A stretch of 60,830 bases of DNA from Acidimicrobiia bacterium (GTDB lineage: Bacteria; Actinomycetota; Acidimicrobiia; Actinomarinales; Actinomarinaceae), in assembly GCA_028376655.1 (NCBI GenBank), contig JAONAZ010000006.1, positions 1 through 60,830 of the forward strand. The letters run 5' to 3'. The position numbers were made by a program, and so were the translations under genes. Below, in pieces: positions 1 through 60,830 of the stretch. A model generated the notes under the pieces. It was not told where the DNA came from, did not search any database, and saw only the letters and a list, made by a program, of their open reading frames with translations. Numbering within the stretch: position 1 is the stretch's first letter; every line of letters starts with the position of its first letter.

Positions 1-1
1 T

Positions 2-904
2 TTCGGCCAGTTGAGTAAAGTCTTCCTCTGTAAAAAGCTCTTCTCTTGAGAGAGATTCTTCAAATCTCAAAATAGGATCCCTATCCATCCAAAACTCTCG
101 CACTTCATCACCAACATATTCCGCGGGATCATGACCAGCATGTCCGTAGTGTCTAAAGGTAACTAGCTCTATTAGTGTTGGTCCTTTACCAGAACTTGCT
201 TTTTCACGTGCTTTATGCATTGTGTTAATGACTTCATAAATATTATTACCGTCAATTATTACAGATTCGATTCCATATCCTAAACCTCTATCTGCAACAT
301 TAGGGGTACCAAATTCTGTTTCATTTGGAGAGGAGTAAGCAAACTGATTGTTTTGAACAGTAAAAATAATTGGAAGATTTTGTACCCCCGCCATATTGAT
401 ACTTTCGTGCCATGTTCCGGTTGCTGTGGCCCCTTCACCACAGTTTGCAAATGCAACAACATCATTATTCTCAAACTGAGCTGTTAATGCCACACCTAAC
501 GCAACGGGAGCTGAATCTGGTAATGGTGAAACAACCATTAATGTTCCCTTGTCGACTAAACCAAAATGACTGTTTCCATCACGGCCTTTTGATGGGCCAT
601 CTTTTTTACCGTAAAAGTTTAGAGCAATTTCTTTAAGGGTTACCCCTCTATATATCTGTACCCCTAAATCTCTGTGTGTTCCCCCGAAGACATCTTGAGG
701 TTCCATACCTGTTCCAATACCTGCCATTGAGGCCTCTTGACCAATACCTGGATAGACTGCTCCAGAAAGTTGTCCACCTTTATACATTTTTAAGAGCCTG
801 TCTTCAAGAATTCTTTGAGTCTTCATTGACTTATAGATATCCCAAAGTTTATCTTTTGATAAAGATGCAGAGTGTCCAAGTCTTTCAATTTTCTTTATTT
901 CCAT
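2..904 (-). CDS. Thiamine-PP-dependent 2-oxoacid (pyruvate-type) dehydrogenase E1 alpha subunit, partial (3' end outside window)
   Basis: Reverse-strand translation from ATG at 904: MEIKKIERLGHSASLSKDKLWDIYKSMKTQRILEDRLLKMYKGGQLSGAVYPGIGQEA...GRDGNSHFG...NCGEGATATGTWHESINMAG...; E1-alpha TPP-binding type sequence. Not in the ORF track because it runs off the window edge. ATG overlaps the stop of the upstream E3 gene. Confidence 0.88.
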   Translation of the reverse strand, partial: MEIKKIERLGHSASLSKDKLWDIYKSMKTQRILEDRLLKMYKGGQLSGAVYPGIGQEASMAGIGTGMEPQDVFGGTHRDLGVQIYRGVTLKEIALNFYGKKDGPSKGRDGNSHFGLVDKGTLMVVSPLPDSAPVALGVALTAQFENNDVVAFANCGEGATATGTWHESINMAGVQNLPIIFTVQNNQFAYSSPNETEFGTPNVADRGLGYGIESVIIDGNNIYEVINTMHKAREKASSGKGPTLIELVTFRHYGHAGHDPAEYVGDEVREFWMDRDPILRFEESLSREELFTEEDFTQLAE

Positions 905-2271
905 TAGTGAAGTCCCTTTCCATTTAAAGATAATAGTGACTCTCCAACAGCTTCACTTAAAGTTGGATGAGCATGTATAAATTCAGCAGCCTCATCTGGA
1001 AGTGCCTCCCAGCCAACCATATACATTAATTCATGAATCATTTCTCCAGCACTTGGACCACATATACTTGCACCCACTATAGGGCCATCTTTTTGAGCAT
1101 AGACTTTGACCAAACCTTGATTCTGATTTTGTATCATAGCTCTTCCAATCCCTGCAAAACTATGCTGTGCTTGGTTTATCTCAATTTCTTCTAATTTTGC
1201 TTTATCAGAGTTTAAACCTACTTCAGCAAGCTCAGGATTTGTATAGACAACATAAGGAATCGCAGAATAGTTAATTGGGCTTGGATTTCCCGTTGCAATA
1301 TAAGTTACTGCTGACATTGCCTCTGCAAATGCTACATGTGCTAGTTGAGGGGAATTGCTTATGATATCCCCTGCTGCAAAAATATTCTCAGTACCTATTA
1401 CTTGCATTGTTTCAAGATTCACATCTATGTATCCGTTTTTTGTGATCACAGAAATATCTTCTAGACCAATATTTTCAGTGAGAGGGCTTCGTCCAATAGC
1501 TACTAGGATCGTACTAAAGGTTTCCTTCTCTCCATCTGAGAAAAGAACCTCTTTATCGTTAACAGAGTCTATTGATGTGCCCATCTTGAAAGAAACACCT
1601 CTTTTAGTAAGTTGTTTTCTTAATTCTCCAGAAGTTCTTTTATCAAGTCCTGGAAGTATCTCTTTTTCGAGTTCAACAACAGTCACATTCGTACCCAGAT
1701 CAATGAGAGCACTTGCAAATTCACAACCTATAGCTCCAGCACCAACAATACAAACGTTCTTTGGTGGTTGTTCCCATTTGAGGGCTGAATCTGAACTTAT
1801 GATGAAATCATTATCAAATTGTAAACTTGGTAATTCTCTTGGTTTACTACCGGTAGCAAGAAGTATATAGTCCGTTTCTATAATTGTTTCAGAGCCATCT
1901 TCCTTTTTAACAAGGACAGATTGTTCATTTTCTATCTTCCCCCAGCCATCAATAACATTTACTTTTTTACTTTTAAGCAACATGCCAATTCCATTGACTA
2001 ATCCTGAAATTATGTCTTGTCTTTTTGAGGCTGATTTATTCCAATCTATTTCTGAAGTTTCGACTTTAATACCATAATCAGAAGCGTTATTAATTTCATG
2101 GTTAAGCTCTGCGAGGTGTAACCAATATTTTGCAGGTATGCACCCTCTATTTAGACAAGTTCCACCAAGAATATCTGACTCTATAAGAGTTACTTCAAGA
2201 TCAAAGTTATTTGCATAAAGAGCAGCTGCATATCCAGCTGGTCCTCCGCCAATAATGGTTAATTTTTTCAA
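904..2271 (-). CDS. lpdA: Dihydrolipoyl dehydrogenase (E3)
   Basis: GGGPAGYAAA FAD motif, redox-active GGTCLNRGCIPAK, GAGAIGCEFA NAD motif, C-terminal HAHPTLSEA; adjacent to E1 alpha. Confidence 0.95.
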   Translation of the reverse strand: MKKLTIIGGGPAGYAAALYANNFDLEVTLIESDILGGTCLNRGCIPAKYWLHLAELNHEINNASDYGIKVETSEIDWNKSASKRQDIISGLVNGIGMLLKSKKVNVIDGWGKIENEQSVLVKKEDGSETIIETDYILLATGSKPRELPSLQFDNDFIISSDSALKWEQPPKNVCIVGAGAIGCEFASALIDLGTNVTVVELEKEILPGLDKRTSGELRKQLTKRGVSFKMGTSIDSVNDKEVLFSDGEKETFSTILVAIGRSPLTENIGLEDISVITKNGYIDVNLETMQVIGTENIFAAGDIISNSPQLAHVAFAEAMSAVTYIATGNPSPINYSAIPYVVYTNPELAEVGLNSDKAKLEEIEINQAQHSFAGIGRAMIQNQNQGLVKVYAQKDGPIVGASICGPSAGEMIHELMYMVGWEALPDEAAEFIHAHPTLSEAVGESLLSLNGKGLH

Positions 2272-2434
2272 ATTACCTCTTCCTAGATAGGGTTTCTATC
2301 AAATCGAGATAATAACTGTACTTTCTTCAGGGGTTCCCATTAAAAGTAGTCAAAGTTATTGTCACTATTAAATCTAGTAAAAAAGAATACATTTACCAAC
2401 TCAAGATACTCCATTAATTTGATAAGATATACGT

Positions 2435-2521
2435 ATGCAGACCAGATTCTTAATACTTTCATCTCTATTAACTGGTTTACTTATCCTTGTATCTTTTGGA
2501 GTTTGGCTAATAACGAATTAA
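2435..2521 (+). CDS. Possible 28-aa single-TM microprotein
   Basis: MQTRFLILSSLLTGLLILVSFGVWLITN*; one hydrophobic helix, ends 1 nt before the next ORF; TAAGAT -10-like element about 7 nt upstream of ATG. Confidence 0.3.
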   Translation: MQTRFLILSSLLTGLLILVSFGVWLITN

Positions 2522-2522
2522 T

Positions 2523-3485
2523 ATGAATAGTTTTCAAATGCCTAATGGGATTTACCATATCCCCCTTAGGCTCCCGTGGAGCACACCAAGTAACGTGAAT
2601 GTTTATCTTATCGAAGATGATGATGGATACGTCATGATTGATTGTGGTGTAAATGGGTCAGAGTATCTTGACTTACTAAAAGGTCACCTAAATGAAATTG
2701 GAATAAAATTTAATGATATTAAATTATTGATAGGTACCCATATGCATCTTGATCACATAGGCCTATCTGGTAGCTTAAGAGAATTTGATATACCTTTGGC
2801 GCTCTTCGAAAATAGTGTTGACTATCTCAAAGAATACAACGACTGGTCAGTCAGATTTAAAGATTTAATTAGAATGGCAAAGAATGAGCACGCTCCTTCA
2901 GATTTCATTAATAATCTTAAATCAATCACAACACCTCTATACGCTGGAAAATTGACAAAACCAGATGTCCTATTGTCTGAAGGCAAAATTACTTCACTTA
3001 ATAGAAAAATTAATGTTCTGTTTACACCTGGTCATGATTACAGTGAAATATCTCTTCATGATGAACACTCAAAAATTATATTTTCTGGTGACCATATATT
3101 ACCAAGAATTACACCTTTCATCCCAGTGCAAAATGAAAATAGTAATCTCTTAAAGGAATTTCTTGATTCTTTAGATAAGGTACACGCAGTAGATCACGAT
3201 ATTATTGCTCCTGGTCATGGGAATATAATTTCAACACCTCATAAAAGAATCGAGCAAATGAAACTTCATCATCAAAGAAGGTCTGATAAAATTTTAAGTT
3301 TTTTAAAGATAAGTGATTTGACGGGTTGGGAGCTTACAAACCAACTATTTCCTAGAGAACTAGATTCATTAAATCTCAGACTTGCATTTCAAGAAACTTT
3401 AGCACACCTTCATTTGCTAGAATCTAAGAATGAAATCTCAAGAAATTCGAAAAATGGAATAAAAAAGTGGTCTTTAACAGACTAA
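2523..3485 (+). CDS. MBL-fold metallo-hydrolase
   Basis: GTHMHLDHIG (HxHxDH), later TPGHDYSEIS, FSGDHIL and APGHG metal ligands. Confidence 0.9.
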   Translation: MNSFQMPNGIYHIPLRLPWSTPSNVNVYLIEDDDGYVMIDCGVNGSEYLDLLKGHLNEIGIKFNDIKLLIGTHMHLDHIGLSGSLREFDIPLALFENSVDYLKEYNDWSVRFKDLIRMAKNEHAPSDFINNLKSITTPLYAGKLTKPDVLLSEGKITSLNRKINVLFTPGHDYSEISLHDEHSKIIFSGDHILPRITPFIPVQNENSNLLKEFLDSLDKVHAVDHDIIAPGHGNIISTPHKRIEQMKLHHQRRSDKILSFLKISDLTGWELTNQLFPRELDSLNLRLAFQETLAHLHLLESKNEISRNSKNGIKKWSLTD

Positions 3486-3685
3486 AGGGCCTTGTAGCCT
3501 CTGTTATTTGCTTCTTCTAATGTGTCTGGTGAAAAAGATTGAATTTTGTTATTCTTCAACATTTCCTTTTCTTTAAATAGAACTTCCAGAGTTTTAAATT
3601 GTTCTTCATCGTCACAGTCGTATACCTTCATATTTAAACGATTCCCAAGAAATCTATAATTATCAAACCTATTTAAACGAGCCAC
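3482..3685 (-). CDS. Hypothetical small protein (67 aa), downstream of acyl-CoA dehydrogenase
   Basis: ORF immediately after the stop of the upstream gene on the same strand. Confidence 0.5.
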   Translation of the reverse strand: MARLNRFDNYRFLGNRLNMKVYDCDDEEQFKTLEVLFKEKEMLKNNKIQSFSPDTLEEANNRGYKAL

Positions 3686-3686
3686 T

Positions 3687-4808
3687 TTATAAATTAATCA
3701 GTTCTGCAATTTTAGATCTTGCTGACTTGGAAGAGCCAAACAATAATGAATCGGATTTTGCTTTTTTGAAATATAAATGTGCAGGATGCTCCCAAGTAAA
3801 CCCAATACCTCCATGTACCTGTATATTGTCACCTGCTATTTTGTTGTACACTTCTGAACAGTAAGATTTAGCTAGTAATGAACTCATCTCTAATTCCGTT
3901 GCATCGTTTATGTCAACCCTTACTGAATTATAAGCTAAAGATTTTGCACTTTCTATTTGGAGTAACATGTTTGCACATATATGCTGAATTGCCTGGAATG
4001 AGCCAATAGGTCTTCCAAACTGAATTCTCTCTTTTGCATAACTTGTTGACATCTCCAGACATGCCTGGGAACCCCCAACCTGTTCCATTGAAAGAAAAGC
4101 TATCGCTATGTTTTGTACTTTGTTCCATACACTGAGTTCTTCATCCATAACAATCATTATATTTTCCGAAGAAACAGCTACATCCTTGAATGTAATTTCA
4201 GTTAATGGTCTAGTTTGGTCAAGAGATGGAGTATTTTTTATATCTATACCCGCATCAGTAGTTTTCACAAGCACAAACTTAAATTCATTTCCATCTTTTG
4301 CTAGTACTGCAACATAGTCAGACACATCACCAAACATTACATATTTTTTTATTCCATTCAGTATCCAACCATCACCCGAAGAGATAAGAGATGTTTGGAC
4401 ACTTTCGTTGTTAATCTCATATTTATCACTTTCATATAATCCAAAAGTACCAATTTTTTCTCCAGATATAATTTCAGATAAATAAGTTTTTTTAATTTCA
4501 TCACTTGAATTTAAAAGTAAATGTTTAAACACAACACCTGAACTAAAAAGAGGAATGATTGGTAAATAATATCCAGCTACCTCAGAAAGAATTGAAGCAT
4601 CAACAGTTGAGAAGCCAAGTCCTCCATCTTCCTCCGGAACATCTAAAGCTAACCAGCCCTGTTCATTAACCAGTTTCCAAATATCTGAATCTAATCTAAG
4701 GTCTTCATCAACTTTTTTTATAGTATTCAAAAGATCAATTTGCTCAGATAGTAGTTTTTCCGCATTTTCTTTTATTTCTTTTTGTAGGTCTGTAAGTATA
4801 AATTGCAT
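3687..4808 (-). CDS. Acyl-CoA dehydrogenase family protein
   Basis: RIQFGRPIGSFQAIQH, QVHGGIGFTWEHPAHLYFKKAKS motifs. Confidence 0.93.
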   Translation of the reverse strand: MQFILTDLQKEIKENAEKLLSEQIDLLNTIKKVDEDLRLDSDIWKLVNEQGWLALDVPEEDGGLGFSTVDASILSEVAGYYLPIIPLFSSGVVFKHLLLNSSDEIKKTYLSEIISGEKIGTFGLYESDKYEINNESVQTSLISSGDGWILNGIKKYVMFGDVSDYVAVLAKDGNEFKFVLVKTTDAGIDIKNTPSLDQTRPLTEITFKDVAVSSENIMIVMDEELSVWNKVQNIAIAFLSMEQVGGSQACLEMSTSYAKERIQFGRPIGSFQAIQHICANMLLQIESAKSLAYNSVRVDINDATELEMSSLLAKSYCSEVYNKIAGDNIQVHGGIGFTWEHPAHLYFKKAKSDSLLFGSSKSARSKIAELINL

Positions 4809-4884
4809 TTTCTTAGTCTAATTTTATTTTTTATTTTTCGTATTGAAATATCGTTTGTTTTTATAAATAATTAACATGGTGTAT

Positions 4885-5607
4885 ATGTTAAAAATTACAA
4901 ACTTACACGCAAACGTAGAAGACACTCCTATTTTAAAAGGAATTAATTTAGAAATTAATCCTGGAGAGGTTCATGCAATTATGGGACCAAACGGATCTGG
5001 TAAATCTACCTTATCTAATGTCTTGATGGGCAACCCTGTTTATGAGGTAACAGAGGGAACAATACTTTTTAATGGGAAAGATATTACTGAAGAAACTGTG
5101 AACAATAGAGCAAAAGAAGGAATGTTCCTGGCTTTTCAGTATCCTGAATCAATTCCTGGAGTGACAATTGTCAATATGCTAAAAACAGCACTCACCAATA
5201 TTGAAAATACTGAATATTCAACCCTTGAACTAAGGCTAAGAGTTGCAGATGCCATGAAAGATTTAGGCTTATCTCCAGATTTTGTAGATAGATACTTAAA
5301 TGAAGGCTTCTCTGGTGGGGAAAGAAAGCGTAATGAAATACTCCAGTTAGCAGTATTAAATCCAAAACTTGCCATTCTAGATGAAACTGATTCTGGATTA
5401 GATGTTGATGGATTGAGAATAGTTGGTGAAGGTATCAGTAAACTGAGAACGCCTGAGAGAGGATATCTTATAATAACTCATTACCAAAGGCTATTGGAGT
5501 ACATAACACCTGATTTTGTACACGTGTTTGTAGATGGAAAAATTGTAGAAACAGGTGGTAAAGAATTATCTGATAAACTAGAAAAAGAAGGATATGAATC
5601 ATACTAA
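4885..5607 (+). CDS. sufC: Fe-S cluster assembly ATPase SufC (copy 1)
   Basis: Walker A GPNGSGKST, signature FSGGERKRNEI, LDETDSGLDVDGL; ORF track starts at 4876 but MLKITNLHAN at 4885 matches usual SufC N-termini. Confidence 0.93.
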   Translation: MLKITNLHANVEDTPILKGINLEINPGEVHAIMGPNGSGKSTLSNVLMGNPVYEVTEGTILFNGKDITEETVNNRAKEGMFLAFQYPESIPGVTIVNMLKTALTNIENTEYSTLELRLRVADAMKDLGLSPDFVDRYLNEGFSGGERKRNEILQLAVLNPKLAILDETDSGLDVDGLRIVGEGISKLRTPERGYLIITHYQRLLEYITPDFVHVFVDGKIVETGGKELSDKLEKEGYESY

Positions 5608-6830
5608 TGAGTGAGTTTGTAGATATTAAAAAAGACTTTCCTATTTTTAATCGCGAAATTAACTCTAAAAAGTTAACATACCTTGATTCTGGTGCAACAG
5701 CACAAAAACCACAAATAGTTATAGACGCCATGAATAATGTTTACACTAATACAAATGCCAATGTTCACCGTGGAACTTATGTACTATCTGCTGAAACAAC
5801 ACAACTTTATGAAGATGTTCGAAAAAAATGTAAGAAATTTTTGAATGCATATAGCTCTGATGAGATAATTTTTACGAAAGGTGCAACTGAAGGTTTTAAT
5901 TTTCTAGCTAACTCTATTTCTAAAAAATATCTCAAACCTGGAGATGAGATTTTACTTACTGAAATAGAACACCATGCAAACATTATCCCCTGGCAGATGG
6001 TTGCAAAACAATATGATTTACAAATTAAATACATAAAGATTGATGAAAATTTTAGTATTGACTTAGATGATCTTAAAGAAAAAATATCAACCAAAACTAA
6101 GGTTGTCTCTATCACGGGAGAATCTAATCTCTCCGGATTGCTTCCAGATATAAAATTGATTAGCACACTGGTGAAGGAAAATTCAGATGCATTGTTCATA
6201 CTTGATGGGGCACAACTCGTCCCTCATAGAAAAGTTGACGTTCAGGCTTTAGGGATTGACTTTATATTATTTTCTGGTCACAAATTATTAGGTCCTACAG
6301 GGATAGGGATTGTTTGGGGAAGATTAGATTTATTAAATGAGCTCGAACCTGTATCAGGTGGTGGAGATATGATTGAAGAGGTTTACTATGATCGAGCAAC
6401 ATGGGCTCCAGTACCACACAAATTTGAGGCTGGAACACCTCCTTATGTAGAGGCAATTGGACTAGGTGCAGCAATTGACTACTTAGAGAACATTACAATG
6501 GAAAAAGTCTCTCAGCATTCAGACACACTTAGAAAATATGCTCAGGGAATATTTTCAGATATTGACAGGGTCAACGTAATTCATACAAATGAAGAGTTTG
6601 CTGGTTGTACATTTAGTATGTATGTTGATCAAATACACGCAACAGATATTTCACTGATGCTTGATACATACGGTGTAGCTGTGAGAGCAGGCCACCACTG
6701 TGTCCAGCCTTTCCACAGAAAATTAGGGATAGATGCAACTTTCAGAGCAACAGGATATATTTACAACGATGAAAATGATCTTGATGTTTTTAAAGATGCA
6801 CTTTTGAGCAGTATTGAAATGTTGGGTTAA
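5607..6830 (+). CDS. sufS: Cysteine desulfurase SufS
   Basis: YLDSGATAQKP, EHHANIIPWQ, SGHKLLGPTGIG (PLP Lys), RAGHHCVQP active Cys. Confidence 0.95.
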   Translation: MSEFVDIKKDFPIFNREINSKKLTYLDSGATAQKPQIVIDAMNNVYTNTNANVHRGTYVLSAETTQLYEDVRKKCKKFLNAYSSDEIIFTKGATEGFNFLANSISKKYLKPGDEILLTEIEHHANIIPWQMVAKQYDLQIKYIKIDENFSIDLDDLKEKISTKTKVVSITGESNLSGLLPDIKLISTLVKENSDALFILDGAQLVPHRKVDVQALGIDFILFSGHKLLGPTGIGIVWGRLDLLNELEPVSGGGDMIEEVYYDRATWAPVPHKFEAGTPPYVEAIGLGAAIDYLENITMEKVSQHSDTLRKYAQGIFSDIDRVNVIHTNEEFAGCTFSMYVDQIHATDISLMLDTYGVAVRAGHHCVQPFHRKLGIDATFRATGYIYNDENDLDVFKDALLSSIEMLG

Positions 6831-6833
6831 TCA

Positions 6834-7250
6834 ATGGCTATTGATCAAAAGGTACAAGATTATAAAAAGATGTTAGATTTATTTCCAAATGCACAAGAAA
6901 AATATCAATATTTAATTGAACAAGCAAAAGATAATACCAATTTTCCTGAAGAGCTTAGAAATGACAATTTCAAAGTTAGTGGATGTCAGAGCCAAGTTTG
7001 GTTAATTCCAGAAGAAAAAGATGAAAAAGTATATTTTATGAGTGATTCTGATGCACTCATTGCAAAAGGATTAGTAACTCTCATTGCATCAATTTATTCA
7101 GATGAAACACCAGAAGATATAATCAATTCCGAAATAGATTTAATGGAAGAGTTTGAACTTGGAGTAATTTTAAGCCCAGCTAGAAGAAATGGTGCTTTTA
7201 ATATGTTAAAACTGATTAAAGATTACGCAGTAAAACTCAAAAAAGCTTAA
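6834..7250 (+). CDS. sufE: SufE-type sulfur acceptor
   Basis: VSGCQSQVWL active-site motif; follows sufS. Confidence 0.92.
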   Translation: MAIDQKVQDYKKMLDLFPNAQEKYQYLIEQAKDNTNFPEELRNDNFKVSGCQSQVWLIPEEKDEKVYFMSDSDALIAKGLVTLIASIYSDETPEDIINSEIDLMEEFELGVILSPARRNGAFNMLKLIKDYAVKLKKA

Positions 7251-7252
7251 AT

Positions 7253-7738
7253 TTATATCCACCAATTTTCATGCGCGAACTCTATCCAAACTGGATTAGT
7301 AAATTTTGCAACTTCTTTAACAAAGTAATGTGGTTCAAATTCACTTTCATTGTTCCACCAAAGTGACATAAATCTAACATCACATTCGTGATTAATATTT
7401 TCTTTTATATATGCAGATAGTTTTTCGAATGTTTCTCCACTGTCACAAATATCATCAACAATAAGTACTTTTTTATCAGATGGCCTTGGGAGATAATTTT
7501 CCCAATGTGGAAAATCTCTTGTTGAAGCATGAACGGGTTTAAATGGGACATTTAATTTATGAGACATCATGACACCTGGAATAAGGCCACCCCTACTAAT
7601 TCCAACAATTACGTCTGGTTGGAATTCATCTTTTTCTAGTTGTTCGCAAACCAAGCCTGTATCTTTAAATTGTTCATCCCAAGTGTAATTTAGTTTTTCC
7701 ATATGATGAATAATTCTATCAAATTTAGAATCCATCAC
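7253..7738 (-). CDS. Phosphoribosyltransferase family protein
   Basis: PRPP loop VLIVDDICDSGETF; GISRGGLIPGVMMSHKL. Confidence 0.88.
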   Translation of the reverse strand: MMDSKFDRIIHHMEKLNYTWDEQFKDTGLVCEQLEKDEFQPDVIVGISRGGLIPGVMMSHKLNVPFKPVHASTRDFPHWENYLPRPSDKKVLIVDDICDSGETFEKLSAYIKENINHECDVRFMSLWWNNESEFEPHYFVKEVAKFTNPVWIEFAHENWWI

Positions 7739-7793
7739 GACAATTATTTGAATAAATATTTACCTCTAAAATTAATTCGTTAGTTGTGGTTCG

Positions 7794-7824
7794 TTTATAA
7801 TGAGCTCATGAAAAGGAGGTAAGG
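7794..7824 (+). promoter_or_regulatory. Putative promoter -10 (TATAAT) and strong Shine-Dalgarno (AGGAGG) for the nucleoside-binding lipoprotein
   Basis: cgtttataatgagctcatgaaaaggaggtaagg immediately before ATG 7825. Confidence 0.6.
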
Positions 7825-8832
7825 ATGCATAAAAGATGGGCGGTAGGTCTAATCTTAATCAGTATTCTTACTACGGCATGCGGTGGAGCCGCATCCGTAG
7901 ACGAATATAAAGCTGCATTTGTGTACGTAGGTCCAACTGACGATGGTGGTTGGTCTCAAGCACATGATGTAGGTCGACAATATCTAGTAGAACAAACTGG
8001 TATTCAAACGGAGTACACAGCTCTAGTACCAGAAGATGCTACAGAATTCAGAACAGTTGCAGAAGCATATATTGAACAAGGTTACAATATTATCTTTGGA
8101 ACTACTTTTGGGTATATAGATGCAATGGCGGAAATGGCAGAGGAATATCCAGATGTTATTTTCTTACACTGTTCAGGTTATCTGAATAACGATACGAACT
8201 TTGCAAATTATTTTGGAAAGATGTATCAACCTAGATATCTCTCTGGTTTAGCTGCAGGAGCTATGACTGATTCAAATAAAATTGGTTATGTTGCGGCTTT
8301 TCCAATACCGGAAGTAATTAGAGGAATTAATGCTTTTGCTGCAGGTGTAAATGAGGTAAATCCTGAAGCTACTGTTGAAGTGGTTTGGACATTCACCTGG
8401 TTTGGTCCAGAAGCAGAAACGCAAGCTGCAAATGCTTTACTTGAAAAAGGTGCAGATGTTCTTGCTCAACATCAAGACTCCACAGCAACCGGATTAGCTG
8501 CAGAAGCTGCTGGTGCAAAATGGATATCTTACAATACCGCTTACGGACAAAACTCTGCTCCGGAAGCTTTTGTGACAGCTCCAGTCTGGGATTGGGGTCC
8601 ATATTATGTAAATATTGTTGAGCAGATAATAGATGGAACTTTCACAACAGAAAGTTACTGGGGAGGCATGGAAACTGGTTTAGTTTCTCTATATGACTTA
8701 TCTTCAGATGTGCCATCTGATACAGCAACATTAATTGCAGAAAAAACTGAGGCTATTATCGATGGAAGTTTAGAAGTTGAAATAGTTGAAGAAGAATTTA
8801 TTAGTAACGTTATCGGAACGGTAAATCCGTAA
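7825..8832 (+). CDS. BMP family (PnrA/Med-like) nucleoside-binding lipoprotein
   Basis: Lipobox LTTACGG; VYVGPTDDGGWSQAHDVGRQ; adjacent ABC ATPase and two permeases. Confidence 0.9.
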   Translation: MHKRWAVGLILISILTTACGGAASVDEYKAAFVYVGPTDDGGWSQAHDVGRQYLVEQTGIQTEYTALVPEDATEFRTVAEAYIEQGYNIIFGTTFGYIDAMAEMAEEYPDVIFLHCSGYLNNDTNFANYFGKMYQPRYLSGLAAGAMTDSNKIGYVAAFPIPEVIRGINAFAAGVNEVNPEATVEVVWTFTWFGPEAETQAANALLEKGADVLAQHQDSTATGLAAEAAGAKWISYNTAYGQNSAPEAFVTAPVWDWGPYYVNIVEQIIDGTFTTESYWGGMETGLVSLYDLSSDVPSDTATLIAEKTEAIIDGSLEVEIVEEEFISNVIGTVNP

Positions 8833-8842
8833 CGTAGAATTT

Positions 8843-8878
8843 TTACAATGTCCTGATCTTTCGATTAGGACATTGTAA
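8843..8878 (+). terminator. Intercistronic stem-loop between substrate-binding protein and ATPase genes
   Basis: Perfect 12-bp inverted repeat TTACAATGTCCT / AGGACATTGTAA, extendable through GATC/GATT with a tttc loop; no T-tract follows. Confidence 0.7.
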
Positions 8879-8889
8879 TAAATTAATTA

Positions 8890-10386
8890 ATGAATCAAAT
8901 TATTCTAGAAGCCAAAAATATATCAAAATCTTTTGGGAAGACCCAGGCACTTAAGAACGTTGATTTTTATTTAAATAAAGCACAAATACATGGTCTACTT
9001 GGTGAAAATGGAGCTGGTAAATCATCTCTAATGAACATTTTATCTGGAATCTACCAACCAGAAGGTGGTTCTATATATATTGAGGGAGAAAAGGTTAAAA
9101 AACTTAACCCTGATCTTGCTGCCAGATTTGGGATTGGCATGGTTCATCAAGAATTCAGATTAATCAATAATTTCAGTATTAAGGACAATCTAACATTATC
9201 TAAATCAAATATTTATAAAGCTAACTTTGAAGAAGCATTTGAAAAATACTCTGAAATTTTTTCACTATCCGCAAAATCCTCAATTCTAATAAACGAGCTT
9301 TCAGTTGGAGAAAAACAAAAAATTGAGATTATAAAGCTAATTTTTAATGACAATAATATTATGTTGCTAGACGAGCCAACTGCTGTGCTTACACCCCAGG
9401 AAACAAATCAATTAAAAATATCACTAAAAAAACTTTCAAGTGAAGACGATAAGACCATTGTATTGATCACACACAAATTAAAAGAAATTCAAGAATTTAC
9501 TGAATCAATTTTCGTACTAAAAGATGGAGTAATGGTTGCAAAAGATTTAAAGACTCAAAATGTTACAAATAATGATTTAGTCACCCTCATGATGGGTGAA
9601 ATTAAGATTTCCAAAATACGAAAAGATAATCTAAAAGGTACAAATAAGCTTGAAGTTAAAAATATATTTTTTGAAAATAGTCATTCAAACGTACCAACTT
9701 TAGAAAACATATCTCTAACAGTTCAGTCAGGTGAAGTTTTAGGAATAGCAGGAGTATCTGGAAATGGCCAAGTTGAACTTGCAAATATAATTTCTGGTAT
9801 TGAAAGGGACTACAAAGGAAAAGTTATAGTTAACGGTAAAAATATTTCTAATCAAGGTGTACGAGCAAGAAAAAATTTGAATTTATCTTATATTCCTGAA
9901 AATAGACTTGGAGTTGGTCTTGCTCCCGGAGTTTCCATAATCGATAATTCTGCTGTAAAAGATTATTTTAAATCCAGACTAGGTCCGCATTTATCAAGGA
10001 ACAAAATGTTAGATTATCTAGATTTACTCATAAAACAATTTTCTATAAAAGCTCCTGACCCAAAGGCTGAGGTATCTACATTATCTGGTGGTAATATGCA
10101 GAAATTACTTATGGGTAGAGAATTAATTTCAAATCCGGAAGTAATTATTGCGGCTCAACCAACTAGAGGTCTAGATATAAGTGCTGTTGAAGCTCTCCAT
10201 GAACTTATCATCAAACAACGTGATAATGGAGCTGCAGTAATGTTAGTTTCAGAGGATTTGGATGAATTATTTAAGTTAAGTGATCGGATAATCGTTTTAT
10301 ATGAAGGACAAATAGTAAAAGAGTTCCAAATTGATGAAGCTGATATCGAAAGTGTTGGTTTAGCTATGGCGGGTTCTGTTGAATAA
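8890..10386 (+). CDS. Nucleoside ABC transporter ATP-binding protein (two ATPase domains)
   Basis: Walker A GENGAGKSS, LSVGEKQKIEI, LLDEPTAVLTPQE; second half LSGGNMQKLLMGREL, AAQPTRGLD. Confidence 0.93.
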   Translation: MNQIILEAKNISKSFGKTQALKNVDFYLNKAQIHGLLGENGAGKSSLMNILSGIYQPEGGSIYIEGEKVKKLNPDLAARFGIGMVHQEFRLINNFSIKDNLTLSKSNIYKANFEEAFEKYSEIFSLSAKSSILINELSVGEKQKIEIIKLIFNDNNIMLLDEPTAVLTPQETNQLKISLKKLSSEDDKTIVLITHKLKEIQEFTESIFVLKDGVMVAKDLKTQNVTNNDLVTLMMGEIKISKIRKDNLKGTNKLEVKNIFFENSHSNVPTLENISLTVQSGEVLGIAGVSGNGQVELANIISGIERDYKGKVIVNGKNISNQGVRARKNLNLSYIPENRLGVGLAPGVSIIDNSAVKDYFKSRLGPHLSRNKMLDYLDLLIKQFSIKAPDPKAEVSTLSGGNMQKLLMGRELISNPEVIIAAQPTRGLDISAVEALHELIIKQRDNGAAVMLVSEDLDELFKLSDRIIVLYEGQIVKEFQIDEADIESVGLAMAGSVE

Positions 10387-11440
10387 ATATCTAATCTCCA
10401 AAAAAATAGTTATTAATGACTTATCGACATTTTATTCTTTTTTAATAGGCCTTTCGATTGGTATAACAATTGGTTCAATAATACTTTTGGTTCAAGGCCA
10501 AAACCCAATAGAAGTCTTCTCACTCATGCTCAGACTTTCGGTAGGTAGTATAAAGAGCCTGAGTTCTTCACTTAATAAAGCCACTCCATTAATACTCGCT
10601 GGACTTGGAATCTCTATAATCAATTCAGTCAAACTATGGAATATTGGAGCCGAAGGTCAAATATTTATGGGGGGAATAGCTTTAAATTTTATTTATATAA
10701 GCTACCAAATTCCAAATTCAAAGCTATCAATAATTCTTCTTCTACTTACAGCATTTGTAGGTGGATCGATATGTATATTACTTCCTGCCCTTGCAAAAGT
10801 ACTGTTTGGAGTAAATGAAATAATTACAACATTACTTTTCAACTATATCATTATTGGCTTTACGGTTTATCTAGTAAATGGCCCTTGGAAAGACCCAAAC
10901 TCTCTTAACTTTCCAGCAGCTACATATGTTGGAAAAGAAGTGTATTTACCAACAGTTTTTGGCAGGTTGAGTTATGGATTTATCATCTGCATATTATGTA
11001 CCGCTGGTGTGCACTACCTTAAAGAAAAATCAGTATTTGGATACGAACTACGAATTTCAGGTGGGTCGGCATTAACTGCAATATATGCAGGTATTAATGC
11101 CAAGCAAAAAGCATTTATAGCTCTGTTAATAGGTGGTGGTTTAGCTGGTTTAGCTGGCGGAATTGAGTTGTTAAGTCAAACTCATAGAGTTTCGACTGGA
11201 TTATCACAAGGGTTTGGTTATACCGCAATTATTGTTGCAGCAATAACTGGTATGAGACCATTAGGTATTTTTTTAGTTGGATCACTATTTGGAGCCCTGA
11301 CTATTGGAGGAACTGTAATACAAACTATGGGAGTTAGTAGCTATATTGCAGATGTCATCCAGGCTACAACATTATTTGGAGCACTTATATCTCAATTCTT
11401 TTTTACCTATAAAATAAAAGAGGTTACTAATGATGTTTGA
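10379..11440 (+). CDS. Nucleoside ABC transporter permease 1
   Basis: KLWNIGAEGQIFMGG, GVNEIITTLLFNYI, RISGGSALTAIYAGIN; BPD_transp_2 type. Confidence 0.92.
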   Translation: MNKYLISKKIVINDLSTFYSFLIGLSIGITIGSIILLVQGQNPIEVFSLMLRLSVGSIKSLSSSLNKATPLILAGLGISIINSVKLWNIGAEGQIFMGGIALNFIYISYQIPNSKLSIILLLLTAFVGGSICILLPALAKVLFGVNEIITTLLFNYIIIGFTVYLVNGPWKDPNSLNFPAATYVGKEVYLPTVFGRLSYGFIICILCTAGVHYLKEKSVFGYELRISGGSALTAIYAGINAKQKAFIALLIGGGLAGLAGGIELLSQTHRVSTGLSQGFGYTAIIVAAITGMRPLGIFLVGSLFGALTIGGTVIQTMGVSSYIADVIQATTLFGALISQFFFTYKIKEVTNDV

Positions 11441-12356
11441 CATTCAATTAATGGGTCTTCTCAACGCTACTCTACAAGCAGGAACTTTACTCTTCATTGC
11501 TGCTCTTGGAGAATTAATAACAGAAAAGTCAGGAATTCTAAATCTTGGTGTAGAGGGAATGATTTCAATTGGTGCAGTAACTGGTTTTATGGTTGCAGTA
11601 AATACAGGAAATTTGTTCCTCTCGGTATTAATTGGTGTCTTTTCTGCATCCTTATTTGCATCTTTACATGCTTTTGTGACAGTTATATTGAAGCAAGACC
11701 AAACTGTATCTGGTTTAATCTTGACGATATTAGGACTCTCCTTATCTGCCCTACTGGGTAAGAAGTATGTTGGTAAGAAATTGCCTGTAAAAATAGAAAG
11801 TCTGATAGAAATCGATGAGCCTAGCAACATTTTTGAAGTTCTTATAAGCCAAAATTATATTTTCTATTTAGGTATTTTTCTTATGGTTGCTACAGCATTC
11901 GTTCTTAAAAAAACTATGTTTGGAAGAAGACTTGAAGCAGTTGGCGAAGACTCTAGAGCAGCTGACTCGATGGGTTTAAATGTAAATAAAACACAGTTTA
12001 TTGCAACTTGTGTTGGTGGTGGATTTTCTGGTTTGGCCGGTGTTTATCTTACATTAAGTTATGTTCCTTATTGGACAGATAACATGACTTCGGGACGTGG
12101 GTGGATTGCTTTAGCATTAGTTATTTTTGGAGGATGGAAACCTTATAGAACAGCTGTTGGTGCACTGTTATTTGGATTTCTTGAAGCATTAGTTCCTAGA
12201 TTACAAACTTATGGATTTGAGTTAAGTCCATACCTTGTCAAAATTACTCCTTATGCAATTACAATTATAATTCTTATTGTTTTAACTATATACAAAGGTG
12301 GTCGAACAGGAGCACCTAGTAACATAGGTATTCCATTTTTTAGAGAGAATAGATGA
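11430..12356 (+). CDS. Nucleoside ABC transporter permease 2
   Basis: GELITEKSGILNLGVEGMI, AVGEDSRAADSMGLNV; overlaps permease 1. Confidence 0.92.
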   Translation: MMFDIQLMGLLNATLQAGTLLFIAALGELITEKSGILNLGVEGMISIGAVTGFMVAVNTGNLFLSVLIGVFSASLFASLHAFVTVILKQDQTVSGLILTILGLSLSALLGKKYVGKKLPVKIESLIEIDEPSNIFEVLISQNYIFYLGIFLMVATAFVLKKTMFGRRLEAVGEDSRAADSMGLNVNKTQFIATCVGGGFSGLAGVYLTLSYVPYWTDNMTSGRGWIALALVIFGGWKPYRTAVGALLFGFLEALVPRLQTYGFELSPYLVKITPYAITIIILIVLTIYKGGRTGAPSNIGIPFFRENR

Positions 12357-12431
12357 AGAAGCATTTACTTTATAAATTTGTTAAAATAATGAACAACTGG
12401 ACTAAAGCTATTTGGTAAATGTATATTCAAT

Positions 12432-13295
12432 ATGACAATAAATAAATACAAAACTTCCCTAGATGGACTAATCATAGAAAACCCTGTTAGAAGTTTCTTT
12501 GATTATTGCAAAGAAAGAGAAAATATACGTCAAAAGAGGGAGAAAGGTGATGTTTTCCCTTGGAGTGATGATAAAATCTTTCAAAAAGGTAGATTTTTAA
12601 ATGTTTTTAGAGAAGATGATAAAGTCAGTAAGTCAATAATATCATTTGCTGAGCCACTGAAAAATAATCTACCAAGACTGATTCAAGCCCTATTTTTTGC
12701 AAGATGGTGTAATCGTCAAGAGACACTAGATCAATTACATAATCAGGACTTACTAGATGTAAGTAAACTTAATAGGAAACTTTCAAATTTAGAACAATGG
12801 GAAAATTTTAATGCCTATCCGGTCCAAGATGTAACCTGGATGGATAAAACTTACACTAGATTAGATACAGCTACATATCTTTTTAATGAGATAAAAGAAG
12901 AGCTTGTAGATATTATTTTAAACTCAGAATTAGATGTTAAAAAAGCAACATACAATATAAATAAATTATTCAAAATGGAAAATAATTTCCCTATTTTTAT
13001 GGCTTTAATAGACATTGCTTGGTTTAGAAATGATGTCATGCCAATTACTTCTGCAGTACCAACGGGAATTGGTGCACAACCTTACTTAGATAGATTAGAG
13101 GAATATTTAGGATTAAATAATCATCAAGAGGTTGCAACCAAGATGATTTCTTTACAAAAAGAATACTGGCCCAATGCAAAAAGAGAATTTTATCCAATAG
13201 ATATCGAATACCAATCTTGTGAATGTAGAAAATACTTTAGCTATTTAAATGGTACTAAGAAATTTGAAGGTAAAAATCTTCTGATAATTAATTAG
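12432..13295 (+). CDS. Alpha-glutamyl/putrescinyl-thymine pyrophosphorylase / 5-hmdU DNA kinase helical-domain-like protein
   Basis: SFFDYCKERENIRQKREKGDVFPWSDDKIFQKGRFLNVFREDDKVSK matches the F..ER..I..+RE.G...PW+.D.I....RF.NV.RE.D family pattern; C-term PIDIEYQSCECRKYFSYLNG resembles D.EhsLCEfdKY.r. Confidence 0.72.
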   Translation: MTINKYKTSLDGLIIENPVRSFFDYCKERENIRQKREKGDVFPWSDDKIFQKGRFLNVFREDDKVSKSIISFAEPLKNNLPRLIQALFFARWCNRQETLDQLHNQDLLDVSKLNRKLSNLEQWENFNAYPVQDVTWMDKTYTRLDTATYLFNEIKEELVDIILNSELDVKKATYNINKLFKMENNFPIFMALIDIAWFRNDVMPITSAVPTGIGAQPYLDRLEEYLGLNNHQEVATKMISLQKEYWPNAKREFYPIDIEYQSCECRKYFSYLNGTKKFEGKNLLIIN

Positions 13296-13726
13296 TGAGT
13301 TAGTTTATTAATTCTTCTTAAGTATCTTTCTTCTTTACTAAAGGTTGCATTAAGAAAAGCAGAAATTATATTCATAGCGTCTTCATTTTGAACATTATTG
13401 GACCCAAGGGAAAGAACATTTACATTATTATGTTCAACACTCTGGATGGCTGTCTCTTTGTTAGAGACATTTGCAGCACGTATCCCAGCAAACTTATTTG
13501 CAGCTATTGACATACCCACTCCACTCCCACAAATTAATATACCTCTATAGTCTTTATTTTCAAGAATATACTCACAAACTTTAGATGCATAATCTGGAAA
13601 ATCACAACTATCAGTTGAGTCAGTGCCAAAATCATGTACAACTACTTCGTTATCTAAATTATTAAGGATATGATTTTTTAAGTCATATCCAGCATGGTCT
13701 GAAGCAATAGCAACTTTTGTAAGCAT
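13292..13726 (-). CDS. rpiB: Ribose-5-phosphate isomerase B (RpiB/LacAB family)
   Basis: VAIASDHAGYDLK, GILICGSGVGMSIAANKFAGIRAA. Confidence 0.94.
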   Translation of the reverse strand: MLTKVAIASDHAGYDLKNHILNNLDNEVVVHDFGTDSTDSCDFPDYASKVCEYILENKDYRGILICGSGVGMSIAANKFAGIRAANVSNKETAIQSVEHNNVNVLSLGSNNVQNEDAMNIISAFLNATFSKEERYLRRINKLTH

Positions 13727-15096
13727 TAAATAAGTTTTTCGATATCCAGAAGATTATCTATTTCATCTTCTGACAACAATGCTTTATCTAGAAGTACATT
13801 TTTAATAGTTTTATTTGTAGCAACTGCTTCTTTTGCAATTTCAGCTGCAGTATCGTACCCAAGTTTAGGTACTAAAGCAGTGACTAAAATAGAATTTTTT
13901 TGTATATTTTCATCCAATTTATCCGTATTCGCTTCAAGCCCGACTATTAATTTTTCTGTAAATGTCTTTGCGCCTGTAGTAAGAATTGATATGCTTTCTA
14001 AAATGTTGTAAGCCATAACGGGCAACATAGTATTTAATTCAAAGTTTCCATTTGCTGCTGAAAATGTAATTGTAGAATCATTGCCAATTACTTGTGCTGA
14101 AACTTGCATCATCATTTCTGGAATAACGGGATTTACTTTACCTGGCATAATAGAAGATCCTGGTTGCAGTGCAGGTATTTTTAATTCACCCAATCCTGAT
14201 ACGGGTCCACTCCCCATCCATCTAATATCGTTTGCTATTTTAAACAAAGATACAGCTAGGGACTTTAGTGTACCTGAAAGTTGTACTATTTCTTCTCTAG
14301 ACCCCTGCCTTGTAAAATGATCCTCTACTTCCTGGAAAGAAGTTTTAAGAGATTCACCCAATTCTTTTGAAACATCACTACCAAAATTTTCTGGTGCATT
14401 AATACCTGTTCCTACTGCAGTTCCTCCTATTGCAAGTTTTCTTACATTATCTAATGCATTTTGTATATCTATTGATCTCTCTTTAAGTAAAGATGCATAA
14501 CCTGAGAATTCTTGTCCTAAAGTAACAGGGGTAGCATCCATTAAATGAGTACGACCATTTTTATAAATTTTCTTCCAGTTTTCTCCTTTTTGTGCAAGTG
14601 AGTTAATTAAATTTTCTAATTCAGGTATCAATTCTTGTGAGACTTTTAAAACACATGCAACATTTGTAGCTGTAGGAATAATATCATTAGAGGATTGGCT
14701 CATGTTTACATGATCATTAGGGTGAATTCCACTACTACTGATTTCAGATGCTAAATTTGCTATTATTTCATTGGCATTCATATTTGTAGAGGTTCCTGAG
14801 CCAGTTTGAAAAATATCTACAACAAAATCTCCATCATGATCTCCATCAATAACTTCCTGGGCACTTTTGATAATCGCTTCAGCAATTTCTTTATCAAGAA
14901 GAAGATTTTTTTGGTTAACAACAGCACAAGCTTTTTTGATTTCAGCTAGAGATTTAATAAAAGTTCGTGAAAATCTTAGTTTTGATATTGGGAAGTTTTC
15001 GACAGCTCTAGCAGTTGAAGCACCGTATCTAGCTGACTCTGGAACTTGAAATTCTCCCATTGAGTCTTTTTCTATTCTCATATTTTCTTTGTTCAA
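13726..15096 (-). CDS. fumC: Class II fumarate hydratase
   Basis: GSSIMPGKVNPVIPE, NGRTHLMDATPVTLGQEFSGY. Confidence 0.95.
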   Translation of the reverse strand: MNKENMRIEKDSMGEFQVPESARYGASTARAVENFPISKLRFSRTFIKSLAEIKKACAVVNQKNLLLDKEIAEAIIKSAQEVIDGDHDGDFVVDIFQTGSGTSTNMNANEIIANLASEISSSGIHPNDHVNMSQSSNDIIPTATNVACVLKVSQELIPELENLINSLAQKGENWKKIYKNGRTHLMDATPVTLGQEFSGYASLLKERSIDIQNALDNVRKLAIGGTAVGTGINAPENFGSDVSKELGESLKTSFQEVEDHFTRQGSREEIVQLSGTLKSLAVSLFKIANDIRWMGSGPVSGLGELKIPALQPGSSIMPGKVNPVIPEMMMQVSAQVIGNDSTITFSAANGNFELNTMLPVMAYNILESISILTTGAKTFTEKLIVGLEANTDKLDENIQKNSILVTALVPKLGYDTAAEIAKEAVATNKTIKNVLLDKALLSEDEIDNLLDIEKLI

Positions 15097-15099
15097 TCT

Positions 15100-15795
15100 T
15101 TATTCCTGGTATTGAGTGTATCCATTCGAATCAACTTCTTCAATCAATTCTTCACCGCCAGATTTAATTACATTACCTTGAACTACTATGTGAACTTGGT
15201 CGACATTTAGATATTTCAAAATTCTACTGTAATGAGTAACCAAGATGTAAGATGTGTCTTTATTTCTATTTTCATTAATTAACTCTGATACTGACTTAAT
15301 AGCATCAATATCTAATCCTGAATCAATCTCATCGAGTAAAGCAACTTTTGGTTTCTTTATGGCTAGTTGAAATAATTCTGATCTTTTCTTTTCTCCCCCA
15401 GAAAGATCTACATTGACATCTCTTGTGAGGAACTGTTCAACATTGAACTTGCTAGAAAGTTCTTGTATTTCATCATCACTTAACTGTGGATTTATTTCAT
15501 TAACATACTCTTTAAGAGTCACACCCGGAAGACCAACTGGATATTGAAAGGATTGGAAAATACCTGCGCTTGATCTTTCGAATTGGGGTAGTTTTGATAC
15601 ATCAGTATCTCCAATTTGTATTGACCCAGATTGTTCATAATCTGGATTACCCATTACAGCATGGCAAAATGTTGATTTTCCTGATCCATTTGGACCCATT
15701 ATTGCATGAAGCTCGCCAGAAGGTACTTCCATATCAATACCTTTTAATATTTGTACCTCTCCTATGGAGACTTTTAAATTTTGAACGCTAAGCAT
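15100..15795 (-). CDS. sufC: Fe-S cluster assembly ATPase SufC (copy 2)
   Basis: MLSVQNLKVSIGEVQILKGIDMEVPSGELHAIMGPNGSGKST; LSGGEKKRSELFQL; LLDEIDSGLDIDAI. The 15885 start in the ORF track lies inside the Rieske gene. Confidence 0.93.
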   Translation of the reverse strand: MLSVQNLKVSIGEVQILKGIDMEVPSGELHAIMGPNGSGKSTFCHAVMGNPDYEQSGSIQIGDTDVSKLPQFERSSAGIFQSFQYPVGLPGVTLKEYVNEINPQLSDDEIQELSSKFNVEQFLTRDVNVDLSGGEKKRSELFQLAIKKPKVALLDEIDSGLDIDAIKSVSELINENRNKDTSYILVTHYSRILKYLNVDQVHIVVQGNVIKSGGEELIEEVDSNGYTQYQE

Positions 15796-16105
15796 CTTTT
15801 TCGACTTCGATATATATTGAATTTTCATCAGTTGTTGTTTGATAACAAGTAACTCCTTTTGATGCAGGTGGGCTGAGAGCCTCACCTGTTTTTAAGTCAA
15901 ATTCAGCTCCATGAGCTGGACATTCAACTTTACAGTCGTATACTTCTCCCTCAGATAGAGATTCGTCTGCATGAGAACATTTATCATCTATTGCGAAAAA
16001 TTCTCCGTCTACATTAAAAACTGCTATCGATTTCTCTTCCACATTTACTACTTTTGACTGATTATTTTCTAAATCACTTATATTTAAAACTTTGATTTTA
16101 CCCAT
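15788..16105 (-). CDS. Rieske-type (non-heme) ferredoxin within the suf operon
   Basis: DKCSHADESLSEG...VECPAHGAEFDLKTGE; CxH..CxxH; start at MGKIKVLN (ORF track 16126). Confidence 0.9.
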   Translation of the reverse strand: MGKIKVLNISDLENNQSKVVNVEEKSIAVFNVDGEFFAIDDKCSHADESLSEGEVYDCKVECPAHGAEFDLKTGEALSPPASKGVTCYQTTTDENSIYIEVEKDA

Positions 16106-17267
16106 TCTTTGACCTCTCCAAAACATTGTTATATTTTTTAATTAAATTTGTAGAAACTTCACTATTGATAATGTCCCAACTGTTTTTGTTTATTACTTCA
16201 TTAAAGAATCCTTTAATAAGTAGTTTTTCTGCTTTTTCTTTATTTATACCTCTAGACATAACATAGTGATAAAGGTTTTCGTCAATAGGTCCTACTGAAG
16301 AACCATGTCCACAAATAACGTCATCACATAGAATTTCCATATTAGGAACGGATTGAGCACTCGCTTTTTTACTAAGAAGAATATTTCTATTTTCCTGATG
16401 AGATTCTGTTTTAGTTGCTCCTTCAGCAATATGTATAGTTCCTGTGAATATTGATGTGCTTTCATCACCAAGTACACCTTTAGTTTGCATGTTCGAGGTT
16501 GTATTTTGCCCTAAATGATTTACAAATACTCGATTATCGTGAACTTGTTTATTTTCACCAAAATACACACCGTCAATATTAAAATTTGATCCGTTGCCTA
16601 TTAGGTCTATATCTATTCGAGACCGTGAAAATACCCCGCCAGTAATTACTGTATGAATAGAGAGACTAGAGTCTTTTTCAAGCTTTGCATATAGTGAATT
16701 TATTAAATTGATTTCATGGGTAGAAGTAACTTGAATAATTAGCTCTAAATTTGAATTTACATCTAAGTAAAGCTCTATCAAAGGATATATATTACTTTTA
16801 ACGAGATCACTGAAATTGATAAAGAATCTTGCAGATTTATTTTTGTTAACGTTTATACCTATATACGGAATTGTATTTTGTTCAGATTCAAAATTAATTT
16901 TGAAATAATCTACGATGTCATCGTTTACATCAATCCTAAATCCACCAGTTGCTCTGGTTAACTGCTGAAAGAGAAATTTATCAACAGGTCTTTTAATTGA
17001 TTCATCAATTACAGGTGTGTCAATATCAACTAAATCAGTAAACACGATGCCATCAACTTCATGATTAATATTAAAAGTATTTCCATTTGTATTTACATGA
17101 AATCCATCTGTATTTTCTAAATTAGTATTTTCACCTAATTCAAGATTGTTAATGTCTGATTGAAGGGGAACATATTTCCAGTCTTCATTTTTAGTTGTTA
17201 AATCAATAACATCTTTGTTCTCTATAGCACGACTTTTTTTATCAATTATATTCTTATTCAATATCAA
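16098..17267 (-). CDS. sufD: Fe-S cluster assembly protein SufD
   Basis: NMEILCDDVICGHGSSVGPIDENLYHYVMSRGINKEKAEKLLIKGFFNEVI; next to SufB. Confidence 0.9.
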   Translation of the reverse strand: MILNKNIIDKKSRAIENKDVIDLTTKNEDWKYVPLQSDINNLELGENTNLENTDGFHVNTNGNTFNINHEVDGIVFTDLVDIDTPVIDESIKRPVDKFLFQQLTRATGGFRIDVNDDIVDYFKINFESEQNTIPYIGINVNKNKSARFFINFSDLVKSNIYPLIELYLDVNSNLELIIQVTSTHEINLINSLYAKLEKDSSLSIHTVITGGVFSRSRIDIDLIGNGSNFNIDGVYFGENKQVHDNRVFVNHLGQNTTSNMQTKGVLGDESTSIFTGTIHIAEGATKTESHQENRNILLSKKASAQSVPNMEILCDDVICGHGSSVGPIDENLYHYVMSRGINKEKAEKLLIKGFFNEVINKNSWDIINSEVSTNLIKKYNNVLERSKNG

Positions 17268-17281
17268 CCTATTAATCTAAT

Positions 17282-18691
17282 TTAACCGACAGCGCCGGCT
17301 TCAATCATATTTATTTCAATTAGTTTGTTAAATTCCATTGCATATTCCATTGGAAGTGTTTTTGTAAAGGCTTCAACGAAACCAGCAACAATCATGGAGG
17401 TTGCTTCCTCTTCGGAAAGTCCTCTACTCATGAGATAAAACAGCTGATCTTCTCCAACTTTTGAAACAGTAGCTTCATGACCAATTTCTGCTGTAGACTC
17501 CTCTATTTCCATATATGGATAAGTGTCAGATCTTGAGTTGTCATCGAGTATGAGTGCATCACATCTTACAAAACTTTTAGCTGTCTCAGCACCTTCCTCT
17601 ACTCTTACAAGACCTCTGTAGGCACCTCTTCCTCCACCTTTAGAAATTGATTTTGATGTTATTAAAGACGTTGTGTCTGGAGCTAAATGAACCATCTTTG
17701 CTCCGGTATCTAGGTGTTGTCCTGAGTTAGCAAAAGCAACGGATAACACTTCGCCATGTGCCCCTGGTTCCATCAAGTAAACTGATGGATACTTTACTGT
17801 TAAGGAAGATCCTATATTTGCATCAATCCATTCCATTGTTGCATTTCCATAAGCTTGAGCCCTTTTTGTTACAAGGTTATAAACATCGTTCGACCAGTTT
17901 TGAATAGTTGTATATCTACAAGTTCCCGATGCTTTGACTACTATTTCTACAACAGCAGAATGTAAGGCATCTGTTGTGTAAACAGGAGCCGAACACCCTT
18001 CTATGTAGTGAACTGAAGCTCCTTCATCAACAAGAATTAATGTTCTTTCGAACTGTCCCATATTTTCAGCATTAATTCTGAAATATGCTTGTAATGGATC
18101 TTCTAGATGGACTCCTTTAGGCACATAAATAAATGAACCTCCAGACCATACAGCTGAATTTAATGCAGCAAATTTATTATCTCCGGATGGAATCACTGTT
18201 CCAAAATATTCTTGAACTAATTCTGGATACTCTCTAACGGCAGTGTCCATATCGCAGAATAATACACCTAGCTTTTCTAAGTCTTCTCTGTTTTTATGAT
18301 AGACAACTTCACTATCGTATTGTGCAGTCACACCTGCTAGATATGTTCTTTCAGCTTGCGGAATACCTAATTTTTCATAGGTTTCTTTTATATCATCAGG
18401 AACCATATCCCAAGAGTCTGTTTGTTCTTCAGTTGGTTTGATATAGTAATAAATATCATCAAAATCTAAAGCTGCAAGCTTTTCTTTTGCAACCCATTCA
18501 GGCATAGGTTTTTTTAAGAACTTTTTATAAGCATCTAATCTGAAATCTAGCATCCACTGTGGTTCTTCTTTTATTTCAGACATTTTTCTAATAATGTCTT
18601 CATTCAAACCTTTTTCAGGTTTGAAAACATTTTGTTCTGGATCAGACCAGCCGAGTGAGTACTTTCCTAAGTCGATATCTATGTTTGCCAT
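17282..18691 (-). CDS. sufB: Fe-S cluster assembly protein SufB
   Basis: [88 protein letters not shown]. Confidence 0.96.
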
Positions 18692-18776
18692 AAGTCCATT
18701 GTAGTTGAGTCCTGTTTAAATAATAAAATCTAAGGGGTCTAGTTTTATAATTTTTTACAAGTATAATTTTCTTGTT

Positions 18777-19214
18777 ATGCCCGTAATATGTATAAATCCA
18801 ACAGATGATATAGATGCAGAATTGTTACAAAAATTAAATCTGCAAAATCAAGATATTCGTATATTTATTTCAGATCATATTTTAAATGATAAGATCGAAA
18901 AGTTTGTTGGCAAAAAAGCAGTAGGTGACCTTACTGATGATTCTCATATCTCTACTGCAAGCAGCGGAGCATATTGTGGTATTTTTATTGAATCGGAAGA
19001 AATTTCTCAGAGGTCTGTTTTTATAGAAGCAATAAAAAACAGTTCCCTTCAAAGAATTATATGGACTTCTCCATATGCCCCCTCAGAGGAATTAACAGAT
19101 ATGAAAAATCTTATCTATATAATCTCTAGAGATAAGAAGCTATCACATGATGTCATACTTGATTTTGAAGGTAGAGCTGAAGTTGAAACTGAAGTTGTTA
19201 ACCTAATAAATTAA
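18777..19214 (+). CDS. Hypothetical protein (145 aa)
   Basis: Complete ORF, intergenic on both strands; no recognised motif. Confidence 0.6.
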   Translation: MPVICINPTDDIDAELLQKLNLQNQDIRIFISDHILNDKIEKFVGKKAVGDLTDDSHISTASSGAYCGIFIESEEISQRSVFIEAIKNSSLQRIIWTSPYAPSEELTDMKNLIYIISRDKKLSHDVILDFEGRAEVETEVVNLIN

Positions 19215-19805
19215 TAACGACATTGTATTTTTAGGAAAAAGTTTTGCTTTCAGATAGTTTTCCCAAGACTGAAGAACATACTTATATACATCCTGTGGTT
19301 CACCTAAGTATTTTATTTCTAGATGCAAATGAGGAACTGTCCCTTCAGCATTTCCTGAGTTTCCTACAAAACCAATCACTTCACCCCGTCTTACGAAATC
19401 TCCCTTTTTAAAGTCTTTTGCGAATGCTGCTTTTTTTCCACCAGCATTATCATTACCAATTATGTCATCATCAAGATGAACATAAAGTGATAACCATCCA
19501 TTCATATGATCTATCGCAATATAGTAACCAGACAATGGGCTGTATGAGACAGTATTGATTTCTCCATCTGCAATTGAAACTATTTTAGAACCCTTAGGAG
19601 CTCGGACATCTAATCCTAGGTGAAGTCTATTTCCACTCCCCCTTTTTTCCTTCCAGTCATCATAAAAATGGGATTTTATATGATCAACTGGGAATTTTAT
19701 TTCGGTTAAGAAATCCAAATGTTTGGCATGTGCTGGATTATGAGATAAAGAAGTAGCAAATATTATTATTAAAAGAATGCTTATGATTCTATTAGATTTT
19801 CTCAT
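19203..19805 (-). CDS. M23 family (LytM-like) metallopeptidase, secreted
   Basis: N-terminal signal peptide; HLGLDVRAPKGSKIVSIADG, GFVGNSGNAEGTVPHLHLEI. Confidence 0.9.
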   Translation of the reverse strand: MRKSNRIISILLIIIFATSLSHNPAHAKHLDFLTEIKFPVDHIKSHFYDDWKEKRGSGNRLHLGLDVRAPKGSKIVSIADGEINTVSYSPLSGYYIAIDHMNGWLSLYVHLDDDIIGNDNAGGKKAAFAKDFKKGDFVRRGEVIGFVGNSGNAEGTVPHLHLEIKYLGEPQDVYKYVLQSWENYLKAKLFPKNTMSLLIY

Positions 19806-19844
19806 TCGATAATTTTAGAGGAAAATCTATCTAATATTTAGTAG

Positions 19845-20690
19845 GTGAAGAAAAAATCAGTTTTTAAAAATGGCATGGGCTCAAGAAAAGGCTATGTATC
19901 AGAGTTTCAAGTCGATGAAAGTAAAACTAATGTGAAAAATAACAAAAGTTCTGATATAAAAAATCTCATTCTCAATAAGAGTGCAGAAAAAATGGATGAA
20001 CTTATCGATAATTGTGTCTCTCTAACTATTACATCACCTCCATATAATGTTGGTAAATTGAGTGACAGTGATCTGAGTGATGATGATTATTGGATATTAA
20101 TAGAAGAATGCTTTAAGGAAGTTTACAGGGTTACAGAATCTGGTGGTCGTTTAGTAATTAATGTTGCAAACCTAGGAAGAAAACCATATATTCCATTTTC
20201 AAATATGTTTACCCAAATTATGTTAGATTTGGGTTTTCTTATGAGAGGAGAAATAATTTGGCAAAAATCAAAAGGAGCAAATGCTAATTTTGCATGGGGA
20301 AGCTGGCTATCAGCTTCTAATCCAGTTATTAGGGATATCCATGAGTATTGTCTTGTTTTTTCAAAAGATGGAATGTCTAAAGGAATTAAAGGAAAATCAA
20401 CTCTTGAAAAAGAAGAATTTATGGATTCAACATTATCAATCTGGAATATCAATCCTGCTAGAGCAAAGAAGATTGGACATCCTGCACCTTATCCGATAGA
20501 ACTAGTTGAACGATTTATAAACCTATATAGCTATGAGAAAGATTTAATACTAGATCCATTTATTGGAAGTGGCACAACCGCAATTGCAGCAAATAACTTA
20601 AATAGAAATTACATTGGGTATGAAATTAGTGAGGAGTACTGTGAACTGGCAAATAAAAGAATTATAGAAGCTAGTGAACTAACTACTTAA
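19845..20690 (+). CDS. Site-specific DNA methyltransferase (beta-class, N4C/N6A type), apparently orphan
   Basis: SPPYNVG catalytic motif, DPFIGSGTTAIAA; GTG start; no adjacent restriction gene. Confidence 0.88.
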   Translation: MKKKSVFKNGMGSRKGYVSEFQVDESKTNVKNNKSSDIKNLILNKSAEKMDELIDNCVSLTITSPPYNVGKLSDSDLSDDDYWILIEECFKEVYRVTESGGRLVINVANLGRKPYIPFSNMFTQIMLDLGFLMRGEIIWQKSKGANANFAWGSWLSASNPVIRDIHEYCLVFSKDGMSKGIKGKSTLEKEEFMDSTLSIWNINPARAKKIGHPAPYPIELVERFINLYSYEKDLILDPFIGSGTTAIAANNLNRNYIGYEISEEYCELANKRIIEASELTT

Positions 20691-22400
20691 ATTCCAGGCT
20701 GAGAACAAATCTTTATATATATCGTTACTACTTAAAAGATTTTCATGATTATCAAATCCAACTAATTCTCCATCTTTCATTACTAAAATTTTTTCAGCAT
20801 TTAATATAGTCTCTAGCCTGTGAGCAATGACAATGGATGTTTGATAATCAAGGAGAGTATCTGTAGCATCAAGAATTGAATTTTCAGATTCTATATCTAA
20901 ATTTGCTGTTGCCTCATCGAAAACAATAATTTCTCTTTTAGCTAGAACTGCACGAAGAAGTGCTACAAATTGTCTTTCTCCTGCTGATATATTGGACCCT
21001 CTCTCTCCAACTTCTTGACTGAGACCATTTTCATACCTATCGAACCAACCCAATACACCTATTTCATCTAACTCCTGTTCGAGTTTTATTTTTTCAGGAT
21101 TTGAATATATTAAATTATCTCTTATTGTTCCTCTAAATAAAAAGCTTTCTTGAGGAACATAGGCTATATTTTTTCTGGCCCACCTTTGACTTACATCTTG
21201 TGCTGATTCATTGTAAAATCTAACATCTCCTTCCGTAGAAAGATAGAATCTAAGAATCAGCTTTGCTATGGTACTTTTTCCTGCACCTGTCTCGCCGACA
21301 ATTGCTATTTTTTCACCTTTCATTATTGAAAAATTAACATTGTGTAAGACAGTCTCTCTACCATATGAAAAAGATACGTCTTTAAATTCAATTACCTTAC
21401 TTGAATCCATACTTGGGGATAGGGTACCGGTACTACTCAATACTGGTTCTTCATCTAAAATTGAGAATACTTTTTTCATAGAAGATCCAGCAGACCTTAA
21501 CAGGTCATAATTAAAGGAAAGCTGTATTAGGGGATCAAAAAAATAGTTTAAATAAAATAATAAAGCGACCAACTCCCCTAATGATAATGTCCCTTCAGTA
21601 ATCCTTATTGAGGCAAACCAAATTACTATAGCTATAGAAGTTACGCGTGTAATTTCAAGAAATGGAAAATAAATTGCTATATTTTTTGCTGATTGCATAT
21701 TCGCTTTTAAGTGTTCATCATTGATATTTTTAAATCTATCGAACTGTGTTTGCTCATTAGAGTAAGCTTGAATAATTCGAACTCCAGAAATTCCTTCTTG
21801 AAGTGAAGATAGCACTTGGCCAATCCACTCTCTAACTGCCCAGTATGTTTTATCAGCGTGGTTTCGAAATATTTTAGTTGCTACACCGAGCAATGGTAAT
21901 ATCAGGAATGAAAGAAATGCTAATTGGACATCCACCAAAAATACTGCAACAGTTGCACCAAAAATTGTTAATAAAGCAGTAATAACACTACTTGCACCTT
22001 CTCTAGCAAATTCATTTAGGCTCTGCATGTCAGAAGTCATTCTTGCAACAAGTACACCTGTTTTATTTTTTTCAAAATAATTAATGTCTAATGAGGCAAG
22101 ATGTCTGAAAAGTTTTTCTCGTATGCTCCTAACATATGACTCTCCAACTAATCCAATTGCTAAAAGTGCCTTACTGGCTACGAAGTAGAGTAAAACTAAT
22201 GTAATGAAGTAAAAGAAACTCTGCTCTAAAAGATATCCATAATTTGATTTTAAAACTCCATCATCAATACCTCTTGAAATTAATTGTGGACCAACCATTC
22301 TTAGTCCTGAACCAGTGAGTGCAATGAGAGAACTCCAATAGAAAGCTCTTTTTATCTCGGGTACTAATCGGAATGATCTAATAAAAGTATTGTTATTCAT
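20679..22400 (-). CDS. ABC exporter half-transporter, subunit with canonical Walker B Glu
   Basis: GETGAGKSTIAK, NISAGERQFVALLRAV, IVFDEATANLD; TMD-NBD fusion. Confidence 0.92.
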   Translation of the reverse strand: MNNNTFIRSFRLVPEIKRAFYWSSLIALTGSGLRMVGPQLISRGIDDGVLKSNYGYLLEQSFFYFITLVLLYFVASKALLAIGLVGESYVRSIREKLFRHLASLDINYFEKNKTGVLVARMTSDMQSLNEFAREGASSVITALLTIFGATVAVFLVDVQLAFLSFLILPLLGVATKIFRNHADKTYWAVREWIGQVLSSLQEGISGVRIIQAYSNEQTQFDRFKNINDEHLKANMQSAKNIAIYFPFLEITRVTSIAIVIWFASIRITEGTLSLGELVALLFYLNYFFDPLIQLSFNYDLLRSAGSSMKKVFSILDEEPVLSSTGTLSPSMDSSKVIEFKDVSFSYGRETVLHNVNFSIMKGEKIAIVGETGAGKSTIAKLILRFYLSTEGDVRFYNESAQDVSQRWARKNIAYVPQESFLFRGTIRDNLIYSNPEKIKLEQELDEIGVLGWFDRYENGLSQEVGERGSNISAGERQFVALLRAVLAKREIIVFDEATANLDIESENSILDATDTLLDYQTSIVIAHRLETILNAEKILVMKDGELVGFDNHENLLSSNDIYKDLFSAWNLSS

Positions 22401-24157
22401 TTTTTAACACCGGAAGCCTGGCTCTCAAGAAACAAAGCTTTATAACTATCGACAGTCTCTATTAATTCTGTATGGCTTCCTTGAGCTTTTACCTTACCAT
22501 TTTCAATGAACACAACATCATCACAAAGCTCAATCGTTGGAACTCGATTTGTAATTATCAGCGTCGTCATATCAGACATTACATTTTGAAGTTCATTTCT
22601 AATCTCTTCTTCAGTTGAGGCATCTACTGCTGATAATGCATCATCAAGTATTAGGACTCTAGGTTTTCTTAATATTGCGCGAGCTAAAGCAATTCTCTGT
22701 CTCTGACCTCCGGAAAGACCGTAGCCTCGTTCTCCAACTTTTGTTTCATATGATTCGGGTAGCTGAGAAATGAACTCATGAGCACGTGCTATATTTGCTG
22801 CATCTTGAATCTGCTCCTCAGAAGCTTCATCAGTACCAAGAGAGATATTTTCCCTTGCTGTATTTGAGAAAAGGAAGCTTTCTTCAAAAGCAAGGCTTAC
22901 CTCAGATCTCAACTCACTAAGTTTGACATTGCTAATATCAACACCATCAATCTGGATAAGTCCCGACTCAATGTCATAAAGTCTTGGTAGTAAATAAGCT
23001 AAAGTTGATTTTCCAGAACCTGTAGACCCAACAATTGCTACTGTTTTTTTACCTTCTATTTCAAAAGATAGGTCACTAAATATATTTTCTTTTCCATATT
23101 TGAAATTCACATTTGAAAATTTTATGGTTCCATTTCCATCTTCTGGAAATGTTGTATCTGATTTATCGTCAATAATCGTAGGTTCTTCGTCTAGTAATTC
23201 TAATATTCTAATTCCTGCTGAAACACTTGAAGGTATCTCAGATAAGAACCAAGCAGTGATTCTTAATGGCCACAACAGTAAAAAAACATACTGAGTGAAA
23301 GCAATGAAATCTCCAAGAGTTATAAGTTCATTTATTGATAAGTACCCACCTAGTAACAATACAAGTAGCGTAATGACCATTGGTATCAGCTCAAATAATG
23401 GAACGAACCTAGTTCGTAAGTTTAAATACTCTAAAGAAGTGTCATAAATATTAGATATTGCTGATTCAACTTTTGAAGATGCAAGCTCTTCATTTCCAAA
23501 TGCTTTAACAACTCTTATACCTCCAAGTTGCTCTTCCACTTCGGTAGTCATTTGTGCCTCCGCTTCTTTAACTCTCAAAGAAACGCCCATTGCTTTTGCT
23601 GAAAAGTTTGATGCTAGCCACAATACTGCAGGAATCGAAAGCAAAACCATAGATCCAAGAGGTAAACTCAAGCTCAAAAGTGTGATGCTTAAAATAATTA
23701 ATAATAGGATATTTGCTGTTGCTAGTGGAGCGATAGCAAAAGCTAATCGAACTTGGGAAGCATCACTTGATGCCCTAGCCATTAGCTCACCAGTTGGAAC
23801 TTTGTCATGGAAATTAAATGCAAGTTTTTGCATATGTGTAAAAATTCTATTTCTAATGCCAGCTTCTACATTGTAAGAAACATCCATAGAATAAAATCGA
23901 CGTATACCGATTGTTGTTGCACGTATGTATCCAATAATTAACATAAAAGAAATAAGTACTATAAGAATCTGTCGATCCTGTTCAACGATACCTTCATCAA
24001 TAATTCTTTTAATCAGGTAGGGCTGAATAACTATTAGAAAACACCATACAACAGCTGAAAGCATTGATACAAGAAAACTTCGTTTATTTTCCAATACACC
24101 CTCTTTGTAAAATGAAAGTGCTTTTTTAAATTCTGGTGTTTTGAAGACATTAAACAT
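22397..24157 (-). CDS. ABC exporter half-transporter, degenerate-site subunit
   Basis: GSTGSGKSTLAY, YGLSGGQRQRIALARA, LILDDALSAVD (Asp in place of catalytic Glu); overlaps partner gene by 4 nt. Confidence 0.92.
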   Translation of the reverse strand: MFNVFKTPEFKKALSFYKEGVLENKRSFLVSMLSAVVWCFLIVIQPYLIKRIIDEGIVEQDRQILIVLISFMLIIGYIRATTIGIRRFYSMDVSYNVEAGIRNRIFTHMQKLAFNFHDKVPTGELMARASSDASQVRLAFAIAPLATANILLLIILSITLLSLSLPLGSMVLLSIPAVLWLASNFSAKAMGVSLRVKEAEAQMTTEVEEQLGGIRVVKAFGNEELASSKVESAISNIYDTSLEYLNLRTRFVPLFELIPMVITLLVLLLGGYLSINELITLGDFIAFTQYVFLLLWPLRITAWFLSEIPSSVSAGIRILELLDEEPTIIDDKSDTTFPEDGNGTIKFSNVNFKYGKENIFSDLSFEIEGKKTVAIVGSTGSGKSTLAYLLPRLYDIESGLIQIDGVDISNVKLSELRSEVSLAFEESFLFSNTARENISLGTDEASEEQIQDAANIARAHEFISQLPESYETKVGERGYGLSGGQRQRIALARAILRKPRVLILDDALSAVDASTEEEIRNELQNVMSDMTTLIITNRVPTIELCDDVVFIENGKVKAQGSHTELIETVDSYKALFLESQASGVKK

Positions 24158-24241
24158 TAGTTCATTTTATACGAATTTAGGATTTATAAATAAATGTAGA
24201 AGACTTTGTGCATTATTTCACAAGCATATTACTCTAATCTT

Positions 24242-25759
24242 ATGAATGAAGTTCTAGATAGCAAAATACAAAAAGTATTAGATTCTGCCGACAGAATGTT
24301 CATCGCTACAAGTGTTGGTGGGAACTCTTCAGGCGCCTCAGTTTTTTTTAGTAGAGATGGTGAAGATCTTGTATTTTTTACTTTCAATCCAACAAGAAAA
24401 GCTGAACAAATTAGATTAAACCCCAGAGTACATGTAGTCATATGGCCAAAGGGCCAAGAAGGCATTGAAGGTTTACAAATTGATGGAGAATGCTACAAAA
24501 TTAAAGATGAGGATGAAAAAAAGAAGGCTTACGAATTAGTTCTTGAGACCACTGAGGCATTCAAAGAGTATATGGAAGATGAATTTCTCATTAAAAATGA
24601 TGTTGTCGGATACTACAGAGTGAAGCCAACAACTATCAAATATGTTAACTTTTTTGAAGAAGAACAATTTCAGTGGAAGACTATTCCTGGTAACAAAACT
24701 TCCGCATTAAAAATGGCATTCAAACTTGGTTTAAAAAGAATTAGTTTGTGGTTGAGAACAGTTAGAGCCCCCTTTCTAACGGCTACATTTGCTCCAATAT
24801 TTATTGGCGCAGCCGTAGCATGGAGCGATCTCAAAGATAATGGTATTGCCGAGAGCTGGTCATGGAAAATGTTCTGGTTAGTTCTCGGTGGTGCATCTTT
24901 AGCTCAAATTGCAACAAACTCCTCAAATGACTTTTTTGATCATACATCAAATGCTGATGAAATTAACAAAGTAGCTAGTCCTTTCAATGGTGGAAGTAGA
25001 GTAATTCAAGTTGGACTGATGACACCTGGACAAGTACTGATCACTGCTTTAGTCAGCATTATGGGTACTGTTGGAATTGGCTTGTACCTTAATGAACAAG
25101 TAAGTGGTAATTACTTTGGTAACACCCCTATTTTATGGACTGGTGTAATTGGAACATTTTTAGCTTTAGGTTATACAGGAGATCCAGTAAGACTGGGCTA
25201 CAAAGGATTTGGAGAAATAGCTATAGCGCTTGGATTTGGCCCAATCATGGTTATGGGTGCACACTATGTGTTGACCTCTCCTATCCATAATAACGATATA
25301 AATCAATGGAATTGGATTGAAGCACTTATAGCTTCTGTTCCAATAGGGATATTGGTTATGCTTATTGTTTGGATTAATCAATTCCAAGATGCTCCCTCGG
25401 ATGCGGCTGTTGGTAAAAACACATGGGTAGTACGAACAGCAGTCGATGATGGCTGGATGCGACTCGAAAAGCCACTTTCTTTATATAAACAATTCATGGT
25501 TGAAGCTTTTCTCTCTGTTGCAGCTATTGGTCTCTTAGGTCTCTTTACAGATTTCGGAACCGTCTATGCTTTTGCTGCTTTATTACCCGTCCTACTTGTT
25601 TGGAAAGCCTTTAAAATGGCTGATGAATGGATGATCAAGTGGAATGACCCTAATGCTGATCGACAAAAAGTGCCTTATGAGCTCTTACTTGTCAATGTAT
25701 CAACAATAGGTATTCATTTTTTAACAGGAATTTTACTTTCTGTTGCCTACATACTCTAG
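24242..25759 (+). CDS. Fusion: N-terminal PPOX-like FMN-binding split barrel + C-terminal UbiA/MenA-type prenyltransferase
   Basis: N-term DSADRMFIATSVGGNSSGASVFFSRDGEDLVFFTF...; C-term RTVRAPFLTATFAPIFIGAA, NDFFDHTSNADE, SPFNGGSRVIQ, YTGDPVRLGYKGFGE, NQFQDAPSDAAVGKNTWVVR. Confidence 0.82.
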   Translation: MNEVLDSKIQKVLDSADRMFIATSVGGNSSGASVFFSRDGEDLVFFTFNPTRKAEQIRLNPRVHVVIWPKGQEGIEGLQIDGECYKIKDEDEKKKAYELVLETTEAFKEYMEDEFLIKNDVVGYYRVKPTTIKYVNFFEEEQFQWKTIPGNKTSALKMAFKLGLKRISLWLRTVRAPFLTATFAPIFIGAAVAWSDLKDNGIAESWSWKMFWLVLGGASLAQIATNSSNDFFDHTSNADEINKVASPFNGGSRVIQVGLMTPGQVLITALVSIMGTVGIGLYLNEQVSGNYFGNTPILWTGVIGTFLALGYTGDPVRLGYKGFGEIAIALGFGPIMVMGAHYVLTSPIHNNDINQWNWIEALIASVPIGILVMLIVWINQFQDAPSDAAVGKNTWVVRTAVDDGWMRLEKPLSLYKQFMVEAFLSVAAIGLLGLFTDFGTVYAFAALLPVLLVWKAFKMADEWMIKWNDPNADRQKVPYELLLVNVSTIGIHFLTGILLSVAYIL

Positions 25760-26387
25760 ATTGCCTAAGTCTGCTAATTTCTCAAAAATATACAGATTCT
25801 ATGATGGCATAAACTCTCTACTCACACTTGGGTTTGATAAATCCTGGAGAGAAAAAGCGTCTCAGCAACTTACTGGTTCAACTGTTTTAGACCTTGGTAG
25901 TGGTACTGGTGCGGCTGAAAAACAACTTATTGGCTATGAAGTGACGGCATTAGATCCTGATGAAAGAATGTTGTCTTTAAATAATTTTTCTAATAAGATT
26001 TTAGGCTCTGCAGAGGCCTTACCTTTCGACGATAAATCTTTTGATAATATCTACTGTGCATTCGTCTGGAGAAATGTCTCAGATACTGATAAAGCTTTTA
26101 AAGAAATAAAAAGAGTTCTTAAAGATGACGGTAACTTTGTGTTGCTTGATATGACGAGGCCATTAAATATGTTCACCAAAAGATTGCATAAGTTGGGCAC
26201 ATTCATAACGTTACATTTGATTGGTATCGTAACATTCAGCTTTAAACAATATAGATTTCTTTACACGTCTTTAGACAAACTAGAAGCTCCTGAATCATTT
26301 CTTAAAGAATCTGGATTCAATAGCTACACCCTCGAGAGAATGGGAATATTTGGTTTTGTATATTTATCTGTACTGAAAAAAAGCTAG
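25743..26387 (+). CDS. UbiE/MenG-like SAM-dependent methyltransferase
   Basis: FSKIYRFYDGINSLLTLGFDKSWREKA, VLDLGSGTGAAE, ALPFDDKSFDNIYCAFVWRNVSD. Confidence 0.85.
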   Translation: MPTYSRLPKSANFSKIYRFYDGINSLLTLGFDKSWREKASQQLTGSTVLDLGSGTGAAEKQLIGYEVTALDPDERMLSLNNFSNKILGSAEALPFDDKSFDNIYCAFVWRNVSDTDKAFKEIKRVLKDDGNFVLLDMTRPLNMFTKRLHKLGTFITLHLIGIVTFSFKQYRFLYTSLDKLEAPESFLKESGFNSYTLERMGIFGFVYLSVLKKS

Positions 26388-26393
26388 ATGCTT

Positions 26394-27026
26394 TTATCTG
26401 CTTTCTAAAGCTAGCTGAACTAAAAGTTGACCAACTGCGTCTTGTGGTAAGCTACCAGTTCTTCGTGCCTTAACATTTAATTCATTATCAAGAAATACCC
26501 AGTATGGAAATGATGTAAGACCATATGCATCTCCAATTTTTTTATCTAGATCATATATCTGAGTTTCACTCCAGCCTTCTCTTTCTAGCCAATCGTGAGG
26601 AGGATAATTACCTCTTGATCTGTCAATTGAAGTGGCAACTGCAATTATATCTATACCCTCTGGAACTCCTATAGTATCAATCCATTCTTGTACAGATGGA
26701 ACTTCTGCTTGGCAGTAATTACACCAATGAGCAAGAAAAAGTATAGCTTTAGCATTACCATTTTTTTCAAGTGCGATTATTTCAGAATTTTCATTTGGTC
26801 CAGAAAACGTTGGAGCTGAAAGCCCAATTGCAACATTATCATCATTTTCACCAGCATAAGTTGGTAGCGGATCTCCTGTAACAGTGGTCTCTCCTTCTGG
26901 AAGACCAGCAGTTAAAGGTTCAGTACTTAAAGTAACCCCTACTGCGACAGCAAAGCCAATCACTAAGAGAACACCTGCGGCTATTAAGAAATTTTTATTC
27001 AATGTTTTGTCTCCTTGCATAGTCAT
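26394..27026 (-). CDS. Membrane-anchored TlpA/ResA-like thiol-disulfide oxidoreductase
   Basis: N-term TM, FLAHWCNYCQAEVPSVQ (CxxC), GLTSFPYWVFLD cis-Pro region. Confidence 0.88.
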   Translation of the reverse strand: MTMQGDKTLNKNFLIAAGVLLVIGFAVAVGVTLSTEPLTAGLPEGETTVTGDPLPTYAGENDDNVAIGLSAPTFSGPNENSEIIALEKNGNAKAILFLAHWCNYCQAEVPSVQEWIDTIGVPEGIDIIAVATSIDRSRGNYPPHDWLEREGWSETQIYDLDKKIGDAYGLTSFPYWVFLDNELNVKARRTGSLPQDAVGQLLVQLALESR

Positions 27027-27513
27027 AATACAATAAAGATATAAATATCGTTAAAAACCCAGTAGCACCCATTACTGGAATACTAATAAAACCGAATATG
27101 TCTACATATTTGAGATTACATGGAATGTCTACTGCGCAAGACCCTCCACCGCCACCACCATTTTGAAGATAAATATGGTACAAACTAACAAAGAGGCCAC
27201 CTAAACTAATAAAGCCAAATTTGTATAAATCCTTTTTAAAAAGTGAAAGAATAAGTATTAATGCTATTGGATACATTAAATAACGTTGGTACCAGCAAAA
27301 TTTACATGGGATAAATCCAACAACTTCAGAGTAAATAATACTTCCAACGGCAGAGAAAGTAGCGACACTTGTTGCGAAGTATAAAAACTGATCAGTAATA
27401 AATTTATTAAAAGTTTTTTTCGTTATATATAGGTATAGAATGCCTGTCGAGATTATCCATGCAGTGACTGTAAAAAACCCAAAGAGAGTATTGAAAAAAA
27501 TAATTTTATCCAT
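26995..27513 (-). CDS. DsbB/BdbC-like disulfide bond formation membrane protein
   Basis: FIPCKFCWYQRYLMYPIALIL, second Cys pair GSCAVDIPC; 4 TM; overlaps TlpA-like gene. Confidence 0.9.
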   Translation of the reverse strand: MDKIIFFNTLFGFFTVTAWIISTGILYLYITKKTFNKFITDQFLYFATSVATFSAVGSIIYSEVVGFIPCKFCWYQRYLMYPIALILILSLFKKDLYKFGFISLGGLFVSLYHIYLQNGGGGGGSCAVDIPCNLKYVDIFGFISIPVMGATGFLTIFISLLYYDYARRQNIE

Positions 27514-27531
27514 GACCATAATTGTACCTAT

Positions 27532-27563
27532 AAAAAAAGATAGGCGGACATTGCCGCCTATCT
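27532..27563 (-). terminator. Rho-independent terminator of the rhodopsin gene
   Basis: Perfect 10-bp stem AGATAGGCGG / CCGCCTATCT, 6-nt loop, followed on the minus strand by T7. Confidence 0.9.
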
Positions 27564-27585
27564 ATAAATTTAATAAGAGTTAAAG

Positions 27586-28251
27586 TTAGACTTTTTCTCC
27601 TGATTGAACTTTTGCCATATTAAGAACTAATACACCAAGACCGACTTTGTTAATAATGTCAGCAACTGTGTATAGAAGCTCTCTCAAGTCCATTAAGTCT
27701 GGACTCACTGCTGGTGCTAAGAATCCTAATGGATAGATTATCCAACCAATAAGAATAAGATTCTTGATTTTTTGGAATGCTTCACCTGCATCACCTGTTA
27801 GTGATGTACCTTCAGCTTGTAGTGCTCTCATTAGAAATGCATAAGCAACCATCGATACTACAAAACCAGTCCAGTATTGTGCATCTCCAGCTTCTGCTGA
27901 TACTTCTCCGTAATATCCTCCACCAATCATTACAAGTGCAGCTGCACCCATAGTTCTGACTTTTTGGGCATACTCTGCACCTTTAGATGTTACTGCAAGA
28001 ACTTCTACGAACATTAATGGAACGGTTAGTACCCAATCAACATATCGCAAAGGTGTGTCAAAGTCTCCTGATGCAAAAGATACTGTCATTTTTTGGTAGT
28101 GATACCATGCAATTCCAGTCACTAATGCTGAGATATATACACCTCTTCTGAATTTCGGATCAACTTCTCTTGATGACATCAGTAAATATACTGTTCCTGC
28201 AAGCATACCTGCAGTTGCCACCATAAAGAGTCTGTATGTAAGTTCGGCCAT
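27586..28251 (-). CDS. Proton-pumping type-1 rhodopsin (MACRhodopsin / proteorhodopsin-like)
   Basis: ALVTGIAWYHYQKM; RYVDWVLTVPLMFVE (Asp-Thr-Glu pump motif, Met at the tuning position); helix G ADIINKVGLG retinal Lys; AAGGAG SD upstream. Confidence 0.96.
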   Translation of the reverse strand: MAELTYRLFMVATAGMLAGTVYLLMSSREVDPKFRRGVYISALVTGIAWYHYQKMTVSFASGDFDTPLRYVDWVLTVPLMFVEVLAVTSKGAEYAQKVRTMGAAALVMIGGGYYGEVSAEAGDAQYWTGFVVSMVAYAFLMRALQAEGTSLTGDAGEAFQKIKNLILIGWIIYPLGFLAPAVSPDLMDLRELLYTVADIINKVGLGVLVLNMAKVQSGEKV

Positions 28252-28357
28252 TTTTAAGCGTCTCCTTTATATAGCTTTTAAATATCTTATAATCACAATA
28301 TAGCACGCTTGTGAAATAATTCACATGATTTTGGGTATTTTTAACTTTGCAGGTTAT

Positions 28358-29827
28358 CTATATTTTGGAGCCGTATTTTTCAAGATAACCGCCAAGTTTA
28401 AATTTCTTAGCAGTATTTTCAGAGGTCATATAACGAATTTTTCCATAAATTTTTCTTTCTGGCCCCCACGCTCTATCGTACCTGCCTAGTGACCAGAATA
28501 CCCCTGAGTATGAATTTGGATCTCTACCATCTAAAGCAAATCTATCATTTAAATCAATCATATACGACAAAGCTAATTTAGGATTTGGTGCCCACTCTAA
28601 TATTTTTTTTGCCCAGAGCATTCTTAAATAATTATGAATAATACCCTCTTCTCTTAATTGTGTTTGAGCTGCATTCCATATTTCATCATGAGTTTCAGAA
28701 TTGACTAATTGTTGTAGTGAATAAACATACTCTCTGGGATCATTCGCATGTTCCTCTAGAGTTTTAATTGCCCATTCTGGAAGCGAGGAATACTGGTCAT
28801 AATTGGCTCGCGTAACGCAAGTATGATATCCAAGTTCTCTCCACGTAATAAGCTCGTCAAAGAAACTTTCTAAATTCTCTGATCCGCCCCACCAACCTTG
28901 CCTTCTCCCAACAAAAGCAGGGTTAACATTTTCCATAGACCAGGATTCGAGTTCATTAACTTTGACAAAAATTTCATATGGCGAAATATGGCCAGCGTGT
29001 AAATACGGTGATAGTTGACTACTTGCATCTTCAGATGGATGACTTCTTAATGTTGCGTAATCCTTGTACCCATTTTCTAAAAAGTAATCTAAACGCTCTT
29101 TTGCTTTTTTATAGCCTCCAATAATGGGGCTCTCTTTGACAGTTTTATCGATATTTAAATTGTTTAAAAAGTCTTCTTGATTGAATGTTTCGAAATTTAT
29201 TTTATTCCACTTACTATCTATATCTTTGATTAACTTATCATCAAATTCCACCTCTAATTTGTTAAGAGGATTCTCTTCAGGAACATCCACAAGAAAATCT
29301 AATAGATTTTTATGCATGTATCTGCGAAAGTCATGAGCCCTTACATACTCTTTTTCCGCAATACGAATTGGAATTAGTCCATTGGCATCGATAATTTCAT
29401 AGCGTATGTTAATAACTCCTTTTGCTTTTGCAGTCATTTGAGGAACAAAATAGGTTGGGTAATCATCAGTGACTACTACGGCAGCTTTTGAAGATAGTAT
29501 CGTAAGGAGATCTTCACTTGCATTTGGTGTTTCCTCTGCGTATGGGTAGTAAAAAGCTTTAGTTTTTGAAATATCTTCATCAATATCCTTCATACCCTCA
29601 AGAAAGAATTTATGGAACCTTACGCTGGACATTGGATAATCAAGAATTAATGGATCGAAAATCAGTAGTGGTTTATTAAGTTTATTTGCCCATTCGACAG
29701 CACGTTGAAGGGCAAAGTTATACGATGTTCTTTTAAAATTTATTACCCAATAAAGAACGAATTCTTTATCAATATCTGGCTCAATATCTTTTAATGCAGT
29801 AATTCTGTTATCAGGTACGAGATTCAT
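28358..29827 (-). CDS. Class II deoxyribodipyrimidine (CPD) photolyase
   Basis: HNYLRMLWAKKILEWAPNPKLALSYMIDLNDRFALDGRDPNSYSGVFWSLGRYDRAWGPERKIYGKIRYM. Confidence 0.95.
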   Translation of the reverse strand: MNLVPDNRITALKDIEPDIDKEFVLYWVINFKRTSYNFALQRAVEWANKLNKPLLIFDPLILDYPMSSVRFHKFFLEGMKDIDEDISKTKAFYYPYAEETPNASEDLLTILSSKAAVVVTDDYPTYFVPQMTAKAKGVINIRYEIIDANGLIPIRIAEKEYVRAHDFRRYMHKNLLDFLVDVPEENPLNKLEVEFDDKLIKDIDSKWNKINFETFNQEDFLNNLNIDKTVKESPIIGGYKKAKERLDYFLENGYKDYATLRSHPSEDASSQLSPYLHAGHISPYEIFVKVNELESWSMENVNPAFVGRRQGWWGGSENLESFFDELITWRELGYHTCVTRANYDQYSSLPEWAIKTLEEHANDPREYVYSLQQLVNSETHDEIWNAAQTQLREEGIIHNYLRMLWAKKILEWAPNPKLALSYMIDLNDRFALDGRDPNSYSGVFWSLGRYDRAWGPERKIYGKIRYMTSENTAKKFKLGGYLEKYGSKI

Positions 29828-29899
29828 TAATCAAGTATAAATATAAAATGAACTTTAAATCAGAGAGTTTAATTTTAAAATAGGATTGATGTAGATTAT

Positions 29900-31165
29900 T
29901 TAAAAGTTAGTATCTAACTCTTCAGTAATATCTTCAATATAAAGACTTTTGAATTCAATATATTGCGTAAGAGCATACCACAAGCTATCGGATCCAATTC
30001 GCCTTTCCATAAGCTCAGAAGCATCATACCTAAAAAGATTTTCCTTAAAAGCAGACCTAATTAAATTAGTCTCATCAATTGTCATCTGGTTTATAAGTGA
30101 ATCAGTTTGAGAATTCATATTTGCAGAAATATATTGAGAATCTTTCTTGCTTAACCAATTCTCTCCAAAGCCTGTTGAAGTAAGACTCTGCATTACATTA
30201 GAAGTATTTGAATTGGTGTTCAATCCGATCACAACATCACCAATGCCTACCATTGCATTTTTATATTTTGCTGAAGGAAGTTTAAAAAAGTTATAATCAA
30301 CACCGTATTTGGCATCCTTTGGAAAATAGTAACTAGTAAAATGGCCAGACCAACTAAACGTGCATGTATTATTTTCATCCAAAAGATTTTTATAATTATT
30401 TCTAAACTCTTTTCTTACGATTCTCTTATGCCCTCCATATACGGCATCTTCAATGAAAATTAATTTTCCAATATCTAAAATTGACATAGTTACTTCTTCT
30501 GAGCTTGATAATTTTTCTTGTTTAAACCAATCATCATAAACAACAGGACCATAATTATGAAGAATCATATCTTCTAACCAATTTGTTGCTATCCAACCAG
30601 TAGATGCACCACTCTCAATATCCATACACCATAAAGGTTTATCTTTTGATGAGTTTTCTTGAGTGTAGGTAATCATTTCTTCATAATCATTAAAGACGGG
30701 TGACCCAATATCTTTATATTTGCTTGTATCGTACCAAACTAAAGAATTAGGAATCACTCTAAACCAAGCTCCATAATTATGATTATCTAAATCTGAAGTT
30801 GTAATATCCACTAAGTGTTGAGAGAAATTATCATCTATAAAAATCTCATCTAAAAGTTTATTAATTGGAACAGCTATACCTCTTTGGCCCAAGTTAACCA
30901 CACCTTGAGGGTTCGGTATCAATGCTAAGTCTAAATTATGATCTGAATTTTCAATAAGATAGGTTTCAATATCACTAAATGTTTTGTACTCAACTTTTAT
31001 TCCTAATTGTTCAGATATTACATCTAACTCTTCAACAAAATATTCTACTTGTGGAAAGTTAGGACCGCCTATAAGGACATCTACTGGCTTATATGCTAAG
31101 AAAGAAAAAATACCTGTGATTGTTATAAATATTGTTACGAATAGAATATTTTTATTTATTCTCAT
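29900..31165 (-). CDS. Extracellular solute-binding protein (family 1-like), no adjacent permease
   Basis: N-term TM/signal; DVLIGGPNFPQVEYFVEELDVISEQLGIKVEYKTFSDIETYL; SBP layout. Confidence 0.75.
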   Translation of the reverse strand: MRINKNILFVTIFITITGIFSFLAYKPVDVLIGGPNFPQVEYFVEELDVISEQLGIKVEYKTFSDIETYLIENSDHNLDLALIPNPQGVVNLGQRGIAVPINKLLDEIFIDDNFSQHLVDITTSDLDNHNYGAWFRVIPNSLVWYDTSKYKDIGSPVFNDYEEMITYTQENSSKDKPLWCMDIESGASTGWIATNWLEDMILHNYGPVVYDDWFKQEKLSSSEEVTMSILDIGKLIFIEDAVYGGHKRIVRKEFRNNYKNLLDENNTCTFSWSGHFTSYYFPKDAKYGVDYNFFKLPSAKYKNAMVGIGDVVIGLNTNSNTSNVMQSLTSTGFGENWLSKKDSQYISANMNSQTDSLINQMTIDETNLIRSAFKENLFRYDASELMERRIGSDSLWYALTQYIEFKSLYIEDITEELDTNF

Positions 31166-31253
31166 AAAAATTTACCTCTTACTTCAGTAATCATATAAAG
31201 ATTTGTTGGTCTTCACAATGAAAGTATTTTTATTTTTTAGATAAATTTACCTG

Positions 31254-31338
31254 TGCCCGGGGGGGGGACTCGAACCCCCACATCCTTTCGAATAACGGAT
31301 TTTAAGTCCGTCGCGTCTACCGATTCCGCCACCCGGGC
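31254..31338 (-). tRNA. tRNA-Leu(UAA)
   Basis: GCCCGGGTGGCGGAATCGGTAGACGCGACGGACTTAAAATCCGT...GGGGGTTCGAGTCCCCC...GGGCA; anticodon TAA, long variable arm; see finding on the G9 homopolymer. Confidence 0.92.
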
Positions 31339-31351
31339 TACCTTATTAAAC

Positions 31352-32251
31352 TTAATAATTTTTTAAGATTAGCCCTTCTAAAATATCACTTTTTGAGACT
31401 TTTAGCTCATCAAAATTAAATTTTTTCATTATATTACAAACTATTAATACTCCTGGTGATAAGGTTTTTGCCCTTTTCGGATCTAATGATGTGTATTTAC
31501 TGATTATCTGTGCTTCAGTCATTAGATTTAGTTGTGAAGATAGATTTGTTATCCATGAGTAAGTTAGGTTTGTTAAATGTATTTCATCTTCGTCATATAT
31601 TTTTTGCTCTAAGTAGATAGATGCTATCGAGGTAAAAGTTCCTGCTACGCCAATCATAAAAGACTCTTGTGTATCAATTTCCCTATTAAGGTTTTGATTA
31701 ATCAATATTTCTGCTTTTTCTTTATCTGACTCACTAAAAGGGTTTATATTAGAAATACGCTCTGTCAAAGAGACAACACCTATATCAAGAGAGTGCACAT
31801 TTGTTCTGTTATCAGCATCATAAATTAACTCTGTACTTCTACCTCCAATATCAACAATGAAGAAATGTTTTTTAATTGAGCTGGCTGATAAAACTCCTAT
31901 AGAAGTTAAATACCCCTCTTCGTCTCCACTAATAACTTGGATTTCTAGATCAAGTTTTTTTCTGATCTCTTCAATAACTTCTTCGGAGTTATGAGCATCT
32001 CTAAATACAGCTGTACCTGTTATAAGGATGTGATCAACACTTTCACTATTAATCTTTTTAAGATACTCCCTTAAAACCTTGATGAGTCGATTTTTGGCAT
32101 CTTTTGAAATTTCATTCGAGTTTTCTAGTCCTTCTGAAGTTTTTGTTACTTTATGTGTCTTGAAGATAGGTGTCAGTTCTCCAGATGAAACATTTGCAAT
32201 TAATAGACGTGTCGAATTTGAACCACAGTCAATTGCTGCGACCTTTACCAT
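31352..32251 (-). CDS. Ppx/GppA phosphatase family protein
   Basis: AAIDCGSNSTRLLIA, FIVDIGGRSTELI, GVAGTFTSIASI. Confidence 0.93.
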   Translation of the reverse strand: MVKVAAIDCGSNSTRLLIANVSSGELTPIFKTHKVTKTSEGLENSNEISKDAKNRLIKVLREYLKKINSESVDHILITGTAVFRDAHNSEEVIEEIRKKLDLEIQVISGDEEGYLTSIGVLSASSIKKHFFIVDIGGRSTELIYDADNRTNVHSLDIGVVSLTERISNINPFSESDKEKAEILINQNLNREIDTQESFMIGVAGTFTSIASIYLEQKIYDEDEIHLTNLTYSWITNLSSQLNLMTEAQIISKYTSLDPKRAKTLSPGVLIVCNIMKKFNFDELKVSKSDILEGLILKNY

Positions 32252-32775
32252 TCGACCTTCCAGGCTTTATTTTTTTCAAGTTGTTCTTCATCGATACATG
32301 GCACTTGACAGTTAAATCCTCCGACTAATTCCTCGACAATCTGTCCGACAATATTCTTCCCAGTAGCTAGTTGGTCAGCTAGGTGTGAATGGAGACATTT
32401 TATACTTTCTCGTGCTCCTCCTACTCCACCGTATGGATGTATCTTTGTTTCTCCATCTATCTGTTGAGTGCGCTCTTCTTCGTAAGAACGTTGTCTTTCA
32501 GACCATTGATTTCCTAGATTTTTATCTTTTTGAATTTGTTTATCCAGCTCTTTAATTAAGCCTGTGGATTCAAGGGATCCTACTTTTTTATTGTACATAG
32601 GACATGAAAGCCAATATGTAGTTGGGAATGGAGTTCCGTCATCTAAATTAGGAGGTACTTTAATGACTACCGGTAAGTTAAAGTGGCATGTTGTAACAAC
32701 ATTTGCAGAACTTCTAAGTTTTCGACCGAGTTGTATTTCTACAACTTGTTTATTGTGATTCATCATTAGTACCAA
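32245..32775 (-). CDS. DUF501 domain-containing protein
   Basis: PTTYWLSCPMYNKKVGSLESTGLI, GVGGARESIKCLHSHLADQLATG; gene order with ppx, divIC, eno. Confidence 0.88.
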   Translation of the reverse strand: MVLMMNHNKQVVEIQLGRKLRSSANVVTTCHFNLPVVIKVPPNLDDGTPFPTTYWLSCPMYNKKVGSLESTGLIKELDKQIQKDKNLGNQWSERQRSYEEERTQQIDGETKIHPYGGVGGARESIKCLHSHLADQLATGKNIVGQIVEELVGGFNCQVPCIDEEQLEKNKAWKVEW

Positions 32776-33148
32776 TGATGAATTCTACAAACAATTCAAA
32801 AGCACTCTTACTTCTTTCACGTCTAATTGTCTCTTCCAAGGGGGTTACAGCCTCTGGGATTTCAAATTTATGAAGAACCTCCCCATCATTACCATATCCA
32901 TGTTCTTGAAGGATTAAATCTAATTTTTCTGGGTCATTTAAATTATCAATTTTTACCTGATAATCATTTATCTCTTGTTTTAGTTCTTCTGAATGCTCAA
33001 TTCTATTTTCCAATGTTGTTTGCATAGACATATAGTTTTTATAGTTAACTTCGTATGTATCAAACACAAAATATAAAGAAGTAAAAGTAATCGTGAATAT
33101 GATAATTTTAGAGCCTACGTTTCTCTTGAAAGTGTTTACTTGATCCAT
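32750..33148 (-). CDS. Septum formation initiator (DivIC/FtsB-like)
   Basis: Single N-terminal TM followed by coiled coil and YGNDGEVLHKFEIPE; position between eno and DUF501. Confidence 0.8.
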   Translation of the reverse strand: MDQVNTFKRNVGSKIIIFTITFTSLYFVFDTYEVNYKNYMSMQTTLENRIEHSEELKQEINDYQVKIDNLNDPEKLDLILQEHGYGNDGEVLHKFEIPEAVTPLEETIRRERSKSAFELFVEFIIGTNDESQ

Positions 33149-34404
33149 TTTTTATTATTAAAGTTGTCTAGTCCAATACTTTCACCGATACGAAGTAGCT
33201 CATTATATTTTGCTGTTCTTTCAGACCTTGCAGGTGCTCCTGTTTTAATTTGCCCACTAGAAGTTCCTGCTACTAGGTGACTAATAAATACATTCTCCGT
33301 TTCACCAGACCTGTGAGAAACCATCGAGGTAAAATCATGTTGATTTGCAAGCGTCATCGTCTCATACGTTTCACTTATACTGCCAACTTGATTAACTTTA
33401 ATTAAAATTGAATTTGCTGATTTCTGCTCTATTCCTTTTTGTAACATTGGAGACTGAGTTACAAATAAATCATCTCCAACAAGCTGAGTAGTTTGACCAA
33501 TTTTTGAGGTCAATTCATTCCAGCCATCCCAGTCATCCTCTGCGAGTCCATCTTCAATTGAAACAATTGGAAATTTCTCGGTAAGGTCTATTAGATAACT
33601 GACCATGTCACTAGAGCTCAGCTCTTGATTCTCAATTAAATATTTACCCTCTTTGTAGAATTCTGATGATGCAGCATCTAAGGCAATTGATACTTGTTCT
33701 TCCATTTTATAATCAGCTTTTTCAACTGCTTCAATTATAATTTTCAATACCTCTTCAGAAGAGTTTAAATTCGGAGCAAATCCACCTTCATCGCCTACAT
33801 TTGTTGCTAGGCCTCTATCTTTAAGTAATTGTTTTAGTGTGTGATATATCTCCACACCAGCTTGCAAAGCAGAATCAAATCGTGCAAAACCATGAGGGAC
33901 AATCATAAATTCTTGAATATCAACTTTGTTGTCTGCATGAGCTCCACCATTCAATATATTCATAAAGGGTACTGGTAAAGAGGGTGTGCCATAAATATTT
34001 GGAACAAGCTCATACATGTGTTTACCTGTTGCATTGGAGTAGGCATTTAAACTCGCCATAGAAACAGCTAAAATTGAGTTAGCACCAAGATTACTTTTAT
34101 TTGCAGTCCCATCAAGCTCAATCATTAACTTATCTAAATTGCTCTGGTCTCCAGCATCTTGGCCATTAAGTAATTCGAAAATTTCTGTATTTACTTTTTC
34201 GACTGCTTTACCGACACCCTTGCCAAGAAAATTACTATCACCATCTCTAAGCTCATGAGCTTCTAATTTTCCAGTTGATGCACCTGATGGTACTGATGCT
34301 CTACCCCATGACCCATCTTCTAGAGTAACTTCAGCTTCCACAGTGGGATTAGCTCTTGAATCTAGGACATACCTAGCGTGAATTTTATTAATATTTGTAT
34401 TCAT
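33136..34404 (-). CDS. eno: Enolase
   Basis: ARYVLDSRANPTVEAEVTLEDG, SVPSGASTG, SIEDGLAEDDWDGW, LIKVNQVGSISET, SHRSGETE. Confidence 0.97.
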   Translation of the reverse strand: MNTNINKIHARYVLDSRANPTVEAEVTLEDGSWGRASVPSGASTGKLEAHELRDGDSNFLGKGVGKAVEKVNTEIFELLNGQDAGDQSNLDKLMIELDGTANKSNLGANSILAVSMASLNAYSNATGKHMYELVPNIYGTPSLPVPFMNILNGGAHADNKVDIQEFMIVPHGFARFDSALQAGVEIYHTLKQLLKDRGLATNVGDEGGFAPNLNSSEEVLKIIIEAVEKADYKMEEQVSIALDAASSEFYKEGKYLIENQELSSSDMVSYLIDLTEKFPIVSIEDGLAEDDWDGWNELTSKIGQTTQLVGDDLFVTQSPMLQKGIEQKSANSILIKVNQVGSISETYETMTLANQHDFTSMVSHRSGETENVFISHLVAGTSSGQIKTGAPARSERTAKYNELLRIGESIGLDNFNNKKWIK

Positions 34405-34441
34405 AACCCTGTTAGTTAAAATTTAACAGAATTTTCTGAGT

Positions 34442-35182
34442 TTACGACTCTATTTGACTATTCTTTGCTTCCTGCCATAAGTCATTGATGTCTGCATCCT
34501 CTTTGTAATTCTTCTCTACATACTTCGCTCTTGTAATAAATTTATCAATAGAGCGTTTTAGCTGAATTTCAGGATCTGCATCCAAGTATCTTGATACATT
34601 TATTAGCGAAAAGTAAACATCACCTAATTCATCTTTTCTATCTTCTAGATTATCTGCCTCTTTCAATTCATTAACCTCAGATATCAAATCCTCTAAAGCA
34701 GCTTCATAGTTTGGATAGGTCAGTTTAAGACTTTTCGCTTTTCTCTGAGCTTTAAATGCTATATTCACAGGAGGTAAGTTCTGATTTAAATCATCAAAAA
34801 TAGAGTTGTTGTCTTGTTGTTTAATTTTCTCCCATTGTTTCTCTACATCTTCTGCAGACTCAAGTTTTATGTCTTCAAAAATGTGAGGGTGTCTCTTTAT
34901 GAGTTTTAAGCGTAGATTTGTCATCACATCAGCCATATTAAAAAATTTCTTCTCTTCAGCTATTTTTGAGTGTAGAAATATTTGTAATAATACATCTCCT
35001 AGTTCATTTTTAAGTTCTTCAAAACTTTCTGTTGAAGTATCTAATTTTGATATGGCATCTAGTAGTTCATAAGATTCCTCAATTAAATGCTTCGCTAGTG
35101 ACTCATGTGTCTGCTCTTTATCCCAAGGACATTCGACCCTTAACTTAGCTACTATTTCAAGGAGCTCATCAAATTCATTCAT
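34442..35182 (-). CDS. mazG: Nucleoside triphosphate pyrophosphohydrolase MazG
   Basis: LRVECPWDKEQTHESLAKHLIEESYELLDAI, ELGDVLLQIFLHSKIAEE. Confidence 0.94.
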   Translation of the reverse strand: MNEFDELLEIVAKLRVECPWDKEQTHESLAKHLIEESYELLDAISKLDTSTESFEELKNELGDVLLQIFLHSKIAEEKKFFNMADVMTNLRLKLIKRHPHIFEDIKLESAEDVEKQWEKIKQQDNNSIFDDLNQNLPPVNIAFKAQRKAKSLKLTYPNYEAALEDLISEVNELKEADNLEDRKDELGDVYFSLINVSRYLDADPEIQLKRSIDKFITRAKYVEKNYKEDADINDLWQEAKNSQIES

Positions 35183-35184
35183 TG

Positions 35185-36192
35185 TTAGCTCTTATTCTTT
35201 ATTTCTAATTGCAATAAATCTTGACTGATTAACCAACTAATAATCTTATGTATGAAACTATCAACATCTATATATTCGATTTTCAAATCCCTTTGTGCTT
35301 TGGAGCCATCATAAACGTGGCCATGAGTCAAAACTCGTACTGACTCTCTACATATTATTGATTCACCAGTTGAAAACAATGCAACTAAATCAAATAGTGG
35401 GCCTGCAGATTTCAGAAGTCCTTTAGGAATATAAATAGGTGAGCCATTCCAGTTTGTTATTTGTTTTACCCTTTTAATGAGTTCCTCTGATGTAACGTGA
35501 AAACTATTTAATACATATCTCTCATTATCGATTCCGTGTAAAAGTGCGTTGTAATGTCCAGTTGTGCAATTATCAATATCAATGATTGAGATGTTATTTT
35601 TCAATAATGGTGGGTATTTCTTGTTTAATGATGAGATTAAAAGTTTGGCTGTTCCTGATACTCGTCCAGGTCCCTGAACAGAGGATGGATTGACAGAAAC
35701 GAATTCAAAATCTTTTTTAAACTTAAATGCCTCTACTTCAGCTTCATATTTAGATTTTTCGTAATTACTTAAAAAGCTACCCCTATGCACCGCATCTTCA
35801 TTACCAGGCAGTCCTTTTTCTTCTCCTAGGGTTACGGCTGAAGAAGTGTAAATGAACTTTTTAATTCCTAACTTGTTTCCAAGATCCAGCATTGATTTTG
35901 TGCCCTCGATATTTATATGAAACATTGCATCTGGATTTTTAGAACACATTTTATTCATTCCAGCTACATGAAAGATTGCATCGATTTTGAAATTTTCTAG
36001 TTGCTCAAATAGTGTTGAGTCAAATAAATCTCCATTGATAGGTGTTACATTTAATTCGCTAAGAATTTTTTTGGTTTCTTCACTTCTGGTGAGTGCAAAA
36101 ATATTATGGCCGTTATCAATTAATTTTTGTAATAATGGTTTCCCAACAACACCTGTAGCACCAGTAATAAAAATATTTTTATAGTCTGTCAT
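35185..36192 (-). CDS. NAD-dependent epimerase/dehydratase family protein
   Basis: FITGATGVVGKPLLQKL, FHVAGMNKMC, SNYEKSKYEAE (YxxxK). Confidence 0.9.
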   Translation of the reverse strand: MTDYKNIFITGATGVVGKPLLQKLIDNGHNIFALTRSEETKKILSELNVTPINGDLFDSTLFEQLENFKIDAIFHVAGMNKMCSKNPDAMFHINIEGTKSMLDLGNKLGIKKFIYTSSAVTLGEEKGLPGNEDAVHRGSFLSNYEKSKYEAEVEAFKFKKDFEFVSVNPSSVQGPGRVSGTAKLLISSLNKKYPPLLKNNISIIDIDNCTTGHYNALLHGIDNERYVLNSFHVTSEELIKRVKQITNWNGSPIYIPKGLLKSAGPLFDLVALFSTGESIICRESVRVLTHGHVYDGSKAQRDLKIEYIDVDSFIHKIISWLISQDLLQLEIKNKS

Positions 36193-36728
36193 TCTGCTGA
36201 GTTATAGGCAGCAAAGTATTGATAGCCTGAAATGTAAGAGAATATCAATGCTAAGTAAACAACGATTGTTGCAAGAGAAACGCCAGCTACGTCTACAGGA
36301 AAGTCCATCAAAACAAATCCGATTGACCAAAACTGTAGGCTGGCCTTTATTTTACCAAGCGGGCTTGGTGGAATTAGTTTTCCCTCATTTCCAGCAAGAC
36401 CTCTTAAGCCAGTAACAATAAACTCTCTGGATATTAATAAAACTGTAATCCATATACTGACTCTATCGATATAGGTAAAACCTATAAATATACAAGTGAC
36501 AAAAAGCTTATCTGCGATTGTGTCCAGAAATGCTCCTGTTTTAGTCGAGACATCCCATTTTCTTGCTAATTTACCATCAAAAAAATCAGTCCATGCAGCT
36601 ATAAATGCAAGGATGGCTGGTGTTAACATAAGTCCACTTTGTGATCCATCTTGTAGAATTAAAAATAATATAACTGGTGAGGAGAAGATTCTAAACCAAG
36701 CTAATAAATCGGGTATTCTCTTCTTCAT
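36189..36728 (-). CDS. pgsA: CDP-alcohol phosphatidyltransferase (PgsA-like)
   Basis: AAWTDFFDGKLARKWDVSTKTGAFLDTIADKLFV (DGxxAR..G...D...D). Confidence 0.9.
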   Translation of the reverse strand: MKKRIPDLLAWFRIFSSPVILFLILQDGSQSGLMLTPAILAFIAAWTDFFDGKLARKWDVSTKTGAFLDTIADKLFVTCIFIGFTYIDRVSIWITVLLISREFIVTGLRGLAGNEGKLIPPSPLGKIKASLQFWSIGFVLMDFPVDVAGVSLATIVVYLALIFSYISGYQYFAAYNSAE

Positions 36729-37325
36729 TTAGATCACATCAATTATTCTTCTCTCGGAAGCATTCTTAATAGCTACCTCTCGATTTTCAGAGAATGCCTC
36801 CATCACATCCAGGGCATCTTCTATAATAAACTCTACTTCTTCTCTCTCATCATTGTGGAACTTTGATAAAACGTAGTGCGCTGGATCGACTCCTTTTGGA
36901 GGTCTTCCTACTCCGATTTTTAATTTCCAATATTCATCTTTATTAAGGTATCGATCAACAGACTTAATACCATTATGACCACCATCTGAACTGCCTTGTT
37001 TAAGTCGCAGTCTTCCAAATGCTAAATCAATATCATCATAAATAATTAGAATATTCTGAGAATCTATATTTTTATTTTTTAAATAAGCTGCAAGAGCATC
37101 TCCAGAGTTATTCATGGAGACCATTGGTCGTAATAGTGTTACGTTATGTTCACCAAATGATGTTTCAGCAGATTGGAACATGCCTGTTTTGTGAGTTTTA
37201 AAACTAGAATCTGTTTTTAGAAGTTTTGTTAAAAGTGTATCGCCACCAATATTGTGTCGAGTGTTCTTATATTTTTCGTCAGGATTCCAAAGGCCAACAA
37301 ATAGGAGTGAGTTGTTATTCAGCAC
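36729..37325 (-). CDS. pth: Peptidyl-tRNA hydrolase
   Basis: KYKNTRHNIGGDTL, IIYDDIDLAFGRLRLKQGSSDGGHNGIKSV; likely GTG start at 37325 overlapping the rplY stop (ORF track start 37394 lies in the L25 tail). Confidence 0.88.
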   Translation of the reverse strand: MLNNNSLLFVGLWNPDEKYKNTRHNIGGDTLLTKLLKTDSSFKTHKTGMFQSAETSFGEHNVTLLRPMVSMNNSGDALAAYLKNKNIDSQNILIIYDDIDLAFGRLRLKQGSSDGGHNGIKSVDRYLNKDEYWKLKIGVGRPPKGVDPAHYVLSKFHNDEREEVEFIIEDALDVMEAFSENREVAIKNASERRIIDVI

Positions 37326-37995
37326 CTTCTGAGGAGTCGTCCCCAGCAGCTTCTTCACTAGATTCACCATCTCCAGATCCTTCTCCTTCTTCACCCTCTA
37401 GGCCTTCACCTAAGATATCTTCTTCTTCAACAGCTGCTCTTGGTAGAGTAACGATGACCATAACTGAATCATCTTCTTCGTTAGCCAAAGTAACTCCCTC
37501 AGGTAGTTCAATATCTGATGCAATAACATTTTCACCCACATTTAAGTGAGAGATTTCAATGTCAAGAGATGTAGGAATGCTTGAAGGTAAGGCACTAATT
37601 CTTAGTGTGTTATTAATAGTTTGTACTAAACCGCCTTCTTCTTTAACGCCGGTTGGTATGCCTAAGTAATTGATTTGAACTTCAGCTTCAACTTTTTGAG
37701 TTAAATCTACTTTAATAAGGTCGACATGTACAAATTGATCTTTATAAGGATGTCTTTGTATTTGTCTCGCTAATGCTGTAACTTTTTCTTTTTCACCAAG
37801 TTCAATATTAAATATGATGTTTGAACCGGCATCAGTTTTTAGTGCATTTGTAAATTCTCTTGCGTCTATATATACAGAAGTAGATTCCATTCCCTGGCCG
37901 TACAAGACTGCAGGTAAAAGGCCCTCTGTTCGTAGTCTTCTTGACTCTGGTGAACCCTTATCTTCTCTAATTGTTGCTTTTAATGTTGCTTCCAT
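37315..37995 (-). CDS. rplY: 50S ribosomal protein L25 / general stress protein Ctc
   Basis: DKGSPESRRLRTEGLLPAVLYGQG, FVHVDLIKVDLTQKVEAEVQI; acidic C-terminal tail. Confidence 0.93.
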   Translation of the reverse strand: MEATLKATIREDKGSPESRRLRTEGLLPAVLYGQGMESTSVYIDAREFTNALKTDAGSNIIFNIELGEKEKVTALARQIQRHPYKDQFVHVDLIKVDLTQKVEAEVQINYLGIPTGVKEEGGLVQTINNTLRISALPSSIPTSLDIEISHLNVGENVIASDIELPEGVTLANEEDDSVMVIVTLPRAAVEEEDILGEGLEGEEGEGSGDGESSEEAAGDDSSEGAE

Positions 37996-38052
37996 AATTT
38001 CCTTAAGAAGTATATAGAGTAATTAAATTTAATTACTAACTAAAGCAGTATT

Positions 38053-38850
38053 TTATGCTTTTTCTGTAGCTTTTCCAACTGATATAACGGCAAATGTTAA
38101 CGTCACAAATGCAAACAAACCTGCAGCTAGATAGCCTTTAGCGATAACATCAATAACCCATCCTTCAACCATAACTGCTCTCATAGCTTCGATAACATAG
38201 GTTGTTGGATTGTAAGCAGAGGCAGTTGCTAGCCATCCTCTAAGTGCTTCTCTTGGCACAAAGGTTGGAGCTAAAAATAAAGCTGGGAAAAATAAGAAGG
38301 ATGCAGCCTGTGCCCCTTGAGAGGATCCCGATCGTACGCCAGCTGCGACAGAGTATCCTGCAAAACCCATCCCCCATAGAAATGCAATTGATAAGACAAC
38401 AAAAAATCCAACTGTTCCTACTGCTGGATCTGCTCCTATGAATTTTCCAATTACCATTATTAGGCCTGCTTGAACTAATACTCTTAATGCCCCAATAAGC
38501 ATTGGGGATAAAATAATTGCCCATTTTGAAATAGGCATACTTTGATATCTCTTAAAAACTCCAGATTCAATGTCTTCTACTAAATAAATACCTGATGCTC
38601 CACCACTTAAAGATGCAGAGACTATGGATACAGGAAGGATAAAGTTAACAAAATTACCATTAGCAAAATCGAAAGGTGTTCCTTCTGCTGAGCCCCCAAA
38701 AACTCCACCAAGAGCTCCATCATATACGAATAAAAAGAACGCAGAAATAAAGATGTTAGGTAGCTCCGCTAGTGGTCTTCTCATGAAACGAAGAACTAAT
38801 CTTTTAGTAAGAATTTGAAGTTGGGTAGCGAATGTTCTTTTTGTTTCCAT
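38053..38850 (-). CDS. ABC-2 type (DrrB-like) transporter permease
   Basis: Six-TM ABC-2 layout, PLAELPNIFISAFFLFVYDGALGG, adjacent DrrA-like ATPase. Confidence 0.88.
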   Translation of the reverse strand: METKRTFATQLQILTKRLVLRFMRRPLAELPNIFISAFFLFVYDGALGGVFGGSAEGTPFDFANGNFVNFILPVSIVSASLSGGASGIYLVEDIESGVFKRYQSMPISKWAIILSPMLIGALRVLVQAGLIMVIGKFIGADPAVGTVGFFVVLSIAFLWGMGFAGYSVAAGVRSGSSQGAQAASFLFFPALFLAPTFVPREALRGWLATASAYNPTTYVIEAMRAVMVEGWVIDVIAKGYLAAGLFAFVTLTFAVISVGKATEKA

Positions 38851-39833
38851 TATCTACCTCTTCTTCTAGATGGCTCTTTTTTTTCTTCAACAGGTTCCTC
38901 AGCACCCTCAAGTCTATATCCCGTTACTTCTAGAAATACATCATCGAGCGTTGGTTTACTTGCAGAGACAGCACTGACTTCAATACCCTCAGCATTTAAC
39001 TGTTTGATATATCCTGGTATTTTTGTTGCGCCATCAGTAACTGTAATTCTTAATTCATCATTGTCTTGTACGGCATCAGTAAACAATTCTTGTGCTTTTT
39101 TAAGATCTTCTTTGGAAGTAAAGGACAGAGTAATGACATCGCCACCAATACTAGCTTTGAGCTCATCAGATGTTCCCTCTGCAACAACAAGTCCTTCATC
39201 TATGATGGCTATTCTATCTGCTAACTCATCAGCCTCTTCAAGGTACTGCGTAGTAAGGATGATCGTAACCCCACTATCTCGAAGTCTTTTAATCTCATCC
39301 CATAACACTCTTCTTGATCCTGGATCAAGACCAGTTGTAGGTTCGTCTAAAAATAAAATCTCTGGTGAGTGTACAAGACTGAGACCTAAATCTAATCGTC
39401 TTTTCATACCACCCGAATAGGTCTTTACTCTTCTATCTGCTGCTTCAGTTAAGCCAACGAGTTCAAGTAACTCCCCTGTTCTGATCTCTGAATCTGCTTT
39501 TGAATAACCCCAGAGTCGACAGGTGGTAAAAAATAATTCACGACCTGTAAGAATTTTATCTATGCCAGTGTCTTGTAAGGCAACACCTATTTTTTCACGT
39601 ACCGCTTTATCTTGAGTTGCGACATCGATGCCTAAAATGGAGGCACTACCGTCAGTGATACTAAGAAGTGTGGTGAGCATTAAGATCGTGGTTGATTTTC
39701 CTGCTCCATTGGGGCCGAGTAGCCCGAAGATTTCTCCTTGCTCAACCTGAAAGCTTACATCTTTTACTGCCTCAACGGTGTCTTGTTTGCTGGTAAAAGT
39801 TTTTTTAATATTCTTAACGTCGACTGCTAACAT
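38850..39833 (-). CDS. DrrA-like ABC transporter ATP-binding protein
   Basis: GPNGAGKSTTI, YSGGMKRRLDLGLSL, LDEPTTGLDPGSRRVLW, C-terminal DrrA extension. Confidence 0.93.
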   Translation of the reverse strand: MLAVDVKNIKKTFTSKQDTVEAVKDVSFQVEQGEIFGLLGPNGAGKSTTILMLTTLLSITDGSASILGIDVATQDKAVREKIGVALQDTGIDKILTGRELFFTTCRLWGYSKADSEIRTGELLELVGLTEAADRRVKTYSGGMKRRLDLGLSLVHSPEILFLDEPTTGLDPGSRRVLWDEIKRLRDSGVTIILTTQYLEEADELADRIAIIDEGLVVAEGTSDELKASIGGDVITLSFTSKEDLKKAQELFTDAVQDNDELRITVTDGATKIPGYIKQLNAEGIEVSAVSASKPTLDDVFLEVTGYRLEGAEEPVEEKKEPSRRRGR

Positions 39834-39882
39834 TTATAACCTATATACAAATACATAGCATACAAGTATCAAGTTTATACTT

Positions 39883-39955
39883 GGCCTCGTAGCTCAGGGG
39901 ATAGAGCACAGGTTTCCTAAACCTGGTGTCGCAAGTTCGAATCTTGCCGAGGCCG
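39883..39955 (+). tRNA. tRNA-Arg(CCU)
   Basis: GGCCTCGTAGCTCAGGGGATAGAGCACAGGTTTCCTAAACCTGGTGTCGCAAGTTCGAATCTTGCCGAGGCCG; 7-bp acceptor pairs, anticodon CCT; followed by C then T-tract. Confidence 0.95.
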
Positions 39956-40126
39956 CTTTTTTTTAACTACATATATATGTGTCCTGTTTACTGACAGATG
40001 ACATTTTAAATACGTTGCAAAAGTCTTTGTAAAAATCATTGAAATAAGTTGTATTCATTGGGCTTTTTAGTGTTTTTGTAAAATAGTTTTGCGACGCGGA
40101 AAGCAGGTATGACAGATGAGATTGCA

Positions 40127-40192
40127 GAGCGCTTCCCTTGCAAGGAGGAAGTCACAGGTTCAAATCCTGTAGCGCCCACAAGGGTTTTTCAG
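40127..40192 (+). repeat. tRNA 3'-fragment repeat A (tRNA-Ala-like, anticodon loop CTTGCAA) plus adjoining AGGGTTTTTCAG; 5' half absent
   Basis: GAGCGCTTCCCTTGCAAGGAGGAAGTCACAGGTTCAAATCCTGTAGCGCCCACA; no matching GGGCGCT acceptor strand upstream. Confidence 0.85.
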
Positions 40193-40215
40193 ATATTGCC
40201 CTATAAAAATAGCCC

Positions 40216-40248
40216 TGCGACCCGCATACGACCAGCTTTTAGTGTGAT
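40216..40248 (+). repeat. Two 11-bp imperfect tandem repeats plus TTTAGTGTGAT downstream of repeat A
   Basis: TGCGACCCGCA TACGACCAGCT then TTTAGTGTGAT. Confidence 0.55.
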
Positions 40249-40279
40249 TTTATTGAATAAGTTCCCTAAATCCCTCGAT

Positions 40280-40309
40280 TTGACAACTAACACCCTTGTC
40301 GTGTAAATT
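40280..40309 (+). promoter_or_regulatory. Putative promoter TTGACA-N18-TAAATT
   Basis: TTGACAactaacacccttgtcgtgTAAATT, about 11 nt upstream of ATG 40321. Confidence 0.55.
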
Positions 40310-40320
40310 GTTTTGCTTAT

Positions 40321-40656
40321 ATGAATGACAACAAAAAACTCAAAATAATTAAAAATTTAGATAGGGAGAATTTCTATAATAAAATTTTTACTGTCTGGAC
40401 TAGAAAAAAAACAGAACTTCCTAATTGGATGATTTGTTTTTGGTGTGGCAAGAATATTAATCCCAAGAGCTACTTTGATGAAAAAGTAATGTACTTTGAA
40501 ACTTCAAGAGACGGTACTATCTTTGAAAATCCAACTTATGGAAAACATACATTTAATAAGATGTATCAGAATACCTACAGAGTAGAGATGTGTAGTTATT
40601 GTTACTACAATTTGGACATGTTCAATAAAACTGGTCTATGGTTTGAAAATGAATAG
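40321..40656 (+). CDS. Hypothetical protein with two CxxC pairs (zinc-ribbon-like)
   Basis: MICFWCGKNINPKS...VEMCSYCYYNL. Confidence 0.65.
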   Translation: MNDNKKLKIIKNLDRENFYNKIFTVWTRKKTELPNWMICFWCGKNINPKSYFDEKVMYFETSRDGTIFENPTYGKHTFNKMYQNTYRVEMCSYCYYNLDMFNKTGLWFENE

Positions 40657-40718
40657 CCGTACTATAAAATAACACCAATCTTCAAAACAAGTTTTCGGAA
40701 TATTCGTATAATTAAGTT

Positions 40719-42167
40719 ATGTCGTATGAACAAACACTCAAAGCAGTAGATGATATTTTAAGAACTGATGCTGGGTGTGCAACACCAATTGACTACATTG
40801 AACAAACTTCCTGGATCCTCTTTTTAAAATATCTCTCAGATTTAGAGAAAGAACGCATTGATGAGGCAACACTTAAAGGTAACGAGTATAAACCATTATT
40901 CTCTGATGAATTTACCTGGGATACATGGGCGGTACCAAAAAAAGCAGATGGTTCACAAGATATTGTTAACGCCTTAACAGGAGATGATCTTTTAGAATTT
41001 GTAAATTTGAAACTCATACCGTATCTTAAAACTTTCAAAACTGATGCTGAGAACTCAAATACTTTAGAGTATAAAATTGGAGAAGTCTTTTCAGAGATAG
41101 GCAATAGACTACAAAGTGGATACACCCTACGTGATGTCTTAAACAATGTGGATTCTCTTCGTTTCCTCTCCATTGAGGAAAAGCATGAAATGTCACATCT
41201 CTATGAAGAAAAGATAAAAGATATGGGTAATGCTGGAAGATCTGGTGGTGAGTATTACACACCAAGACCTTTGATTCAGTCAATTGTAGAAAAAGTAAAT
41301 CCAAAGATTGGTGACACTGTTTACGACCCAGCTGTTGGTTCTGCAGGATTCTTAGTTGAGGCATTTAAACATATGTCTAAGGATAAATTAAGTGTTGAAG
41401 ATGTAGAGACTTTACAATTTAAAACATTTTATGGCAAAGAGAAGAAATCTTTAGCGTACATTATCGCCATTATGAATATGATTTTACATGGTGTGGATGC
41501 ACCAAATATCTTACATATCAATACGTTGACAGAGAATATCTTAGATGTACAGGACTCTGAGCGACATGACGTCATCTTAGCTAACCCACCATTTGGTGGA
41601 AAAGAGAGAAAAGAAGTCCAGCAAAACTTTCCTATTAAAACTGGTGAAACAGCATATCTCTTTATGCAGCATTTTATTAAGTTACTTAAAGCTGGAGGTA
41701 GAGCAGGTGTAGTAATTAAGAATACATTTTTATCAAATGTTGATAATGCATCAGTATCACTTAGAAAAGAATTACTTGAAACCTGTAATCTTCATACAAT
41801 ACTAGATCTTCCTGGTGGAACATTTCCAGGAGCAGGAGTAAAAACTGTAGTATTGTTCTTTGAAAAAGGTTCTCCAACTAAAGAAATTCAATACTATCAA
41901 CTTAATTTAGATAGAAATATTGGCAAAGGACAGCCTCTGAATTTAGATGATCTTGATGAATTTAGAAATTTAGCTAAGGATTCAAATTCAGAAAATACCT
42001 GGACTCTTGGTATTAAAGATATAAATCAGGAGACTTTAGATTTAGGTGTCGTTAATCCTCATATTGAAGAAGAAGCTTTACCAGATCCGAGTGATATTTT
42101 AAATGAAATTGAGAAACTTGAAAAAGAATCTTCAACACTTCTAAAACAAATTAAAAAATTAATCTAA
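40719..42167 (+). CDS. hsdM: Type I restriction-modification system methyltransferase HsdM
   Basis: GNAGRSGGEYYTPRPLIQSIV, DPAVGSAGFLVEAF, ANPPFGGKER. Confidence 0.96.
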   Translation: MSYEQTLKAVDDILRTDAGCATPIDYIEQTSWILFLKYLSDLEKERIDEATLKGNEYKPLFSDEFTWDTWAVPKKADGSQDIVNALTGDDLLEFVNLKLIPYLKTFKTDAENSNTLEYKIGEVFSEIGNRLQSGYTLRDVLNNVDSLRFLSIEEKHEMSHLYEEKIKDMGNAGRSGGEYYTPRPLIQSIVEKVNPKIGDTVYDPAVGSAGFLVEAFKHMSKDKLSVEDVETLQFKTFYGKEKKSLAYIIAIMNMILHGVDAPNILHINTLTENILDVQDSERHDVILANPPFGGKERKEVQQNFPIKTGETAYLFMQHFIKLLKAGGRAGVVIKNTFLSNVDNASVSLRKELLETCNLHTILDLPGGTFPGAGVKTVVLFFEKGSPTKEIQYYQLNLDRNIGKGQPLNLDDLDEFRNLAKDSNSENTWTLGIKDINQETLDLGVVNPHIEEEALPDPSDILNEIEKLEKESSTLLKQIKKLI

Positions 42168-43288
42168 TGAAATTATACGAAATAGAAAATATTGCAAATA
42201 TAAATTATGGCACGAGAGTAGTAAAAAAAAGAGATTCGGGAACAATATATGATGTATATGGGGGTGGAGGTAAAACATTCAAAGTTGATTCATACAACCG
42301 TGAAAACTGCGTAATAATATCAAGATTTGGGATGTCTGAAAAGTGTGTTCGTAGAGTAGATGGAAAATTTTTTTTAAACGATTCAGGTTTATCTGTTGAA
42401 ACGAAAGATCCAAATGTAGTTATTCAAAAATATATAGATTGGTTTTTATTTTCAAAAATGTTTGATATCTATCTTCTTGGGAGAGGGGCAGCTCAAAAAA
42501 ACTTGGATGTTGATAAATTTAGATTGATCAAAATTCCAGTTCCATCTCTTCATGAACAAGAAAAAATTGTTGAAAGGTTAGATAAGGTTGTTGAAAATAT
42601 AGATAAGTTAACTAATGATGTAACAAAGAATATTGAAAATAGTAAAAATTTATTTTTTAGTTATTTGAATGAAACTTTTAGAGGAGATAGCTCTGGAGAT
42701 TTGATCGAACTAGAAAAACTATCTACATATATTTCAAGAGGGATGCAACCTAAATACACTGATAATTCTAAAACATTAATTGTTAATCAAAGGTGTATAA
42801 GGGACAATCAAATTAACTTTGAAGTCGGTAGGTATCATGACCAAAATATTAAAAAAGTTTCCGATGATAAAAAAATACAAATTGGCGATATCCTAATAAA
42901 TTCAACTGGCGTTGGTACTTTAGGGAGAGTTGCACAAGTGACAGAGTTGCCAAGTAATGATGTAACTGTTGATACCCATGTGACAATATTTCGTCCAAAT
43001 TTTAATATTTTAAGTAAAGAATTTACTAATTGGCTATTTATATATCTAGAGAAACTAATAGAAAAAATGGGAGTCGGGGCATCGGGTCAAACAGAGTTAA
43101 GAAGAGAAGATCTTAAAAATATGAAAATTATAAATCCTCCGAATGAAAAGATTCAACAAGATATTTCGGACAGGCTTAATAAATTAAAAAATCCTTACGA
43201 CAATTATTTGAGACTTAAAGAAGATCTGATTATTAAGTACTCAATGTTAAGAAAATCAATATTAGATAAAGAGTTTTACTATGAATGA
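42167..43288 (+). CDS. hsdS: Type I restriction-modification specificity subunit HsdS
   Basis: Two target-recognition halves with IPVPSLHEQEKIVERLDKVVENIDKL conserved helix; between hsdM and hsdR. Confidence 0.93.
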   Translation: MKLYEIENIANINYGTRVVKKRDSGTIYDVYGGGGKTFKVDSYNRENCVIISRFGMSEKCVRRVDGKFFLNDSGLSVETKDPNVVIQKYIDWFLFSKMFDIYLLGRGAAQKNLDVDKFRLIKIPVPSLHEQEKIVERLDKVVENIDKLTNDVTKNIENSKNLFFSYLNETFRGDSSGDLIELEKLSTYISRGMQPKYTDNSKTLIVNQRCIRDNQINFEVGRYHDQNIKKVSDDKKIQIGDILINSTGVGTLGRVAQVTELPSNDVTVDTHVTIFRPNFNILSKEFTNWLFIYLEKLIEKMGVGASGQTELRREDLKNMKIINPPNEKIQQDISDRLNKLKNPYDNYLRLKEDLIIKYSMLRKSILDKEFYYE

Positions 43289-45590
43289 AGCAGAGACAAG
43301 AGCAGAGTTAATTGATCCAGCATTAAGAGAACTTGGCTGGGTAACTGAAGATAACGTAAAAGTATCAAGAGAGTTCAAAATAAATAATGGAAGAATTCTT
43401 ACTGGTGGAAGAAATACAGATCCAAAAATAGCTGATTACTTGCTCACGGTTAATGATCAAGATCTAGCAGTCATAGAAGCAAAATCAGATGAAAAACCAC
43501 TTAGCGAGGGGGTTCCACAAGCTAAGAAATATGCTCAACTACTGCAAACACGATTCACTTATTCAACCAATGGTAAAGAGATTCTCCAGATTGATATGGA
43601 GACAGGTAAAGAAGAGAAAGTACATAACTACCCAACACCAGAACGACTCTGGGATATGGTCCATGGCAATATTACCGACTGGGAATCTAAATTTAACAAA
43701 GTGTCTTATGAAACCTTCTCTGGAACAAAACCACTTCGTTATTACCAGAAAAACGCTGTAAATAATGTCTTAAAAGCAATTGCAAACGGCGAACAACGAT
43801 TGCTACTTACTCTTGCCACAGGAACTGGTAAAACATACATTGCATTCCAGATTGCATGGAAGCTTTTTAATGCAAGATGGAATAATAGAGGTGCTAAAGA
43901 TCAGAGACCAAGAGTATTGTTTTTAGCTGATAGAAACATCCTTGCTGACCAAGCATATAACTCATTCTCAGCCTTTGCAGAAGATGCATTAGTGAGAATT
44001 AGACCAGGAAAATTGGGTACTTCAGGATCAATATTTTTCACTATCTTTCAGACCTTTATGACAGGTACAGGCGAAGAAACAGATGGTGTTGAAGATTTTG
44101 ATGTAAAACGATATGAAGAGTACCCACCAGAGTTTTTTGATCTCATCATTATTGACGAGTGTCATAGAGGTGGAGCAAAAGATGAATCTAACTGGCGTGC
44201 CATTATGGAGTATTTCGAACCTGCAGTTCAACTTGGTTTAACAGCAACCCCAAGAACAAAAGATAATGCCAATACCTATAAATATTTTGGTAAACCTGTT
44301 TATCAGTACTCACTAAAAGAAGGTATTCAAGATGGTTTCTTAACACCTTATAAAGTACAAAATATTAAAACACAATTTGATAAAGATAATGAAGAGTATA
44401 TTTACCGTCCAGATGACTTGGTTCTTGAGGGAGAAATAGAGGAAGGAAAAGTTTATTTCTCAAAAGACTTCAATAGATCCATAATTATCAAGGCAAGGGA
44501 AAAAGAAAGAGTAAAAAAACTCCTCTCTGAAATTGATCAGAATGAAAAGACACTTGTTTTTTGTGCAACACAGACACATGCTTCTTTAGTAAGAGACTTA
44601 ATCAATAAATATAAAGATTCAGATCATGATGATTACTGTCATAGGGTAACTGCAGATGATGGAGAGATTGGTGAAAAACACCTTCGGAGCTTCCAAGATA
44701 ACGAGAAAACAGTTCCAACTATTTTAACTACATCGCAAAAGCTCTCCACTGGTGTTGATGCTAGAAATGTGAGAAATATTGTGTTATTTAGACCTGTTGG
44801 ATCAATGATTGAGTTCAAACAGATTATTGGTAGAGGAACACGACTCTTTGATAAAAAGGATTACTTTACGGTATATGACTTTGAAGATGTTTACTTAAAA
44901 TTCTTTGATGTGGAGTGGGATGGTGAATCTATTGATCCAGATCCTCCTTCTGAACCTAAAGAGCCAAAAGAACCTCGTGAGCCAAGAGAACCTCGAGGGT
45001 CTAGAGAGAAAGTCATCATTGAGCTGAGCGATGGTCGAGAAAGAGAAATTACTCATACTACAAAAACATTCTTTTTTGGTAATGAAGGACAGACACTGAC
45101 TGCACAACAATTTATTGAGGAACTATACAACACTTGTATGTTGCCAGAGATATTTGAATCAGAAGATAAATTAAGAGAGTTATGGTCGCTCCCCTCGACG
45201 AGAAAAGCTTTACTTAAAAGCCTAGAAACTGCTGGCTTTAGTTATGAAGACTTAAAAGAGATTCAGAAAATCATTGACGCTGAGAAATCAGACATTTTTG
45301 ATGTATTAGAGTTTGTTGCTTTTGCAAAGAAACCAATAACCAGAATGGAGAGAATTGAAAGCTCAGAGAAAATGCTTGAAAATGAATTTGGTGAGGCACA
45401 AATGCAATTTATCAGTTTTGTACTTGAAGAATATGAAAATGAAGGAATCACAGTTCTTGATGACGAGAAACTTCCTATATTGCTAGAGCTAAAGTACCAA
45501 TCTATTGAAAATGCAAAAAGTATTCTTGGAGACCTAGCAACAGCTAGAAATGTATTTTTAGACTTTCAAAAAGTTTTATATTTAATTTAA
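43281..45590 (+). CDS. hsdR: Type I restriction enzyme endonuclease/translocase subunit HsdR
   Basis: NDQDLAVIEAKSDEK (nuclease), LATGTGKTYIAFQI, IIDECHRGG, IIGRGTRLF; EPKEPKEPREPREPRG linker. Confidence 0.95.
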   Translation: MNEAETRAELIDPALRELGWVTEDNVKVSREFKINNGRILTGGRNTDPKIADYLLTVNDQDLAVIEAKSDEKPLSEGVPQAKKYAQLLQTRFTYSTNGKEILQIDMETGKEEKVHNYPTPERLWDMVHGNITDWESKFNKVSYETFSGTKPLRYYQKNAVNNVLKAIANGEQRLLLTLATGTGKTYIAFQIAWKLFNARWNNRGAKDQRPRVLFLADRNILADQAYNSFSAFAEDALVRIRPGKLGTSGSIFFTIFQTFMTGTGEETDGVEDFDVKRYEEYPPEFFDLIIIDECHRGGAKDESNWRAIMEYFEPAVQLGLTATPRTKDNANTYKYFGKPVYQYSLKEGIQDGFLTPYKVQNIKTQFDKDNEEYIYRPDDLVLEGEIEEGKVYFSKDFNRSIIIKAREKERVKKLLSEIDQNEKTLVFCATQTHASLVRDLINKYKDSDHDDYCHRVTADDGEIGEKHLRSFQDNEKTVPTILTTSQKLSTGVDARNVRNIVLFRPVGSMIEFKQIIGRGTRLFDKKDYFTVYDFEDVYLKFFDVEWDGESIDPDPPSEPKEPKEPREPREPRGSREKVIIELSDGREREITHTTKTFFFGNEGQTLTAQQFIEELYNTCMLPEIFESEDKLRELWSLPSTRKALLKSLETAGFSYEDLKEIQKIIDAEKSDIFDVLEFVAFAKKPITRMERIESSEKMLENEFGEAQMQFISFVLEEYENEGITVLDDEKLPILLELKYQSIENAKSILGDLATARNVFLDFQKVLYLI

Positions 45591-45594
45591 ATAC

Positions 45595-45768
45595 TTAATT
45601 ATTAATTTTTTGAATTTCTGCTTTTAATTCATCAATAAAACCCCTAAAAGTTTCTTCTTCTAGATTTGCTAGTTTCTCTGCAAATTCTAATGTAAAACTT
45701 GCAGTCATCTTATTAATACCCTTTTTATTAGTAAAGGTGCTAAAGAACAATTGTTTTTTATCTACCAT
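45595..45768 (-). CDS. Hypothetical 57-aa protein
   Basis: MVDKKQLFFSTFTNKKGINKMTASFTLEFAEKLANLEEETFRGFIDELKAEIQKINN* fills the gap after hsdR. Confidence 0.4.
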   Translation of the reverse strand: MVDKKQLFFSTFTNKKGINKMTASFTLEFAEKLANLEEETFRGFIDELKAEIQKINN

Positions 45769-45835
45769 ATTCAATTTTACTTGATTTGTACTAAAAAAGT
45801 TCGTAAATGAAAGATGGAAATGTTAGATTTATTAA

Positions 45836-46444
45836 ATGAGCGAAAATGAAATATCAGATGAGGTATTAAAAGCAATCAATGCATGGAAAATTTCCCTATT
45901 AGATTTAACAGGTAGAAATCAATTGCTTTTTCTTAAAGATTATAAATATCAGATTGATCTGGATAAATTAAATGATGCTGAAGGAAATAATTTTGACATT
46001 AAAAGGTTTACCCAAGAATTATTAAGTAACAGTAATAATGATCAATTTGAGATTGCACCTATAGATTTTTTTACAAATGACAATACAGAGGATATGCCTG
46101 AACAAAATATTAAGAATGTAGGTGAAGTAGAAAATCAAGAATCAGAAGATTTACATTTAAATAATATTTTGCAAAAATTAAATGAATATGCTTTAGATAA
46201 AAAGATTTTTGATGAGGAGATAATTAAGAAAGCATTCTCTGAAGCATTAAAAATTTTTGAAGACTTAGGATATTCGGATGATATAGAAAAATGGGATGAA
46301 GAAGCTTTGCCCAACTTAATAGAAGAAACGAAAAGGATTCTTAATGACTCAACAAGTAAAAATAACCAAAATCCAGAAAAAAGTATTTCAGATCTAGAAG
46401 GTGTAACAAATTTATTAAATAAATTGAGAGATAATGACAATTAA
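45836..46444 (+). CDS. DUF4011-like N-terminal domain protein
   Basis: VLKAINAWKISLLDLTGRNQLLFLKDYK resembles the DUF4011 start (W...LLDLT.RN.LL.F); overlaps the next gene by 11 nt. Confidence 0.65.
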   Translation: MSENEISDEVLKAINAWKISLLDLTGRNQLLFLKDYKYQIDLDKLNDAEGNNFDIKRFTQELLSNSNNDQFEIAPIDFFTNDNTEDMPEQNIKNVGEVENQESEDLHLNNILQKLNEYALDKKIFDEEIIKKAFSEALKIFEDLGYSDDIEKWDEEALPNLIEETKRILNDSTSKNNQNPEKSISDLEGVTNLLNKLRDNDN

Positions 46445-49400
46445 TTCTTCACAAAATGAAGATGTCGCTAAGAAGGCTCAAGATACTCTTGATCAAAAAA
46501 AACAAAATTTTGAAAAAAGCCTCAATACTCAAATAAGAAAAGAAAAATCTGCAAATGAAGAAAAAGGTATATCTATTATTAAATTTGCTAAATTTTCTGC
46601 AACATGGAATGTAGATAATAAACAACCTAAAGCTCCTGTTTTCTTAGCTGATGTAACAATCAGAAAATCGGGAAAACATTTTCTTAATATCTCAAATGAA
46701 TTTGAAATAAATAATGTACTTATTCAGTATTTCAAAAATGAGCGAAAAATAGAACCATCACCAAAAATAACTGAATTAATGAAAAACCCAGTCAAATTAG
46801 ATGAAATGAGTGAAGTCATTAAAACTTTAAAGAAATATTACTTAAATGAAGGTATTCATGGGTTCGAAATTACTGATATGAATTTTATTGGTTGCTTTGA
46901 TTACTCTACACAGGCAATGGTCAAAGATCTGGAATCAGAAGAATTTCAGAATTTAGTGATGGAACATGAGCTAGGTGAGGCTATAGCTACTGCAGATTTT
47001 GACAAGATTGATAAAAAGATCATAGATCAATACAAAATTAATGATAAAGATGTTTATGAAGAAATTGATACTCTTAAGCCATCAAAAGAATTTATTATCT
47101 TAGATGCAGACTCATCTCAACATTCTGCAGTATTAGCAGCTGGTAAAGATCTGCACCTAATAATAAAAGGGCCTCCAGGAACAGGGAAAAGTCAAACGAT
47201 TGCAAACATGATCAGTTACTGTGCATCACTGGATCCGCCAAAAAAGATATTATTTGTTTCTGAAAAACGAGCAGCAATAGATGCTGTTAAAAAGAGGCTG
47301 GATGAAAAAGAATTAGGGTTTTTAACTCTCGATGTTTTCGAAGGACTAAAACCTAAAAATAAAAGAGCGCTTTATGAAGAGCTTAAAAATGATTTAGAAA
47401 ATACAACTCAAATAACTACTTCTGTTCTTGAGGCACAAAATCTAGATAGAGAACTTCCAATCATTAGAAAAAAACTGATTTCTTTTAAAGACGATATAAG
47501 TAATCAAACTTACTCGGAGTTATCGTCATTTACAGTAGACGCGTTAGAAGAACAGAGTATAGATTCAGCTCTTGAAGAATATTATTTTTTGCTTTCCAGA
47601 ATTAAAGACAAATCCTTAATAACTTTTCTTGAAGAATTAAAAGATAAAGATTCTCTAACTTCTATTAACGAAACAGATCTTAATTTGATAAAAAAAGCCA
47701 TATCTGACAAAAATAAAATTGTCGTTTCTAATATTAAGGATCTTTCTGTAATTGAAAACAAAATCTTAGCAAACGATGACTTTAAAAATATTGAAAGTAT
47801 TCAGAACCTTATAGAAGCTTTTCAAAATATTGTGCAGCTAAACGATGAGGCCAATCAAAAAAAATTTGCTGAGCTTAGTCACCTATTCGAAATGAAAATA
47901 GATAACTTTAAGAGCATCCAAGAACTTACAGAGATAGCACAAAATATAAATAATGTTTTAGATGTTTGCAACTCAGAAGTATTTTCTATAGATGTGGAAA
48001 CAATTACTCACAAAATAGGAAGACTTGAACAAATAAAAAATAAAAATAATCAAGAAAAAATAAAGCTATTAAACAAAGAACTAGATAACTCAATAAAGCC
48101 CTATCTACTCAGAAGATTCTTTTCACTAAAAAAGAAAAGAATTGAAGCTATAAAAAATATAGCTACAGCAAAAAATATTCTAAGTAAATATGATTTAGAT
48201 TATTCCAAAATTGAAGATTTCAACTATATTTTTTCTGAAATAAGTAAAAAATTTAACTCTCTTGAGGAAAATAAATCACTTATCGAAGAATATACTAAAT
48301 ATAAGTTCAATGAAATTGAAACTATAAAAGAAATTACAACAGAATTTGAACAACTTTTAGAAAATACCCTTCTCGAAGAGTCATTAAATATCGCAGCAAT
48401 AAATCACAATGTAGCCAAGCATAATTTAGATAAATATTTTGAAATGTTCTATACGTGCAACAATGAAGATCTTGATATCTTCCTAAAAACACTAATTTTT
48501 AAATTAAGACTAAATCAAGTCTTGTCAACAATAGATACGAATACTCAAAATAGAAATGAATTGTTAAGAAAATTTTCAAAATTGGACAGCGATGACAGAA
48601 TGAGTGCCAATATAAAATATATTAAGAAAAAATATCGAGATAAAATTAATCACTCAGTTATAAAATATGATTCTCAATATCAAAAAATTAGAAGGGAGGC
48701 TAACAGAAAAAGAGGTCAAGCAAATATTAGGACAATTCTAGACAAAGCACCTGATTTGATGTTAGATGTTAAACCGTGTTGGATTATGTCACCACTAGTT
48801 GCTTCCCAAGTTCTACCTAGAAAGCAGATGTTTGATATTGTTATTTTTGATGAATCAAGCCAAGTTACTCCTCAAGCTGCAGTAACTGCAATTGCCAGAG
48901 GGAAAAAATTAATACTTGCAGGCGATGAAAAACAATTAGCTCCTACAAACTTTTTTCAATCAGAAATATCAGAGGACGTTGATACAGATATTACAGACTT
49001 TGAATCTATCCTCAATCTTGTAGATGCACTAATACCACCACTTGGAAATAGAAAACTGGAGTTTCACTATAGGAGTAGAGATGAAAGACTTATTTCGGTA
49101 TCAAATATTTTCATGAAATATAATCTAAATACTGTCCCTAGTGTGGTTGACATAAATGCAGTGGACTTTATAAAAGTGGATACAGAAAAGCCCTCAACAC
49201 AGGGTACAAATCCTGATGAAGTAGTCAGGGTATGTGAAGCAATTTCACAACATATGAAAGAAAATAAATCAAAATCTTTAGTGGTGATTGCGTTCGGAGT
49301 AAATCATCAAAAGCAAATTGAAGAATTATTTTTTAAGGAATATGAAAATGAACCACATATCAAGGAGTTCATAGATGATTGGGAAGAATCAGTAGAACCA

Positions 49401-50090
49401 TTTAGAATTAAAAATTTAGAAACTGTACAAGGTGATGAGAGAGACCATGTAATTCTTTCAGTTGGATACGGTAAAGGAGAAAATGGACGAATTGCTTATA
49501 GATTTGGACCAATTAATCAAAAAGGCGGTGATAGAAGACTAAATGTAGCTGCCAGTAGATCAAAAGAAAAAATGACCATTGTCTCAACAATTTCTTATCA
49601 AGAGTTAGATGACAGGAAGCTCTCAAGTGAAGGACCAAAAATGTTCAAAGGTTTACTACAGTATTTTGAACTTGAAGCACAGGCTGAAGAAAAAGATAAG
49701 GGACTTGCTGGTTTGCAAGCTTTTGGAAACTTTCAGTTAGATAAACCACAACTTAATCAAATTGAAGAACAAGTACTTAAGAGTATTGAACAACTGGGAT
49801 TTATTGTTACTCCACAATTTGGAGTTTCAGGATATTATATTGATTTTGTAGTGGCTCATCCTAGTAGACCGGGGAAATGGCTTCTTGCTGTTGAATTTGA
49901 CGGAGCAAGATATCATTCTTCGAATACTGCTCGAGATAGAGATAGGCTTCGACAAAACAACTTGGAAAATCTTGGATGGAAATTCTTTAGAATTTGGTCA
50001 ACAGACTGGTTTAATAACAAACGTCAAGTTCTTGAAGATCTTGAGAATGCTTTAAATGAAGAGTTTGCCAAATTACCTAAAAATGACTGA
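46434..50090 (+). CDS. Large SF1 (COG1112-like) helicase with C-terminal Vsr/MTES_1575-like nuclease domain
   Basis: IIKGPPGTGKSQTIANMI, IFDESSQVTPQAAVTAI, LAGDEKQLAPTNFF, ETVQGDERDHVILSVGYG, C-term GYYIDFVVAHPSRPGKWLLAVEFDGARYHSSNTARDRDRLRQNNLENLGWKFFRIWSTDWF. Confidence 0.9.
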   Translation: MTINSSQNEDVAKKAQDTLDQKKQNFEKSLNTQIRKEKSANEEKGISIIKFAKFSATWNVDNKQPKAPVFLADVTIRKSGKHFLNISNEFEINNVLIQYFKNERKIEPSPKITELMKNPVKLDEMSEVIKTLKKYYLNEGIHGFEITDMNFIGCFDYSTQAMVKDLESEEFQNLVMEHELGEAIATADFDKIDKKIIDQYKINDKDVYEEIDTLKPSKEFIILDADSSQHSAVLAAGKDLHLIIKGPPGTGKSQTIANMISYCASLDPPKKILFVSEKRAAIDAVKKRLDEKELGFLTLDVFEGLKPKNKRALYEELKNDLENTTQITTSVLEAQNLDRELPIIRKKLISFKDDISNQTYSELSSFTVDALEEQSIDSALEEYYFLLSRIKDKSLITFLEELKDKDSLTSINETDLNLIKKAISDKNKIVVSNIKDLSVIENKILANDDFKNIESIQNLIEAFQNIVQLNDEANQKKFAELSHLFEMKIDNFKSIQELTEIAQNINNVLDVCNSEVFSIDVETITHKIGRLEQIKNKNNQEKIKLLNKELDNSIKPYLLRRFFSLKKKRIEAIKNIATAKNILSKYDLDYSKIEDFNYIFSEISKKFNSLEENKSLIEEYTKYKFNEIETIKEITTEFEQLLENTLLEESLNIAAINHNVAKHNLDKYFEMFYTCNNEDLDIFLKTLIFKLRLNQVLSTIDTNTQNRNELLRKFSKLDSDDRMSANIKYIKKKYRDKINHSVIKYDSQYQKIRREANRKRGQANIRTILDKAPDLMLDVKPCWIMSPLVASQVLPRKQMFDIVIFDESSQVTPQAAVTAIARGKKLILAGDEKQLAPTNFFQSEISEDVDTDITDFESILNLVDALIPPLGNRKLEFHYRSRDERLISVSNIFMKYNLNTVPSVVDINAVDFIKVDTEKPSTQGTNPDEVVRVCEAISQHMKENKSKSLVVIAFGVNHQKQIEELFFKEYENEPHIKEFIDDWEESVEPFRIKNLETVQGDERDHVILSVGYGKGENGRIAYRFGPINQKGGDRRLNVAASRSKEKMTIVSTISYQELDDRKLSSEGPKMFKGLLQYFELEAQAEEKDKGLAGLQAFGNFQLDKPQLNQIEEQVLKSIEQLGFIVTPQFGVSGYYIDFVVAHPSRPGKWLLAVEFDGARYHSSNTARDRDRLRQNNLENLGWKFFRIWSTDWFNNKRQVLEDLENALNEEFAKLPKND

Positions 50091-50131
50091 GTGACTTTTC
50101 AGCTCTAAACTTTATTAATTTGATTCATACT

Positions 50132-51199
50132 TTATAAGAATCTGCCCTTAAATACTTTGCCTATCTCCCCAGGTGAGATTTCTAAAACCTGGTTTCCAGA
50201 TCGAGTATATATTTTCTCAGTACCGGATTTAAGGCTTAAGCTAGCATATGAATACTGAACTTTTCTTGGTGGGACTGTTATTCTTACAACTTCTTTATCT
50301 TTTATATTGTCAAAAGAAAAAACTAATTCAAGAGACGAAAATTTATCAATAAAATCACTCACCCACTTTCTCCACGTTAATTCAAATTCATCTTTATTTT
50401 TTAAGCTTTTTATTTGTTGGTCTATCTGCCAACCAGTTATTTCTCCCCCATTTTTGCCATCTTGTAATCCGATTATTAATACACCTCCATCTGAGTTTCC
50501 AAAAGCACAAATTAATTTTAGTATTCCGTTTCTTACAGATTCTGATTTACCTGCAATGTATTTTTCATTTTTACCCTCTGCGACTTTTTTCATTTTATGT
50601 TCTTCTCTTTGATCCCAAAAACTTGTTTCTTTAAATTCGAGCCACTGGTTTTCATCTTTTGATGAAAGTACTAATGTCTCTGTATTTACGGTATTTAAAA
50701 ATCCACTAGTTTTCATTACAATTTTTAGCAGAGGATATAAAACAAATTCTGCATATATTTGAGATACGATAACTTTATCAATCTTACGAAGACCAACTGC
50801 AAAATAGCCCCCTTCTTCAACTGCTTGTATGTTGTTTTCAATTACTAATGATCTCAATTGAGTACTGTAATTTTTTAATTCATAAACAGACCTTTTATCT
50901 TTGATAATTTTTAGTCCATCACTAATTAGGGTAAATGGCTCAAGATAAACTTCTTCACTAAATTCCATGTCAGCCCACCAACTCATTGTTATATCTTCTA
51001 AGGTAACATGATTCTTGATCGCATCTAAAAAAAAAGGATTATCGATATAAATTTTGTAATTTTTAAAATTAATTTCAAACTCTGTCCCATTTAATATGGT
51101 TTTACTTGAAATATAAATATTATTTTTCTCATCTAAAGCTAAGCTATAATCGTCATTTTTAAAAAATGATAGGCCTGTTGATTGGTGTTCGTTTTTCAT
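50132..51199 (-). CDS. AlbA_2 (Schlafen-like AAA_4) DNA-binding domain protein
   Basis: ENQWLEFKETSFW...ILKLICAFGNSDGGVLIIGLQDGKNG. Confidence 0.82.
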   Translation of the reverse strand: MKNEHQSTGLSFFKNDDYSLALDEKNNIYISSKTILNGTEFEINFKNYKIYIDNPFFLDAIKNHVTLEDITMSWWADMEFSEEVYLEPFTLISDGLKIIKDKRSVYELKNYSTQLRSLVIENNIQAVEEGGYFAVGLRKIDKVIVSQIYAEFVLYPLLKIVMKTSGFLNTVNTETLVLSSKDENQWLEFKETSFWDQREEHKMKKVAEGKNEKYIAGKSESVRNGILKLICAFGNSDGGVLIIGLQDGKNGGEITGWQIDQQIKSLKNKDEFELTWRKWVSDFIDKFSSLELVFSFDNIKDKEVVRITVPPRKVQYSYASLSLKSGTEKIYTRSGNQVLEISPGEIGKVFKGRFL

Positions 51200-51262
51200 A
51201 AATGTTTTCTGAAACTATTATATATATATTCGAACTCAGGATGTATTACGTTTTTTAATCTT

Positions 51263-52081
51263 TTAATTTACATCATTTTTATTAATTATTGGAATTTCTG
51301 ATGTCATATTGTCTAAATTTTTTTGATACTCAGACTCTTTCTCTCTTATAACAGCCCCATCTGGATTAGAAATCATCCGTTCAAACTGGGGAACATCATG
51401 CTCTTTATACCACGTTGGAGGCTTTCCCCTTCTTGCCTTTAAATCCTCTGGTGGATTCTTCACTTCACGTATCCAACCATCAACATTCGTTAATTTATCT
51501 CTAAAATTGGCAGGATCAAGTTCAACCTCCCAAATAGTCTCATAAACATCTTGTATCTGACCTAAAGTGAAATAATCTGGTAAAAACCTTGTTGCTAGGC
51601 CACTAAATTCAAGGTTTCTACGTAGACGATTAGAGGCATCAGTTAAAATCTGCTCATGATCAAAAGCTAATTCAGGAATAGACCGCTGGATATACTTTCT
51701 TGGGATCTTAAACCATGCATAGTCAGAGCTTTCCTCTGTTAGAACTGGATCTTTATCAAAGGTATACACCCCAATAAAAGATGTAGTAACTACTCTCACT
51801 TTGTATTTGCCAACATCTCTTATGTCTCTTTTACTATCAGAGTATGTTCTCACCTGAGATAAATATGAAGGAGCAATACCTGTCTCTTCAACAAATTTAC
51901 GGAGAGCTGCATCTTCAACAGTTTCATCAACATTAACAAATCCTCCAGGGAGAGACCATTTATTCTTTTGGGGTGTAATGTTTCTTTTGATAAGTAAGAC
52001 TTTTAATGCACGTTCATCCCAATCTATCTTAAAACAAACGACGTTCACAGCATTCAGTGATAATGGGTATCTCTCAGTCAT
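51263..52081 (-). CDS. NrtR-like Nudix-related transcriptional regulator
   Basis: Nudix box GGFVNVDETVEDAALRKFVEETGI with RE changed to RK; C-term winged-helix-like YFTLGQIQDVYETIWEVELDPANFRDKL...GKPPTWYK. Confidence 0.83.
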   Translation of the reverse strand: MTERYPLSLNAVNVVCFKIDWDERALKVLLIKRNITPQKNKWSLPGGFVNVDETVEDAALRKFVEETGIAPSYLSQVRTYSDSKRDIRDVGKYKVRVVTTSFIGVYTFDKDPVLTEESSDYAWFKIPRKYIQRSIPELAFDHEQILTDASNRLRRNLEFSGLATRFLPDYFTLGQIQDVYETIWEVELDPANFRDKLTNVDGWIREVKNPPEDLKARRGKPPTWYKEHDVPQFERMISNPDGAVIREKESEYQKNLDNMTSEIPIINKNDVN

Positions 52082-52109
52082 GGAAATAAGTATACAAAGA
52101 ATGTCTTTA

Positions 52110-52124
52110 TAGTGCTATGTACTA
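52110..52124. promoter_or_regulatory. Palindromic operator candidate 1
   Basis: TAGTGCTATGTACTA. Confidence 0.5.
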
Positions 52125-52141
52125 AAAAACTTTAATATTAA

Positions 52142-52170
52142 TTGTACTAATCACCAAAAAGGTGTATATT
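52142..52170 (+). promoter_or_regulatory. Putative promoter TTGTAC-N17-TATATT for the 52200 operon
   Basis: Spacing 17 bp; predicted start lies within operator 2. Confidence 0.5.
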
Positions 52171-52172
52171 AA

Positions 52173-52187
52173 TAGTGACAAACACTA
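52173..52187. promoter_or_regulatory. Palindromic operator candidate 2
   Basis: TAGTGACAAACACTA, perfect TAGTG/CACTA arms; centre 63 bp from operator 1. Confidence 0.55.
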
Positions 52188-52199
52188 AAAAGGGCTAAG

Positions 52200-52442
52200 A
52201 TGACGAGACTACAAACTCCTTACAGATCGACGCTATGTTGGTCTGCGTTCAACGGGACTCCATGCTTATGTCATAAGTGTTGGAGTTGTAAAAGAAAAAT
52301 GAAATATCACACAACAGAGCAAGCTGCACGGATTGCATTACGAGCTAGTAGGCGTACTAATTCACTTATACACTCCTACCCTTGTTCCTACTGTGACTCA
52401 TTTCATATTGGTCATGTAGGAAGAAGACAACAATGGCAGTAG
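52200..52442 (+). CDS. Small Cys/His-rich protein (zinc-ribbon-like)
   Basis: CLCHKCWSCKRKMKYHTTEQAARIALRASRR...YPCSYCDSFHIGHVG. Confidence 0.65.
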   Translation: MTRLQTPYRSTLCWSAFNGTPCLCHKCWSCKRKMKYHTTEQAARIALRASRRTNSLIHSYPCSYCDSFHIGHVGRRQQWQ

Positions 52443-53050
52443 TTAATCTCCTTGGCGACAGCATTATTGATAATAAGATTTATGTTGGCCCCCATGAACT
52501 TAGTGTTACGGAACATTTACATAATCTATCTGATGATGTTATCAACTCGATTGCAGTTGATGGCCATACAACAAAAGATGTAATTCATGCTCAACTAGAT
52601 TTACTTCCACAATACTCCACACATCAAGTCCTCTCCATTGGGGGTAATGATCTTTTACAAAATATATATTTTTTAAAAAATCAGGAACGATTAACAACAA
52701 ATGAGGTTTTTGAACAAGCTGTTGGGATTATGGCGCCAATTAAACGAAGGTATCAGACCATTGTAGAAAAACTGTCACTGCAAGATTCTAATATTTTGTT
52801 ATGTACAGTTTATGAAGGAAATCTATTGAACGACCCCCTATTATATGATATTGCTCTTTCATCTAAGGCAATGGTCTCGATGCTGAATGATATCGTCTAC
52901 TCCACTGCAAATACCTATAATGCTCAAGTTTTAGAGCTGAGAACTATTTTCACAATGCCAAAAGATTATGCAAACCCCATTGAGCCATCACATATTGGTG
53001 GGTCAAAGTTTGCATTAGAGATAAATGATTGGATTCAACAGAGTGCTTAA
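52433..53050 (+). CDS. SGNH/GDSL hydrolase family protein
   Basis: NLLGDSIIDN (GDS block), LSIGGNDLLQN (GxND block), IEPSHIGGSK (xxH block). Confidence 0.8.
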   Translation: MAVVNLLGDSIIDNKIYVGPHELSVTEHLHNLSDDVINSIAVDGHTTKDVIHAQLDLLPQYSTHQVLSIGGNDLLQNIYFLKNQERLTTNEVFEQAVGIMAPIKRRYQTIVEKLSLQDSNILLCTVYEGNLLNDPLLYDIALSSKAMVSMLNDIVYSTANTYNAQVLELRTIFTMPKDYANPIEPSHIGGSKFALEINDWIQQSA

Positions 53051-54524
53051 GACCTTATCTGTTTACTTTATGGCATCGGTATGGATTGGAAGTTGGGGTT
53101 TTTTTGCAGTAGATGAAGTCAGTGCCTCTATTACTCATATATTAGAAACAAATGGTACTCAAATAAGTTCTGTCCTTAAACCTGGTTATGTCATGCATGA
53201 AAAAAATGGTGTGAAGTTTATGATCAAAAGAGAAACTGCAGAGGCCTTAGGAGTAGTCACCCTTGATATGGAGTGTGATAGTCCAGAGTTTTGGGACAAT
53301 ATTGAATATGGAGTCGATCTAGAAACCCTAGAATTTGTTGTAGATTTCAATAATCTCAACTACAGAGATTATAAGATACAAAATCTTTATGTAGTAACTG
53401 AACCCTACTCTCCTGATGCTGCCGATTGGAACCATAGTACCAAAGGTTTCGAATTTCATAATTTTACAAAAACTTTAGTACCTCACAATAACGATATTGC
53501 GAAAGTTCGCCTGCCGTTAAATAAATCAAACTTCGCCTCATTGGAGAAAACCTATCCCTTAGATATAAAAATTGAAGCAACCAGTACGGGGACTTCTACT
53601 CCAGTTGCCTGCGTCAAAGAAGAAGTGTCGAGGATTCCAGTTGAGAAATTTGCAGACTTTGCAAATATGGAGCCATTTTTTGCTGACGGCATTTTTCAGC
53701 CTTATGATATTGAAAGTTTACAAGTAGAGGCTTATGGAGAAGATGCTTTTATAGAAAAGTTTATGGAGTATCAGGACTTGAGAAAATCTGGACAAGACCT
53801 TCCATCATTAGAAGCTGCATTGGCTTTGCTTGGCAAGAATCTGATTTTCGAACCAAGTAATGAAGGTGATTTTAAGTGGGAAGACCAGCCTGTCAGTTAT
53901 AAACTACTCAGGAATAAAAAAACAGTCATTGGCCTTTATGGCGATGTTGTTAAGTCCGATCTTGAAGATGTAAATAAAATGATACAGGTTTTACACGTTG
54001 TAGCTCCTGGTCTAGATATTTCATACTCCAGTGAAACAAAAGATGTTACCCTACCAATTCACTTTACTCAGTGCAAAGATAAGCTCGGCAAGCACATAGG
54101 TTGCAAGACTGAGGGTTTTGTAGGTGTTTACTTTACGAGTTACAAAGATTACGTCTGGGTTGATAGCAGTAAACGTGGTGACTATCGTTCCCATATAATT
54201 ATTCATGAAATTGGCCATGCTCTTGGATTGGGGCACAATCTCTGTTGGACATCAGCAATGACCTATGAGTTTGAAGGACCACAGGTTCCATACTTAAGTC
54301 ATATTGATTTAATGCAGCTACAAATCTTGTACCATCCGGATTTAACACCTACCTCAAAAAGTTACAAACCTGCAAAAAGATCCCTAGGGAGACAAGAGGT
54401 AATAAACAAATTGGGTCTTTCAGAAGAGCGGGTTTCATATTATGAAGACAATATTGAGGAAGCATGTTATCAGAAGCCTGGGGCATATGATTATCTCATT
54501 GACATGCAGATAGGAAAAAAGTAA
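53025..54524 (+). CDS. Matrixin-like zinc metallopeptidase, secreted/membrane-anchored
   Basis: HIIIHEIGHALGLGHN (HExxHxxGxxH), following Met AMTYEF; N-terminal hydrophobic segment. Confidence 0.85.
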   Translation: MIGFNRVLKTLSVYFMASVWIGSWGFFAVDEVSASITHILETNGTQISSVLKPGYVMHEKNGVKFMIKRETAEALGVVTLDMECDSPEFWDNIEYGVDLETLEFVVDFNNLNYRDYKIQNLYVVTEPYSPDAADWNHSTKGFEFHNFTKTLVPHNNDIAKVRLPLNKSNFASLEKTYPLDIKIEATSTGTSTPVACVKEEVSRIPVEKFADFANMEPFFADGIFQPYDIESLQVEAYGEDAFIEKFMEYQDLRKSGQDLPSLEAALALLGKNLIFEPSNEGDFKWEDQPVSYKLLRNKKTVIGLYGDVVKSDLEDVNKMIQVLHVVAPGLDISYSSETKDVTLPIHFTQCKDKLGKHIGCKTEGFVGVYFTSYKDYVWVDSSKRGDYRSHIIIHEIGHALGLGHNLCWTSAMTYEFEGPQVPYLSHIDLMQLQILYHPDLTPTSKSYKPAKRSLGRQEVINKLGLSEERVSYYEDNIEEACYQKPGAYDYLIDMQIGKK

Positions 54525-54734
54525 GTGGGGGTATTCGATAAGGACTCGGAGGAAAATAGTTTTATTCGAAATTTACATCTTCTTTCTTTTGGTAAGGAGA
54601 TTGAAGAGACCTTTAATTTAGTTTGTGGAATGTGTGAAAAACCTTTTTTTACAAGTGAACAAGGAGTCGATCTTTGTAGCGAATGTCATGAACATATCCA
54701 AGAGTTGATTGATGAATTTAAGAATGATTGTTAA
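54525..54734 (+). CDS. Small CxxC/CxxC protein (zinc-ribbon-like), GTG start
   Basis: LVCGMCEKPFFTSEQGVDLCSECHEH; starts directly after the matrixin stop codon. Confidence 0.6.
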   Translation: MGVFDKDSEENSFIRNLHLLSFGKEIEETFNLVCGMCEKPFFTSEQGVDLCSECHEHIQELIDEFKNDC

Positions 54735-55177
54735 TGAAAAGCATTGAAGCTAAAGTACTAAAATCTCTTATCTTTACTACCTCTTTTTTGTTTTGCTATC
54801 AGTTAATCTTTTCTCTTTTTATACCATTTATAGCACCGCAAGAATCATTAAATGATTTTAGGTTCATAGGCTTTGTTGTTACCTTTTTTGGTCTCCACAC
54901 TTTTTTTGCACTGTGTACATTTATATCTTCGAGATTGCCTGCAAATGATAAATTAAGCTTAATTACACTTGGGGCATCTATTTTTATACCTGCAATCTAT
55001 TTAATACTTAACATTAATTATTTATCTACCCTCGATATATCTACCTTCATTGTTATTTTATTCTCTTCACTGATTTTTGATTTTATTAGAAAAGATGCAG
55101 AAGGAAATACTGTAAGAAAATATATTAAGGTGCTCATAAATCCTTTTTATCTAGATGATGGAGATATGCAATTTTAA
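54728..55177 (+). CDS. Hypothetical multi-TM membrane protein
   Basis: Four hydrophobic segments; overlaps upstream gene. Confidence 0.6.
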   Translation: MLMKSIEAKVLKSLIFTTSFLFCYQLIFSLFIPFIAPQESLNDFRFIGFVVTFFGLHTFFALCTFISSRLPANDKLSLITLGASIFIPAIYLILNINYLSTLDISTFIVILFSSLIFDFIRKDAEGNTVRKYIKVLINPFYLDDGDMQF

Positions 55178-55230
55178 GATGACATATAACCTCTATAAAA
55201 ATGTCACTTCCTAGGGTTATGGTTTAGTTT

Positions 55231-55500
55231 ATGGAAGATGAACAAAAAGAAATATTAGATGGAGTAATTGTTGATATCAGTAAATTCAGTTTTGAAAAGA
55301 GAAAGGAACTCCTAAGTTTTTCAGAAAAAATTACAGAAAAATTTCCTGGAAACCAACCACTCTCATTCAAATGGGTTGACGAAGATCCCTTTGCGCCAGA
55401 AGAAATTTTACATATTGCCACATGTGATGATGGTTTTGTAGATGCAGACAACACAGAACTTTATGAATACATATATGACTTGATGCATCCATTTGTATGA
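55231..55500 (+). CDS. Hypothetical protein (89 aa)
   Basis: Complete ORF on the same strand; antisense ORF 55224-55454 judged less likely. Confidence 0.5.
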   Translation: MEDEQKEILDGVIVDISKFSFEKRKELLSFSEKITEKFPGNQPLSFKWVDEDPFAPEEILHIATCDDGFVDADNTELYEYIYDLMHPFV

Positions 55501-55542
55501 ACAAAGATTATAAAATTGTTATTTATTGTTAAAGTTTAAATT

Positions 55543-56502
55543 ATGAGGAAATTAATTCTACTTTTACTTTTAGTATCTTGCTCGTCCGGAGCACTTCAAA
55601 ATGAGGAACCCTCAAATGCTACGGAGACTCCAACTTCCACAACTATTATTAATGACACTACTACAACAACCTTTTCATCCATTCAAGAAAAAGTAACTAG
55701 GACATATCGTGGTGTTCTTAGAAGTTCTATGTATCAAAATATTCCAATAGTGTATACAAGTGTGGAGTCATTTGAGCAAAAAAAGATAGAACCTGAACAC
55801 GAGTATTTAGAGTATTTTTTCTACGATATACGAATTCCAGTGATTAATGATGCTGTAGCCTGCTCAGATGTTGTAAACAGAAAAATTGAAACAATTGTAA
55901 GTAGGCTTGTTGCGGAAAAAAAATCAATCTTGAATTCCACTAACCCCATGGAGGCTGAAGAAGAATGGGGTGGGTTTGGAGAATATCTAACTATAAAATA
56001 TGATATTGTTGAGATTTCTGATGACGTCATATCAATATTTATTTCAAATGAAACTTACAGCTGGGGAGCAGCTCACTTTGTGTCTTACACGGAACCAATA
56101 AATATTTCTGTAAACGACTGCACAGACTTAGATGTTTTTCAATTATTTGATACCTCAAATGATGAATATCAAAAGACAATAACTTTAGAAATGCAGAATC
56201 AGATCTGCGCAGTCTTAACTGCTGAAGAATGTAGTGATTTATTAAAATTTACACAACCATTTCCTTCATTAGAGGATTTAACAAAATGTTGTAGCGCTAT
56301 AGGAATATCTAGATTTGGAATTTTTGTTCAATTTTGGGAATATGAGATTAGTAGTTTCTCGGAAGGTTCTGAGTTAATTTTAGTACCTTGGTATTACCTC
56401 TCAGAGGTTATTGATAGGAATGGAAGCTATTCAGAAATTTTAGAAAGCTTTAGCAAGCAAACGTGGATTAATTCTGTCTTTGAGCCAGAGTGGAATTTTT
56501 AA
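55543..56502 (+). CDS. Thr-rich lipoprotein, possible DUF3298/RsiV-like domain
   Basis: Lipobox LLLVSCSS, TETPTSTTIINDTTTTTFSS stalk, ETYSWGAAHFVSYTEPINI...DLDVFQLF. Confidence 0.7.
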   Translation: MRKLILLLLLVSCSSGALQNEEPSNATETPTSTTIINDTTTTTFSSIQEKVTRTYRGVLRSSMYQNIPIVYTSVESFEQKKIEPEHEYLEYFFYDIRIPVINDAVACSDVVNRKIETIVSRLVAEKKSILNSTNPMEAEEEWGGFGEYLTIKYDIVEISDDVISIFISNETYSWGAAHFVSYTEPINISVNDCTDLDVFQLFDTSNDEYQKTITLEMQNQICAVLTAEECSDLLKFTQPFPSLEDLTKCCSAIGISRFGIFVQFWEYEISSFSEGSELILVPWYYLSEVIDRNGSYSEILESFSKQTWINSVFEPEWNF

Positions 56503-56529
56503 TTTAAATCAATATTTGATAAAAATTTT

Positions 56530-56580
56530 CTTCCCTTACAAGGAAGAAGTCACAGGTTCAAATCCTGGCTCACTCCAGCA
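56530..56580 (+). repeat. tRNA 3'-fragment repeat B (tRNA-Val-like, CTTACAA loop)
   Basis: CTTCCCTTACAAGGAAGAAGTCACAGGTTCAAATCCTG identical to repeat C over 38 nt; no 5' half. Confidence 0.85.
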
Positions 56581-56621
56581 CCCGATTTTCTTATTGATCC
56601 AATTACTATAAAGCAAGTTCC

Positions 56622-56645
56622 TAGTGGTTTTTGTAGTGGTTATTT
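56622..56645 (+). repeat. 12-bp tandem direct repeat downstream of fragment B
   Basis: TAGTGGTTTTTG TAGTGGTTATTT. Confidence 0.5.
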
Positions 56646-56695
56646 GTATCTTTCTCAGAGGCATAATCAGTAGTATTTTTTATTAACGTATAAAC

Positions 56696-56720
56696 AAAAG
56701 GGGAACTCACACATTCCCCT
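56696..56720 (-). terminator. Possible terminator hairpin downstream of the SDR gene
   Basis: AGGGGAA/TTCCCCT 7-bp stem, 8-nt loop, short T run on the minus strand. Confidence 0.4.
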
Positions 56721-56898
56721 CTCTAAAGTCAAAGACCTTCTATCGATAAATAGCTAGGTCGTAACTCTACTTCAAATTATACCCACCTTAGAAACCATAG
56801 AAAGTAGGGTAAAATTTAGTAAATTAAAACTCATAAATATTAAATAATCTTATCAAGTAATGTCTTCAGTTTTTTTCTATAAATGTTTGTGCAGTGTT

Positions 56899-57780
56899 TT
56901 AAAAGTGCTGTAAACCTAGTTCTGTTTTTAGTAAAGTGCGAAAATCATCTAATTCACTTTGACTAACTGAGTAATTTTCTATAACTTTTGGATTTCCTTT
57001 AAAAGCAGAACCAGAACCTTTTGGACCAATGTAGTCTCCATTTTTTACCTCACTAGAAAGGACACCCATTAATTGTGAGAGTGCACCTTGGTGAATTGTC
57101 ATCCCAAAAAATTTCATCACGTATACCCAAAAAGGCCCACTTATACCCACTCCACCCATCTTGCGAGTGTTTATTTGTAGTTGCGAAGCAGTACCTCCAG
57201 GATGCGCTGCGATTGATAAAGCATCAATATCTTGTTCTCTGAAATATTGAGCTAACGCTTTGGCGTAATATACATCTCCTAATTTTGAATTGGAGTACGA
57301 CTGCCAAGGTCGGTATTCTTTTGTTAGTTTTAGCATTTGTTTTTGGAGTGGTCGTCCAGAATTACTTGCCACACTGCTTAAGGATATAACGCGAGCATCT
57401 GGCGTAGTTTTAATAAGTGGAACTAATAAGTCGGCAAGTAGTGCGTGTCCAAGAACATTGACACCAATTTGCATCTCATAGCCTTCTTTAGTTTCACTGG
57501 GAGGTGTAGCCATCAATCCTGCATTTAACATTAAGACATTTAATTGTTTTTCTTTATTTAAAACATATGTAGCACATTCTCGTATAGAGTCAAAAGAAGA
57601 GAGGTCGCAGTGAACATACTCAACCTGATCTCTTAATTGTGGATCAAAAGACTTAATTGCTTCAAGTGTTTTTTCCTCTGAACGACAGGCCATATATATG
57701 TAATAACCTTCTTTAAGTAATTTTTGTGTGCTTGCATAACCTAGTCCAGAATTTGCTCCTGTAATTATTCCTATTTTCAC
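56899..57780 (-). CDS. Short-chain dehydrogenase/reductase
   Basis: GIITGANSGLGYAS, LNAGLMATP, SYSNSKLGDVYYAK (YxxxK-like). Confidence 0.9.
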   Translation of the reverse strand: MKIGIITGANSGLGYASTQKLLKEGYYIYMACRSEEKTLEAIKSFDPQLRDQVEYVHCDLSSFDSIRECATYVLNKEKQLNVLMLNAGLMATPPSETKEGYEMQIGVNVLGHALLADLLVPLIKTTPDARVISLSSVASNSGRPLQKQMLKLTKEYRPWQSYSNSKLGDVYYAKALAQYFREQDIDALSIAAHPGGTASQLQINTRKMGGVGISGPFWVYVMKFFGMTIHQGALSQLMGVLSSEVKNGDYIGPKGSGSAFKGNPKVIENYSVSQSELDDFRTLLKTELGLQHF

Positions 57781-57866
57781 TATGTAAATATATATTCATC
57801 AGGTTTATATATATTTAGATTTTTTTCGGTACATCAAGTAAATCGGCGATAAGCTTATGTTTATTG

Positions 57867-57900
57867 TGGCCAGAGGCAGAATCGAACTGCCGACCCCTTG
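57867..57900 (-). pseudogene. tRNA 3'-fragment E (Phe/Met-like 3' end), minus strand
   Basis: Reverse: CAAGGGGTCGGCAGTTCGATTCTGCCTCTGGCCA; no GGCCAGA 5' acceptor strand nearby. Confidence 0.6.
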
Positions 57901-58004
57901 TTTTTGAGATAGAGGCTAATCTTCTAACTTTTCTTTACTGTCTTGTCAGTAAATCTATATTGTAAATTACTGAAAAAAAGAGATTAGACCTAAAATATTT
58001 ATTT

Positions 58005-58127
58005 ATGAATATAGATAAAATTCTCATTGGTGCAGTTATTGTTTTAATAATTTGCTTTCTTATTTATATTTCTTTTGCATTGATATCAATACCTTTTGTA
58101 ATACTGTTCTCATTATTTACTCCATAA
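58005..58127 (+). CDS. Possible 40-aa membrane microprotein
   Basis: MNIDKILIGAVIVLIICFLIYISFALISIPFVILFSLFTP*. Confidence 0.35.
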   Translation: MNIDKILIGAVIVLIICFLIYISFALISIPFVILFSLFTP

Positions 58128-58226
58128 GCAATAGTCAGTAAGGTAACCATTACAAGTAGGAACCTTATCTTGATACATTAAAAATCTTTTATTACACATC
58201 CCACAAATCTTTTTCTTATCAGCCAA
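58113..58226 (-). CDS. Possible 37-aa Cys-rich zinc-ribbon microprotein (TTG start)
   Basis: MADKKKICGMCNKRFLMYQDKVPTCNGYLTDYCLWSK*; CGMC resembles the 54525 protein. Confidence 0.35.
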   Translation of the reverse strand: MADKKKICGMCNKRFLMYQDKVPTCNGYLTDYCLWSK

Positions 58227-58288
58227 TTAACACCCAAAATGTAGACAAACAGATGCGTTTACTTGAGTTTGTGATAATATTTAATTTA

Positions 58289-58573
58289 ATGAAAACAACA
58301 AAACCAAATCTAGAAGAGCGCACAGTTGATTTTAATGGAAGAGAAATCAAAGTATCCAATTGGTGGAATTGGAAACTCCAAGGTGCTGCTGACCTTTATC
58401 TAGATGGTGAACACTTAGATCAAAACAAAGATAAAATTGCTACCGGCAAAAAAGTATCTCTTTCTAAATATGATATATCTGAAGACATTAAATCTATTGA
58501 AGTATATGTATCATTCTTTTTTAAACTTAAATTTAAGATTCTTGTAAATGGAAATATTATCTATCAAGATTAA
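58289..58573 (+). CDS. Hypothetical protein (about 94 aa)
   Basis: Likely start MKTTKPNLEERTVDFNGREIKV inside the ORF-track entry at 58253. Confidence 0.5.
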   Translation: MKTTKPNLEERTVDFNGREIKVSNWWNWKLQGAADLYLDGEHLDQNKDKIATGKKVSLSKYDISEDIKSIEVYVSFFFKLKFKILVNGNIIYQD

Positions 58574-58968
58574 ATACGATCAACTCTCCCTCTAAAAATT
58601 CTTACTAAAAAGCTTTCCTTGTCTTTAATAGGGTTATAAGATTTGTTATTTTTTTCAATTTCTTTCACGACAACTTCTTCAGAGTCAAATTTTTCAAACT
58701 CCTGTAAAGTTTCTTCATCGTAAATATCTTTATCTTCTTCCATAGTCTCTTTAGAGCCATCATCACTACTAGGTGTTTTTGAACTTCTGAAAATACCTGA
58801 GAGGAAGAATACAATCACTAAACCCCCTATTGCACCACCAATACTCTCACCAGAAAAGGTTCCGGATAAAATATCATTAATTATTCCAGAGACAATGGAG
58901 AAGAGTAGGAATATAGAGAAAAATCTTCTAATTACTTTAGAAAGAGAGAGTTTTGGTTTTTTGTTCAT
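58570..58968 (-). CDS. Hypothetical membrane protein with acidic cytoplasmic segment
   Basis: Two hydrophobic segments then an acidic tail. Confidence 0.5.
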   Translation of the reverse strand: MNKKPKLSLSKVIRRFFSIFLLFSIVSGIINDILSGTFSGESIGGAIGGLVIVFFLSGIFRSSKTPSSDDGSKETMEEDKDIYDEETLQEFEKFDSEEVVVKEIEKNNKSYNPIKDKESFLVRIFRGRVDRI

Positions 58969-58979
58969 CTAAATATAAC

Positions 58980-59354
58980 TTAGTTTAAACCTGCTTTAAA
59001 AGTTTTTATTTTTGGCTCCATAGCAGCTAAGTTGTTTTTCATTTCTTCTGATACATCACCTAAGATGGTCATATTTTCAAACTTAGCTAACTCACGAAAT
59101 TTCAGATTAACTGGAGTGCCCAATGCTTTTGTAGCAAGTTCTCCAAAACTCTCGGCATTATCAAATACCTCAACTAATGTCGCTGTGTTGGTATCTTCAT
59201 CAACGTACCATTCAAATTTTTTAAGACCTTCTACACCTAAGCTATCAATAAACTGACATTGTTCATTTTCAATAAAATCTATAAACTCTTCTGCAGACGT
59301 ATAGCTCACATCTATAACGACTCTAAGTTCTCCACTGTTTTTATGTAATTCCAT
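58980..59354 (-). CDS. Hypothetical protein, possibly dimeric alpha-beta-barrel/ABM-like
   Basis: FEWYVDEDTNTATLVEVFDNAESFGELATKALGTPVNLKF. Confidence 0.5.
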   Translation of the reverse strand: MELHKNSGELRVVIDVSYTSAEEFIDFIENEQCQFIDSLGVEGLKKFEWYVDEDTNTATLVEVFDNAESFGELATKALGTPVNLKFRELAKFENMTILGDVSEEMKNNLAAMEPKIKTFKAGLN

Positions 59355-59401
59355 GTAGTCTCCTTTTAATAACAAATCTTATATTAATAATAATGTATTT
59401 T

Positions 59402-59453
59402 GAGCGCTTCCCTTACAAGGAAGAAGTCACAGGTTCAAATCCTGTAGCCGACA
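59402..59453 (+). repeat. tRNA 3'-fragment repeat C (tRNA-Val(TAC)-like)
   Basis: GAGCGCTTCCCTTACAAGGAAGAAGTCACAGGTTCAAATCCTGTAGCCGACA; 45/47 identical to repeat A over the shared core; no 5' half. Confidence 0.85.
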
Positions 59454-59457
59454 TAAA

Positions 59458-60543
59458 TTATTTGCTAAGTGCTTGGTCAGAAAATATTACTTTTCCATTC
59501 ACAACTTCAGCATCATACCAATACTGTCTTGCGATGGTCATCATTTCAGAACTAAAGTAGTCTCCATTACAAGTACTAAAAATAGTTGCGTTTAATAAAA
59601 GCTCTTCATCAAGGTCGCCTCTTTGAACTAATAAATATAGACCTATCGCTGCTTTTTCAGCGATAGCGGGATCTTTAAATTCTGTTGTACTCTCTCCAAC
59701 AGCAATAATATGTTTTATAAACGTTAACCATTCTCCCATTAATTGTTCTTTTGGTATGTTTTGCAAAGTTGCTGTGGTCACCCAGGCAAAATAATTTGCA
59801 CCTCCTTCGACTAAAGCAAAGCTATCTTCTGGAGAATCTGAAAGAAGACAGTCATCTAAATAGGGTAGATGAATTTGTAATGCATGAAAAATTTCATGAA
59901 AAAATACAAACTGTAATTCTATAGGAATTTTCTTTCTCTCGGGATCTATGGTTATTATGACAGTTTTTTTGTTGGATAGTTCCGGGCATAATGCAGCCTG
60001 GACTTGCTGCCCTCCACCTATCTCAGCATAACGAGCAATCTCATAAGCTTGTTGTTCTACATTACACTCAGGACCATAAAATTCTAAAACTCTTTCATAT
60101 ATAGTTGAAACTTCATTCTCATTAAGGACGGGTTCAAAACCAGCTCCTCTGTAAGGAGTATCATTATTTTGAAGTTCACCAACATAATCCCCAACAGGAT
60201 AAATTATGAGAAGTGTTTCAATCTCTGTAGGTATAGTTTTGGATAATGCATAGTTGTAACATTGAATTAGATTCTCATCTGGTATGGATGAGAGATTAAC
60301 TAGGAATAATTCTTCTTTTGGTGGAGGTGCGTCAGGACATTCAAATGAAGAATATCTCTCTTCAAAAGGAACTAGAGGTGCAATAGATTCTTCCTCAAGA
60401 AGAGGATTCTGAACTACATATTTAGTTGTTGTAGTAGTAGAAGTAGCTTGCTCTACTGCTTGCTCAATTTGTTCTTGAATTTCTGATTCCGTTGGTCCAC
60501 AAGATACAAAGATAAGTAAAAGTACGAAGAATTTAGTATTCAT
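59458..60543 (-). CDS. Thr-rich lipoprotein with HExxH metalloprotease-like motif
   Basis: Lipobox FVSCGP, ATSTTTTTKYVV, FVFFHEIFHALQIHLP. Confidence 0.7.
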   Translation of the reverse strand: MNTKFFVLLLIFVSCGPTESEIQEQIEQAVEQATSTTTTTKYVVQNPLLEEESIAPLVPFEERYSSFECPDAPPPKEELFLVNLSSIPDENLIQCYNYALSKTIPTEIETLLIIYPVGDYVGELQNNDTPYRGAGFEPVLNENEVSTIYERVLEFYGPECNVEQQAYEIARYAEIGGGQQVQAALCPELSNKKTVIITIDPERKKIPIELQFVFFHEIFHALQIHLPYLDDCLLSDSPEDSFALVEGGANYFAWVTTATLQNIPKEQLMGEWLTFIKHIIAVGESTTEFKDPAIAEKAAIGLYLLVQRGDLDEELLLNATIFSTCNGDYFSSEMMTIARQYWYDAEVVNGKVIFSDQALSK

Positions 60544-60564
60544 ATTCTAATTCTAATCATTTAA

Positions 60565-60613
60565 GCAAGGGCTCACAGGTTTAAATCCTGTAGCGCCTAC
60601 AGGGGTTTTTCAG
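60565..60613 (+). repeat. tRNA 3'-fragment repeat D (diverged copy of A) plus GGGGTTTTTCAG
   Basis: GCAAGGGCTCACAGGTTTAAATCCTGTAGCGCCTACAGGGGTTTTTCAG. Confidence 0.8.
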
Positions 60614-60638
60614 TAATTAACCCAAATATTTATATGAA

Positions 60639-60669
60639 AACCGCACAATAACCGCACATTTAGTGTGAT
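60639..60669 (+). repeat. Two 11-bp tandem repeats plus TTTAGTGTGAT downstream of repeat D
   Basis: AACCGCACAAT AACCGCACATT, TTTAGTGTGAT overlapping the end. Confidence 0.65.
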
Positions 60670-60678
60670 AATATTTAT

Positions 60679-60830
60679 GTGAAAAAACTTAATATCTTAA
60701 TATTATTTTTAATAATTTATTGTGTTGGGGGTGAAATTGCTGAAGAACCTACAACTACTTCGACTTCAACGACTGCTTCGACTTCAACGACTACTTCGAC
60801 TTCAACGACTACTACTGTTCCAGAAATCAT
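60679..60830 (+). CDS. Thr/Ser-rich lipoprotein, partial (GTG start, 3' end outside window)
   Basis: MKKLNILILFLIIYCVGGEIAEEPTTTSTSTTASTSTTTSTSTTTTVPEI; three 18-bp tandem repeats at 60757-60810. Confidence 0.65.
   Translation, partial: MKKLNILILFLIIYCVGGEIAEEPTTTSTSTTASTSTTTSTSTTTTVPEI

Follow-up and report, generated by a model that had tools for sequence, protein, structure and literature searches.

How did several short fragments of one tRNA gene, all in the same orientation, come to lie along a single stretch of DNA, and what are the small groups of genes between them? The question is raised by the window, a stretch of 60,830 nucleotides from a very small marine actinobacterium (Acidimicrobiia, family Actinomarinaceae). 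The original prediction, made from these letters only, was that repeated insertion at a tRNA 3' end had built a stack of cassettes, each marked by a leftover fragment. Comparison between species supported the core of this interpretation. We consider it likely, with a probability of roughly 0.8, that each fragment is an attachment-site core marking a joint between small cassettes, and that these were integrated site-specifically by a recombinase supplied in trans.

Fragments of tRNA-Val(TAC) in the window

When compared with the genome's own tRNAs, all four fragments (A to D) proved to be 3' parts of tRNA-Val(TAC). All are on the plus strand and, as had been described, without the 5' half. The reported identity of B with C over 38 nt (59407-59444 in C) was reproduced without a mismatch, and A (40132-40169) matched the same core with two differences; 0 matches of this kind are expected in shuffled sequence. 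The intact copy of tRNA-Val(TAC) lies on another contig (G000:C1:26309-26382), and A, C and D are ectopic sites away from it. These three are cores at differing stages of decay, while B has lost its 3' end; the counterpart of B in the related genome G012 extends to tRNA position 74. A search for a hybrid tRNA as the source of the odd right end of B, GGCTCACTCCAGCA, returned no such tRNA end among the loci examined.

The features of the window are collected in Table 1. Elsewhere in the genus, most species lack a Val fragment near the tRNA-Arg(CCT) locus; Val fragments behind this tRNA also occur in G011 and G012. The left end behind A has the layout of other left ends (see below). Between C and D, the single lipoprotein gene of the original prediction stood, and its stop codon is 9 nt from C as mapped here instead of the 5 bp given before. 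A Pfam search with this 361-aa lipoprotein-like product gave no match, and within the genus a full-length relative was found only in G011. The stretch from B to C had been taken as a cassette with a handful of small genes. It is not one cassette but a composite, in which the minus-strand tRNA-Phe fragment E had been overlooked. In G012, no dehydrogenase segment separates the B-like fragment from the 106-aa gene, which comes directly after a Val core and its cassette left end.

Table 1. Features around the tRNA fragments of the window.
Feature	Position	Strand	Evidence and remarks
Intact tRNA-Arg(CCT), just upstream of A	39883..39956	+	ARAGORN, relatives
Fragment A, ectopic att core	40124..40178	+	tRNA-Val(TAC) positions 20-74, 96% over 55 nt
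Cassette left end behind A	40179..40260	+	CAAGGGTTTTTCAG and degenerate arm-like pair GCGACCCGCATACGACCAGC, CGACC pair, 11-nt spacing
Defence block behind A	40719..51199		Type I R-M (M, S, R), PDC-S37/Hhe-like protein, Schlafen AlbA protein; Pfam, PADLOC
Probably resident stretch	51280..54736		Colinear with G012:C8 at 87%
Fragment B	56530..56567	+	tRNA-Val(TAC) positions 28-65; unrelated sequence replaces 3' end
Segment with short-chain dehydrogenase gene	56568..58227		Gene 56899-57780, minus strand
Fragment E	57867..57909	-	tRNA-Phe positions 31-73, 98%; inside B-C, opposite orientation
106-aa gene	58248..58574	+	95.7% to L103 7559-7885
131-aa gene before C	58980..59375	-	Also precedes the counterparts of C in several species; tblastn, flanks
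Fragment C, conserved ectopic core	59402..59448	+	tRNA-Val(TAC) positions 23-69
Lone lipoprotein-like gene of the C-D cassette	59458..60543	-	361 aa
Fragment D	60573..60597	+	tRNA-Val(TAC) positions 48-72
Left end of the cassette behind D	60598..60680	+	GGGGTTTTTCAG and arm pair ACCGCACAATAACCGCACATTT; cassette continues past contig end

Cassette arrays across the genus and exchange of cassettes between species

The search for the core proposed in the original prediction found that it and fragments of it occur repeatedly in the source genome. Across the genus (Ca. Actinomarina-like), Val fragments were present in 32 of the 42 genomes. Stretches around tRNAs served as the material, so that fragments of tRNAs outside those stretches may be missed. 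The 65 fragments listed are mostly one 3' part of the tRNA, starting at position 23, 28 or 32 and ending at position 74, and they often form tandem arrays in line behind the intact tRNA. The cassettes between them mostly hold one or two genes, with a median length of 1.27 kb and a range of 0.23-5.2 kb; fused cassettes are present in G035 and G006. The units lie between the intact tRNA (or a core) and a direct repeat of the tRNA 3' end, and within the window only cores serve as bounds. Ectopic cores can be conserved with species-specific neighbours: in seven other species, the counterpart of fragment C likewise lies downstream of the 131-aa gene, and the DNA that follows it differs.

Overall, segments were gained, lost and reordered between species with breakpoints at the fragments, as the original prediction expected of a comparison of strains. 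Whole cassettes common to different species were 96.5-99.4% identical, compared with 72-81.5% for core DNA, and their breakpoints fell at the cores. G016 and G037 have in common a block of 2186 bp at 99.4% identity (core DNA 72%), which begins at core position 28 and ends 10 bp beyond the next core, and which is the second in the array of one genome and the first in that of the other. A one-gene cassette of 738-741 bp links G022 with G036 and G028 at 96.5-98.2% (core DNA 78-79%). In the window, the C-D unit matched G011 at 98.8% without gaps over 59411-60582, a stretch that begins within core C and ends within core D, at a core DNA identity of 81.5%. Because such integrase-less cassettes are nearly identical despite a core identity of 72-81% and stand at different array positions, some of them must have moved recently.

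Conserved architecture of the cassette ends

At the left end of the cassettes, a pair of repeats spaced by 11 nt follows the core at a fixed distance. A perfect pair of at least 7 nt was found in 24 of the 51 left ends, against a mean of 0.32 after shuffling; all 24 showed the 11-nt spacing and stood 36-40 nt from the core. At the right end, many cassettes carry a repeat-rich module of about 105 bp before the next core, and nearly every good copy of this module adjoins a Val core. The module is absent from the source genome. Many arms and cores are decayed, including B and D of the window. The phased repeats that flank the core on both sides are putative arm-type recombinase sites. From their sequence, the two ends of a cassette look like the two halves of an attP, and a circularised cassette would form an attP of the phage type.

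Candidate recombinases

From the positions of PF00589 and PF00239 domains across the genus, none of the tRNA-Val(TAC) cassettes was found to contain an integrase. The genomes hold about two recombinases each, essentially XerC and XerD only, and no serine recombinase domain was found in the genus. Integrase remnants were seen in Phe and Ile cassettes, and integrases or remnants at Phe, Ile and Leu sites. No recombinase of matching specificity was found. XerC or XerD as the mover of the cassettes is not favoured, since both types resemble ordinary Xer proteins.

Viral contigs were searched for a helper with patterns of the core, the core plus left end, and the right end, and nothing relevant appeared. 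The sole viral-contig match, L119, was rejected as a helper; it is a high-G+C element that sits at an unrelated tRNA and has a serine recombinase. The integrase of G007 had no relative among the viral contigs, and a composite attP-like query matched only tRNA-like stretches in phages.

How the cassettes may move

Cassettes would integrate at the 3' end of a tRNA gene or at an ectopic copy of its core; the core is that of tRNA-Val(TAC) and, for fragment E, that of tRNA-Phe. Either the intact tRNA or one of the retained cores would serve as the docking site of a new cassette, which would restore the core, and newcomers would push older cassettes outwards into tandem arrays. The work would be done by a tyrosine recombinase acting in trans, whose source may be a rare autonomous relative, a phage or a plasmid. 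A bolder version, to which we give less than even odds, is an integron-like cassette economy. Here, a gene with an attP-like pair of ends would dock at the tRNA-Val core or its ectopic copies, the trans-acting recombinase would not be kept by the streamlined cells, and the variable 11-nt arm pair would be a tag that chooses the recombinase.

Homologous recombination might instead move the DNA, with cores and right-end modules as short homology anchors and island stretches replaced by double crossover. In its favour, a core and a right-end module together amount to about 150 bp that are nearly identical from cassette to cassette, PMC7771536 cites a general way in which marine bacteria replace islands, and no dedicated recombinase was found. 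However, the shared blocks of the five clear pairs do not extend for variable lengths but end, on either side, within about 20 bp of a core, and this explanation accounts neither for arm pairs phased at 11 nt and set at a fixed distance nor for the remnants of integrases in cassettes at Phe and Ile. We judge it unlikely. Slightly better placed, though still improbable, is the idea that integrase-bearing islands of the ordinary kind have been trimmed by streamlining to dead cassettes (CIMEs), which are no longer mobile units. The integrases and remnants at Phe, Ile and Leu sites, the frequent decay of arms and cores and the fused cassettes would agree with this, but near-identical integrase-less cassettes in different array positions across species would not.

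Two further explanations carry very little weight. Assembly chimeras at a repeated core come to mind where G011:C44 and G012:C2 end exactly in a core, but many independent genomes, several of which bear the names of single-cell isolates, have their arrays in the interior of long contigs, and the C-D unit of the window is found again in G011, bounded in the same way; we think this very improbable. Least credible of all is a functional role for the fragments, as RNAs or as tRNA genes such as split or D-arm-less tRNAs. In the window, ARAGORN called only tRNA-Leu(TAA) at 31253-31338(-) and the tRNA-Arg(CCT), and none of A to D. Infernal barely passed C, at 29.6 bits where the cut-off is 29, and only with the D-arm deleted and the acceptor stem mispaired, while A and B reached 27.2 and 17.4 bits. 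The tRNA scan suggested at the outset thus found no intact tRNA in these fragments, which have no 5' half or acceptor partner, differ in length and decay, and coexist with an intact tRNA-Val(TAC).

Relation to known systems

A close precedent comes from the same organisms: tRNA-targeted gene cassettes of the flexible genomic island fGI1 in 'Ca. Actinomarinales', for which cassette transfer between genera and a prophage in the tRNA-Val of AH-324-A03 are described (Lopez-Perez et al. 2020, PMC7771536). The main text of that paper makes no mention of an integrase and gives no account of end architecture, integrase-free cassettes, exact near-identical exchange or conserved ectopic cores. While the cassettes themselves have been known since 2020, what seems new here, relative to that text, is their site-like ends and their exact swapping between species. 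If accessory genes such as restriction systems and lipoproteins travel as integrase-free att cassettes, this would explain why a flexible gene pool costs a streamlined genome little to maintain. The end structure could be searched for cassettes that integrase-based tools overlook, and single-gene swapping by streamlined marine bacteria would become a testable question.

The arrays also resemble CIMEs and the site-specific accretion of ICEs and IMEs (PMC5704250) in that attL and attR are retained in tandem without integration genes; judged on PF00589 and PF00239 domains, the units here carry none apart from remnants at Phe and Ile sites. CIMEs can be mobilised with their neighbours, but they are decayed ICEs or IMEs and usually large, whereas the present cassettes mostly have one or two genes, recur as intact units across species, and have a common end design in a genus almost without integrases. 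In the ssrA islands of Dehalococcoides (PMC3146451), the 3' end of an RNA gene is likewise directly repeated, in series, downstream of the complete gene; 15 of the islands have no integration module and 16 have serine recombinase modules. Those islands use a 20-bp repeat, ssrA and a serine recombinase, a domain that this genus does not have. Tycheposons, as described in PMC10872708 and PMC11389934, are tRNA-bordered cargo islands of streamlined marine bacteria too. Given as 4-200 kb elements with their own tyrosine recombinase (PMC10872708), they differ on both counts from the cassettes, which are 0.23-5.2 kb long and without an integrase.

Integron cassettes and CALINs (PMC11389934) similarly form arrays of small, often one-gene cassettes on which a recombinase may act in trans. 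By contrast, the joints seen here are tRNA cores with flanking repeats, and the absence of an integron integrase (IntI) makes attC sites improbable. Representative recombinases of the genus scored far below the integron-integrase cut-off.

Fragments of tRNA-Val(TAC) in the window

The four tRNA 3' fragments of the original prediction are present as it stated, and all are parts of tRNA-Val(TAC). That none of them is an intact tRNA was borne out by the covariance-model scan, in which Infernal passed C only with the D-arm deleted; ARAGORN called no tRNA at A-D in the window. The window is contig C31 of genome G000 (883 kb in 34 contigs, an assembly estimated to be 79% complete), and the only intact tRNA-Val(TAC) found in that genome lies at C1:26309-26382. 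A further fragment, from the 3' part of tRNA-Phe, had been overlooked.

Features of the window that bear on the cassettes
Feature	Window coordinates	Part of tRNA-Val(TAC)	Basis
Fragment A		20-74	comparison with genome's own tRNAs
Fragment B		28-65	comparison with genome's own tRNAs
Fragment C		23-69	comparison with genome's own tRNAs
Fragment D		48-72	comparison with genome's own tRNAs
tRNA-Phe 3' fragment, minus strand	57867-57909
Defence block behind A: type I R-M, PDC-S37/Hhe-like helicase-nuclease-like protein, Schlafen AlbA protein	40719-51199		Pfam, PADLOC

The stretch at 51.28-54.74 kb is colinear with genome G012 at 87% identity, similar to core DNA, and on this comparison looks resident. 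The counterpart of B in G012 is longer (positions 25-74) and is followed directly on its 3' side by a cassette left end and a 106-aa gene; in the window, B and that gene are separated by a segment that holds an SDR gene together with the Phe fragment in reverse orientation.

Cassettes across the genus

A tRNA-Val(TAC) probe matched 40 of the 42 genomes of this Ca. Actinomarina-like genus, and among the matches listed were 65 3' fragments, spread over 32 of the 42 genomes searched. Twenty loci containing the intact gene were fetched, and 16 of them had one to three fragments behind it in the same orientation. The 26 cassettes taken from those 16 loci had a median length of 1.27 kb (range 0.23-5.2 kb); 22 held at most two ORFs of at least 50 aa and 13 at most one, and in 20/25 the first ORF started close to the core (the tRNA 3' part repeated at cassette joints) and pointed away from it. 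The cargo included an NgoPII-type restriction pair, an HNH protein, T5orf172/MUG113 and lipoprotein-like genes. Two cassettes, in L078 (G035 c1) and L083 (G006 c1), were fused, combining the initial 625-658 bp of the cassette of a 173-aa gene with other cargo.

Other tRNA genes of the window's genome carry cassettes as well, in which unsearched genes were named by eye. The cleanest, of high G+C, lies on contig C6 (L038 2185-3739) directly 3' of intact tRNA-Val(GAC): 1.4 kb at 46% G+C, with a single lipoprotein/esterase-like gene and CGTTCCCAAATCGTTCCCAAAA-type repeats at both ends; its far boundary is formed by 43 bp that repeat the 3' end of the tRNA exactly. On contig C1, an MFS-like and a DsrE-like gene come after intact tRNA-Phe, and beyond them two Phe fragments enclose a lipoprotein-like gene that carries the remnant of a tyrosine recombinase at its C-terminal end.

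Architecture of the cassette ends

The usual sequence 3' of the core is CAAGGGTTTTTCAGAAATC, after which comes a short direct-repeat pair. Perfect pairs of at least 7 nt occurred in 24/51 distinct left ends, all 24 with 11-nt spacing and a start 36-40 nt past the core; shuffled left ends gave a mean of 0.32 perfect pairs, and 0.07 at spacing 11. The repeat is identical within a pair and variable between cassettes (GACACC, ACCGAACA, ACCCACA, ACCGCACA, GACGCG and others). On the 5' side of the core, many cassettes have a module of about 105 bp that contains two groups of repeats of about 11 nt, and almost all good copies of it in the genus adjoin a Val core. The fusion breakpoints in L078 and L083 fall close to the start of this right-end module. 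Once joined, the left and right ends would form a phage-type attP, and these ends may bind a recombinase.

Scanning GTDB genomes for the junction of right end and core returned 18 stretches, nearly all in records of Ca. Actinomarina or the OCS155 cluster. The Actinomarina-type right end and core were present in L203 (PATA01000003.1), titled as a Flavobacteriaceae MAG and probably a misbinned contig.

Exchange between species

G016 and G037, whose core DNA (2 kb, from the ABC ATPase to tRNA-Arg) is 72% identical, have a 2082-bp cassette in common, at array position 2 in the former and position 1 in the latter. The shared block, 2186 bp at 99.4% identity, runs from core position 28 to 10 bp beyond the next core. 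The lipoprotein cassette between C and D matches G011 at 98.8% over 1172 bp, ungapped, against 81.5% for core DNA, and the match runs from 59411 (inside core C) to 60582 (inside core D). A one-gene cassette of 738-741 bp is 98.2% identical between G022 and G036 and 96.5% between G022 and G028, two comparisons in which core DNA reaches 78-79%; the genomes G036 and G028 are mutually close (98%). In these exchanges the breakpoints fall at the cores, in line with the original prediction for segment boundaries between strains. The MFS/DsrE pair occurs in three settings: after tRNA-Phe (G000, L039 1709-6708), beside the C-D lipoprotein cassette (G011, L101 2975-4600) and after the 106-aa gene (G012, L103 8198-9985).

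For Actinomarinales, Lopez-Perez et al. 2020 (PMC7771536) reported cassettes that target tRNAs and are marked by direct repeats of them, as well as a tRNA-Val prophage, so the phenomenon itself is already known. The nearest systems are the Dehalococcoides ssrA islands, CIMEs and tycheposons. The portions consulted of the related literature contained neither the end architecture, nor exact-unit exchange of integrase-free cassettes, nor conserved ectopic cores.

Candidate recombinases and alternative explanations

Proteins with PF00589 number about two per genome in the genus, and representatives of both types are Xer-class; PF00239 had zero matches in the genus, and viral contigs and phages yielded no helper for the cassettes. 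From this we infer that a recombinase acting in trans moves them. Two rivals are kept beside this reading: that homologous recombination moves the cassettes, and that the cassettes are remains left by decay. Integrase remnants occur in G014, between Ile fragments, and at the Phe cassettes of the window's genome.

One full integrase outside the Xer types was found; it belongs to G007, adjoins tRNA-Leu and shares its region with two copies of tRNA-Ile. There (L120 5844-10882, G007:C1) two complete tRNA-Ile(GAT) copies stand 5 kb apart with DNA-methylase and restriction-like genes between them, and the tyrosine integrase ends 20 bp from tRNA-Leu(TAA).

Ectopic cores

Val cores also lie 3' of tRNA-Ile (G031, G012, G009), of a gene ending ...FINDL (G019, G026, with related sequence in G030) and of tRNA-Arg(CCT) (G011, G012, and A in the window); no Val fragment was seen at the tRNA-Arg(CCT) locus of the other fetched species in the stretch read, which was short in some. 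In G013, G027, G030, G022, G017, G041 and G019 the counterpart of C likewise has, on its upstream side, a homologue of the 131-aa gene that lies before C or sequence matching that side, and the DNA downstream of the C-type fragment differs from species to species. Our guess is that the ectopic copies arose by secondary-site integration.

Elsewhere in the window, at 27586-28251, a rhodopsin-like ORF adjoins a photolyase-like gene (identified by eye).
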